DNA from: Frankia nepalensis
GTDB taxonomy: Bacteria > Actinomycetota > Actinomycetes > Frankiales > Frankiaceae
Assembly (NCBI RefSeq): GCF_016786325.1
Contig: NZ_JADWYU010000150.1
Location: 1 to 43,732 of the forward strand
Reading direction: 5' to 3'
DNA: 43,732 bases
Shown here piece after piece: positions 1-43,732 of this stretch. Numbering within the stretch: the stretch's first letter is position 1; each line of letters starts with the position of its first letter. The notes under the pieces were generated by a model. It had not been told where the DNA came from and made no database searches. It saw only the letters and a list, made by a program, of their open reading frames with translations. The translations under genes were made by a program, and so were the position numbers.

Positions 1-67
1 GCGTGTTGCTCCTCTGCGCGGCCGTCGCAGGCCAGGTCTCGTCCCCGTCCGGCCGCAGCTGTTGGGG

Positions 68-349
68 TCAGGCTCGGGACCCACCGACGGTCAGCCGGCG
101 TGACAGCAGACCGAGGAGGAGTACGGCCGTCGCGACGGGCAGCGCACGCCTGGCGAGCGGCGGCGCGATCGTGCCGAGCAGGTTGGCGGCGGTGGCTGGC
201 GCATGTTCGCCGCCGGACGGTGCGCCCCTGCCTCCCACCGCGAGCAACTGGGCGCGCGGCAGGCACGGCGCGATCCATTCGAGATCGGTCGGGACGTCCC
301 ACGCGCGGTTGATGGGCACGGCCAGGCGGAACTCGTTGACCAGATCCAT
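68..349 (-). pseudogene. CoxG/SRPBCC family remnant with internal deletion
   Basis: The 93-residue frame starts exactly like CoxG-type SRPBCC proteins (MDLVNEFRLAVPINRAWDV, then a degraded LxxIAPCLPxAQL motif). At about residue 42 it jumps to a typical CoxG C-terminus: LLGTIAPP, a conserved-looking hydrophobic segment and a basic tail. Intact members have roughly 200 residues or more, so most of the lipid/ligand-binding fold is missing while the frame is kept. A good ribosome site (GGAAGGAG) precedes the ATG. It is transcribed divergently from the MarR gene. CoxG proteins are membrane-associated factors first known from CO dehydrogenase maturation. This remnant cannot form the fold and is probably a decaying gene, although a short membrane peptide could still be made. 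Confidence 0.6.
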
Positions 350-509
350 CCCGCGGCTCCTTCCGGGAAGTCAGCACTCAGGCCGTCCGGCGCTCGGGTC
401 GACAGAGATGGTTGCCACCGCGGGTGGCCACGTCCGGCCGTGCCTGGCTGGCGTACCGGGGGACGGGTTGCCCACCCGAGAGGCCGGCGAAGTCCATTGC
501 CTCATCAAT

Positions 510-522
510 ATAGGGACTCTAT
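510..522. promoter_or_regulatory. short imperfect palindrome overlapping the MarR start
   Basis: ATAG-GGACT-CTAT overlaps the proposed MarR start codon at 521. It resembles the two longer TATAGA-N4-TCTATA sites at 2775 and 13797 but its half sites are one base closer. It could be an autoregulatory MarR operator; the match is weak and this is inference. Confidence 0.3.
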
Positions 523-1015
523 GCTTCTCGGCATGAGCCCGCACGCGAACGAGCACTCCAGCGACCTGGAGGGGGGTCTGATCGAGGTTGGTGAGGCGCT
601 GCACCACCTGCTCACCGCCGCCGTGCGTCAGCAGCCGAGGGAGATCAGCCTGACGGCCGCGTCGACGCTGGCCACGATCGAGCGGACCGGGCCGCGTCGC
701 GTCACGGACCTGGCCGTCACCGAGCGGATCACCCAGCCCTCGATGACCGCGCTCGTGACGACCCTGGTGCGCGCCGGCCTGGCCGAGCGCCGGCCGGACC
801 CGCAGGACCAACGTGTGGTGTTGGTGGCGTTGACGCCGGCGGGGGCACGGTACCTGCTGGCTCGTCGCCGCGCGGGCGCGGAGGCGTTCGCCCGGCTGGT
901 CGAGAAGCTTCCGCCTGCTGACGTGGCCGCCCTGCGAGCGGCGGCGCCGGCACTGCGGCACCTGCATGACCTGGATGAGGAACAGCGAACCCGGGCTGTT
1001 GTTGGCGATCCGTAG
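521..1015 (+). CDS. MarR-family transcriptional regulator
   Basis: A 164-residue protein with the MarR winged-helix layout. An N-terminal dimerisation helix (about residues 13-35) is followed by a helix-turn-helix containing LAVTERITQPSMTALVTTL. The wing contains the family signature DPQDQRVVLVALTPAG, and a C-terminal helix follows. MarR proteins usually repress neighbouring catabolic genes and release DNA on binding an aromatic or acyl ligand. I chose the ATG at 521; the ATG at 533 is an alternative, and neither has a strong ribosome site. A short palindrome overlaps the start. It lies between the divergent CoxG remnant and an aldehyde dehydrogenase gene, which are its likely targets. Confidence 0.85.
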   Translation: MLLGMSPHANEHSSDLEGGLIEVGEALHHLLTAAVRQQPREISLTAASTLATIERTGPRRVTDLAVTERITQPSMTALVTTLVRAGLAERRPDPQDQRVVLVALTPAGARYLLARRRAGAEAFARLVEKLPPADVAALRAAAPALRHLHDLDEEQRTRAVVGDP

Positions 1016-1110
1016 CCACGGACGACGCCGGGTTCTGGCGCCAGGCGCCGGGATCGCACCCGGCCGCGCGGATGACAGTCGACTCTCCTCGATGGCAGAA
1101 AGGACGAACG

Positions 1111-2556
1111 ATGGTGGAACTGGTGGAGTACCGGAACCTCATCGGCGGCGAGTTACGCCAGGCGGCGTCCGGGCAGTTCCTTGACGCGGTGAATCCAGCC
1201 ACGGGCGAGGTGTTCGCCCGGGTTCCCGCGGGCGAGGGGGCTGACGTGGACGCCGCCGTCGCGGCCGCGCGCACCGCGTTCCCAGCTTGGTCGGCGCTCA
1301 CGGCAGACCAGCGCGCGGCCTACCTGCGCAAGGTCGCGGCCCTCTTCACCGAGTACGGCGACGAGTTGGGACGACTGGAGACCGTCGACAACGGCCGCAT
1401 CGTCCGGGAGAACGTCCCGCGCAACGGCCCAGGAATGACGGCGATGTGGACCCTGGCAGCGAGCCAGACGCTGGAGGCGGCCACAGGCCAGACGGTCGTG
1501 CTGGGCCCGAATCGCCTGGGACTGACCCGGCGGGAGCCGTATGGCGTCATCGCCGCCATCATTCCCTGGAACGCGCCGATCTCGATGTTGTCGGCCAAGG
1601 CCGCGTTCGCGCTCGCGGCCGGGAACACCGTCGTCGTCAAGCCCGCGGAGCAGGCGAGCGTGTCGGTACTGCGGCTGGGTGAACTGCTCGCCGATGTGCT
1701 CCCACCAGGGGTCCTGAACATCGTCTCGGGCCTCGGCCGGGATGCCGGTGAGCACCTCGTCCGGCACCCGGGCATCAGCAAGATCACCATGACTGGGTCG
1801 TCGGAGACCGGGCGGGCCATCCAGCGCGCCGCCGCCGACACGCTCACACCCTCCATCTTCGAGCTCGGCGGAAAATCTCCGAACATCATCTTCGCGGACG
1901 CCGATCTCGAGGCCGCAGCGAACGGCGCCACGGTCACCTCGGTCTTCACTGGCAACGCGGGGCAGGTGTGCGTGGCCGGCTCGCGCATCCTGGTGCAGCG
2001 TCCGATCCTCGCCGAGATGCTCGGGCGCATCCGCGCGATCGCCGAGAAGGTGGTGCTCGGGGACCCGCTCGACCCCGCGACGACGATGGGCCCGATCATC
2101 TCCCGGGCGCAGTACGACCGCGTCGTGGGATACCTGGAGACCGGGGCCAAGGAAGCCGAGCTCGTCTTCGGCGGCCGTCATGGCGCCGAGGTCGTCCCCA
2201 GCCTGCCAGGCGGCTACTGGGTCGAGCCCACCCTCTTCCTGTCCGAGGACAACTCGCCACGCATCTGCCAGGAAGAGATCTTCGGACCGGTGGCTGTGGT
2301 GATTCCCTTCGACACCGATGACGAGGCGCTCGCGATCGCGAACGACTCGCGCTACGGTCTCGCCGCCGGGGTGTGGACGCGCGATCTCGCTCGGGTGCAC
2401 CGATTCCTGCGTGACCTCGACTCCGGCAACGTCTGGGTCAACATCTATCGCCAGACAGGGCAGGAGCTGCCGTTCGGCGGGATCAAGGACAGCGGGTACG
2501 GCCACGACCGCGTCCTGGAGTTCACCCGCGAGAAGTCGGCCGTCATCGCGACCTGA
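1111..2556 (+). CDS. NAD(P)-dependent aldehyde dehydrogenase
   Basis: A 481-residue protein of the aldehyde dehydrogenase superfamily, close to the usual 480-500 residues. Visible motifs are the cofactor-site stretch PWNAPI, the general-base motif FELGGKSPN (Glu251) and the nucleophile in GQVCVAGSR (Cys287). The late EEIFGPV and LPFGGIKDSGYG motifs are also present. It should oxidise an aldehyde to an acid in the cytosol. The ATG at 1111 is preferred over the one at 1072 because AAAGGACG lies just before it and the family N-terminus (YRNLIGGE) follows. The GGIKDSGYG ending is typical of betaine-aldehyde/hydroxymuconic-semialdehyde-like members, but the substrate is not readable. It follows the MarR gene in the same direction. 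Confidence 0.92.
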   Translation: MVELVEYRNLIGGELRQAASGQFLDAVNPATGEVFARVPAGEGADVDAAVAAARTAFPAWSALTADQRAAYLRKVAALFTEYGDELGRLETVDNGRIVRENVPRNGPGMTAMWTLAASQTLEAATGQTVVLGPNRLGLTRREPYGVIAAIIPWNAPISMLSAKAAFALAAGNTVVVKPAEQASVSVLRLGELLADVLPPGVLNIVSGLGRDAGEHLVRHPGISKITMTGSSETGRAIQRAAADTLTPSIFELGGKSPNIIFADADLEAAANGATVTSVFTGNAGQVCVAGSRILVQRPILAEMLGRIRAIAEKVVLGDPLDPATTMGPIISRAQYDRVVGYLETGAKEAELVFGGRHGAEVVPSLPGGYWVEPTLFLSEDNSPRICQEEIFGPVAVVIPFDTDDEALAIANDSRYGLAAGVWTRDLARVHRFLRDLDSGNVWVNIYRQTGQELPFGGIKDSGYGHDRVLEFTREKSAVIAT

Positions 2557-2637
2557 CCCGACCTGACCGTGCCGGCCGCCTTGGACATGGGCGCCCGGCC
2601 GCCAGCCTGAGGCTGTCAACATGCCCGCCAGGGAATC

Positions 2638-2656
2638 GTGCCGGGAAAAACGGCAC
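2638..2656 (+). terminator. weak candidate terminator hairpin
   Basis: GTGCCG and CGGCAC can pair around a 7-base A-rich loop. There is no T tract, so this is only a candidate 3' end for the aldehyde dehydrogenase transcript. Confidence 0.25.
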
Positions 2657-2774
2657 TACCCGACCGGAGTCGTTTTCCGCGCGCCGTGCGCCGTGCGCCT
2701 GACGGCCCTTGAAAATCTCTCCCGAAGCCCGCGCCGACGGATTCGGTGCTGGACACGCCGCCCGCGCCTCGCTA

Positions 2775-2796
2775 ATATATAGAGCGTTCTATATAT
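2775..2796. promoter_or_regulatory. 22-bp AT-rich palindromic operator (site A)
   Basis: ATATATAGA and TCTATATAT are exact reverse complements around a 4-base GCGT centre, in otherwise very GC-rich DNA. The left arm also reads as a -10-like TAATAT. It lies about 74 bases before the StrR-like regulator. The same TAGA-N4-TCTA core recurs at 13797-13816 before the amidohydrolase run, suggesting one regulator serves both. The binding protein is unknown; the nearby MarR and GntR proteins are candidates. Confidence 0.6.
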
Positions 2797-2869
2797 CTTC
2801 CCCAGTGGGTGCTAGCCGCCGTCGGCGGTCCTGACGCGCGGCTTCGGAGTACCTGCATGGAGGTGTCCA

Positions 2870-3865
2870 ATGTCGGATGTCGTCAATGTCTGTGAGGTCG
2901 CGGCGCCGGACGGCGAGTCCTCGGTCACGACGGTGCGCCTCGAGCTCCGGAGCTTACGCCCCGGGCCAAGAGTGCGCCTCGGGCGTATCAACCGGAGCTA
3001 CGTCGAAGAACTCACGCAGTGCGGCGGCGGTTGGCCGCCGATCCTGGTCAGACGCGCGGACAACACCATTGTCGATGGTGTCTACCGGTACCTCGCCGCC
3101 CGCGAGCTGGGCCACGCCGACATCGAGTGCCTCTATTACGATGGCGAGTCGGGCCCGGCATTTCTTGAAGCGTTGCGGCTGAACCTTCGCCACGGGCTCC
3201 CACTGTCGCTGCGTGAACGTGAAGCCGCCGCGCGGCGAGTGTTGAGATTCTATCCGGACTGGTCGGACCGCCGGCTCGGTGAGGTATGCGGACTGGCACC
3301 GGGAACGATCGGGCGGTTACGCGGCAGCGACGAGCGCGCACCTGGGGAGAACGAGCAGGTGAACGCCCGGGTGGGCCGCGACGGAAAACGCTATCCCACC
3401 GACCCCGGAGCGTCCAGGGAACGCATCATCAGACTTCTTCGCGAGGAGCCGGACAGGTCGCTGCGCAGCGTGGCGCAGGCCACAGGGACCTCGCCGGCGA
3501 CGGTCCGGGCGGTGAAGGCCGGGCTGGCGAGACCCGCGCAGGCCCTGCCCTCACCGGCCATTCCACCTGTGGCCCGGGCCGCCGTGGCGCAGCCCTCGGT
3601 CACGCTGGTCAAAGACCCTTCGGACGCCGCGGCGTCGCGGACGGATGCCCCCGCCGCGTCGACCGCCGCCGACGACGCGGCGTTCGCCCGCTGGTTCGCG
3701 CGGACGGACATCACCGACGACTGGCGCGACCTGGTGCCGAACGTTCCCGCCACCGCGGCCTTCCAGGTCCTGGACGAAGCCCGCCGGCGGGCGCGGTTGT
3801 GGCTGGAGTTCGCCTCGGCGCTGGAGTCGCGCGCCCGGCCTGCCCAGGTACGACTCGGCGCCTGA
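2870..3865 (+). CDS. StrR-like regulator with ParB N-terminal domain
   Basis: A 331-residue protein. Residues of about 20-115 form a ParB/Srx-like domain, including IVDGVYRYLAARELG and LNLRHGLPLSLREREAAA. A helix-turn-helix follows (RLGEVCGLAPGTIGRL), and a second helix-turn-helix lies near residues 185-215 (SLRSVAQATGTSPATVRAV). The linker is Ala/Pro rich and the C-terminus is helical. This architecture matches StrR/NovG-type activators of antibiotic clusters rather than chromosome-partition ParB: no parA or parS cluster is nearby. The ATG is preceded by GGAGGTG. It probably activates a neighbouring operon. Its presence beside catabolic genes, with no biosynthetic genes in the window, is unusual. 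Confidence 0.8.
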   Translation: MSDVVNVCEVAAPDGESSVTTVRLELRSLRPGPRVRLGRINRSYVEELTQCGGGWPPILVRRADNTIVDGVYRYLAARELGHADIECLYYDGESGPAFLEALRLNLRHGLPLSLREREAAARRVLRFYPDWSDRRLGEVCGLAPGTIGRLRGSDERAPGENEQVNARVGRDGKRYPTDPGASRERIIRLLREEPDRSLRSVAQATGTSPATVRAVKAGLARPAQALPSPAIPPVARAAVAQPSVTLVKDPSDAAASRTDAPAASTAADDAAFARWFARTDITDDWRDLVPNVPATAAFQVLDEARRRARLWLEFASALESRARPAQVRLGA

Positions 3866-4339
3866 GTGCCAGGCGGGCATCGTCGTCGACGGCGTCGGGC
3901 CCGGTCGAACGGGCGACTGCCGCCGCCCACAGGCGCGTTGGTGTTGACCCGGCGGAGGCCCGCACGCCGGTACCCGGCCAGCGCGGGTCGGGTGGGCGAG
4001 GAGCGGCATACGCCCAAGACAAGGAGGTGACGACGAGCGCGGCCCCGGCCCGCCGGGTGGGCGCGTCGGCCAGCCGCAAGGAGGACCGACGGCTGTCGAC
4101 CGGCCCTGGCTGCCACGCCGGCGACCTGACGCTCCCGGGCATGCCGCGCGGCGCGTTTCCGCGTAGCCACGTCACCAGGACGCCCCTGGGACCCAGGACG
4201 TCCACCAGCTCCTCGTCGAAGCCGGGGTCGCCTGAACGACCCGGCGGCCTCGCGCGACCAGCGTGATCCACGACAGCCCAGGCCGCCCGCGCACGCGGGC
4301 GGCCGGATTCCAGCGACAACGGCAGGAAGTGACCTCGAC
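3866..4339. other. 474-base region without a convincing gene
   Basis: Frames are open on both strands because of the high GC content. None has a family-like protein, a good start and a ribosome site together. The only clear structure is the hairpin at 4281-4304. The region could hold the 3' untranslated part of the StrR-like gene and the promoter of the acyl-CoA dehydrogenase run. Confidence 0.55.
4281..4304 (+). terminator. 11-bp hairpin before the first acyl-CoA dehydrogenase
   Basis: GGCCGCCCGCG and CGCGGGCGGCC pair exactly around a 2-base centre (4 unpaired bases in practice). It sits 35 bases upstream of the start codon at 4340. It may end the upstream transcript or act as an attenuator in the leader. 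It has no T tract, as is common in actinobacteria. Confidence 0.45.
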
Positions 4340-5470
4340 ATGGACCTGGGGTTCAGCGACGAGCAGGACATGCTCCGCAAGGTGGCGCGGGACTTCCTGG
4401 CGAAGGAGTGCCCCGAAGCACTGGTCGCCGCCATGGAGACCGACGCGTTGGGATATAGCCCCGACCTGTGGGCGAGGATGGCGGAACTCGGGTGGCAGGG
4501 CCTGGCGATCCCCGAACAGTACGGGGGCTCGGGACTCGGTATCCAGGACCTCGCGGTGCTGCTGGAGGAGTTCGGGCGTGCCCTGGTGCCGGGGCCGTTC
4601 CTATCGACCGTCGTGCACGTCGGCACGGCTCTGCTGCTCGGCGGCAGCGACGACCAGAAGCGCGAGTACCTGCCGCGGCTGGTCAGCGGCGAGCTCGTCG
4701 GCGGCGTCGCCTATCTGGAGGCCTCGGGCCAGCTGCGGCCGGAGGGTGTCCAGCTGGCGGCGACCCCCGACGGCGATGGCTACGTCCTCGACGGCACCAA
4801 GCTGTTCGTCGAGAACGCGGCCGCCGCGAACCTGCTGGTGGTAGCCGCCCGCACCGGTGGAGTGGGAGCCGACGGTCTGTCGCTGTTCCTCGTCGACCCG
4901 ACGATCCCCGGCGTCGCGGTCACCCCGCTGGAGACGCTCGCCGGGGACAAGCAGGCCGAGGTGGCGCTGAGCGGTGTCCGCGTGCCCGCGTCGGCCCTGT
5001 TGGGCGGCGAGGGCCAAGGCGGGCAGGTGCTGGCTCGGGTCCAGCTCGCCGCGGCCGTGGCGGAGTGCGCCTATCTCGTCGGGCTCGTCGCCCAGGACCT
5101 GGACATCACCGTCGACTACGTCAAGCACCGGGAGCAGTTCGGCCGGCCGATCGGCGGCTTCCAGGCTGTGGCGCACAAGGCAGCGGACATGGTGATCGAC
5201 GTGGACGCCTGCAGGTTCGTCATGTACCGCGCCGCGTGGGCGCTCGACGAGGATGAGCCGGACGCCGCCTTCCACGTGAGCGTGGCGAAGAGCTTCATCA
5301 GCGAGGCCAGCCTGCGGGTGGTCTCCCACGGCCAGCAGCTGCACGGCGGCATCGGGTTCACCCGAGAGTACAAGATCCACCGGTATTTCCTGCGGCAGAA
5401 GGCCGGGGAGCTGAGGTGGGGCGACGGCGACTTCCACCGGGCACGGGTCGCGGACGCGCTTGGCATCTAG
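4340..5470 (+). CDS. acyl-CoA dehydrogenase family protein, possible non-catalytic subunit
   Basis: A 376-residue FAD-binding acyl-CoA dehydrogenase fold: helical N-terminus starting LGFSDEQDMLRKVARDFL, a middle beta domain, and a C-terminal helical domain with HREQFGRPIGGFQAVAHKAADM and HGGIGFTREY. The usual catalytic Glu in a YEGTxEIQR-like motif is absent; the sequence continues RQKAGELRWGDGDFHR. The alternative helix-G Glu is also not visible, as that stretch reads LARVQLAAA. In actinobacterial heteromeric enzymes such as ChsE1-ChsE2, one subunit lacks the base. The dehydrogenase at 8951 or 11567 could be its partner. AGGAAG precedes the ATG. It is the first gene of the 4340-12760 run. 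Confidence 0.88.
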   Translation: MDLGFSDEQDMLRKVARDFLAKECPEALVAAMETDALGYSPDLWARMAELGWQGLAIPEQYGGSGLGIQDLAVLLEEFGRALVPGPFLSTVVHVGTALLLGGSDDQKREYLPRLVSGELVGGVAYLEASGQLRPEGVQLAATPDGDGYVLDGTKLFVENAAAANLLVVAARTGGVGADGLSLFLVDPTIPGVAVTPLETLAGDKQAEVALSGVRVPASALLGGEGQGGQVLARVQLAAAVAECAYLVGLVAQDLDITVDYVKHREQFGRPIGGFQAVAHKAADMVIDVDACRFVMYRAAWALDEDEPDAAFHVSVAKSFISEASLRVVSHGQQLHGGIGFTREYKIHRYFLRQKAGELRWGDGDFHRARVADALGI

Positions 5471-5543
5471 GCCTGGTACCGCTCGCCTGGAACCTGCCCA
5501 GGCCTGGCCCCGTCGGCGCCCCAGCCAGAGGAGAAACCCGAAG

Positions 5544-6035
5544 ATGACCTACCCGCCGATGCCGCGGCTCACGGGCCTTACCCGGTTCTTCTGGGAAGGC
5601 GCGGCGCGGCGCTCGCTACTTATCCTGCGGTGCCAGGAATGCGGATACTACACACACCCGCCACGCCCGGTATGTCGTAGCTGCCTTTCCATGGAACTCG
5701 CTCCCGAGGAGGTCTCCGGCCGAGGCGCGATCTACATGTACACGGTCGCGGTCACGGCCTTCCATCCGTTCTGGAAGGACAAGGTCCCCTACACCATCGC
5801 GGTCGTCGAGCTGGCCGAGCAGCCGGGCCTCGGCGTCACGACGAACATCGTCGACTGTCCCGAAAAGCTGCTGCGCGTGGGGCTCCCGGTCGAGGCCACA
5901 TTCGTCGAGACGGCACCCGGACTGACGCTGCCCATGTTCAGGCCAGCCATCCGGGCCACCGGTCCGCGCGCCGCCAGCGAGGTCGTGGACCGGTCAGAAG
6001 ACAGTGCGCGTCCGGCCGCCACGGCCGGCCGGTGA
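5544..6035 (+). CDS. DUF35 OB-fold/zinc-ribbon protein (aldolase partner 1)
   Basis: A 163-residue protein with a rubredoxin-like zinc ribbon of four Cys (C-x2-C-x10-C-x2-C, from CQECGYY) followed by an OB-fold (from GRGAIYMYTVAV). DUF35 proteins bind acyl-CoA and partner with thiolase-like proteins. In steroid side-chain breakdown the DUF35 part of ChsH2 is needed for Ltp2 aldolase activity. The start at 5544 is set by AGAGGAGAAA just upstream. The thiolase-like gene begins 25 bases after the stop. The last 25 residues are an Ala/Arg/Ser-rich tail beyond the fold. Confidence 0.9.
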   Translation: MTYPPMPRLTGLTRFFWEGAARRSLLILRCQECGYYTHPPRPVCRSCLSMELAPEEVSGRGAIYMYTVAVTAFHPFWKDKVPYTIAVVELAEQPGLGVTTNIVDCPEKLLRVGLPVEATFVETAPGLTLPMFRPAIRATGPRAASEVVDRSEDSARPAATAGR

Positions 6036-6060
6036 AGAACGGTCAGGAGGCAGAGCGCCA

Positions 6061-7239
6061 GTGACGAACGACCGCGTGGCGATCGTCGGGGTGGGGTACT
6101 CGACGACGGGCCGGCGCACCGGGCTCAGCTCGCGCCAGCTGGCCGTCCAGGCAGGCAAGGCCGCGCTCGAGGACGCCGGGATGACTCCCGCGGACGTGGA
6201 CGGCGTGACGCTGTCCTGGGACGTCGCCGGACCGGAACCGGAGGGCCTGGAGCCCGTCAACTCGGACGACGCCGCCCACATGCTGGGCATCGACCCGCTG
6301 CACGTGAGCTCCTCGGGCGGCGGGATCGTCTTCGCGCACCCCGCGCGCGAGGCGATCGCCGCCGTCAGGTCGGGCCAGTGCCACACCGCCATCGCCTTCC
6401 GGGTGATCAACCAGCGGCTGAGCGTTCCGGACCTCATGTCCCAGGAGGCACCAGAGTCCGAGCTGGTGCCCGACCACTGGACCGACCCGCAGTTCGCCCG
6501 GCCGTTCGGCCAGGTCCTGCCCGTGCAGTGGCCCGGTGCCCTCACGGCGCAGCGCCACATGGATCTCTACGGCACGACGGAGGAACAGTTCGGAACGCAT
6601 GTGATCAACCAGCGTCACAACGCCTCGCTGAATCCCGAGGCAATCCTGCGTGATCCGATGACACTGGACGACTACTTCGCGAGCCGGTATATCAGCAAGC
6701 CATTGCGCCTGTTCGACTGCGACTACCCGGTGGACTCGGGCTCGGCGGTCATCTTCACCACCGAAGAGCGCGCGCGTGACTTCCGCCAGAAGCCGGTGTT
6801 CGTCGACGCGGCGGCGTTCGCGCTCTCCTGGAAGCCGCGTACCGCGGGGCCGGAAAGCATGGTCTTCACCTGGAACTCGCCGGGCGCCACGGCAGAGCAC
6901 CTCTGGAAGCAGACCGACCTGCGGCCGGGCGACGTCGACACCGTCCAGTTCTACGACGGCTTCACCATCTGGCCGATGATGTGGCTCGAGGCGCTCGGGT
7001 TCTGCGGTCCGGGCGAGTCGGGCCCGCTCATCCAGTCCGGCGCGACCCGGCTGGGCGGTTCGATCCCGCTCAACACCGACGGCGGGGCCTGCAACATGGG
7101 CCGCCGGCACGGCGCGAACTTCTGCATCGAGGCCGTGCGCCAGCTTCGCGGCCAGTGCGGTGACCGGCAGGTCCCCGACGCCAAGGTCGCGCTGTGGACC
7201 AACGCCTACTACTGGGCCTGCCTGCTCACCGCGGACTGA
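6061..7239 (+). CDS. thiolase-like lipid-transfer protein, probable Ltp2-type aldolase 1
   Basis: A 392-residue thiolase-fold protein of the SCP2-thiolase/lipid-transfer group. It starts VTNDRVAIVGVGYS from GTG, with GGAGG upstream. The thiolase nucleophilic Cys is missing: the matching loop reads HVSSSGGGIVFAH. A YDGF motif (Tyr298) precedes the conserved GESGPL, and the late GGACNMGRRHG loop replaces the thiolase GHPxGxxG. These traits match Ltp2 retro-aldolases, which cleave beta-hydroxy side-chain CoA esters using Tyr residues, more than beta-ketothiolases. The DUF35 gene directly before it supplies the expected partner. A degradative aldol cleavage of an acyl-CoA is the likely reaction. 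Confidence 0.85.
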   Translation: MTNDRVAIVGVGYSTTGRRTGLSSRQLAVQAGKAALEDAGMTPADVDGVTLSWDVAGPEPEGLEPVNSDDAAHMLGIDPLHVSSSGGGIVFAHPAREAIAAVRSGQCHTAIAFRVINQRLSVPDLMSQEAPESELVPDHWTDPQFARPFGQVLPVQWPGALTAQRHMDLYGTTEEQFGTHVINQRHNASLNPEAILRDPMTLDDYFASRYISKPLRLFDCDYPVDSGSAVIFTTEERARDFRQKPVFVDAAAFALSWKPRTAGPESMVFTWNSPGATAEHLWKQTDLRPGDVDTVQFYDGFTIWPMMWLEALGFCGPGESGPLIQSGATRLGGSIPLNTDGGACNMGRRHGANFCIEAVRQLRGQCGDRQVPDAKVALWTNAYYWACLLTAD

Positions 7240-7325
7240 CCGCCCTCCCGTTCCATGACCTGATTCCCCGCCCAAACCACCCGGAGCGGCTCTGTGAACC
7301 GCGCCGGCCAGCCGATGGAGGCGAC

Positions 7326-7748
7326 TTGGCTACGTCGTCGTCGAGGCTCCTCCCGGAGCCGACTCCGGAGACCGCCCCCTTCTGGGAAGGCTGCCGGCGC
7401 CACGAGTTGCGTATCCAGCGATGCAACGACTGCGACCGGTTCTACTTCTACCCACGACCGTACTGTCCGCACTGCCTTTCCGACGACACAGAGTGGATGA
7501 CCGTGTCTGGCGAGGGAATCCTGCGGACCTACGTGATCAACCATCGGCCCATGCCCGGTTTCGCGGGTGAGGCGCCCTATGTGACCGCGATCGTGGAGCT
7601 CGCCGAGGGGCCGCGACTGATGACCAACCTCGTCAACGTCGAGCCCGTGCCCGCGAACCTGCCGGTCGGACTGGCGGTGACAGTCGTCTTCGACGACGTC
7701 ACCGACACCGTCACGCTGCCCCGGTTCCAGCCGAAAGACAGGCGGTGA
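7326..7748 (+). CDS. DUF35 OB-fold/zinc-ribbon protein (aldolase partner 2)
   Basis: A 140-residue protein with the zinc ribbon C-x2-C-x10-C-x2-C (CNDCDRFYFYPRPYCPHC) and the OB-fold that follows. The TTG at 7326 is the best start because GGAGG lies four bases before it; longer readings add a low-complexity, unconserved stretch. Its stop overlaps the GTG of the next gene (GTGA, 7745-7748), so the two are probably translated together and form one complex. It is the second of three such pairs in the window and diverges clearly from the first. Confidence 0.88.
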   Translation: MATSSSRLLPEPTPETAPFWEGCRRHELRIQRCNDCDRFYFYPRPYCPHCLSDDTEWMTVSGEGILRTYVINHRPMPGFAGEAPYVTAIVELAEGPRLMTNLVNVEPVPANLPVGLAVTVVFDDVTDTVTLPRFQPKDRR

Positions 7749-8902
7749 CGGTGCCGGTCGAGCTACGCGGCGCGGTCGCTGTCGTCGGCGCCGCCGAGAC
7801 GGACCGGATCGGTGTCGTCCCGGACATGTCCGCGATCCAGCTGCACGCGAACGCGGCCCGCAACGCGCTGCGCGACGCGGGCCTGGACAAGGGCCAGATC
7901 GACGGTGTCGCCTCCGCAGGGATGTCCCCGGTCGCCGTCGCCGACTACCTGGGCATCGAACCGTCCTACGTCGACGGCACGTCGATCGGCGGCGGCTCGT
8001 TCATGCTCCACGTCGCGCACGCGGTCGCGGCGCTGACCGTCGGCTACTGCAACTACGTGCTCATCACCCACGGGGAGAGCGGCCGCTCCCGGCTCGGCGG
8101 GGAGGGCTGGGCGGGTCTGCCACCCACGTCAGCAGAGGGCCAGTTCGAGGTTCCCTACGGCGCGCTCGGCGCGGCGTCGACGTTCACGGTCCCGATCGTC
8201 GGGCACATGGCGAAGTACGGGACCACCGAGGAGCAGATCGCCTCGGTGGCGGTGGCGACCCGGGCCTGGGCCGCCCGCAACAGCCGGGCGATGAAACGCG
8301 CCCCGATCACCGTCGAGGACGTGCTGACCTCACGACTCGTCGCGTGGCCGATCCACCTGCTCGAATGCTGCCTGGTCACCGACGGCGGCGGCGCGCTCAT
8401 CCTGACGACCGCGGAGCGGGCCCGCGACCTGTCCCGGCCGCCGGTCTACATCCTCGGCACCGGCGAAGGGGTCGAGAACGTCGGGATCTCCACGATGCGC
8501 GACCTCACCGACGCCCGCGCCTCCCGGCGCTCGGGCGAACGGGCGTTCCGCCTCGCCGGCCTCGGCCCCGCCGACGTCGACCACCTGATGCTCTACGACG
8601 CGTTCGCCCACACTCCGATGTTCGCGCTGGAGGCGTTGGGCTTCGTCAAACCGGGGGAGAGCGGCCCGTTCTTCGCGGAGGGCCGCTCGGCACCAGGCGG
8701 TGACCTACCGGTCAACACCAACGGCGGTGGTCTGTCCTACACCCACACCGGCCGCCTCGGAATGTTCGCGATGCAGGAGTCCGTGCGTCAACTGCGTGGC
8801 GAGGCGGAAGCCCAGGTGCCGGGGATCCGCACCAGCCTCGCCCACGGGATCGCGCACTTCTTCTCCGCCGCCGGAACCGTGATCATGTCGAACCAGCTAT
8901 GA
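7745..8902 (+). CDS. thiolase-like lipid-transfer protein, probable Ltp2-type aldolase 2
   Basis: A 385-residue thiolase-fold protein read from GTG at 7745, overlapping the DUF35 stop by four bases. The Cys region reads DGTSIGGGSFMLH, so the thiolase nucleophile is absent. YDAF (Tyr284) and LEALGFVKPGESGPF follow, and the late loop is NTNGGGLSYTHTGRLG. As with its neighbour at 6061, this points to an Ltp2-like retro-aldolase or acyl-CoA-binding protein rather than a thiolase. It is distinct from the product of 6061, so the two modules probably act on different chain-length or side-chain intermediates. Confidence 0.85.
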   Translation: MTVPVELRGAVAVVGAAETDRIGVVPDMSAIQLHANAARNALRDAGLDKGQIDGVASAGMSPVAVADYLGIEPSYVDGTSIGGGSFMLHVAHAVAALTVGYCNYVLITHGESGRSRLGGEGWAGLPPTSAEGQFEVPYGALGAASTFTVPIVGHMAKYGTTEEQIASVAVATRAWAARNSRAMKRAPITVEDVLTSRLVAWPIHLLECCLVTDGGGALILTTAERARDLSRPPVYILGTGEGVENVGISTMRDLTDARASRRSGERAFRLAGLGPADVDHLMLYDAFAHTPMFALEALGFVKPGESGPFFAEGRSAPGGDLPVNTNGGGLSYTHTGRLGMFAMQESVRQLRGEAEAQVPGIRTSLAHGIAHFFSAAGTVIMSNQL

Positions 8903-8950
8903 CCGGCCGGCACGCCGCCGCGGCGGAGTTCCGGACGGCAGGGAGAGGCC

Positions 8951-10120
8951 ATGGACTTTCGTTTCGCCCCTGAGCAGGAGGAGTTCCGCGCTCAGGTCCG
9001 CGCATTCGTGGAGAGCGAGCTCCCCGTCGAGTGGGAGCGGATCGACCCTGAGGGGGAACGCGCCTGGGAGATCACCTGCGAGTTCCAGCGCAAGCTGGCG
9101 GACAAGAAGTGGCTGGCGATGGCCTGGCCTCCCGCACTCGGCGGCCTCGGCGCCGACCTGCTGACCCAGCTGATCTACCACGAGACGATGGACTACTACC
9201 ACGCGCCGGCGTTCACGATGGCCGTCGCCTGGGTCGGCCCGGCGGTCATGCTGTACGGCAACGAAGAGCAGAAGGCTCGCCTGCTTCCCCGGATGGCCAC
9301 CGGCGAGGACGTCTACTGCACCCTCTACTCCGAGCCGGGCGCGGGCTCGGACCTGGCGGCGATGCAGACGAAGGCCGTGCTCGACGGCGACGACTACGTC
9401 ATCACCGGCCAGAAGGTGTGGACGTCGGGGGCGCACCACGCGAACCTCGGCTGGCTCGCCGCCCGCACCGACCCGACGGCGAGCAAGCACCGGGGCCTGT
9501 CGACGTTCGTCGTCGACGTGGACTCGCCGGGCCTCACCGTCCGACCATTGATCAACATGGCTGGTCAGCACGCGTTCAACGAGGTCTTCTTCGACGGGGT
9601 GCGGGTACCGAAGGCCAACCTCATCGGCGAGCCAGGCCGCGGCTGGTACAACATCGCCACCGCCCTGGAGTTCGAGCGGTCCGGCATCGAGTGGATCGCC
9701 AAGGCCCGCCGCCGCCTCGACCAGATCATCGCCCACGTGCGCGAGCACCGGGACATTCTCGAGAACAACCCGCAACTGCGCTTCGAACTCGCGGACCGAG
9801 CCATTGAGGTCGAGGTCGGCACACTGCTGTGCTACCGGACGATCCATCTGGCCATCCAGGGCAAGGCGATGACCTACGAGGCCTCCGCGTCGAAGGTCTA
9901 CAACTCCGAGCTCACCCAGCGGGTCGCCCAGACCGGAATGAAGGTCTTCGGCCCGTACGCCGGTCTCGGCCGCGACGACCCACGCTCGCCGCTGACGGGC
10001 CAGCTGACCCACAGCATCCAGAGCGGCTACCTGTGGACCTTCGCGAACACGATCGGCGCCGGGTCGAGCGAGATCCAGCGGAACATCATCGCCAGCCGTG
10101 GCCTCGGCCTGCCCCGGTAG
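8951..10120 (+). CDS. acyl-CoA dehydrogenase
   Basis: A 389-residue acyl-CoA dehydrogenase. Visible are the middle-domain motif YSEPGAGSDLAAMQTKA, ITGQKVWTSGAHHA and the C-terminal IGAGSSEIQRNIIA. The residue normally Glu in YEGT is Ala, as in isovaleryl/long-chain types. A Glu in LEFERSG (Glu242) is placed where those enzymes carry their helix-G base. It therefore looks catalytically competent and suited to branched or bulky acyl-CoA. GGGAGAGG precedes the ATG. It would introduce the 2,3-double bond and pass electrons to an electron-transfer flavoprotein. Confidence 0.92.
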   Translation: MDFRFAPEQEEFRAQVRAFVESELPVEWERIDPEGERAWEITCEFQRKLADKKWLAMAWPPALGGLGADLLTQLIYHETMDYYHAPAFTMAVAWVGPAVMLYGNEEQKARLLPRMATGEDVYCTLYSEPGAGSDLAAMQTKAVLDGDDYVITGQKVWTSGAHHANLGWLAARTDPTASKHRGLSTFVVDVDSPGLTVRPLINMAGQHAFNEVFFDGVRVPKANLIGEPGRGWYNIATALEFERSGIEWIAKARRRLDQIIAHVREHRDILENNPQLRFELADRAIEVEVGTLLCYRTIHLAIQGKAMTYEASASKVYNSELTQRVAQTGMKVFGPYAGLGRDDPRSPLTGQLTHSIQSGYLWTFANTIGAGSSEIQRNIIASRGLGLPR

Positions 10121-10130
10121 TCCCGGCGTT

Positions 10131-10152
10131 CGGCGCGGCGACAGCCGCGCCG
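10131..10152 (+). terminator. candidate hairpin after acyl-CoA dehydrogenase
   Basis: CGGCGCGGC pairs exactly with GCCGCGCCG around a GACA loop, 10 bases after the stop at 10120. It could partly end transcription or stabilise the upstream message within the run. There is no T tract. Confidence 0.4.
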
Positions 10153-10249
10153 CGCGGCCGACCAGCGTCGCCGGGCGCCAGCACGCCTGGGCAACGGCAC
10201 GGCTGAGGCAGCGCGGCGCAGACAAGGACGAGAAGGGATTGACGGTGCG

Positions 10250-11461
10250 ATGGACCCGCTTCTGCAGGGTGTGAAGGTCATCGAGCTCGGCGAGTTCGTG
10301 TTCATACCCTCAGCGGCCGCCGTCCTTGCCGACTGGGGAGCCGACGTCATCAAAGTCGAGCACCCAGAACGGGGAGACACGCTGCGCGGCCACCTGAGCA
10401 TCTTCGCGGCCCACGGCTACGACACCGGTGACTTCAACTACCTGGTCGAACAGGCCAACCGCGGCAAGCGCAGCATCGGCCTCGACCTGGCGCATCCCGA
10501 GGGGCGCGAGATCTTCTTGCGACTTGTCGCCGAGGCCGATGTCCTGCTGACGAGCCTGCTGGAGCCCTCCCGCGAGCGGCTGGGAATCACCTACGACGAC
10601 CTGAAGGAGATCAATCCCCGGCTCATCTACGCGCGCGGCCACGGGCAGGGGCAGAGCGGGCCCGCCGCCTACCAGGGCGGCATCGACACCGTCGCCTTCT
10701 GGGCCCGCAGTGGCATGGGATACATGTTCAGCGACCCCGCGGACCCCAAGCTGCCCCAGCGCCAGGGATTCGGCGACCTGACCTGCGGCATGTTCCTGGC
10801 CGGCGGCATCGCGGCGGCGCTCTTTCGTCGGAGCCTGTCCGGTGAGGGCAGCCTCGTGGACGTGTCGCTGCTCGGCTCGGCGATGTGGATGCTCGCCCCC
10901 GACATCGTCGCCTCGGACTTCATGGGACGGCTGCCCGCGCCCCCCAGCTTCGGACACGTGCCGCCGAACCCCCTGAGCGCTCTGTACCGGACGGGTGACG
11001 GGCGCAGCCTGGTCCTGGGAATGCTCAAGTCGGACCAGTACTGGCCGGGCTTCTGCCACGCCCTCGGTCGGCCAGATCTCGCGGACCATCCCGACTACGA
11101 CGCGTTCGACAAACGAACCGGCAACGCCGAGCTGTTCCGCATCATCACCGAGACCCTGCTGTCGGCGCCGCTCGCGCACTGGCGCGAACGGTTCGACGCG
11201 GCGAACTGCCTGTGGTCGGCCGTGCAGACGCCGCTGGAGGTGGGCGACGACCCGCAGTCGGTGGCCAACGGGTACCTCGTGGAACACCCCGGTCGCCCTG
11301 GCGCGCATCTCACGGCGAGCCCCGTCCAGTTCAACAACTCCAGGCTCCGACTCCGCGGCGGCGCGCCTGAGGTTGGTCAGCACACCGAGGAGATCCTGCT
11401 GGAGCTCGGCATGGACTGGCCCGAGATCGTGGCGCTGAAGGACAACGCCGTCGTCACATGA
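10250..11461 (+). CDS. CaiB/BaiF family (class III) CoA-transferase
   Basis: A 403-residue class III CoA-transferase. The N-terminus reads LLQGVKVIELGEFVFIPSAAAVLADWGADVIKVEHP, of which the ELGEF and GADVIKVE parts are family hallmarks. The catalytic Asp is kept in FGDLTCG (Asp176), where formyl-CoA transferase forms its aspartyl-CoA anhydride. It moves CoA from a donor acyl-CoA to a free acid in the cytosol. AGAAGGGA lies upstream of the ATG. Its place between two acyl-CoA dehydrogenase genes suggests it activates the acid that the dehydrogenases then oxidise. Donor and acceptor cannot be read. Confidence 0.92.
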   Translation: MDPLLQGVKVIELGEFVFIPSAAAVLADWGADVIKVEHPERGDTLRGHLSIFAAHGYDTGDFNYLVEQANRGKRSIGLDLAHPEGREIFLRLVAEADVLLTSLLEPSRERLGITYDDLKEINPRLIYARGHGQGQSGPAAYQGGIDTVAFWARSGMGYMFSDPADPKLPQRQGFGDLTCGMFLAGGIAAALFRRSLSGEGSLVDVSLLGSAMWMLAPDIVASDFMGRLPAPPSFGHVPPNPLSALYRTGDGRSLVLGMLKSDQYWPGFCHALGRPDLADHPDYDAFDKRTGNAELFRIITETLLSAPLAHWRERFDAANCLWSAVQTPLEVGDDPQSVANGYLVEHPGRPGAHLTASPVQFNNSRLRLRGGAPEVGQHTEEILLELGMDWPEIVALKDNAVVT

Positions 11462-11566
11462 GGCCCGTCGCTGGCCAGGGCCGCGCGGCACACCGGGCAC
11501 CTCCAGCTCGCGCTGCCTCGCCTCGACATTGACAACGACCGACGTGAGACAGGCTGGACGGCGACG

Positions 11567-12760
11567 ATGACGACGGGTGACAGGACACGGGACCTCTATG
11601 CCGGGACCGTGCTGGACGATGAGCAGCGCGCGTTGCGCGACATGGTCGCGCGCCTCGCGGCGGAGCGTTACGCCCCGCACGCGCGCGACTGGGACCGCGA
11701 GCGCCGGCCGTTGGACGTGTCCGAGCGCAAGTTCCTCGCCGGCCTCGGCCTGCTCGGCCTCACCATCCCCACCCGATATGGCGGTGAGGGACGGCCGCTG
11801 CTCGAAGCGTTGATCGTGCTGGAGGAGCTGGCCAAGGCGAGCCCGATCGCCGCGTGGCCAGTGTTCGAGGCGTGTACGGGGCCGGCCCGGGTCATCGAAC
11901 AGTTCGGCACCGACGAGCAGAAGGCCCGCCTGCTGCCGCCCGTCGTGGCCGGAGAGAAGACGATCGCCGTGTCCATCTCGGAGCCGGAGGCCGGTTCAGC
12001 GGCCACTGACATGACGACCTCGGGGCATGTCGAGGGCGACACCGTCGTCGTCAACGGCGTCAAGCGCTGGTGCTCGGGCGCGGGGCACTCCGAGCAGTAC
12101 CTCGTCTACCTCCGGCTCGGCGAGGCGCGCGGCGGCAAGGCCATCGGCGCGGTGCTCGTCGACGGCGACACACCGGGCGTGAGCTTCGGTCCGCAGGAGA
12201 ACCTGATGGGCTTCCGGGGTATCTGCTCGGCCGACATCTTCCTCGACGACGTCCGCGTCCCGCTCGCCAATCTCATCGTCCCGGCCGGCGGGTTCTCGAA
12301 ACTATTCACCGCGTTCTCCATCGAGCGGCTGGGTAACACCACCATGTCGCTGGCGGTGGCCCAGACCGCCCTTGACCGTTCGGCCCGCTACGTGATCGAG
12401 CGTCGGCAGTTCGGCCACCAGGTCGCGGACTTCCAACTGGTCCAGGGAGCGATCGCGGACATGGTGATCCGAGTTGAGTCGGCGCGCATGCTCCTGTACG
12501 CGGCGGCGCGGGAGGCGGGAACGGGCGCGCCCAGCGCGCTCGCCGCGTCCGTGGCCAAGTGCGCCGCGAACGAGGCGGCACAGTTCGTCTCCGGCCTGGC
12601 CATCCAGCTGCACGGCGGGTACGGCTACTCGGAGGAGTACGAGATCGAGCGGCTCCACCGAGACTCCCACGGCTGGGCGCTCGCCGGCGGCACGCTGAAC
12701 ATCCAGAAGATTCGCATCGCCTCGGAATACCTCGGCATGCGTTTCGACCAGCGCCGGTAG
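11567..12760 (+). CDS. acyl-CoA dehydrogenase
   Basis: A 397-residue acyl-CoA dehydrogenase with VSISEPEAGSAATDM, the substrate/flavin segment RRQFGHQVADFQLVQGAIADM and HGGYGYSEEYEIERLHRD. The YEGT-type Glu is replaced (LAGGTLNIQKIR). A Glu in SIERLGN (Glu253) sits in the helix-G position used by isovaleryl/long-chain enzymes. It should be an active oxidase of an acyl-CoA, or pair with the apparently base-less protein encoded at 4340. It is the last gene of the run; the GntR gene follows after a 324-base gap. Confidence 0.92.
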   Translation: MTTGDRTRDLYAGTVLDDEQRALRDMVARLAAERYAPHARDWDRERRPLDVSERKFLAGLGLLGLTIPTRYGGEGRPLLEALIVLEELAKASPIAAWPVFEACTGPARVIEQFGTDEQKARLLPPVVAGEKTIAVSISEPEAGSAATDMTTSGHVEGDTVVVNGVKRWCSGAGHSEQYLVYLRLGEARGGKAIGAVLVDGDTPGVSFGPQENLMGFRGICSADIFLDDVRVPLANLIVPAGGFSKLFTAFSIERLGNTTMSLAVAQTALDRSARYVIERRQFGHQVADFQLVQGAIADMVIRVESARMLLYAAAREAGTGAPSALAASVAKCAANEAAQFVSGLAIQLHGGYGYSEEYEIERLHRDSHGWALAGGTLNIQKIRIASEYLGMRFDQRR

Positions 12761-13084
12761 CCGGGATCGCCTCCGGCCTCCTAAACCCGTGAACAGCGCG
12801 AAGGGAGCCGGCGGCGAGCATCAAATCTTGCATTCAATCCTGGATAACCATATTCTGGCGCCGTCGTGGCGAGCTCAACATGAGCATGGTGGCTCTGGTA
12901 CGTACCGGAGGTGACCGCTGGGAGGCATGGCACCCGTTCTGCCGAGCACGGTCCCGGGCCGGATCCGTCCGCGAGCCCGCGGGGCCCGTAGCCGGCCAGC
13001 GCGACGCGCGGTCAGAAGCGCCGGGTCTGGATCTCTGGCGTGAAACGGGCCGACAGCGGCCGCCCTGACGGTGAGAAGAGTGGC
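12761..13084. other. 324-base region before the GntR gene
   Basis: No gene is supported here. The AT-richer part at 12820-12860 probably holds the promoter of the GntR gene and includes an element (12828-12849) that resembles one in the divergent promoter at 28181. Confidence 0.5.
12828..12849. promoter_or_regulatory. candidate GntR-gene operator
   Basis: The stretch TTGCATTCAATCCTGGATAA contains the palindrome ATCC-T-GGAT. It shares TTG, AT, C and ATCCTG-AT in the same order with the stretch at 28181-28200. Two sites are too few for certainty; autoregulation by the FCD-type protein is inference. Confidence 0.3.
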
Positions 13085-13765
13085 GTGACGGACAGCACTG
13101 CCGAGATGAACGCGACCGCCAAGGCGACGAGCGCTCTTCGTGACATGGTCATGCGGCGCCGGCTCATGCCCGGCCAGCAACTGCGCCAGGAACAGCTCGC
13201 GGACCGGCTGAACTTGTCGAGGAGTCCGCTACGCGAGGCCCTGCGCATTCTTGAAACGGAGGGCCTGGTCCGCTATGTCGTCAACCAGGGCTACTTCGTG
13301 GCCGAGTTCGACGAGTCCGAGCTTCGGCAGATCTACCTGATGCGCCGGCTGCTGGAGACGGAACTGCTGCGCACGGCGCGCCGGCCGACTGAGGAGGACC
13401 TTGCCGCCCTTCGCGCCCACAACCAGGTCGTCGAGGCCGGCGGGACCGCTGGTTCCATCACCCAGATGCTGGTAGCGAACCGACGGTTCCACTTCGCGCT
13501 CCTCGGGCTCTCCCCACTGCGCCTGGTCCGCCGCGAGGTCGAGCGGCTGTGGCATCTGTCGGAGGCCTACCGGGCGGGCTACCTCTGGCTCCCCGAGACG
13601 CGCGCACGGATCGTCGCCGAGCACGCCATGATGATCGACGCGCTGGCCGCGTTCGACATCGACCGCTTGGTGCATACCGCCGAACAACACCGGAGCGCGT
13701 CCGAACAAACCGTTGTCGGTCTCTTCGCGGACGTGACCGGCGGTGACGGAGAGAGCGCATCCTGA
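13085..13765 (+). CDS. GntR-family regulator, FCD type
   Basis: A protein of about 226 residues. The winged helix-turn-helix (about residues 15-75) contains RQEQLADRLNLSRSPLREAL and LETEGLVRYV, the GntR signature. An all-helical FCD ligand domain follows, with AEHAMMIDALAAFD and a late EQHRSASEQ helix. Such proteins sense small organic acids, often with a metal, and mostly repress catabolic operons. I chose the GTG at 13085; an upstream GTG at 13040 or the ATG at 13109 are possible because the ribosome site (AGAAGAG) is weak. It lies between two catabolic runs and may control either. Confidence 0.85.
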   Translation: MTDSTAEMNATAKATSALRDMVMRRRLMPGQQLRQEQLADRLNLSRSPLREALRILETEGLVRYVVNQGYFVAEFDESELRQIYLMRRLLETELLRTARRPTEEDLAALRAHNQVVEAGGTAGSITQMLVANRRFHFALLGLSPLRLVRREVERLWHLSEAYRAGYLWLPETRARIVAEHAMMIDALAAFDIDRLVHTAEQHRSASEQTVVGLFADVTGGDGESAS

Positions 13766-13796
13766 CCCTGGACACCTGGATGACCGCTTGCTACTG

Positions 13797-13816
13797 TAGA
13801 TAGAGTCATCTATATA
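13797..13816. promoter_or_regulatory. AT-rich palindromic operator (site B)
   Basis: TAGATAGA-GTCA-TCTATATA is an 8-bp inverted repeat with one mismatch and the same TAGA-N4-TCTA core and spacing as site A at 2775. It is followed by TATAAAT, which may be part of a -10 element. It lies about 450 bases before the amidohydrolase gene and just after the GntR gene. Confidence 0.55.
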
Positions 13817-13948
13817 AATCTTGCCCGTGGGCGCGAACCCGTGAACCAGGGTCCAAGGCATGATTATCGTTTTCCTGGAATGGCGCGCCGGCCCAAGGCC
13901 TCGGGCTAGCGGAAGCTGGTTGGCGAACGTTGGCCGCAGGGCACGCGT

Positions 13949-13985
13949 GGGTGTTCACCTGGCCAAAGCGAGCAGGTGAACACCC
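13949..13985. promoter_or_regulatory. 13-bp perfect inverted repeat with 11-base loop
   Basis: GGGTGTTCACCTG and CAGGTGAACACCC are exact reverse complements around GCCAAAGCGAG. It lies in the probable leader of the amidohydrolase run, about 270 bases before the start. It may be a leader hairpin (attenuator) or a pair of protein-binding half sites. No T tract follows. Confidence 0.55.
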
Positions 13986-14258
13986 GGCTCCCGAGAGAAT
14001 GTGGCCTCTCGGCTGCGGTGGCGCGCCCCACCCGTTGGAGCGGGAATGGAGGAAAAGCGTCGCCGCTCGTGAGGATTGAACGCGAGTGCCAGAGGAACGG
14101 TGCGCCAGGGGCGAGTGAGCCGCCATTCACGGAGATATTCTCCCGCGCCTACTGAGTATTTCCCTTCGGGGTGCGCCCATATTCGTCGCCACCTCGGCCG
14201 CCGGCGTGGCCGGGCTGGCGGAGAAGGCTTACCCACCAGCCACGCTTGGAGGTCCCAC

Positions 14259-15518
14259 ATGACCGTGACGGAGACCGGGACGTCGACCGATGTACTGGCG
14301 GGCGTGAAGATCATCGACTGTGACGCCCACTGGACCGAGCCGCCGGACCTCTGGACCGCGCGTGCCCCGAAGTCGATGAAGGACCAGCTGCCGTACCAGA
14401 CGGTCGTCGACGGCATGACCCTGTGGTTCATCAACGGGCAGTCCTGGGCCAGCACGGGCGGGAACACGATCGCCCGTGACCGACAGAAGGTCCTAGGCTC
14501 CCATGTGGTGCAGCCCTTCGAAGCCATCGATGCCTCGTCGTGGGACGTGCGTGAGCGGCTCGCGATCCTCGACGAGATGGGTGTCCACGCGCAGGTCCTC
14601 TACCCGAACGGTATCGGGTTCTCGTCGAACCACATCTTCGCCATCGAGGACCCGAAACTGCGCGAAACGGTCCTGACGATCTACAACGACTACATGGTCG
14701 AGGTGCAGCGGGCCTCGGGCGACCGCCTGTTTCCGCAGGTCATCCTGCCCATCTGGGACATGGACCTGACCGTCCGGGAGATGGCCAAGCGCATCGAGCA
14801 GGGGATCCGCGGTTTCACCCTCTCGGACAAACCTGAGCTGCTCGGCCTACCTGAGCTGCCGGAGACCTACTTCGACCCGATGTGGGATCTGTTCAACGAG
14901 AGCGGCACGGTGCCGAACTTCCACATTGGCTCGGGGTTCCGGCGCGAGGACGTCGAGGCCAGCCGGCAGGGGGTGGCCTTCCGGACGGCCAAGGCGGCAC
15001 AGGCCGGCCCGCCCCCGACGGTCGCCCCGCCGTCCTGGCGCTGGTTCGGCCGGCAGCGCACACTCGCGGTGTCCGCCTGCCTGGCGCACGTCAGCAACAT
15101 GCGCATCGTCGCCAACCTCTGCAACAGCGACCTGTTCGACCGCTACCCGAAACTGAAGATCGTGTCGGCCGAGAGCGGGATCGGCTGGGTGCCGTTCCTG
15201 CTCGAGGACATGGACTACCAGTACCACGAGATGGTCACCACGCCCGAGGAACTCGGGCTCGCGAAGCGGCTGCCGTCGGAGTACTTCCGTGACCACCTCT
15301 ACGTGATGTTCTGGTTCGAGAAGTCGGCGCCCGCGAAGCTGATCGACGACATAGGTGTGAACAACGTGCTCGTCGAGACCGACGTGCCGCACCCAACCTG
15401 CCTCTACCCGAACACCCGCGAGCGGCTCGCCGACGCCGTGGCGACGCTCGACAGCCACTCCCGGCGTCGCATCCTGCAGGACAACGCCGCCGAACTCTAC
15501 AAGATCCCACTCGGCTGA
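14259..15518 (+). CDS. amidohydrolase-family metal-dependent hydrolase/decarboxylase
   Basis: A 419-residue TIM-barrel protein of the amidohydrolase-2 (ACMSD-like) family. The first metal-site motif is IIDCDAHWTEP (Asp22, His24). The late strand reads LVETDVPHPTCLYP, where the Asp is the usual fourth-position metal/catalytic residue. The middle stretch VSAESGIGWVPFLLEDMDYQ is typical of the actinobacterial subgroup. Members hydrolyse or decarboxylate ring and side-chain acids in the cytosol. TTGGAGG before the ATG at 14259 decides the start, against a longer open frame from 14076. It heads the run to 24100. Confidence 0.88.
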   Translation: MTVTETGTSTDVLAGVKIIDCDAHWTEPPDLWTARAPKSMKDQLPYQTVVDGMTLWFINGQSWASTGGNTIARDRQKVLGSHVVQPFEAIDASSWDVRERLAILDEMGVHAQVLYPNGIGFSSNHIFAIEDPKLRETVLTIYNDYMVEVQRASGDRLFPQVILPIWDMDLTVREMAKRIEQGIRGFTLSDKPELLGLPELPETYFDPMWDLFNESGTVPNFHIGSGFRREDVEASRQGVAFRTAKAAQAGPPPTVAPPSWRWFGRQRTLAVSACLAHVSNMRIVANLCNSDLFDRYPKLKIVSAESGIGWVPFLLEDMDYQYHEMVTTPEELGLAKRLPSEYFRDHLYVMFWFEKSAPAKLIDDIGVNNVLVETDVPHPTCLYPNTRERLADAVATLDSHSRRRILQDNAAELYKIPLG

Positions 15519-15650
15519 ACCGGCCGCGCGGCGCGGAGCCCGGCGGCGCCTCGGCGCGCGCTGTGCGGCCGGTGCGTCGGCGACGCGACAAAACAAGCAA
15601 GGAGAAGCCCGCGGCCCGGGAGATCCCGGTCGCGCGACCGAGGACAGGAA

Positions 15651-16667
15651 ATGGCTAGCCCCGTGGAATTCAAGCCCACGAACGACGCTCCCGAGAACGT
15701 CCAGATCTCCAAGGGCATGATGGTCGGCGGCGGTGGACCGGCCGCGTCCTACGCCGCGCCCATGAACGTCTCGACCACCGGCCTGCCACATATCGACGAC
15801 GGGCTCTTCAGGACCGTCGACAAGATCCGTGAGCTGGGTCTCGAGCGGCACGCGATGGAACTCGAACTACTGGGCTACACGGTCGTCGAGCCGGAGAAGG
15901 TCGCACCCATCGACGTCACCGACCGCGCCCTCGAGCGTGTGCTGGGCATCGTGGAAAAGCGCCTCCCGCTGAAGTGCGACCTTGAGACCGGGTTCACCTC
16001 GACATCGCCGGACCTCAGCGCCGACGCCCCGAACCGGAGCCCGTTCGGCCTCACGCTCACCCACGTCCTCTTCGAGGACCGGGTGTTCGAGGAGGTCCTG
16101 CTGAACGAGACGCTGGAGGCGCTGACCAACATCTGCGTCGGCACGAACCCCGTCCTGTACACGTTCTCGCCGTTCGTCAAGGGAGCCGGCTCGCCTCCGC
16201 TGCCGCTGCACTGCGACCACCACATGCCGGCTCCCCACCCGGAGGCCGACTACCGCTGTACCGCGATCTGGCTGCTGACCGACTTCTCCGGCGACAACGG
16301 CGCCACGGTGCTGGTCCCAGGTAGCCACAGGCTGCGGCGTCAGCCGCTGCCCAGCGAGGGTGCCGACCGGCAGGTGCCGTTGCAGGCCCCACGGGGATCG
16401 CTTCTGGTGTTCCACGGGAGCACCTGGCACGGCGCGTTCGCCCGGACGTTGCCCGGGCTGCGGGTGAGCCTGCACATCCAGTTCTCCCGGCACTTCATGC
16501 ACACCACCGAGGCGTTCCGTGGCAACGCGCCCCAAGAGGCCATCGACCGCAACCCCGAGCGGTTCCGCTGGCTGATGGGCGACTTCCTGCACTACGAGTA
16601 CGGCCCCGGCGGCCCAGAACCGGCCCAGATGGGTCGCAACATCAAGTCCGGCGAGGCTCTCTACTAG
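15651..16667 (+). CDS. phytanoyl-CoA dioxygenase (PhyH)-like Fe(II)/2-oxoglutarate enzyme
   Basis: A 338-residue cupin-fold dioxygenase. The iron triad is visible as HCD (His187, Asp189) and a distal His in WHGAFAR (about His260), and Arg271 in LRVSLH fits the 2-oxoglutarate salt bridge. VLVPGSHRLRRQP is a PhyH-family hallmark between them. PHYH enzymes 2-hydroxylate branched acyl-CoA, while bacterial relatives hydroxylate diverse substrates. The first 35 residues form an unconserved lead. It sits between the amidohydrolase and an SDR, as if the hydroxyl group it installs is then oxidised. Confidence 0.85.
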   Translation: MASPVEFKPTNDAPENVQISKGMMVGGGGPAASYAAPMNVSTTGLPHIDDGLFRTVDKIRELGLERHAMELELLGYTVVEPEKVAPIDVTDRALERVLGIVEKRLPLKCDLETGFTSTSPDLSADAPNRSPFGLTLTHVLFEDRVFEEVLLNETLEALTNICVGTNPVLYTFSPFVKGAGSPPLPLHCDHHMPAPHPEADYRCTAIWLLTDFSGDNGATVLVPGSHRLRRQPLPSEGADRQVPLQAPRGSLLVFHGSTWHGAFARTLPGLRVSLHIQFSRHFMHTTEAFRGNAPQEAIDRNPERFRWLMGDFLHYEYGPGGPEPAQMGRNIKSGEALY

Positions 16668-16721
16668 GGCGCTCTGGCACCGACCTCTTGACGACTCCGC
16701 CCGGCCGCCCGAAAGGGACCC

Positions 16722-17612
16722 ATGTCATCAGCAGTGAGCTTCGACGACCACGTGGCGATCGTGACAGGTGCAGGTGGCGGGCTGGGCCGCGGCTACGCGA
16801 AACTGCTCGCGGCGCGCGGCGCTCGCGTCGTCGTGAACGACCTGCGTAACGCCACCGCGGTCGTCGAGGAGATTTCGAGTCTGGGCGGCAAGGCGGTGGC
16901 CGACGAGCATGACATCTCCACCGAGGAGGGCGCCCGCGGCGTCGTACGGACCGCGGTCGAGGCCTTCGGTGCCCTCGACGCGGTGGTGAACAACGCGGGC
17001 GTCTTCCCGGCATGCCCGTTTCTGGAGATGACCTGGGAGATCTTCGACCTGATGCAGCGAGTGCACACCTACGGGCCGTATTTCACCACAAGGTATGCCT
17101 GGCCGCATCTGGTCGAGAGCGGGCACGGCCGAGTCGTGATGGTGTCGGCAAAGGCCACCCTGTGGGGAGAAACCAGGCATCTGACCCACTACGGCGCCGC
17201 CAAGGGGGCCGTGCTGGGAATGACACGGCAGCTCGCCATGGAGGGCGCCGAGCACGGCATCTGCGTCAACGCCGTCCTCCCGTCGGCGCTGACGAGCGTC
17301 GAGCACCCACGTGCCCGCGAGCTGGCCCGACGGGTCGGCGCGGACCCGGCTGACCGGGAGCAGGTCGTCGAACGTTCCACGGCGCTGGCCGCCGCCGTGG
17401 TCGCCTGGTTGTGCCACCCGGACTGCGCCGCCAACGGCGAGTTCATCAGAGCGCAGGTCGGCGAGGTGCGCCAGGTCTCGTTCTCCATGACCCACGGGAT
17501 CAACGATCCCGGCCTCACGGTCGAGGCCGTGCGTGACGGCTTCGACGCGATCCTCGACCCGACGGGCGCCGCCGTGTTGGCCCCGCTGTGGAGGAACCAG
17601 GCGCCCCTCTGA
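16722..17612 (+). CDS. short-chain dehydrogenase (long SDR, HSD17B4-like N-terminal type)
   Basis: A 296-residue SDR. The Rossmann motif is TGAGGGLGRGYAKLL, followed by NNAG and the catalytic Tyr157/Lys161 in HYGAAKGA after VMVSAKA. It is longer than a classical 250-residue SDR, with a C-terminal extension (ending PGLTVEAVRDGFDAILD) shared with the SDR encoded at 18168. The extension resembles the 3-hydroxyacyl-CoA dehydrogenase part of multifunctional enzymes. It would use NAD(P) to oxidise a hydroxyacyl-CoA or secondary alcohol. GAAAGGGA precedes the ATG. Confidence 0.9.
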   Translation: MSSAVSFDDHVAIVTGAGGGLGRGYAKLLAARGARVVVNDLRNATAVVEEISSLGGKAVADEHDISTEEGARGVVRTAVEAFGALDAVVNNAGVFPACPFLEMTWEIFDLMQRVHTYGPYFTTRYAWPHLVESGHGRVVMVSAKATLWGETRHLTHYGAAKGAVLGMTRQLAMEGAEHGICVNAVLPSALTSVEHPRARELARRVGADPADREQVVERSTALAAAVVAWLCHPDCAANGEFIRAQVGEVRQVSFSMTHGINDPGLTVEAVRDGFDAILDPTGAAVLAPLWRNQAPL

Positions 17613-17675
17613 TCGGACGTGCGGGCAACCGCACGCTATGCCGCCGGAAGCGAGAAGGGACAAGGACGTCACAGC

Positions 17676-18065
17676 ATGAGTACGGCAGCCTTCCAGGGCA
17701 ACGACGTGGCCGGGGTAGCCGACGTCGAACGGCGCCGGTGTGAGGCGTGGTCCGGCGAGGATCTTTCACCGCTGGAGGAGCTCCTCGACGAGGAGCTCTG
17801 GTACGTGCATACCAACGGACGCAGGGACAGTAAGAGGTCGCTGATCGACCTGCTCAAGGTCGGGACGCGGACGGCGCAGCGGGATTCCCTCGAGATTCAG
17901 GTCTACGGGGATGTCGCCGTCACGACCGGCGGGCTCGTGATCGCCGTACCCTCCGCGGACGGCACGGCGTCGCAGACCTTCGTCTCCGACGTTCTCCAGG
18001 TCTGGCGCCGTCGGGATGGAGAATGGCGGCTCATCGCCCAGCAGAGCACTCCCAGGGCCGCATAG
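17676..18065 (+). CDS. NTF2-like (SnoaL/DUF4440) small protein
   Basis: A 129-residue alpha+beta barrel protein. An N-terminal helix (DVERRRCEAWSGEDLSPLEEL) is followed by LWYVHTNGRRDSKRSLIDLL and four beta strands ending VLQVWRRRDGEWRLIAQQST, the standard NTF2-like ending. Such proteins act as small isomerases, hydrolases or dehydratases, or simply bind ligands. AAGGA lies nine bases before the ATG at 17676. Its position between two paralogous SDR genes suggests a step on the same ketone or hydroxy intermediate. No reaction can be assigned. Confidence 0.82.
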   Translation: MSTAAFQGNDVAGVADVERRRCEAWSGEDLSPLEELLDEELWYVHTNGRRDSKRSLIDLLKVGTRTAQRDSLEIQVYGDVAVTTGGLVIAVPSADGTASQTFVSDVLQVWRRRDGEWRLIAQQSTPRAA

Positions 18066-18167
18066 GGAACGCAGGGCGCAGATAAGTGCCACAGGTTCGA
18101 AAGGCCGCGATTCGGCCGGCCCGCTGCACGACTGTCCGTTGTGTGTTTACATCTCCGGGATGATGTC

Positions 18168-19070
18168 ATGGACGAGCTGAGATTTGACGGCCGTGTCGCC
18201 GTGGTGACCGGCGCGGGCCGGGGCATCGGCCGCTGCCACGCGCTACTGCTGGCGGCCCGCGGGGCCAAGGTCGTCGTTGCCGACTACGGTGGCCAGATCG
18301 ACGGCGGCGGCGCATCCGCGGCGCCCGCCGAGCTGGTCGTGAAGGAGATCGCGGCGGCCGGCGGCGACGCGGTCGCCAGCTTCGCCTCGGTCGCCGAGGA
18401 GGACGGTGCCGCGGCGATCGTCCAGACCGCCCTCGACGCGTTCGGCCGGCTCGACATCGTCATCAACAACGCGGGCATCAGCGACAAGGCGCCCTTCATG
18501 GACCTGCCCAGCGAGAAGTTCCGGCGCATGGTCGACGTGCATTTCCTCGGGACGCTGTATGTGACAAAGGCAGCGTGGCCGCACCTGGTCGACGCCGGCG
18601 CGGGCCGGGTCGTCAACACCACATCCGAGGCGGTGCTCGGCACGCTACCGCAGCTGACCAGCTACGCCTCGGCGAAGGGCGCGGTACTCGCTCTCACCAA
18701 GAGCCTCGCGGGTGAGGCCGCGGGAACGGGCATCCGCGTCAACGCGGTCGCGCCGCGGGCCAGGACCCGGATGTCGGAGGGCGGCAAGGAGGCCTACCCG
18801 GCGGGCAGTGAGCTGCGCAGGCGCGTCGAGGCACACCTCGCGCGGCTGGATCCGGAGCTCATCTCACCAGCGGCGGCCTACCTCGCTCACGAATCTTGCC
18901 GGATCAACGGCGAGGCGCTTGTCGTCGGGGGAGGGGCGGTCCATCGCCTCACCCTCGCCGTCAGCAAGGGCATTGCCCGCGACGGACTCACCGTCGAGGA
19001 CGTGGCCGCGGGACTCGACGAGATCCTGGACATGACGGACGCGACCATCCCCACCGCCGGCAGGTCCTGA
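18168..19070 (+). CDS. short-chain dehydrogenase (paralogue of the SDR at 16722)
   Basis: A 300-residue SDR with TGAGRGIGRCHALLL, NNAGISDKA and catalytic Tyr166/Lys170 in SYASAKGA. It carries the same C-terminal extension as the SDR at 16722 (DGLTVEDVAAGLDEILD), so the two are likely paralogues that handle related intermediates. An insertion rich in Gly/Ala follows the second strand (GGQIDGGGASAAPAE), typical of the HSD17B4-like group. The ATG at 18168 is preferred; the ribosome site (GGGATGA) is weak. Confidence 0.9.
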   Translation: MDELRFDGRVAVVTGAGRGIGRCHALLLAARGAKVVVADYGGQIDGGGASAAPAELVVKEIAAAGGDAVASFASVAEEDGAAAIVQTALDAFGRLDIVINNAGISDKAPFMDLPSEKFRRMVDVHFLGTLYVTKAAWPHLVDAGAGRVVNTTSEAVLGTLPQLTSYASAKGAVLALTKSLAGEAAGTGIRVNAVAPRARTRMSEGGKEAYPAGSELRRRVEAHLARLDPELISPAAAYLAHESCRINGEALVVGGGAVHRLTLAVSKGIARDGLTVEDVAAGLDEILDMTDATIPTAGRS

Positions 19071-19310
19071 CGACTGCCCGGCGCCCAGCCTGGGCCGACC
19101 GGCGCGGGCTTTCCCGGTGTCACCAGCCGAAGCAGCTGTCGGGCGGCACGGGTCCGAGGACCGGAACGCGGCGCCCGGCCGCCGCCGTGCCCTGTCACGG
19201 CGGTGGCCGGGTGATGAACCGGCCTGGAGCCAGCCGCCATCACGCGCCTGTTCGTACCGGTTCGTGCACCGGCGACACGGGCTCCAGTAAATCGAAGAGG
19301 TGCCAGCGAG

Positions 19311-19721
19311 ATGCCATATCCTGTGCCCGTCCCGGACGAGCTGAGCAGGCCGTTCTGGGATGCGGTCAATGAACGCCGTCTCGTTCTTCAGTACTGCGCG
19401 GAGTGCGAGCGCCTGCAGTACCCGCCACAGCATTCCTGCGCCAAGTGCGGATCATCAGACCGTCTGGGCTGGCGTGAGGTAGAGGGCACTGGGCATATCC
19501 GCACCTATATTGTCAGCCACGACACCCGGATCGCTCTCAAGCAGCCGGACCAGCCTTTCAATGTGGCGGTCGTGACGCTGGACACGGATCCGGGAATCAC
19601 CTTCCTGTCGAACCTGCCCGGCACTCCCGTCGACGAGGTGCCGGTGGGCGCCGCGGTCGAGCTCACGTTCGTCGAGGCGGAGCCGGGAACGCTGATCCAC
19701 GAATGGAGGGTCACCCGGTGA
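19311..19721 (+). CDS. DUF35 OB-fold/zinc-ribbon protein (aldolase partner 3)
   Basis: A 136-residue protein with the four-Cys ribbon C-x2-C-x10-C-x2-C (CAECERLQYPPQHSCAKC) and the OB-fold from GTGHIRTYIVSHD to the end. It is the third DUF35 gene in the window and again lies directly before a thiolase-like gene, overlapping it by four bases (GTGA, 19718-19721). GAAGAGG is upstream of the ATG. A role as acyl-CoA-binding partner of the aldolase is expected. Confidence 0.9.
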   Translation: MPYPVPVPDELSRPFWDAVNERRLVLQYCAECERLQYPPQHSCAKCGSSDRLGWREVEGTGHIRTYIVSHDTRIALKQPDQPFNVAVVTLDTDPGITFLSNLPGTPVDEVPVGAAVELTFVEAEPGTLIHEWRVTR

Positions 19722-21037
19722 GCGATGTCTCCGCAGACGGCGCGACACCGACTCGGTGGCACCGAGACAAGCCGGGACTCGGTGTCTGGGAGCATCGGGG
19801 CAGGGTCGCGATCGCGGGCCTCGGGCACTCGCCCGTCGACCGGCGCTGGGACGGCCAGTCACTGGACCGTACGCTGGGCGCCTTCGCCGCGTTCGCCGCC
19901 ACCGAGGCGCTCGAGGACGCGGGCCTGTCGTTGGACGACGTCGACGGGGTGGTGACCTGCCCTGGACCGACCGGAGACCCCTGGGCACCGCGGCCGTATC
20001 CCGGTCCGCCCTATGACTCCGAGGACGGCCTGACCACAGTCACCGCCGAGTGGCTGACGAGGCGGCTGGGGCTGCCCAATGTCGACTACTCGGTGAACAT
20101 CCGCGAGGGCTACTACCTCAGCGGGCACGCCCTCGGGTTCGCCGCCCAAGCCGTCGGCGACGGCCGCTGCAACACCTGCCTGGTGGTGTACCCGATGGGC
20201 AACCTCCCCGGGCGCTACCAGCACTCCGGGGAGATGGCGCTGGACCGGGCCGAGGGGCCGCAGCAGTGGATGATGCCCTGGGGCTACTACCTGAGCGCCG
20301 GCACCCGCCTCACCCTGGTCTACCGCGAGTACTGCCGCAAGTACGGCAAGAGCGAGGACGGCCTCGCCCCGCTCGCGACTACCCTGCGCCGTAACGGGCT
20401 GATGGTCCCCTGGGGGTTCTACGCCAACTCCGAGCCCCAGGAGATCACCGAACAGGACTACCTCGAGTCCCGGTACATCCACAAACCGCTGCGCATGCTG
20501 GACTGCGACCGGCCGATGAACGGCGTCGGCGCGTACCTTGTCACGACAGCCGACCGTGCCCAGGACCTGCGCCAGCCGCCGGTCTACGTCCTCAATCACG
20601 TCCAGGTGTTCGGCAAGGCGCGAGGCCAAATTCCCAGCCTGGACGAGGTCGAGTCCTGGACGCGCCTGCAGGCGGAGATGATGTGGGAGGGCTCAGGGCT
20701 GGGCCCCGGCGACGTCGACATCTTCAACGCCTACGACGGGTTTCTCACCCTTCCGCAGTTCACTGTCGAGGCCTTCGAATGGCACGGTGTGAAGCGCGGC
20801 GAGGCGTTCGACTTCTACGCCGGTGACATCTCGGTCCATGGGCCGCACCCGTTTCTCTCCGGCGGCGGCAACCTCGGCTGCGGGCGGACGCGTACGGCAC
20901 ACCACCACGACAGCGTCGAGCAACTGCGAGGCCAGGCCGGTGCCCGCCAGGTCACCGTGCGCGCCGACGTCGCCTACACCGGCTCGGGGGCACCGGACCT
21001 CGCCGGCGGCCTGCTGCTCTCGAAGCACCCCGGCTGA
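19718..21037 (+). CDS. thiolase-like lipid-transfer protein, probable Ltp2-type aldolase 3
   Basis: A 439-residue thiolase-fold protein, longer than the other two mainly through an N-terminal lead and an insertion near WAPRPYPGPPYDSEDG. The GTG start at 19718 is favoured because GGAGGG precedes it and it overlaps the DUF35 stop. The Cys loop reads SVNIREGYYLSGHA, with no nucleophile. AYDGF holds Tyr339, and the late loop is SGGGNLGCGRTRTAHHH. This protein is the most divergent of the three, consistent with a different substrate. The retro-aldolase assignment rests on analogy to Ltp2. Confidence 0.82.
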   Translation: MSDVSADGATPTRWHRDKPGLGVWEHRGRVAIAGLGHSPVDRRWDGQSLDRTLGAFAAFAATEALEDAGLSLDDVDGVVTCPGPTGDPWAPRPYPGPPYDSEDGLTTVTAEWLTRRLGLPNVDYSVNIREGYYLSGHALGFAAQAVGDGRCNTCLVVYPMGNLPGRYQHSGEMALDRAEGPQQWMMPWGYYLSAGTRLTLVYREYCRKYGKSEDGLAPLATTLRRNGLMVPWGFYANSEPQEITEQDYLESRYIHKPLRMLDCDRPMNGVGAYLVTTADRAQDLRQPPVYVLNHVQVFGKARGQIPSLDEVESWTRLQAEMMWEGSGLGPGDVDIFNAYDGFLTLPQFTVEAFEWHGVKRGEAFDFYAGDISVHGPHPFLSGGGNLGCGRTRTAHHHDSVEQLRGQAGARQVTVRADVAYTGSGAPDLAGGLLLSKHPG

Positions 21038-21138
21038 AGCCTCCTGGCCAAGGCCGGCGGCGACGCGGCGGACGGCCGCACGGGGCGGCCTGGCCGGGGG
21101 CGCCGGACCATCGCGGCGAGTGAAGGAAACGGTCGACC

Positions 21139-23565
21139 ATGAACACATCACGCACACGTTCGCCGCTCGCTGACCTGAAGGTGCTGGAGCTGGCATCGGG
21201 CACCGCCGGGCCGATGGCCGGCATGATGTTCGCCGACTACGGGGCCGAGGTGGTGAAGGTCGAGCCGCCCACGGGGGACTGGGCCCGCGGCACGCGTGGC
21301 TTCCAGATGTGGAACCGCGGGAAGCGGAGTGTGGTGCTGGACCTGGCGAGTTCGGCCGCCGATCGCGAGGCGTTGCGAGCGCTCGTCCGGCGAAGTGATG
21401 TCGTGCTGACCAACTACCGGCCGGGGGTGGCCGAGCAGCTTGGCGTCGGCGAGGCAGAGGTCAGACGGCTCAATCCCACGGCCGTGTGCTGCGCGATCTC
21501 CGGGTTCGGCCCGTTGGTCGAATGCGCGGGTCTACGGGCCTACGAGGGCATCGTCGCGGCGAAGGCCGGGAAGATGGTCGGACTGGACGCGCTCAGCGGC
21601 GCGGCCCCGGACTTCGCCGGTGGCCGGCCGATCTACTCGGCCGCACCGGTCGCCGGGTTCGCCGCGGGCCAGCTGGCCTTCCAGGGCATCGTCGCGGCCC
21701 TGCTGGAACGGGCCAGGACCGGCCGCGGCAGATATGTCGAAACGAGCCTCCTGCAGGGCGCGATCACCGCGACGATGCGCCAGGATCTCCGGCGCGCGGA
21801 GCTGGAAGGCCCGGTGAACGGACGCGCCGCGGCCTCGGGCGCGCCGGGTGGACCGTCCGTCCAGCTGCGTGGGATCGCGCTCACCTTCCTCACCGCGCGG
21901 TGCGCCGACGGCGGGTGGATCCAGATGTGTGCCCGACAGGACCATCACTTCAGGAGCTGGATGCGGGCGCTGGGCCTCGACTGGGTCCTGACCGACCCCC
22001 GGTACGTCGACGGCCCGCTGGCGTTCAGGACCCTGCGGGACATCGAGGACCTGGAGCGCGTCATCCGCAAGCGGATGAGCGAGTGTACCCAGGCGGAGTG
22101 GATGAGCCTGTTCATCGAGCACGACGTCGGTTCCGACCCGTTCCTCGATTTCGACGGCTTCCTCGCCCATCCCCAGCTGACCGCCAACGAGCGGGTTGTC
22201 GAGGTCGCCGACCGCGAGCTCGGTCCGGTGCGGCAGCTCGGTCCGCTCGTCAACGTGAACGGGGCGGGCGTCGGTGTCGAGCGTGGCGCGCCACTGCTCG
22301 GCGAGCACACAGCGGAGGTTCTCGACGAGGCCCGCGCCGTGCGCGGCGCGGGCGGCGACCAGGTCGCAGGCCAACCCCAGATACCGGCCGAAAGGACGGG
22401 CGGGCCGCTGGCGGGCATCGTCGTCGTAGAGCTCGCCACCTACCTCGCCGGCCCGCTGGGCGGCACGCTGCTGGCCGAGATGGGCGCCCGCGTCATCAAG
22501 GTCGAACCGATGGAAGGAGACGCGTTCCGCCGTCTTGGCCTCCAGTTCGTCCACCTGCAGCACGGCAAGGAAAGTATCGCGCTCAACCTCAAGTCGTCGG
22601 GCGGCAAGGAGGTCCTGCGCCGGCTGGTGCGAGAGGCGGACGTCTTCTTCCACAACTTCCGTGGAGGTCCCGTCGAGCGGCTTGGCTGCGACTTCGTCTC
22701 GATCAGCGCGATCAACCCACGGATCGTGTACGTGAACGCCGCCGCCTATGGCTCACGCGGCCCGGAGGCCAACAGGACCGCGTTCCATTCGACGCCGAAC
22801 GCCCTGTCCGGCGGCGGGATCCTGCAGGCTGGCCGGGGCAACGTCCCGGTGGACGACTCGTACCCGGACCCGTGCTCCGGTATCGCGGTCGCCTCCGCCA
22901 TTCTCCTCGGGCTGTTCGGCCGTGGACGGTCGGGGCGAGCCCAGCACCTGGAGACGACCATGCTGGCCAGCACCGGCTATGTCCACTCGTCGGACCTGGT
23001 GTCCTACGAGGGAGCGCCTTCGCGCCTTGAGGTCGATCCGGAGCAGCAAGGCCTGCACGCGCTTTATCGCCTGTACGAGTGCTCGTCCGGCTGGCTGTTC
23101 GCCGCGGTCGTCGGAGACGCGGAATGGCGCCGATTCGCGAGGGCCCTCGGGCATGGCGAGTGGTGCGAGGACCCCAGGTTCGCCGATGCCGCGGCGAGGC
23201 TGTCCGCCGACGCGGACCTTGCCGCGCTGGTCGCTCCGGTGCTGCAGGAACGGACGGCTAAGGAGTGGGCGGCGGCGCTGGCCGCGGTGGACGTCGCCGC
23301 GGTCCAGGCCGACGAGCGCGGCTTCGAGGAGTTCCTCATCCACAGTGGCCTCGTCAGCGCGGACGAACACCCGGAGCATGGGAAGTACTGGCGGCTGCCG
23401 CCTCGGGTGACATTCGACGGCGTCGGACCTGACCGTCGGCCCGCGACCGCGCTGGGCGAGTCGACCGTGGCCGTCCTCGAGGAACTCGGGTACGGCCCGC
23501 AGGAGATCGCGGCGCTGTGCGCCGAGCGCGCCGTCTTGGCCGACGGTCCCAAGGCCAGAGGCTGA
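21139..23565 (+). CDS. fused double class III CoA-transferase, first active site altered
   Basis: An 808-residue protein made of two CaiB/BaiF domains in tandem (about residues 10-400 and 420-795). Each has its own start signature: LKVLELASGTAGPMAG then GAEVVKVEPP, and IVVVELATYLAGPLGG then GARVIKVEPM. Class III enzymes are normally interlocked homodimers of ~400-residue chains, so the fusion could be a covalent heterodimer. In domain 1 the catalytic Asp position is Gly173 (PVAGFAAG); domain 2 keeps Asp577 (YPDPCSG). One functional site per chain is therefore expected. Similar double-length proteins are known in actinobacteria. It follows the third aldolase pair. Confidence 0.9.
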   Translation: MNTSRTRSPLADLKVLELASGTAGPMAGMMFADYGAEVVKVEPPTGDWARGTRGFQMWNRGKRSVVLDLASSAADREALRALVRRSDVVLTNYRPGVAEQLGVGEAEVRRLNPTAVCCAISGFGPLVECAGLRAYEGIVAAKAGKMVGLDALSGAAPDFAGGRPIYSAAPVAGFAAGQLAFQGIVAALLERARTGRGRYVETSLLQGAITATMRQDLRRAELEGPVNGRAAASGAPGGPSVQLRGIALTFLTARCADGGWIQMCARQDHHFRSWMRALGLDWVLTDPRYVDGPLAFRTLRDIEDLERVIRKRMSECTQAEWMSLFIEHDVGSDPFLDFDGFLAHPQLTANERVVEVADRELGPVRQLGPLVNVNGAGVGVERGAPLLGEHTAEVLDEARAVRGAGGDQVAGQPQIPAERTGGPLAGIVVVELATYLAGPLGGTLLAEMGARVIKVEPMEGDAFRRLGLQFVHLQHGKESIALNLKSSGGKEVLRRLVREADVFFHNFRGGPVERLGCDFVSISAINPRIVYVNAAAYGSRGPEANRTAFHSTPNALSGGGILQAGRGNVPVDDSYPDPCSGIAVASAILLGLFGRGRSGRAQHLETTMLASTGYVHSSDLVSYEGAPSRLEVDPEQQGLHALYRLYECSSGWLFAAVVGDAEWRRFARALGHGEWCEDPRFADAAARLSADADLAALVAPVLQERTAKEWAAALAAVDVAAVQADERGFEEFLIHSGLVSADEHPEHGKYWRLPPRVTFDGVGPDRRPATALGESTVAVLEELGYGPQEIAALCAERAVLADGPKARG

Positions 23566-23636
23566 GCGCGGGTACAGGCCCGAGTTGTTGTGACCCGGTG
23601 GGGCGCCCACTGGCCGCCTCACCGGACTCCGGGGCA

Positions 23637-23659
23637 CCCGGCGGCGACGCGCCGCCGGG
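23637..23659 (+). terminator. 10-bp GC hairpin before the VOC gene
   Basis: CCCGGCGGCG and CGCCGCCGGG pair exactly around ACG. It lies between the fused CoA-transferase and the VOC gene and ends 30 bases before the VOC start. It could reduce read-through or act as a leader structure. Confidence 0.45.
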
Positions 23660-23689
23660 CGCTGTGGCACCTCGTGAAGGAGGACGTCG

Positions 23690-24100
23690 ATGGGTGCTCG
23701 TCTGCGGCACATCGCGATCGGATGCGAGGACCCGAAGGGCATCGGCCAGTTCTACGCCGAGATGCTCGACCTCGAACTGCTGGTCCACTCGGAGAACCTG
23801 TCGGTCCTCACTGATGGCACGATGAATATCGTTCTGGTCCGCGGCGAGCTGTTCGAGCCAGCCGCCGTGCGCCAGCCCGGCCTTGTGGGATTCCATCACA
23901 TCGGCTTCCACGTCGAGTCCCGCGCCGAAGTAGAGGCTCGCCTGGTCGCCCGGGGCGCCACCAAAGTCGAGGAAGACGAGGTGCCAGCGGACAAGGAGGA
24001 CGCGCCGGGGGCGTCGTTCGAGGCCAAGTGGCTCTCGCCGGATGGCCTCATCTTCGACCTGTCCGAGCAGGGCTGGCCGACGACGAAGGAAGCCCTATAG
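23690..24100 (+). CDS. VOC-superfamily (glyoxalase/epimerase-like) protein
   Basis: A 136-residue protein of two beta-alpha-beta-beta-beta repeats. The first repeat starts LRHIAIGCEDPKGIGQFYAEML and the second FHHIGFHVESRAEVEARL; it ends SPDGLIFDLSEQGW. His7, a His in FHHIGFH and the Glu of LSEQ are plausible metal ligands, as in glyoxalase I and methylmalonyl-CoA epimerase. A lyase, epimerase or ring-cleavage role is possible and cannot be separated here. AAGGAGG stands before the ATG. It closes the run that starts at 14259. Confidence 0.88.
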   Translation: MGARLRHIAIGCEDPKGIGQFYAEMLDLELLVHSENLSVLTDGTMNIVLVRGELFEPAAVRQPGLVGFHHIGFHVESRAEVEARLVARGATKVEEDEVPADKEDAPGASFEAKWLSPDGLIFDLSEQGWPTTKEAL

Positions 24101-24200
24101 GCCCGCGCCTGGCCCGGAGCCGCACGGGGCCACCACCGCGCAAGGAACAAGACCCGGCCCGGACGAGGCCGGCCGGGAGTCCAGACACACAGAAACACGA

Positions 24201-24247
24201 GCACGTGATGAGGGCCGCCAGCGCCGCTGGCGGCCCTCATCACGTGC
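24201..24247. terminator. 47-bp perfect palindromic bidirectional terminator
   Basis: Arms of 22 bases (24201-24222 and 24226-24247) are exact reverse complements around a 3-base GCC loop. It lies between the convergent VOC and aldehyde dehydrogenase genes, so it can stop transcription from both sides. There is no T tract on either side. The length and perfection are well beyond the other hairpins in the window. Confidence 0.8.
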
Positions 24248-24306
24248 CGGTGCCTCTCCGCGCCCGCCCTCGGGCGGACCCGCGCCGCGGGCCCGCCCGG
24301 CGCGGG

Positions 24307-25791
24307 TCAGCCGCGGTAGCGCTCGGGGGTGTCCTCCAGGATGACGGTCTTCGTCTCCAGGTAGGGCAACAGGCCCTCACGGCCGCCCTCGCGGCCGACA
24401 CCCGACTGCTTGAACCCGCCGAAGGCGATGCCGAAGTCGACCCGCAGGGCGTTGTGGCCGACGGTGCCGCAGCGCAGCCGTCCCGCGATCGCACGGGCGC
24501 GGTCCACATCGTGCGTGAACACCGAGGCATTGAGCCCGTAGACGGTGTCGTTGGCGATCCGAACCGCGTCAGCCTCGCCCGCGGCCGGAATGACGCTCAG
24601 CACCGGCCCAAAGATCTCCTCCTGGGCGATGGTCGACGAGTTGTCCACGCCGGCGAACACGGTGGGCTCGATGAAGTAGCCCCGGTCGAGGTGAGCGGGC
24701 CGCCGGCCGCCAGCGACGAGCCGCCCGCCCTCGGTGATGCCCTTCGCGATGTAGTCCTCGACCCGGTCCCGCTGGCGCTCCATGGCCAATGGCCCCATCT
24801 GGGACTCCCGGTCGAACGCGTTGCCGACACGCTTGGCGGCGAAGGCATCGACCAGCGCGTCGACGAACTCGTCATGACGTTCCTGGACGACGACGAGGCG
24901 AGTCAGCGACGCGCACGTCTGCCCAGTCACCAGACACTCGGACGCGGCGATCGTCGCCGCCGCCGCGCCGAGGTCCGCGTCGTCGAGGATCACGGCGGCC
25001 GACTTGCCGCCCAGCTCGAGGGTGAACCGACCGACCCGCTCGCCCATGATCGCGCCGATCCGCCGGCCGGCCGCGGTCGACCCCGTGAAAGCGATCTTGT
25101 CGACGCGGTGGTCGCGCACGAGGAGCTCGGACACCTCGCGCCCCGCGGTCAGCACGTTGAGCACCCCAGGTGGCAGCCCGACCGCCTCGGCCACCTCGGC
25201 CAGGACGTACGGCTCGCCCGGCGCCTCCGGGGCGGCCTTCAGCACCACCGCACAGCCGGCAAGCAGCGCCGGCGCGAGCTTGTTGAGCGACAGCTCCAAG
25301 GGCAGATTCCACGGCACGATCGCCCCGACGACGCCCACCGGCTCCCGGATGAGCAGCCCGAACCTCCCGCCGGCCGTAGGTGTGGCCGGCTCCTCCCAGG
25401 AGTAGTCGGCGGCCAGGTCCGCGTAGCGCTCCAGGGTGGCCGCCCCGATGTCCGCGCTGTGGCGGGCCAGGCGGAACAACGCGCCGGACTCGCGCGGCCA
25501 GAGGTCGGCGACCACGGCCGACCGGGTCCGCAGCTCAGCGGCCATGGCGCGCAGGTACTCGGCCCTGCGCTGGTGGGTGAGTAGCGGCCACGGCCCGTCG
25601 TCGAAGGCGCGCCGCGCCGCCGTGACCGCGCGGTCCAGGTCTGCCGCGCGCGCCTCGGCGACCCGGAGGAAGACCTCCTCGGTGTTGGAGTCGACCACGT
25701 CCAGCAGCGCGCCGGACGAGGGCGCGACCCAAGTGCCGTCGATGAAGAACCGGTCAGGGTGCCGCAGCTGGGCCTCGCTGGCCAGCGTCAT
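24307..25791 (-). CDS. NAD(P)-dependent aldehyde dehydrogenase
   Basis: A 494-residue aldehyde dehydrogenase with PWNLPLELSLNKLAPALLAG, the base motif LELGGKSAAVILD (Glu259) and the nucleophile in TGQTCASL (Cys293). The late motifs EEIFGPVLSVIP and FGGFKQSGVGREGG are present. The ATG at 25791 follows GAAGGGAGA; the longer open frame to 25986 has no family similarity. It is the last gene of the minus-strand operon behind the ThDP enzyme, 37 bases apart. The natural role is oxidation of the aldehyde made by that enzyme (inference). Confidence 0.93.
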   Translation of the reverse strand: MTLASEAQLRHPDRFFIDGTWVAPSSGALLDVVDSNTEEVFLRVAEARAADLDRAVTAARRAFDDGPWPLLTHQRRAEYLRAMAAELRTRSAVVADLWPRESGALFRLARHSADIGAATLERYADLAADYSWEEPATPTAGGRFGLLIREPVGVVGAIVPWNLPLELSLNKLAPALLAGCAVVLKAAPEAPGEPYVLAEVAEAVGLPPGVLNVLTAGREVSELLVRDHRVDKIAFTGSTAAGRRIGAIMGERVGRFTLELGGKSAAVILDDADLGAAAATIAASECLVTGQTCASLTRLVVVQERHDEFVDALVDAFAAKRVGNAFDRESQMGPLAMERQRDRVEDYIAKGITEGGRLVAGGRRPAHLDRGYFIEPTVFAGVDNSSTIAQEEIFGPVLSVIPAAGEADAVRIANDTVYGLNASVFTHDVDRARAIAGRLRCGTVGHNALRVDFGIAFGGFKQSGVGREGGREGLLPYLETKTVILEDTPERYRG

Positions 25792-25828
25792 CTGTGTCTC
25801 CCTTCGCTGGTGGGGGCATGGACCGGTG

Positions 25829-27481
25829 TCAGTGCTCGAGGCCGAAGTGCATGCGCCGGTAGGGCGCGCTGATGACGTTGCGCGAGATGCGGCAGTCGAT
25901 GAGCATCGGCCCGGTCCCGGCGAGGAACTCGTCGACCAGGGGCCCGAGCTCCTTCGCGTCGGTGATGACCGCGCCCGGGCAGCCAAAGGCCCGGGCGACG
26001 GCGGCGATGTCCGTCGGCGGGTTCGCGCCCAGGTCGGGCTCGAAGCCCTTGGCGCGCAGCTTGTGGAACTCGGCTCCGTACGCCTGGTCGTTGAGGATGA
26101 GCGCGAGCACCCGCGTCCCGCGCCGCGCGAGGCCCTCCAGCTCGCCGGCGTTCATCAGGAGGCTGCCGTCGCCCTCGACGAGCACGACCGGCCGGTCGGG
26201 TCGAGCGGCGGCGGCCCCGAGCGCGAGCGGCAGGCCCTGGCCGATGGCGCCGAAGTGGTAGCCGAACAACTGGGGCTCGTAGCGCCGCGCCATGTGCATG
26301 ATCGGAAAGGCCCAGAAATGGCCGCCGCCGATGACCAGCCCGGCAACCTCGGGCAGGCGCCGTTCCAGTTCCTCGCACACCTCGCGCGGGTCGGCCGTGC
26401 CCGGCTCGAGCTCGGGGGTGGACGCGTCGATGGGCCGGTCGCGAATCATCCGGGCGACCTCGGGGGTGCGGTAGCCGGTCCTCGGCGGGTCGCCGCGCAG
26501 CGCCTCCAGCAGCTTCTCGGCGCCGACGCGCGCGTCCGCGAGCAGGTACACGTCCGCCGACCTGCCCGTCGACATCGTGACCTGGGACGCGACGTCCACC
26601 TGGATGACGGCCGCGTTCGGGAACAGGTAGCCGCCCTCGGTGGTGAAGTAGTTCAGGCTCGCGCCGACGGCGACGACGCAGTCGGCCTCGGCGAGCAGCT
26701 CGCCCGCGACCGGTGAGGAGAACAGCCCGGCGACGCCGATGTTGAACGGGTCGGGGTGGAACAGGCCGCGCGCGGGCAGCGTGACGGCCAGCAGCGCGCC
26801 CGCGCGCTCGGCGAGCGCCCGCAGGGCGTCCGCGGCGCCGGCCGCGACCGCGCCCTCGCCGGCGAGGACGACGGGCCGCTCGGCAGCGCGCAGTCGCTCG
26901 ACCGCCGCGCGCAGGACCAACTCGTCCGGCCAGGGGCGTTGCCTGGGGGTCAGGCCGACCGTCGACGGCTCGTAGGCGTAGTCCCATGGGTAGTCGCTGT
27001 TCTGGATGTCGATGTCGACGTCCAGCACGACCGGGATACTGCCGGTGCGCGCGGTCCGGAATGCGGACCGGACCGCGTCGAGCACGGCGTCCGGGCTGCC
27101 CACCGTCTGGTAGGCCGCGCCGGCGAGCTTCGCGACGCCGTGGTGGTCGAAGCGCTGGAGGTTGGTCGAGTCGTCCCTCGAGGGCGCCCCGGTGACCAGC
27201 ACGATCGGCGCGCGCGAGCGGACGGCACTGGTGAGCGAGAGCAGGGCGTTGGCAAGGCCGGGCCCGCAGGTGACCGAGCAGACGGCGGGCGTGCCGCTGG
27301 CGCGTGCGTATCCTTCGGCCTCGGCGACGGTCGCGCTCTCGTGCCGGCTCTGGCGGATGTCGGCGAGGCCGAGGGCGCGCAGCGACGCCACCAGTTCCAT
27401 GTTCGCGTCACCCAGCAGCGAGAACGCGGTCCGGGTGCCCTCGTCGAGGATCGCGCGGGCGACGGCTTCGTAAACCTTCAT
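25829..27481 (-). CDS. ThDP-dependent enzyme, acetolactate synthase-like family
   Basis: A 550-residue ThDP enzyme with three domains. The N-terminal domain carries the activating Glu48 in RHESATVAEAEGYARASG. The middle domain follows (about 190-330). The C-terminal domain has the Mg/ThDP motif GDG...ND (Asp438 in EGDGSLL, then ILNDQAYG). Family reactions include 2-oxo-acid decarboxylation, carboligation and acyl-CoA lysis. The protein does not carry features I can tie to one of these. Its ATG overlaps the CoxG-like stop (ATGA, 27478-27481), implying coupled translation, and an aldehyde dehydrogenase follows, which favours a reaction that yields an aldehyde. Confidence 0.88.
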   Translation of the reverse strand: MKVYEAVARAILDEGTRTAFSLLGDANMELVASLRALGLADIRQSRHESATVAEAEGYARASGTPAVCSVTCGPGLANALLSLTSAVRSRAPIVLVTGAPSRDDSTNLQRFDHHGVAKLAGAAYQTVGSPDAVLDAVRSAFRTARTGSIPVVLDVDIDIQNSDYPWDYAYEPSTVGLTPRQRPWPDELVLRAAVERLRAAERPVVLAGEGAVAAGAADALRALAERAGALLAVTLPARGLFHPDPFNIGVAGLFSSPVAGELLAEADCVVAVGASLNYFTTEGGYLFPNAAVIQVDVASQVTMSTGRSADVYLLADARVGAEKLLEALRGDPPRTGYRTPEVARMIRDRPIDASTPELEPGTADPREVCEELERRLPEVAGLVIGGGHFWAFPIMHMARRYEPQLFGYHFGAIGQGLPLALGAAAARPDRPVVLVEGDGSLLMNAGELEGLARRGTRVLALILNDQAYGAEFHKLRAKGFEPDLGANPPTDIAAVARAFGCPGAVITDAKELGPLVDEFLAGTGPMLIDCRISRNVISAPYRRMHFGLEH

Positions 27482-28128
27482 GAACGGTCCTTTCGGCGGG
27501 CGGGCCGCGTCACGAGGCCGCGCAGCCGGGTGAGCCCGGAGCGCAGCATGTCGAGGAAGGTTGAAAAGAGGAGCCGCAGGCCGCTCACCGGAGCGGCGGC
27601 GGGCGGCCTTGACAGCGGGGGAGCCTGGTCGTCGGCTTGGCCATCCGGTTCGTCCGCCGCCTGGACGGCGTTCTCGATGTATGCGGACAGATTGGCGGAG
27701 AAGTCCGCCACCATTCTGCGGGCCAGGTGGGCGCCGCCGGTTCTGGCGAACGGCGCGAGCGGCCCGGCGACCTCGATCGTCCCGGTGAGGGAAACTGACG
27801 TCCCGAATCCCTCCCGGGGTGTCACGGTGAAACGGGTGTTTGCCTTCGCGCGCGTCCGGCCCTGGCTGTCGGCGCCGTGCGCGGCGATGCTGCCCTGGCG
27901 CTCGACCTCGTCGAAGCTTGGCGTGACTTCACCACTGAAGGCGACTACGGTAGGACCGAGCTTCACCTTCAGCGCACCCAGCAACGACCCATCCGCGCGT
28001 TCCTCGACGATCTCGGCGCCGGGCATGCAACGTACAACGACCGTTGGGTCGGTCAGCAGCCTCCAGGCGGCCTCCGGCGGTGATTGCACCGGGAACGTTT
28101 CGTCGATCGAAACGGTCGCAACCTGCAT
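27478..28128 (-). CDS. CoxG/SRPBCC family protein
   Basis: A 216-residue protein. Residues of about 1-150 form the SRPBCC ligand-binding fold (FPVQSPPEAAWRLLTDPTVV, then CMPGAEIVE and GALKVKLGPTVVAFSGEV), the CoxG pattern. A Pro/Ala/Asp-rich linker and a hydrophobic, then basic C-terminus (LRLLFSTFLDMLRSGL, ending RPARRKDRS) suggest membrane association. CoxG normally sits beside molybdenum hydroxylases, but here it leads an operon with a ThDP enzyme and an aldehyde dehydrogenase. AAAAGGACG precedes the ATG at 28128. It may deliver a hydrophobic substrate to the enzymes; this is inference. Confidence 0.85.
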   Translation of the reverse strand: MQVATVSIDETFPVQSPPEAAWRLLTDPTVVVRCMPGAEIVEERADGSLLGALKVKLGPTVVAFSGEVTPSFDEVERQGSIAAHGADSQGRTRAKANTRFTVTPREGFGTSVSLTGTIEVAGPLAPFARTGGAHLARRMVADFSANLSAYIENAVQAADEPDGQADDQAPPLSRPPAAAPVSGLRLLFSTFLDMLRSGLTRLRGLVTRPARRKDRS

Positions 28129-28180
28129 CTGAACGTCCTTTTGAATGAATGGTCGCGGCACTTGCGTGCGACCTGACGAA

Positions 28181-28200
28181 TTGATACTATCCTGTATTGG
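28181..28200. promoter_or_regulatory. candidate operator in divergent promoter
   Basis: TTGATACTATCCTGTATTGG contains the inverted repeat ATAC-N6-GTAT. It lies between the divergent CoxG-like and BFD-like genes, in the most AT-rich part of the gap, and resembles the element at 12828-12849 before the GntR gene. Confidence 0.4.
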
Positions 28201-28225
28201 AACGTCAAATCAAACCTTGCGGACA

Positions 28226-28333
28226 ATGTCGTCGATGGCTATCCTCGCGGCAGTCGTAAATTTCTTCCGGCATATTCGTCGCCTATTCTTTCGTGCGCGC
28301 CGGCAAGATTATGAAGAACCGGAGGTCAGGTGA
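28226..28333 (+). CDS. possible 35-residue leader peptide
   Basis: A short frame of 35 residues: a hydrophobic start (MAILAAVVNFF), a basic stretch (RHIRRLFFRARR) and an acidic end. Its TGA overlaps the GTG of the BFD-like gene (GTGA, 28330-28333), an arrangement that often couples translation. The ribosome site is weak and I recognise no family. It could be chance; the amphipathic, membrane-like composition and exact overlap are the only support. Confidence 0.25.
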   Translation: MSSMAILAAVVNFFRHIRRLFFRARRQDYEEPEVR

Positions 28334-30027
28334 CCACAACGTCTCCCGACGTGAGTTCGGCGCTCACCGCCACCCTGGTGAGCCAGGGCGTCACCGCGGT
28401 GTTCGGAAACCCCGGGACGACCGAGCTCCCCCTGGTCGGCGCGATCGGCCGCACACCCGGGCTGTCCTACTACCTGTGCCTCCACGAGAACGTCGCGACG
28501 GGCATGGCCGCGGGCTACGCGATCGCGACGGGCAAGGCCGGGGTCAGCCTGCTGCACGTCGCGCCGGGCATCGCCTGCGGGCTCGGCAACATCTACAACG
28601 CGTTCCGCAACCGGACGCCCCTGGTGGTGCTGTCAGGTCAGCAGGACCGGCGCCACCAACTGCTCAACCCGGTGCTGTACGGCGACCTCGTCAACCTGAT
28701 GCGGCCGGTGACCAAGTGGGCGTGGGAGACCCAGACCGCCGAGGAGGTACCGGTGGCGGTGGGCCGGGCGATCCGCGAGGCGCTGTCCCCGGCGCAGGCA
28801 CCCACGTTCGTGAGCATTCCGCTCGACCTGCAGACAGCCGTCCTGCCTGAGGGACTGCCCGAGCCCGGCGCGCTATCAGTCCCCGCCCTGGGCACGGCGT
28901 CGGCGTCGGCGATCGAGGCCGCGGTCGCGATGCTGCACGCCGCGTCGAGCCCCGCGATCATCGCGGGCGACGTCGTCGGGGCCGGGCGGGCGGTCGACGA
29001 ACTTCGGGCACTCGCCAACGGCCTGGCTGCGGCCGTCTACTGGGAGCCGGTGTCGACGTACGCGAACTACCCGACGTCGGATCCGATGTCCCAGGGGATC
29101 ATGTTCCCGAACGCGAAGAACTTCGAGGAGGTCTTCGCGAGGCACGACGTCGTGCTGGCCTGCGGCCTCGGCCTGCGTGCCCCGGCCGTCTACGGTGGCA
29201 CCAGTTGGTCCACCGCGGGGCACCGCGTCATCGTGCTGACCGACGACAGCGCGCAGGGGCCCGGCGTCGACGTGGACCTGACCCTGCTGGGTGACGTGGC
29301 GGCGACACTGTCCGCGCTGGCCGCCGTGTCCGAGCGGAACCGCACCCCGGCGCTCGCCGAGACGATCGCCGAACGCCACGGCACACTGGTCGAGAAGCAC
29401 AGGGCCGCGCGTGAACGGGTCCTCGCGTCGGCGGCGAAGCGCGCGCTGGACGTGCCGATCAACACCGCGGCGCTGATGACCGCTCTCTATGAGAAGCTGC
29501 CGGACAACGCGACCATCGTCGACGAGTCGTTGTCGAACTCGGCCTGGGTGCAGATGGCCGGCCAGTTCACCGACGAGCTCGGCTATCTCGGCGGCACCAA
29601 GGGCGGCGGCATCGGCTTCGGCCTCCCGGAGGCGGTCGGCGCGGCCATCGGCCGCCCGGACCGTGCCGTGGTCGCCATCATCGGTGACGGGTCGTCGCTG
29701 CATTCGATCCAGGCACTGTGGACGGCCGCGCGCTACCAGGTCCCGATCGTCGTGTGCGTCCTCAACAACGCGAGCTACCGGATCCTCAAGGGCGGCATGA
29801 TGACCGTCGCCGGGGTTGGCGCCGAGGAGGTCGAGAAGGTTCCGGGCATGAACATCACTAACCCGGAGGTCGACTTCGTCGGCCTCGGCCGGTCCTTCGG
29901 TGTCGACGGCGTCCGCGTCGACACCGTCGAGTCCGCGGTGGCCGCGGTTCTCGACGCGGTCGCGTCCCGTGAACCACGGCTCGTGGACATCCAGGTGGAC
30001 CGGAGCATCCGCAAGATCTTCAGCTAG
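28330..30027 (+). CDS. benzoylformate decarboxylase-like ThDP enzyme
   Basis: A 565-residue ThDP enzyme most like benzoylformate decarboxylase: FGNPGTTELPLV, LHENVATGMAAGYA (Glu53), SGQQDRR and a GDG...NN motif with Asp453. His76 in LLHVAPG aligns with the catalytic His70 of benzoylformate decarboxylase. The active-site Ser26 of that enzyme is replaced by Thr in GNPGTTE. It would decarboxylate a 2-oxo acid to an aldehyde, with an aldehyde dehydrogenase encoded in the divergent operon. The GTG start follows GGAGG closely. It heads the 28330-35686 run. The exact substrate is unknown; aryl or branched 2-oxo acids are possible. Confidence 0.85.
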   Translation: MTTTSPDVSSALTATLVSQGVTAVFGNPGTTELPLVGAIGRTPGLSYYLCLHENVATGMAAGYAIATGKAGVSLLHVAPGIACGLGNIYNAFRNRTPLVVLSGQQDRRHQLLNPVLYGDLVNLMRPVTKWAWETQTAEEVPVAVGRAIREALSPAQAPTFVSIPLDLQTAVLPEGLPEPGALSVPALGTASASAIEAAVAMLHAASSPAIIAGDVVGAGRAVDELRALANGLAAAVYWEPVSTYANYPTSDPMSQGIMFPNAKNFEEVFARHDVVLACGLGLRAPAVYGGTSWSTAGHRVIVLTDDSAQGPGVDVDLTLLGDVAATLSALAAVSERNRTPALAETIAERHGTLVEKHRAARERVLASAAKRALDVPINTAALMTALYEKLPDNATIVDESLSNSAWVQMAGQFTDELGYLGGTKGGGIGFGLPEAVGAAIGRPDRAVVAIIGDGSSLHSIQALWTAARYQVPIVVCVLNNASYRILKGGMMTVAGVGAEEVEKVPGMNITNPEVDFVGLGRSFGVDGVRVDTVESAVAAVLDAVASREPRLVDIQVDRSIRKIFS

Positions 30028-30182
30028 GGTGGCGTCGATCTGCCGACGGAACAAAATTGTGTGCTTTCCCGTCTCGACTCTCCCTCGAAACGGGCCGGTG
30101 GTTTCCGCGAAGGCCGGCGCAAGAGCTCAGTCATCCACCGCTCACGCTGGCGCGCGAGCGTGTTCTTCGGAGGTGTGCACAC

Positions 30183-31127
30183 ATGATTCTGCTGCGTTCC
30201 CTGCTTATTGTTCCCAGCCTTCAGCCAAAACTGCTGGAGAAGGCTGCCCGGTCGGCCGCGGACGGTCTGATGATCGAGCTGGAGGACGGTGTTCACCCTT
30301 CGCGGAAGGCGGAGGCGAGGACAGCGGTGGCGAAGTTCCTGCGGACCGCCGAGTTCGGCCAGAAGGAAGTCATGGTCCGAATCAACAGCGTCTACGGGTC
30401 CGAGGGCCAGGAGGACCTCCACGAACTGGTCGCCGCCGGCGTCCTGAACATCATGCTGGCGGAGGTCCGCGGGCCGCGGGACCTCGCGATCGCCGCCGAC
30501 CTGCTGGAGCGTGCCGAGCACGCGAGCGGCCGGGAGATCAACTCGGTCGGCCTGTGGTCGATGGTCGAGACCGCCGCCGCCGTGCAGAACGTCGACGCCA
30601 TCAGCAAGATGCCCCGGCTACGCGGCCTGGCCTTCGGCGGCGGCGACCTGTCCTGCGAGCTGCGGGTGCGCCGGATCGGGATCGGCGGCGACCGGGTGAT
30701 CTGGGACTACCCGTTCGAGCACCTCTACGCCAAGGAGCGCGTGGTCGTCGCGGCGCGGGCCGCCGGCCTCAAGGTGATCGACACCGGCTGGGCGAACATG
30801 CACGACGAGGACGGCACGCGGCACTGCGCGCGGGCGTCGGCCCAGCTCGGCTTCGACGGCTCGTTCGTCATCAGCCCGCGGCAACTCCCGCCGGTCCACG
30901 GCGAGTTCACCCCGTCCGAGCGGGACATCGAGTGGGCGCGCAAGGTCGTCGCGGCCGACGAGGAGGCCCACGCGGTCGGCGAGACCGTCCGGGTGGTCGA
31001 GGGCCAGATGACCGACGGCCCCTTCGTCCGCAGCGCCTACCAGATCCTGGAGCGCGCGAAGGAGGCCGAGGCGCGTGCCGCGGCGCTGACCGAGCTCCAG
31101 CAGCGTGCCCTGGAACCGGCGAAGTGA
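30183..31127 (+). CDS. HpcH/CitE-like lyase, altered active-site motifs
   Basis: A 314-residue TIM-barrel protein of the HpcH/HpaI aldolase-citrate lyase beta family. It keeps LEDGVHPSRKAEAR, MVRINS, WSMVETAAAVQN and GGDLSCEL (Mg and phosphate/CoA sites). The usual PKV strand is AEV (MLAEVRGP) and the usual IHPxQ is ISPRQ, so two conserved positions are changed. CitE-like proteins cleave 3-hydroxy-3-methylglutaryl-, citramalyl- or malyl-CoA-type esters. Whether this protein keeps that activity is open. CGGAGGTG lies before the ATG. Neighbouring crotonase and CoA-transferase genes fit a CoA-ester lyase pathway. Confidence 0.85.
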   Translation: MILLRSLLIVPSLQPKLLEKAARSAADGLMIELEDGVHPSRKAEARTAVAKFLRTAEFGQKEVMVRINSVYGSEGQEDLHELVAAGVLNIMLAEVRGPRDLAIAADLLERAEHASGREINSVGLWSMVETAAAVQNVDAISKMPRLRGLAFGGGDLSCELRVRRIGIGGDRVIWDYPFEHLYAKERVVVAARAAGLKVIDTGWANMHDEDGTRHCARASAQLGFDGSFVISPRQLPPVHGEFTPSERDIEWARKVVAADEEAHAVGETVRVVEGQMTDGPFVRSAYQILERAKEAEARAAALTELQQRALEPAK

Positions 31128-31184
31128 CCGGTTCTGTCTCCCAGGCCGTGGCCGCAATGGCCTTACCGAGCGAGGTGACCACCG

Positions 31185-31994
31185 ATGCCGCCTGACTCCG
31201 CGGGTACCCCCGCCGACGAGCCACCGGTTCTGGTCGAGGATCGCGGCAGCGTCCGCTGGATCTGGTTCAACCGGCCCCGGGTGCACAACGCCCAGAACCT
31301 CGACCTGCTGGAGGCGCTGCAGCGCGCGCTCGACGACGTCGAGCGCAGCGAGACGGTGCGCGTCCTCGTGCTCGGCGGGAAGGGACGATCGTTCAGCGCC
31401 GGTCACGACCTCAAGCAGTCGGCCGAGAACCCGCGGTACCGGGCCAACCAGTCCACCGCCGAGCGCCGGTGGCGGCAGGAATGGCAGATGTTCGTGCGGC
31501 CCGTGGAAAGGATTCGGCAGCTGCCGATCCCGACCATCTGCCGCGCGCAGGGCTACTCGCTCGCCGCCGGCATGATGTTCGTCGAGGCCTGCGACCTGGT
31601 GGTCGCCACGCCGGACGCGGTCTTCGGATCGCCCATCCTCGGGCCGCTGGAGATCAACGACGCCGAGGTGCCGACGTTCGTCCGCAGCGTCGGCGTCCGT
31701 CGCGCGAAGTCCCTGCTCTGGCTGAACGAGCGGCTCGGCGCCGATGAGGCGCTCGCGCTCGGCCTCGTCAACTGGGTGGTGGACCACGACGAGCTGGACA
31801 GGCACATCGAGGTGATCGCCGAGCGCCTGGCGAAGGTCTCCCGGGAGACCCTCGAGCTATCCAAGCTGAGTTTCCAGTTCCTGGCCGCCCGGCAGGGATG
31901 GGACGACTTTGACAGGTATCACTTCCTGTCCCACCAGCTCAGTCACCACACCAGCCCCGCCCTGGACCTCTACCAGCAGCGACTGGACAGCTGA
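31185..31994 (+). CDS. crotonase-superfamily protein (enoyl-CoA hydratase-like)
   Basis: A 269-residue crotonase fold. The oxyanion-hole motif FSAGHDLK (Gly73-His74) and AQGYSLAAGMMF are present. The two Glu residues of classical hydratase (CEL and PE positions) are not: they read MFVEACD and FGSPIL. It is therefore unlikely to be a simple enoyl-CoA hydratase. Isomerase, hydrolase, decarboxylase or CoA-binding roles are alternatives. GAGGTGA precedes the ATG, and 57 bases separate it from the CitE-like gene. The crotonase at 42575 has the same unusual pattern. Confidence 0.85.
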   Translation: MPPDSAGTPADEPPVLVEDRGSVRWIWFNRPRVHNAQNLDLLEALQRALDDVERSETVRVLVLGGKGRSFSAGHDLKQSAENPRYRANQSTAERRWRQEWQMFVRPVERIRQLPIPTICRAQGYSLAAGMMFVEACDLVVATPDAVFGSPILGPLEINDAEVPTFVRSVGVRRAKSLLWLNERLGADEALALGLVNWVVDHDELDRHIEVIAERLAKVSRETLELSKLSFQFLAARQGWDDFDRYHFLSHQLSHHTSPALDLYQQRLDS

Positions 31995-32049
31995 CCCGCC
32001 CTGGGAAGGACGTGGACGGCGACAGGGCATGACGGCCTGATCCCGCTGA

Positions 32050-32082
32050 TCTGGTGCCCGCCAGCGCTCGGCGGGCACCAGA
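32050..32082 (+). terminator. 13-bp hairpin, probable terminator
   Basis: TCTGGTGCCCGCC (32050-32062) pairs exactly with GGCGGGCACCAGA (32070-32082) around a 7-base loop. It lies 55 bases after the crotonase stop and before the CoA-transferase, so the run may be split here. Confidence 0.6.
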
Positions 32083-32167
32083 CGGCGCCGATGCCAACAC
32101 CTGGTCGCCGCGACGGCGGCCTCGCGCCGACGCCCGACCCCTATTCCCTGGAGGTGGAACAACCACG

Positions 32168-32239
32168 ATGCGGTGGCCTTGTCCGTCATGGGAGCACGAG
32201 GGCGGCCAGTTCTTGCCGCGGCCCGCGGGGGGCGGCTGA
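32168..32239 (+). CDS. possible 23-residue leader peptide before CoA-transferase
   Basis: A short frame MRWPCPSWEHEGGQFLPRPA... of 23 residues behind the strongest ribosome site nearby (GGAGGTGG, ten bases before its ATG). Its TGA overlaps the CoA-transferase ATG (TGATG, 32237-32241), so ribosomes could re-start on that gene. The CoA-transferase itself has only a G-rich stretch before its ATG. I recognise no family; the peptide may serve only to couple or regulate translation. Confidence 0.35.
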   Translation: MRWPCPSWEHEGGQFLPRPAGGG

Positions 32240-33396
32240 TGACGACCCAGGCACGCTGGCCGTGCTCACCGGCAAACAGCGGGCGCCCGCTCCACGGCGT
32301 CAAGATCCTGGACCTGTCCCGCGTCCTGGCGGGGCCCTTCTGCACAATGATCCTCGCCGACCTGGGTGCCGACGTCGTCAAGGTCGAAGCTCCGGGAGGC
32401 GACGAAACCCGCCGCTGGGGGCCGCCCTTCTTCCAGGGCACGGCGGCGTACTACTTCGGGCCCAACCGGAACAAGTGGGGTGTCGTCGCCGACCTCGCCA
32501 GCCCGGCCGGCCGGGAACGGCTCGACGCCCTGCTGGTGGAAGCCGACGTCGTCGTGCACAACTTCACCGGCGAGATCGCGGCACGCCTTGGCGTGGAGTG
32601 GGAGCGGGTAGTCCGGATCAACCCGCGCATCGTCCACCTGACACTGTCCGGGTTCGGACCCGAGGAGCCGGAGCGCCGCGGCTACGACCTCATCGTGCAG
32701 GCTCTCGGCGGGATCATGGCGGTCACCGGTGAAGCGGACGGAGGCCCGGTAAAGGTCGGCGTCCCGATCGCGGATCTCACCGCCGGGCTGTACGCGGTCA
32801 GCGCCGTCACGGCGGCACTGTACGAACGCGACCGGACCGGTTCGGGCACCCCGATACACGTCTCGCTGTACGAGGCGATGCTGTCGTTGCTCTCGAACCA
32901 GGCGGCTGGCTGGTTTCTCGCGTCGGCCTCGGCGGAGCGCATGGGCACGGAGCACCCACACGTGGTGCCCTACGGGGTCTATCCGACCAGGACGAGCCCG
33001 ATCGTGATCGCGGCTGGGACAGATGGCCAGTTCCGGGAGCTCTGCTCGGTGCTCGGGCGTCCCGAACTCGCCGCCGATGCGCGCTTCGGGTCGAACAGCG
33101 CGCGCGTCGCGCACCGGACCGAACTGCGCAAGGAGCTCGAGCAGGCCCTGGCCGAACGCGCGGCCAGCGAGTGGGCTGAGGTGCTGGATCGCCGTGGCGT
33201 ACCGAACGGTGTCGTGCGCGCGGTGCCCGAGGCACTCACCGCGCCCGAGGCGCGGTCGGTGCGGACCGTGAGCCACCCCAATCTCGGTGACATCACGCTG
33301 GCAATGACGCCCATCCGGGTCGGCGGGCAGATTCTCGAGCCCTATATGGCGCCACCGACGCTGGGCGAGCACGACAGGGTCGTCTTCCCGGACTAG
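32239..33396 (+). CDS. CaiB/BaiF family (class III) CoA-transferase
   Basis: A 385-residue class III CoA-transferase with LHGVKILDLSRVLAGPF and GADVVKVEAPGGDETRRWG at the N-terminus, and the catalytic Asp179 in VPIADLTAGLYAV. The start at 32239 is chosen because family similarity begins there; a GTG at 32173 in frame would add 22 unconserved residues. It would activate a free acid by CoA transfer. It is distinct from the CoA-transferases at 10250 and 21139. The HpcH-like and crotonase genes upstream and the acyl-CoA synthetase downstream place it in CoA-ester metabolism. Confidence 0.92.
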   Translation: MTTQARWPCSPANSGRPLHGVKILDLSRVLAGPFCTMILADLGADVVKVEAPGGDETRRWGPPFFQGTAAYYFGPNRNKWGVVADLASPAGRERLDALLVEADVVVHNFTGEIAARLGVEWERVVRINPRIVHLTLSGFGPEEPERRGYDLIVQALGGIMAVTGEADGGPVKVGVPIADLTAGLYAVSAVTAALYERDRTGSGTPIHVSLYEAMLSLLSNQAAGWFLASASAERMGTEHPHVVPYGVYPTRTSPIVIAAGTDGQFRELCSVLGRPELAADARFGSNSARVAHRTELRKELEQALAERAASEWAEVLDRRGVPNGVVRAVPEALTAPEARSVRTVSHPNLGDITLAMTPIRVGGQILEPYMAPPTLGEHDRVVFPD

Positions 33397-33574
33397 CCAG
33401 CAGAAAGGTGCCACAGCTGGGAGAGCCGGCCCAAACGACGTGGTGATCGGACGCGGCGCTTCCGCGGCGGACCACCGTGCGCGGCGCGCGGTCCAGGATG
33501 CCGCGGCCATCCGGAAATTCCACCGTCGGCGTCGCGCGTCGGCGAGAGAACACGAGACCATCAGGAGGCGCGAC

Positions 33575-35686
33575 GTGACGGGCCAGACCAGCAGGCAGCA
33601 GGTGCTGGAGACGCTTCTCAGACCACGCGCCGTAGCGATAGTCGGCGCCGGTGACCAGCCGACGACGTTCAACGGCGCGCCGATCCACAACCTCCAGAGC
33701 TTCGGATACAGCGGCCAGATCTACCCGGTGAACCCAGGCCGAGCCGAGGTGCAGGGGATCGCCTGCCACCGATCAGTGCTGGACATCCCTGGACCGGTCG
33801 ACACGGCCGTGGTGACGGTCCCGGCCCGGCTCGCCCTGCCGGTGCTCGAGGAGTGCGTCGAGAAGGGAATCCCGTCGGTCACACTGGTCTCCTCGGGATT
33901 CGGGGAAGGCGCGGCCGGAGAGCAGGGACAGGCCAGGGCCGCGGATCTGGAGGCCCTCATCGGTCGGAGCGGCCTTAGGGTGCTGGGGCCGAACACGGCC
34001 GGCCTGCTCAACCTGTTCGACTCGTATGTTCCGCGCGCGGCCCACAACCACCACGGCCCCGGCGAGGTCCGCCTCGGGCCGGTGGCCCTGGTCAGCCAGA
34101 GCGGCGCCTGCGGCAACACGCTTTTCAACCGCGCGCAGGCCAACGGCGTCGGCGTCGGTATCTCGGTCGCCACCGGCGACCAGGTCGACGTCGACGTCTG
34201 GGACCTCATCGAATACTTCCTGTCCGACTTCCGAATTTCCGTCATCATGGCCGTCATCGAGTCGTTCGGCTCCGTGGCCAAGGCCAGGGCGGTCGCGGCG
34301 GCCGCGCTGGCCCTGGGCAAGCCCATTGTGCTGCTCAAGGTCGGCCAGTCGACCGTCGGGCGCGCCGTGGTGCAGGCCCACTCAGGCGCGATCGCTGGTG
34401 ACGCCGCCGCGCAGGCATCAGTACTGCGTGACCACGGCGTGATCACGGTCCAGGACCTCGACGAGCTGTGGGAGGTCGCGCGCCTGGTCGAGGTGTGGGG
34501 TCGGCCGCCCGCCGAGCCGCTGCGGCTGGGAGTCGTCTCCGTCTCAGGCGGCGAGGCCGCCCTGATCGCCGACCAGTGCGCCCGGGCCGACATCGCGCTC
34601 CCACCGGCGACCGACGCGTTCGCCGCGTTCGTGGACGAGACCTTCGAGTACGCGAAGGGGGCGAACCCGTTCGACCCGACCGGGGAGGTCGTCAGCAGGC
34701 CGACGCGGTTGCGGGAAGGCATCGCGGCGTTCGCCAGCAAGAACGACTTCAGCCACGTGCTCGTCGCGTCGCCGGTGTTCGGCCCCGAGCTCGCCGAGCG
34801 TTACTACGCGGAGCTCCCCGGGGCGCTCGCGAACCTGGACGCCAAAGCCGCCCTGTCCGCCTGGCCCGCTGGGCAGTTCACCCGCACGCAGGTAGCTCTG
34901 CTGTCCGCGACCGGTCATCCGGTGTTCCCCAACTCCGTGCGGGCAGTGCACGCCATGTCCCTGTACCAGGCCTATGGGCTGAGAGCACCGGAACTGCTGG
35001 CCAGCCTCGCGCGGCGCCGCCGGCCTCCGGAGGGCGCCACCAGCGCGGAGTTCGAGCCACTGTCGTATGCCGCGGCCCGGGAGCTTCTGGGCAAGCTCGG
35101 CCTGCCGTTCGTCGAGGCGCGGGCGTGCGCGTCGGCCCAGGAAGCCGCCGCGACCGTCCAGTCGCTCGGCGGTCGCGTGGCGCTCAAGGCAAATGTGCCC
35201 AGCGCGGTCCACAAAGCCGACCACGGCCTGATCGAGTTTCACAGCGGAGGTGACCCCGCGGTGGTGCTGGCGGCCTATGAGCGGATCGTCCGGGCCGGGC
35301 GGGAATGGGATGTGTCCTCGGTCGTGGTCGAGGGGTTCGCCTTCGGGCAGATCCAGCTGATCCTCGGCGCTCACCGGGACGCCGAGTTCGGCCCGTTGGT
35401 CCTGTTCGGCTCCGGCGGTGGCGCCGTCGAGTACCTCGACGACGTCGCGCTGGGGCTGGCCGACCTGACGGACACCGAGGCGGCCCGCCGGCTCGTCACA
35501 GGCACCAGGATCGGCGGCTACCTGCAGGTCAAGGCGCCCCAGATCGTCGCCGACCTCGCGCGGGCGTTGGAGTCCATCGCCCAGTTCATGGTGTCCAGCC
35601 CGGGCTGCCAGTCCATCGACGTGAACCCGTGCATCGTTGACATGACGACCCGCACTTGGTCCTGCGCCGACGCGCGGGTCGTCTAG
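33575..35686 (+). CDS. ADP-forming acyl-CoA synthetase family protein
   Basis: A 703-residue protein with the acetyl-CoA synthetase (ADP-forming) layout: a CoA-binding Rossmann domain (RAVAIVGAGDQ), succinyl-CoA-ligase-like domains (VALVSQSGACGNTLF), then a C-terminal ATP-grasp domain. The phospho-carrier His269 lies in QAHSGAIAGD, and His546 in VHKADHGLIEF matches the second conserved His. GSGGGAVEYLDDVALGLADL is the ATP-grasp metal loop. It links an acid and CoA with ATP, or runs backwards to make ATP. AGGAGG precedes the GTG start. It ends the 28330 run and converges with the solute-binding gene. Confidence 0.9.
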   Translation: MTGQTSRQQVLETLLRPRAVAIVGAGDQPTTFNGAPIHNLQSFGYSGQIYPVNPGRAEVQGIACHRSVLDIPGPVDTAVVTVPARLALPVLEECVEKGIPSVTLVSSGFGEGAAGEQGQARAADLEALIGRSGLRVLGPNTAGLLNLFDSYVPRAAHNHHGPGEVRLGPVALVSQSGACGNTLFNRAQANGVGVGISVATGDQVDVDVWDLIEYFLSDFRISVIMAVIESFGSVAKARAVAAAALALGKPIVLLKVGQSTVGRAVVQAHSGAIAGDAAAQASVLRDHGVITVQDLDELWEVARLVEVWGRPPAEPLRLGVVSVSGGEAALIADQCARADIALPPATDAFAAFVDETFEYAKGANPFDPTGEVVSRPTRLREGIAAFASKNDFSHVLVASPVFGPELAERYYAELPGALANLDAKAALSAWPAGQFTRTQVALLSATGHPVFPNSVRAVHAMSLYQAYGLRAPELLASLARRRRPPEGATSAEFEPLSYAAARELLGKLGLPFVEARACASAQEAAATVQSLGGRVALKANVPSAVHKADHGLIEFHSGGDPAVVLAAYERIVRAGREWDVSSVVVEGFAFGQIQLILGAHRDAEFGPLVLFGSGGGAVEYLDDVALGLADLTDTEAARRLVTGTRIGGYLQVKAPQIVADLARALESIAQFMVSSPGCQSIDVNPCIVDMTTRTWSCADARVV

Positions 35687-35711
35687 TCGCGCCAGCTGTC
35701 GACGACGCCAA

Positions 35712-35738
35712 CCGGCCGGCTGCGCCGCAACCGGCCGG
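35712..35738. terminator. candidate hairpin between convergent genes
   Basis: Two copies of the self-complementary CCGGCCGG (35712-35719 and 35731-35738), in a short direct repeat AACCGGCCGGC, can pair around an 11-base loop. It lies between the convergent acyl-CoA synthetase and solute-binding genes and can act on both strands. Confidence 0.45.
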
Positions 35739-35787
35739 CATCGCCGCCCACAACCATGAACTGGCTCGCTTCCTCGTGAGCACGGTC

Positions 35788-37086
35788 TCAGGAGGCCCCC
35801 GCCAGGCGCTCGCCACACCACTCGGTCGGGGAGGGCGCGCCCGGCGTCGTGTTGGGCACGACCTCGAATGCCGTGCCGGCCGCGTTCACCCGGGAGAAGA
35901 TCAGGCAACTGAAAGGCTGCCCGACGTTCTTGTCGAACGTGAGTCGACCGGAAACCAGACCGCCCGCGTTGTAGTCCGTCACGGCGCGCAGGGCCTGGAC
36001 GAATCCTTCCCTGGTCGGGCAGGGCCCGGCATCGGTCAGCCCGCGAACCAGGATGTCGGTGGCGATGTATGTCCCGTACGCCACGTCCTCGGACGGCGAC
36101 TGCAGTTCCGGCGCGTGCCGTTGCGCGGCGTCCAGATATTCTCGCTGGGCAGGGACTTTCGCCTCGAACGGCACAAAAATAGAGAACGTCGTGAAACCGG
36201 CGACCGACGCGCCGTAGCGCTCGATGGTCTCCTTGCCGTACCCGGCGGCGGCGAGCACGACCCGGAAGGTGAGGCCCGCGGCGCGCGCGGCAGCGAGAAT
36301 CTGGGGACCGTCGGCGGGAGGCAGGTCCAGCACGAGAACGTCGGCGTCGGACTCGCGCAGCTGCTCCGCGAAACGCGCCGGGTTGGTGATGGTCGAGTTG
36401 TACGCAAGCTGTGTGGTCGGGATCCGCGATGCGGCAAGACTCTGCCCGATCAGGGGCGTGAACCGCTGCGCGGCCACGACGGAGTCGGTGGAGACGATGA
36501 CAGCCCGGCTCCCGCCCTGAGCCAGGACGTACCGGCCGAAGACATCCGACGCCGACCCGCTCGCCACAAGGGAGGGGAAAGTGAACATGTTCGGGTAGGC
36601 GGGGTCGGCCCATATGCTCTCGATCGGAAGCCCGATGGCCGGGACGCTCTGAGAGCGGAGGTAGTCCGCGCCGCCCGAGGCACCCGTCGACGCCTCGAGG
36701 AGCGCGAACACGTCGGCGGAGCCGACAAGTTCCTGCACGGCGACATTGTTGGCCTGGGCGGTTCCCTGGTCGTCGCGCCAGACGTAGGTGATCTTCCGGC
36801 CGTGGATGCCGCCGGCTTCGTTCACCAACCCGAGGCGGGCGTCCACGCCACTGCGGGCGCTCTTGAGCGCCGCACCGATCGTCCCGTCGTTCGGGAAGAC
36901 CAGGCCGATCCGAATCTCGTCCGCCGACACTCCGGGGGCGTTGCAGGAGTTTCCGGCGCCCGGTGCGCCGTTGTCGCCCGCGCAGCCACTGGCAGCCGCG
37001 GCGGCGAGGACGGCCGCGGCGGCGGTCAGCGCCGTGCTGTGGCGCGAATGTGGGCGGTGGGGACGTAAGGGAAAATAAGTGGGCAC
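35788..37086 (-). CDS. ABC-type branched-chain amino acid-like solute-binding lipoprotein
   Basis: A 432-residue protein of the Leu/Ile/Val-binding type (Peripla_BP_6). The N-terminus has a basic stretch, a hydrophobic Ala-rich segment and a lipobox ending at Cys35 (AASGC), so it should be an exported lipoprotein. The body begins IRIGLVFPNDGTIGAALKSA and follows the two-lobe fold (SVPAIGLPIESIWADP). AGAGGAG lies before the GTG start at 37086. No permease or ATPase genes are in the window, so it is an orphan component or uses a shared transporter. It may collect the acid or aromatic substrate of this cluster. Confidence 0.9.
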   Translation of the reverse strand: MPTYFPLRPHRPHSRHSTALTAAAAVLAAAAASGCAGDNGAPGAGNSCNAPGVSADEIRIGLVFPNDGTIGAALKSARSGVDARLGLVNEAGGIHGRKITYVWRDDQGTAQANNVAVQELVGSADVFALLEASTGASGGADYLRSQSVPAIGLPIESIWADPAYPNMFTFPSLVASGSASDVFGRYVLAQGGSRAVIVSTDSVVAAQRFTPLIGQSLAASRIPTTQLAYNSTITNPARFAEQLRESDADVLVLDLPPADGPQILAAARAAGLTFRVVLAAAGYGKETIERYGASVAGFTTFSIFVPFEAKVPAQREYLDAAQRHAPELQSPSEDVAYGTYIATDILVRGLTDAGPCPTREGFVQALRAVTDYNAGGLVSGRLTFDKNVGQPFSCLIFSRVNAAGTAFEVVPNTTPGAPSPTEWCGERLAGAS

Positions 37087-37120
37087 TTCTGCTCGCTCCT
37101 CTGTCTCTGGGATGGCCGAA

Positions 37121-38176
37121 TCAGGACGGCCAGCGGTATGCGCCAAAAATCTCGGGCACCACGATTCCCGGCTGGGCGCGCAGGACGTAGGGAATCGCGC
37201 GCACGGCGGTCATGGCGACGGCGACGACGCCGCCGGAAAGGTCACCCAGTTCGGGCAGCGGTGCCAGGTCGACGCTCAACTCGAGGTTCATCCTCGGCGC
37301 GCCTTCAATGATCACGCGCACAGTGTGGCCGTCGAGCGCGAGTTCCCACTCGGGGATGTCGGCGGTGCAGGTCCAGTACTCCTCGGCAACCAGCGTGGGC
37401 TCGCCCGCGTGGTAGGCCGTCCACGTGAGAATCTGGCCGACAACCGTTCCGGCCGGCAGCGTCGCGACGGGCAGCACGACGTCGGCCTTCCCGACCGCGG
37501 TCCGGATCTCCGCGCGGATCTCGTCGATCCGCAGGCCAAGCGCGTCGGCAGCGGCGGCCAGCGACTGCTCGAACTCCACCGACATGGACCGAAACACCGG
37601 TGACTCGGTCGTGATCTCCTCGGGCTGCTTCCCCATGCCCATCAGGTCGACGAGCATCTCCTTCTGGGGCATGTGGGAGCAGTCGACGAATTCCTGGACG
37701 GTGATCCGGTCGACGCGCTGCGACAGGAGGGTCAGGCCGACCGCGAGCCGCTCGAACATGAAGCCCGGGTGCTCGCCGGCGGCGAGAAAGCGGGAACCGC
37801 CCGCGGCGCAGGCCCGTTGGAATCGCTCGTGCACGTCCTGACTGACCGTCGGGACATGCGTGTAGGACATCGTCGAGATCACGCTCTTGCCTGACGTGAG
37901 CAGCGCCTCGATGTCCTCGGCACTGGTGTCCGTCCCGACGGCCTTGCTGGCCGCGTGGATGACCGCATCGGCATCGAGCGCGACTATTCGCGCCTTGTCA
38001 TTGGTGGCGAGGATTCCTGTCGGCGGAAGGCCGACGAGTGTGCCGGCGTCGACACCGACCTTGTCTTCGCTGTGCACGAAGACGCCGACAAGATCCAGTT
38101 CCGGGTTCTCGATCGCTTCCCGTAGCGCGGCCCGGCCGATCGGGCCGGTCGTCCACTGGATGACTCGGATTGGCAC
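37121..38176 (-). CDS. DapB-like NAD(P)-dependent dehydrogenase
   Basis: A 351-residue protein with a Rossmann start (IRVIQWTTGPIGRAALREAI) and ADAVIHAAS as in dihydrodipicolinate-reductase N-domains. Its C-terminal part resembles 2,4-diaminopentanoate-dehydrogenase-like proteins (GEHPGFMFERLAVGLTLLSQ). Members are common in actinobacterial lipid and steroid loci and are not lysine enzymes. The reaction cannot be read. The GTG at 38176 follows AGGAGATG. The solute-binding gene starts 34 bases after its stop, so the two are probably co-transcribed. Confidence 0.85.
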   Translation of the reverse strand: MPIRVIQWTTGPIGRAALREAIENPELDLVGVFVHSEDKVGVDAGTLVGLPPTGILATNDKARIVALDADAVIHAASKAVGTDTSAEDIEALLTSGKSVISTMSYTHVPTVSQDVHERFQRACAAGGSRFLAAGEHPGFMFERLAVGLTLLSQRVDRITVQEFVDCSHMPQKEMLVDLMGMGKQPEEITTESPVFRSMSVEFEQSLAAAADALGLRIDEIRAEIRTAVGKADVVLPVATLPAGTVVGQILTWTAYHAGEPTLVAEEYWTCTADIPEWELALDGHTVRVIIEGAPRMNLELSVDLAPLPELGDLSGGVVAVAMTAVRAIPYVLRAQPGIVVPEIFGAYRWPS

Positions 38177-38299
38177 CGCAACATCTCCTAGGCGAGCTGG
38201 GGCTGGTGGTGGCGGGCGGCCCGGGAACATCGGACGAGGAAGCGCGGGGCAGGCCAGCGGGGTACCGGGCTCCGCTTGCGCCGGGTCGCGTCCTCTACG

Positions 38300-39202
38300 T
38301 CAGGACAGGTAGGTCTTGCCGAAGGCCTGGACGAACTCCAGCGTGGCGGAGGTCGACTCGCTGTGGGTTGTCACCGAGATCCACGTGACGCCCGCCTTCT
38401 CCAGTTGTACGAACGCCTCACGATGGCGCTCTGGCTCGACGGTGGGTGTCGCTAGCCCTGGGGCGCGGTAGGAATAGAGCACGTCGACGTGGTCGGCCCG
38501 GCCGGCGGCCGTCGCGGCCTCTCGCAGGCTGGCGAGGGCGTCGTCCAGGTCTCCGGGCGAGTCGAGCGCTGGGGTGCGCGCGGCCGCGCTCAGTTCGGGA
38601 CCTCCCCGCATCGGCATCCAGCCTTGCGCCCGTTCGGCCACCCGGCGGCGGGCCAGAGCCGAGTTGCCACCGATCCAGATCGGGATCGGATTCTGCGCGG
38701 GCCGGGGGAGCGCGACGACGTCCCTCGCGCTGAAGTGACGGCCCTGGTAGCTGAACGGCTCCCCGCTCCAGTGCAGGGGCAGCACGTCGAGCACCTCGTC
38801 GAACAGCGCGTTGCGCTCACTGAGGTCGACGCCGAGGGCGTAAAACTCGCTCTTCTGGTACCCAGCTCCCAGGCCCAGGATCAGCCGCCCGTCAGAAAGC
38901 TTGTCAACGGTCGCCGCGGCCTTGGCGAGGACGAAGGGATTCCGGTAGGGAGCGACCGCCAGGTAGGTGAGAAGGCGGATTCGGTCTGTCACGGCGGCGG
39001 CATAGCCCAGAGCGACGAACGGATCGAGTGTCTGGTGGCCGCCCGCGGCCAGCCAGGCGGCGCCGGGCACCGGGTGCTCGGTGAGCGAGAATCCGGCGAA
39101 GCCGGACTCCTCGACGGCCAGCGCCACCTCGCGCAGAGCCCCGGCGTCGAGCATGTCGCCGTCGGATCCCTTCTTTTCCGGGTACTGAAAGATGAACCGC
39201 AC
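38300..39202 (-). CDS. LLM-class F420-dependent oxidoreductase
   Basis: A 300-residue luciferase-like TIM-barrel flavoprotein. It shows FAGFSLTEHP, LTYLAVAPYRNPFVLAKAAATVDKLSDGRLILGLGAG and IPIWIGGNS, which are the F420-type markers. It would reduce or oxidise a ketone, enone or aldehyde with F420 (or flavin). GGAAGG stands before the GTG start at 39202; the long frame upstream only mirrors the P450 gene. It lies between P450 and the DapB-like gene in the minus-strand operon. Confidence 0.9.
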   Translation of the reverse strand: MRFIFQYPEKKGSDGDMLDAGALREVALAVEESGFAGFSLTEHPVPGAAWLAAGGHQTLDPFVALGYAAAVTDRIRLLTYLAVAPYRNPFVLAKAAATVDKLSDGRLILGLGAGYQKSEFYALGVDLSERNALFDEVLDVLPLHWSGEPFSYQGRHFSARDVVALPRPAQNPIPIWIGGNSALARRRVAERAQGWMPMRGGPELSAAARTPALDSPGDLDDALASLREAATAAGRADHVDVLYSYRAPGLATPTVEPERHREAFVQLEKAGVTWISVTTHSESTSATLEFVQAFGKTYLS

Positions 39203-39462
39203 TACTGGCCGCCTTCCTGCGAGAGTTTGTGAGTGCCGTGCGGCGAGGCAGCCGTGTCGCGGCTCCGCGGGGCCGACCGGGCTGTCCGCTCGGCCGGCCG
39301 GCCCGGCCAGTCGCCGACGTCCGCTCCGAACGACCAGTGCACTCCCCGGCGCGCCGCTGGCGACCAAGGTCGTCCCGGGGCGAAGGACGCCAGGGCCGGA
39401 CCGGCGCTTCAGATCGGCCTCGAACTGCTTCGTCGCGGCGGAAGAGGCGCGCGGCGCGCGCG
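39203..39462. other. 260-base gap between P450 and LLM genes
   Basis: No gene is supported. A GC-only 6-bp hairpin (39447-39461) follows the P450 stop on the minus strand and may slow transcription. The remainder is GC-rich with no clear promoter. Confidence 0.4.
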
Positions 39463-40647
39463 TCAGACGGCGATGGGCAACCGCTGGTACCCGCGCACGG
39501 TGCTGGTGTGCAGCCGCACCGCCTCCGCGTGGTTGACCTCCCAGGCGGGGAAGCGGCGCAGGGTCTCCTCCAACGCGACGCGGCCCTCCATCCGGGCGAG
39601 CGAGGCACCAAGACAGAAGTGGATGCCGTGGCCGAACGAGACGTGACCGTCGAACCGGCGATGGATGTCGAAGGCATCGGCGTCCGGGTACTTGCGCTCG
39701 TCGCGCCCGGCCGAACCTGTCAGCGCGAGCACCCTGGACCTCGTCGGAATGGTCACGCCGTGCAGTTCGACCTCCTTGGTGATGGTGCGTCCCTGCACCG
39801 GGGAGGGTGCCTCGTAGCGCAGGATCTCCTCGACCGCGTTCTGCAGGAGTGCCGGGTCGGCGGCCAGCTCGGCGCGTTGGCCGGGGTGCGCCTCGAGCAG
39901 CACGCAGGCCCAGCCGAGCATCCGGGCAACGGTCTCCGTGCCGGCGGCGACCAGCAGGAGGCTGAAGTCCGCCGCCTCCTTCGAGGTCAGCCGGCGGGTG
40001 CCCTGGTCGGTCGCCACCTCGACCGTGGTCAGGCCGGTCATCATGTCGTCCCGGGGCGCCCGGCGCCTGCCCTCGATCTTTTCGGTCAGGTAACCGTGCA
40101 GCCTGGAGTTCGCCGCGATCGAGACGTCGTTGATCATTCCCTTTTCGGGGTCCAGGTGGAACATCTGGTCGATCGTGTGGCGGACCTCCTCCCGGTCCTC
40201 CGGGTCGACGCCGATGAGCTCCGAGATGACCTTCGAAGGAAGCTGGGCGGCGAAGTCCTGCACGTAGTCGAACCCGCCACCGTCGATCTGGGGGTCGAGC
40301 ATCTCGACGCACAGCGCCCGGATGCGGTCCTCCAGCGCGGCCACCCGCCGCGGGGTGAAAGCGCGGGAGACGAGCGCCCGCAGGGTGGTGTGCTTCGGGG
40401 GGTCCATCGAGATGATGTGGGCACTGTCCATCGGCTCGGGCTTCATGAGCTCGAGCACGATGCCGTAGGCGGAGCTGTAGGTCCCCGGGTCGCGGTGCAA
40501 CGCCTCGACGTCGGCGTGCCGCGACAGCGCGAAGAATTCGAACTTTTCGTTATAATAGACCGGTTGTTCGTCGCGCATGCGGCGCCAGACCGGGTACGGG
40601 TTCGTGTCGATCGCCTTGTCGTAGGGGTCCCAGTACAGCTCGCTCAT
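39463..40647 (-). CDS. cytochrome P450
   Basis: A 394-residue soluble bacterial P450. The heme ligand is Cys345 in FGHGIHFCLGASLARME. The I-helix oxygen motif is AAGTETV and the K-helix ExxR is EILR. ISMDPPKHTTLRALVSRAF is the usual C-helix heme-contact stretch. Resemblance is to CYP105/CYP125-like catabolic enzymes, but the subfamily is not assigned. Two starts (40653 and 40647) are possible; AGG is better placed for 40647. No ferredoxin gene is adjacent, so electrons must come from a general redox pair. It would hydroxylate an acyl or steroid-like substrate. Confidence 0.95.
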   Translation of the reverse strand: MSELYWDPYDKAIDTNPYPVWRRMRDEQPVYYNEKFEFFALSRHADVEALHRDPGTYSSAYGIVLELMKPEPMDSAHIISMDPPKHTTLRALVSRAFTPRRVAALEDRIRALCVEMLDPQIDGGGFDYVQDFAAQLPSKVISELIGVDPEDREEVRHTIDQMFHLDPEKGMINDVSIAANSRLHGYLTEKIEGRRRAPRDDMMTGLTTVEVATDQGTRRLTSKEAADFSLLLVAAGTETVARMLGWACVLLEAHPGQRAELAADPALLQNAVEEILRYEAPSPVQGRTITKEVELHGVTIPTRSRVLALTGSAGRDERKYPDADAFDIHRRFDGHVSFGHGIHFCLGASLARMEGRVALEETLRRFPAWEVNHAEAVRLHTSTVRGYQRLPIAV

Positions 40648-40823
40648 TACCATGCCTAACTGCGGTGTCCGTGTCGTCTGTGGTTGGCGGTACGCGGCCC
40701 CGTGGCGTTCCGCCCGCGGCGGTGTCGGCGGGTTTATCCACCAGGGTAGGAGTGCCGCCGAACGGCGGCTGGCCTGGCGTGATCCCGCCGATATGACGGC
40801 GTGGCCACCTGCCTCTGCCGGTG

Positions 40824-41591
40824 CTAGGGCGCGAAACGCAGCGCGCCGTCTAGGCGGATGTTCTCGCCGTTGAGGTAGGGGTTACGCGCGATCGACTCGA
40901 CCAGCAGCGCGAACTCCTCCGGTCGCCCGAAGCGCGGCGGGAAGACGATGCCCTTGGTCAGTTCGGCGCGCAGCTCGTCACGCAGCGTGTACATGATTGG
41001 CGTCCCCATCGTGCCGGGGGCGACGGCGCACACGCGCACGCCGATCACGGCAAGATCGCGGGCCATGGGCAGCGTCATGCCCAGGATGGCCGCCTTCGCG
41101 GACCCGTAGCCGACCTGGCCGGTCCGGCCCTCCAGCCCGGCGATCGAGGCGGTGTTGACGACGACGCCACGCTGGCCGTGCTCGTCTGGTTCGTTGCTCG
41201 CCATGGCGGCGGCGGCCAGGCGCGTCATGTTGAACGTCGTCACTGCGTTCATCTCAAGGGTCTTGATGAACGCGTTCTTGTCATGCGGTGTGCCGTCGCG
41301 CGCGACCAGCCGTCCTCCTCCGGCACCGCCGCCGGCGACGTTGACGAGCAGGGAGAACGGGCCGGCGGCCCGGGCGGCGTCGATGGCCAGGGCGACGTCG
41401 TCGTCGCTCAGGACATCACCGCTGACGGCCGTGGCGTTGTCGCCTAGCTCCTTCGCCAGTTCGGCTGCCCGGTCCACGTCTCTGTCGAAGACGACGGTGT
41501 GCATGCCGGCCTCGACGAGACGCCGTGCCGTCGCGGAGCCCAGGCCGCCGGCGCCGCCAGTCACCACCGCGGAACGTCCTTGCAGGTCCAA
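40824..41591 (-). CDS. short-chain dehydrogenase (3-hydroxyacyl-CoA dehydrogenase type)
   Basis: A 255-residue classical SDR: TGGAGGLGSATARRLVEAG, VNVAGGGAGGGR, and catalytic Tyr/Lys in GYGSAKAAILG after NTASIAGLEG. The end (EFALLVESIARNPYLNGENIRLDG) is the pattern of type-2 3-hydroxyacyl-CoA dehydrogenase (HSD17B10-like). It would oxidise 3-hydroxyacyl-CoA with NAD. It starts at TTG behind GGAAGG. It lies third in the operon reading from 43384, a place that fits the beta-oxidation step after the crotonase. Confidence 0.92.
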   Translation of the reverse strand: MDLQGRSAVVTGGAGGLGSATARRLVEAGMHTVVFDRDVDRAAELAKELGDNATAVSGDVLSDDDVALAIDAARAAGPFSLLVNVAGGGAGGGRLVARDGTPHDKNAFIKTLEMNAVTTFNMTRLAAAAMASNEPDEHGQRGVVVNTASIAGLEGRTGQVGYGSAKAAILGMTLPMARDLAVIGVRVCAVAPGTMGTPIMYTLRDELRAELTKGIVFPPRFGRPEEFALLVESIARNPYLNGENIRLDGALRFAP

Positions 41592-41666
41592 CGAGCTGCC
41601 TTCCTGTGTTGGCTTCTTGATGCCGGCGCTGGTCGCCGAGCCGCGGCGGCGGGTGGAAGCCGCCGG

Positions 41667-42416
41667 TCAGGCATCCTTCGAACGCGCTGTCACCACCACC
41701 GAGGGGAAGCAGGTCGCACCGCCGCTCTCCAGCACGCTGTGCACGACCCGGACCAGGTCGTCGACGGCGACGAAATCACCGCGGAAGAGGTTCCTGTCCG
41801 CCCAGATCGGATAGAGCCTGGCGGCGAGCTCCATATCCCAGCCGTCGGTGAAGCTGGTGTGGGCGCCGGCGTCGCCGCCCTGGCAGACGCCCATGGCGAT
41901 GCGGGTGAAGCCGACGGTGGGATGCTCGCCGCGCCACGCCTCGGTCAGCTTGTCGAGCGCCGCCTTGCTGACCGCGTACGCGCCGAGGCCAGGCCAGGGC
42001 GGAGTCTCGGAAGCGCTGATCGACGACAGGTACACCGCGTTGCCGCTCGACTCCTTGAGATAGGGAAGGGCCGCCGCCGTGACCAGCGAGGCCCCGATGA
42101 CGTTGGTGTCGAAGGTCTGGCGCCAGGTCTGGGCGCAGAGGTCCTCAATGGGAGCCAGCGGGCCGACCCCCGTCGCGTAGACCAGCGCGTCGATGCCACC
42201 GAGACCCTGGGCGGCATCCTCGACCGCCTTCACGCAGGAATGCTGCTGCGTCACGTCGCAGGGGATGGCCAGCGTGCCCGGGCCGGCCTCCTCCGCCGCC
42301 GCGGTGAGGCGGTCGTGGCGGCGCGCGAGCAGCGCGGTGCGCGCGCCGCGCCGCGCGAGCTCGATTCCTATGTACCGGCCTAAACCGCTGGATGCGCCGA
42401 CGACTACCGCTCGCAT
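41667..42416 (-). CDS. short-chain dehydrogenase
   Basis: A 249-residue SDR. It begins MRAVVVGASSGLGRYIG, so the cofactor motif is GxxxGxG at the very N-terminus. Arg/Asp content after strand two (LARRHDRL) suggests NADP. The catalytic site is AYAVSKAALD after SSISASE. A longer loop, DAGAHTSFTDGWDMELAARL, separates it from the SDR at 40824. GAGGTGGAGG lies directly before the ATG. The substrate is not readable; it belongs to the operon from 43384. Confidence 0.92.
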   Translation of the reverse strand: MRAVVVGASSGLGRYIGIELARRGARTALLARRHDRLTAAAEEAGPGTLAIPCDVTQQHSCVKAVEDAAQGLGGIDALVYATGVGPLAPIEDLCAQTWRQTFDTNVIGASLVTAAALPYLKESSGNAVYLSSISASETPPWPGLGAYAVSKAALDKLTEAWRGEHPTVGFTRIAMGVCQGGDAGAHTSFTDGWDMELAARLYPIWADRNLFRGDFVAVDDLVRVVHSVLESGGATCFPSVVVTARSKDA

Positions 42417-42552
42417 CCTCCACCTCGTTTCTGATTTCTAGACGTCGGGACTGGCTGGCTCCGGGCGGCTTGGCGTCCACCAGACGCGGGCATGGCAAGC
42501 AGACGCAGGGCGACAGTGGATCCGGCGCTGCCGGCCAGCGGCCTCGGGAGTA

Positions 42553-42572
42553 CGCGGGCGGAATCGCCCGCG
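42553..42572 (-). terminator. 8-bp hairpin directly after crotonase stop
   Basis: CGCGGGCG and CGCCCGCG pair exactly around GAAT. It begins two bases beyond the crotonase stop on the minus strand, inside the operon, so it may trim or attenuate the downstream message. Confidence 0.4.
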
Positions 42573-42574
42573 CG

Positions 42575-43384
42575 TCAGTCGTCTCTTGCCTTGCGCTTCA
42601 TGGAGGTCAGGCCGGCGAGCACCGACGACCGGCCGTCGTTGACGACCGCGGCCCGGGCGTGACCGAGCTGGTGCATGTCGAACACGGCGTCGACTGCGGT
42701 GGAGAAGCCCTGGACGTCGAGGGTGTGGTTGACGGCCCTCTTCGCCATGCGCAGGGCGAAACTGTCCTGCCGGGCGATGCGCCGGGCCAGGGCCATGGTT
42801 GCGGGCAGGAGTTCCTCGAGTGGCACGACCCGGTTGACCATGCCGAGTTGCCGGGCTTCCTCGGCGCTGATCGAGTCGCCGGCGAACAGCAGTTCCTTGG
42901 CCTTGCGTGGGCCGAGCTCCCAGGTATGACCGTGGAACTCGACGCCCGCGATCCCCATGTACAGCACGGGGTCGGAGAACTCGGCATTGTCCGCGGCGAT
43001 GATGAGATCGCAGGGCCAGCACAGCATCAGCCCGGCCGCGATGCACTTGCCCTGGACGGCGGCGATCGACGGCTTGGGTACCTCCCGCCAGCTCTTGGCG
43101 TAGTGGAGGAAGCGGCGAGTCTCCCAGTCGTAGTGCCGGTCAGCCTGCCACTTGGGCCGCGCGTTGGCTTGTTCGGTGGGCGTCATGTCGTGCCCGGCGG
43201 AGAAGTGCCTGCCAGTGCTCTGGAAGACGATGACCTTGACGTCGGCGTCCTCATCCGCGGCGTTCCAGGCATGGTCCAGCTCCTCGAGCACCTTCGGGCT
43301 CTGGGCATTGGCCTTGTCCGGCCTGTCCAGAGTGATGACCCCGACGGCGTCCTCGACGTCGAAGCGGACGTGCTCGAGCTGCAT
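42575..43384 (-). CDS. crotonase-superfamily protein (enoyl-CoA hydratase-like)
   Basis: A 269-residue crotonase. The oxyanion motif FSAGHDM and AAVQGKCIAAGLML are present. The classical hydratase Glu positions read MLCWPCD and FSDPVL, so both are absent. This is the pattern of the crotonase at 31185, and both carry GHD after FSA. The two are likely relatives with a non-hydratase or altered reaction. GGAGGAACC precedes the ATG at 43384; a longer frame runs to 43630 without family similarity. It is the first gene of the minus-strand operon. Confidence 0.85.
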   Translation of the reverse strand: MQLEHVRFDVEDAVGVITLDRPDKANAQSPKVLEELDHAWNAADEDADVKVIVFQSTGRHFSAGHDMTPTEQANARPKWQADRHYDWETRRFLHYAKSWREVPKPSIAAVQGKCIAAGLMLCWPCDLIIAADNAEFSDPVLYMGIAGVEFHGHTWELGPRKAKELLFAGDSISAEEARQLGMVNRVVPLEELLPATMALARRIARQDSFALRMAKRAVNHTLDVQGFSTAVDAVFDMHQLGHARAAVVNDGRSSVLAGLTSMKRKARDD

Positions 43385-43732
43385 GGTTCCTCCGCTGGGT
43401 TGGACCGCCGTCCGGCTTGCGTAGTGCCGGACGAGGGAGCGAAGCGGTGAAGGCGAGGCCCTTGCCACGGCCTCGACCGGGTTGTGTGTAGCGCGCGTCG
43501 CCAATGGCCGGGCGGTACCCCGGCGGATGGCTCCCGTGGCGGTCGCCGAGGCGTCTACCGGGGCTTCACGCGACTCGACTGTAGAACGACCGACCACGAA
43601 AGTAAACGAGACAGTCTCATAACATTTCACCGGTGGGCCGCGGCGGTGTGTGTCGGCGGGTGGTCCCGTCGCGGTGACTGTTCCGACTTGATCCCGGTGC
43701 GCACACCGTGGCCGGACTCGGACCCATACGGG
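43385..43732. other. 348-base upstream region of the minus-strand operon
   Basis: No gene is supported. A palindrome lies at 43608-43618. The 3' end from 43621 to the window edge shows nothing further that I can identify. Confidence 0.5.
43608..43618. promoter_or_regulatory. GAGAC-N-GTCTC palindrome, TetR-like operator
   Basis: GAGACAGTCTC is a perfect 11-bp palindrome in an AT-richer stretch about 225 bases before the operon start at 43384. Short symmetrical sites of this kind are commonly bound by TetR-family repressors. No TetR gene is in the window; one may lie just past the end. Confidence 0.4.

Follow-up and report, generated by a model that had tools for sequence, protein, structure and literature searches.

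StrR-type activators such as StrR, CmlR, Bbr, Dbv4 and AoStrR1 belong to antibiotic clusters, and two papers print the StrR consensus as GTTCGActG(N)11CagTcGAAc (PMC8306873, PMC8406272). For the glycopeptide relatives the boxes are printed as GTCCAR(N)17TTGGAC or GTCCAN18TTGGAC (PMC6022936, PMC7852140). A second described arrangement is a promoter whose -10 and start site lie under a repressor dyad, and both StrR boxes as such and duplicated promoter-operators are elements of an already known kind. The locus described here carries a box of the same design as those of the StrR-type activators (13953-13981), with a spacer of 11 compared with 17 or 18 in the differing printed boxes of the glycopeptide relatives. 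In contrast to the antibiotic clusters of the known activators, however, the boxes here are followed by catabolic genes (amidohydrolases, P450). The locus also holds dyads in the same position as in the described repressor-controlled promoters, but here a single cluster has two of them, separated by 11 kb and with candidate binders only. The new element is a likely StrR-type regulon on a catabolic cluster, which suggests that a StrR-type activator works outside antibiotic synthesis.

The DNA analysed (the window) is a stretch of 43,732 nt, Frankia nepalensis contig NZ_JADWYU010000150.1 (GCF_016786325.1), from a genome of 10.7 Mb in 398 contigs (G000). It was compared with a congener carrying an orthologous cluster (G002), which aligns with much of the window cluster, and with a wider set of 393 genomes of the class. 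Gene order in the window is MarR, aldehyde dehydrogenase, StrR-like gene, acyl-CoA dehydrogenases, ChsH2-type OB proteins with thiolase partners, CoA-transferases, GntR and an amidohydrolase-led run. Three regulators are encoded on the forward strand: a MarR-family protein of 160 aa (P0002, 533-1015; Pfam MarR 41.9 bits, cut-off 24.6, scanned as the longer ORF 203-1015), the StrR-like protein of 331 aa (P0001, 2870-3865; 69% identical to its G002 orthologue) and a GntR-family protein with an FCD domain (13040-13765; Pfam FCD 62.0 and GntR 55.3 bits, cut-offs 24.3 and 27). The amidohydrolase leading the run downstream of both dyads (14259-15518, forward strand; Pfam Amidohydro_2 76 bits, cut-off 26.4, scanned from 14076) is 84% identical to the G002 protein; a search of 58 genomes at E up to 1e-100 found it in two, that of the window and G002. 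The analysis provides a concrete, testable candidate regulon for this large degradation cluster, which is otherwise uncharacterised.

A preliminary description had reported a TAGA-N4-TCTA operator at two promoters, one before the StrR-like gene and the other before the amidohydrolase run, and the coordinates bear out both the dyads and their placement. Site 1 (ATATATAGA-GCGT-TCTATATAT, 2775-2796) contains the operator-like dyad TATATAG-AGCGTT-CTATATA (2776-2795), which lies 74 nt upstream of the strR-like gene and overlaps both the -10 and the presumed start. Site 2 (TAGATAGAGTCATCTATATA, 13797-13816) forms the dyad TAGATAG-AGTCAT-CTATATA, and gntR ends 31 nt upstream of it. Exact TAGA-N4-TCTA occurs in the window at sites 1 and 2 only; at up to two mismatches there is no enrichment in the window (24 found, 34.3 expected). 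A scan of the whole 10.7 Mb genome, suggested in that description, located exact TAGA-N4-TCTATATA at these two places only and not at random intergenic sites, while one mismatch added four places on other contigs (reversed control, 1). The G002 counterpart of site 1, TACATAG-ATCAGA-CTATGTA (5004332-5004351), lies 55 nt before the orthologous strR-like gene; compared with site 1 both arms are changed (TACATAG/CTATGTA against TATATAG/CTATATA) and the symmetry is kept. The refined 20-bp dyad TANATAG-N6-CTATNTA was derived from these three sites, so that their own match is by construction and the rarity elsewhere is not: it occurs exactly at five places in the 393 genomes (reversed control, 9), comprising the two window sites, the G002 site and two others. 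In 57 kb of the G002 cluster only the counterpart of site 1 was detected and none of site 2 (up to three mismatches), and the next 15 kb of G002 held no exact match.

Each dyad is part of a larger module, TGGACA-N17-TAnTrT followed by TAnATAG-N6-CTATnTA over the presumed start site, found twice in the Frankia nepalensis genome and once in G002. The promoter before the strR-like gene (2750-2778, forward strand) consists of TGGACA (2750-2755), N17 and TAATAT (2773-2778) and was detected by promoter scan (1 found, 0.0 expected); the G002 strR-like promoter has identical hexamers and spacing. The promoter-like module of site 2 (13769-13797, forward strand; TGGACA at 13769-13774, N17, TACTGT at 13792-13797) falls below the threshold of the scan, which returned nothing at 13740-14280, its -10, TACTGT, being too far from consensus. 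The scan of two G002 intergenic stretches found none. On both strands of the window and of 57 kb of G002, TGGACA-N17-TAnTnT is present only at the three sites. The combined pattern TGGACA-N17-TANTNT-N0-8-ATAG-N6-CTAT, likewise derived from the three sites, gave three matches in G000 and G002, all of them these sites, and none in the control. Local alignment of the two window promoters scored 47, compared with a maximum of 39 in 1000 mononucleotide shuffles. The aligned stretch begins at the -35 and runs on for some 15-20 nt beyond the dyad, which suggests that one promoter is a copy of the other. Neither this promoter upstream of both dyads nor the StrR-type inverted repeat adjoining site 2 featured in the preliminary description.

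A repressor would be expected to bind at such a position, across the -10 and the presumed start. That AT-rich promoter DNA merely resembles an operator here, with no dedicated regulator and at most a nucleoid protein such as Lsr2, whose preference for AT-rich DNA is noted in the abstract of PMC8406272, would agree with the overlap of the dyads with -10 sequences that are AT-rich anyway. We consider this very unlikely, given the symmetric change of both arms between congeners, the fixed N6 and the rarity of the dyad in 393 genomes. The recurrence of the module at two promoters, in an exact form seen nowhere else in the genome, thus makes their co-regulation likely, and to this extent the shared regulon proposed earlier is upheld. 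Its second half, however, rests on one genome, since site 2 lacks a counterpart in the G002 cluster, and the conserved link between the StrR-like protein and the enzymes looks like a separate StrR-type box with an 11-nt spacer rather than the AT-rich dyad.

Among the local regulators the MarR protein is the best candidate binder of the dyads because the promoters of its clade carry similar half-sites. Its own gene has the promoter TTGCCT-N17-TATGCT (497-525, forward strand; hexamers assigned by eye and the same in G002), with the dyad TATA-GGGACTC-TATG (509-523) over the -10, also kept in G002. The pattern YATA-N7-KATR was present in all 24 loci with MarR homologues of at least 47% identity (165-nt promoter window; window and G002 included), a descriptive count on partly closely related loci, for the pattern was read by eye and counted on the same loci. 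None was counted in the flanks of these 24 loci, and 5 of 26 homologues under 47% identity carried it. Other spacers also score at MarR loci (9 in 15 of 22, 3 in 7 of 22) because the promoters are AT-rich. The half-sites of site 1 (TATA/TATA) and of the G002 site (CATA/TATG) fit, the left one YATA and the right one, TATR, KATR; the left half of site 2, GATA, is a misfit to YATA. The spacing disagrees with the clade: in both window sites and in the G002 site the half-sites are separated by N8, one base wider than N7, a width also seen in only 1 of the 24 clade loci. The closest NCBIfam model to P0002 is the Rv0880 family (NF052438), with solved relatives 9u7b and 4yif, although the score of 71.8 bits lies far below the curated cut-off of 220; the available part of PMC5526998 holds no Rv0880 operator.

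We treat the MarR protein as a possible repressor, somewhat short of an even chance; a regulator encoded outside the window is possible to a similar degree, and the GntR protein is an unlikely candidate. Taken together as a rival to MarR, a non-MarR binder, either the FCD-type GntR, whose gene directly precedes site 2, or one encoded outside the window, stands at about even chances: the N8 spacing against N7 of the MarR clade speaks for it, as do the end of gntR 31 nt before site 2 and the retention of gntR in G002. On the other side, G002 has no dyad near gntR, and within 1.5 kb of the two exact dyads outside the cluster only chance-level matches to the three local regulators occur. Near-match sites in another congener (G005) likewise have no homologue of the three local regulators nearby. 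These two near-match dyads, 15 kb apart, were discarded as a lead after 40 kb around them gave no match to the three; ten ORFs close by encode enzymes, one binding protein, or proteins with no Pfam match. Action of GntR through its own promoter was rejected on the G002 arrangement. The StrR-like protein was set aside as a binder of the AT-rich dyad because the repeat of the StrR family is of another kind.

P0001 reached 27.5 bits with a Pfam HTH_AsnC-type model (cut-off 27) and matched no NCBIfam family and no PDB entry. Of the 393 genomes, 34 encode homologues at E up to 1e-20, a count that takes in the window's genome and G002, and homologues occur in Streptomyces and other genera; a related-loci search with P0001 as single query found none. 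It is 35% identical to a Streptomyces homologue (not a StrR of proven function), with which it shares invariant columns in the alignment. Among its likely targets a GTTC-type inverted repeat with an 11-nt spacer is indeed present: a perfect 13-bp inverted repeat at 13949-13985, 277 nt before the amidohydrolase ATG, whose core (13953-13981, GTTCACCTG-N11-CAGGTGAAC) agrees with the printed StrR consensus at 7 of 9 arm positions, or 8 when A counts as a match at position 5. The core is the sole place in the genome with no mismatch; the next best, with two, lies inside the StrR-like gene, and five more places have three mismatches (reversed control, 3 places in all).

The box has a G002 counterpart with one mismatch. 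The gntR stop is separated from the box by 187 nt in the window and by 7 nt in G002, a difference that weighs against the scheme given below. Altogether the G002 cluster holds four boxes, one in the strR-like gene, one in the gntR-P450 gap and one ahead of each of two amidohydrolase genes; the identities of the P450 and the second amidohydrolase were confirmed by domain scan. A generalised pattern, derived from these same boxes, matched exactly once in G000 and four times in G002, always in the cluster, and six other congeners had no exact match; once one mismatch was allowed, the matches found elsewhere than in the cluster were at control level. In 33 other homologue loci GTTC-armed repeats numbered five at spacer 11 and one over 16 other spacers, two of the five being one sequence and two being in-gene. 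At 7 of 9 arm matches the window alone showed no excess of spacer 11 (1; other spacers 0-4), and G002 did (5, one of them not StrR-like; others 0-3).

In G002 a TAG stop codon precedes each of the three intergenic repeats at a distance of exactly 7 nt, an arrangement that might suit transcription terminators rather than binding sites. We rate the terminator reading as rather improbable, for no terminator was called in the scanned stretches and no T run is present, the spacer is 11 in all repeats, their common arm sequence agrees with the StrR consensus as printed, and the same repeat stands mid-gene in family members, where a terminator would shorten the gene product. Read as binding sites, the StrR-type boxes and their conservation, together with the repressor module, its rarity and its paired-change conservation before strR, are all visible in the DNA itself and would fit the following scheme. 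A dimeric repressor would bind the 20-bp AT-rich dyad over the start site and shut both the strR-like promoter and the promoter ahead of the amidohydrolase operon until an inducer releases it. The StrR-like protein would then bind the box at 13953-13981 and activate the amidohydrolase operon, which in this genome would have two inputs in a feed-forward arrangement. As a whole, this combination of a repressor module on both promoters with StrR-like activation of the operon is our best explanation, and the chances for and against it are evenly balanced.

The box inside the StrR-like gene (3336-3364, GCGCACCTG-N11-CAGGTGAAC) is weak, with 7 of 9 arm matches, two mismatches to the cluster box and one to the generalised pattern, a level also reached by the reversed control (2 in G000, at most 3 per genome). 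It lies nonetheless at a position that recurs in the family. Of the 35 homologue loci from the genome searches, 11 have a StrR-type box at this place, the window and G002 among them; in two others, different arms attain 7 of 9 arm matches. In a second set, the best 80 of 587 confirmed StrR-family loci, with genes partly the same as in the first, the best-scoring box lay exactly 38 nt before the GRDG codons in 46 of 80 genes, and scores of at least 13 occurred in 41 genes at this offset and in 12 elsewhere. Strong spacer-11 repeats over the 80 loci amounted to 42, of which 26 were in-gene, every one at the 38-nt offset; twelve other spacers gave 0-9 each.

Conserved linker amino acids could produce such a box as a by-product, with no signal in the DNA. 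Linker residues such as ST..PQSN do recur in box-bearing genes, the in-gene copy of the window reaches no more than 7 of 9 arm matches, and the box-bearing genes are related: in a tree of 82 proteins from which the linker was left out, the label is clustered (17 changes, compared with a mean of 27 after shuffling). The 80 genes, however, have a mean arm symmetry of 5.26, far above the 3.75 (sd 0.117) that synonymous resampling gives with amino acids fixed, and 34 of them reach 7 of 9 arm matches where 2.18 are expected (maximum 8 in 2000 resamplings). After thinning, which reduces relatedness among the genes and does not remove it, 23 of 55 genes still do so (null mean 1.16, maximum 6 in 2000), and when the right arms are redealt within the thinned set, mean symmetry drops from 5.27 to 4.17 (maximum 4.76). 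Neighbouring odd spacers are nearly as high in the thinned set (20 genes each at 13 and 15, 23 at 11) because the arms overlap at the same centre. Moreover, arms off the consensus can stay complementary, as GCGCGACTG/CAGTCGCGC in L137 and L140. The by-product reading is thus highly unlikely to our mind, and the excess over synonymous resampling and arm redealing points to selection on DNA within the coding sequence.

We propose, with a little less than even confidence in the joint claim, that the StrR-family activators as a class keep their own operator in-gene at a fixed linker place before GRDG, that the linker's amino acid sequence in part mirrors the DNA site, that the bound protein acts as a roadblock (negative feedback) or in control of an internal promoter, and that one branch was recruited to a catabolic cluster under an AT-rich repressor module. 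The recurrent in-gene box can count as new provided that the early work on StrR does not already describe it; the titles and abstract beginnings searched contained no such report. The StrR family is used to switch on silent antibiotic clusters, and synonymous recoding for overexpression would remove the in-gene site. Outside the gene, a strong box was found in only 13 of the 80 loci (17 kb loci).

In the congener G002, the intergenic StrR-type boxes, GTTC-armed inverted repeats, begin at a fixed distance from the preceding gene: exactly 7 nt separate the TAG stop codon from the start of the box in all three cases (16426-16434 and 17824-17832 in cluster locus L028, 19010-19018 in cluster locus L029). 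In the window, by contrast, this interval is 187 nt and contains site 2, the AT-rich operator-like dyad at 13797-13816. In G002, gntR and the amidohydrolase gene flank a P450 gene (L028 16598-17824) that has a StrR-type box to itself; in the window, site 2 takes the place of this P450 gene. A weak StrR-type box also lies within the StrR-like gene itself (window 3336-3364). Such in-gene boxes, at a fixed position ahead of the GRDG motif, are frequent among StrR-family coding sequences, and 34 of 80 genes (L120-L199) reach 7 of 9 arm matches.

An AT-rich dyad, YATA-N7-KATR, overlies the gene's own promoter throughout a MarR clade spanning several actinobacterial families (window 497-533; upstream of the MarR genes in L072 and L096-L113). 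Few bases separate the -10 element from the start codon of the window MarR gene, which looks leaderless. Elsewhere in the window's own genome, G000, two contigs carry near-identical AT-rich dyads close to their starts, TAGAAACATCTATATC (C185, 119-134) and TAGAAACGTCTATATC (C372, 132-147), possibly a single repeat divided by assembly.

The 808-aa protein encoded at window 21139-23565 contains two CoA-transferase family III stretches, apparently as a tandem fusion. Between the gene at 23690-24100 and the opposite-strand gene at 24307-25986 lies an inverted repeat (24191-24257; 33-nt arms, 88% complementary, 1 nt apart), probably a two-way terminator.
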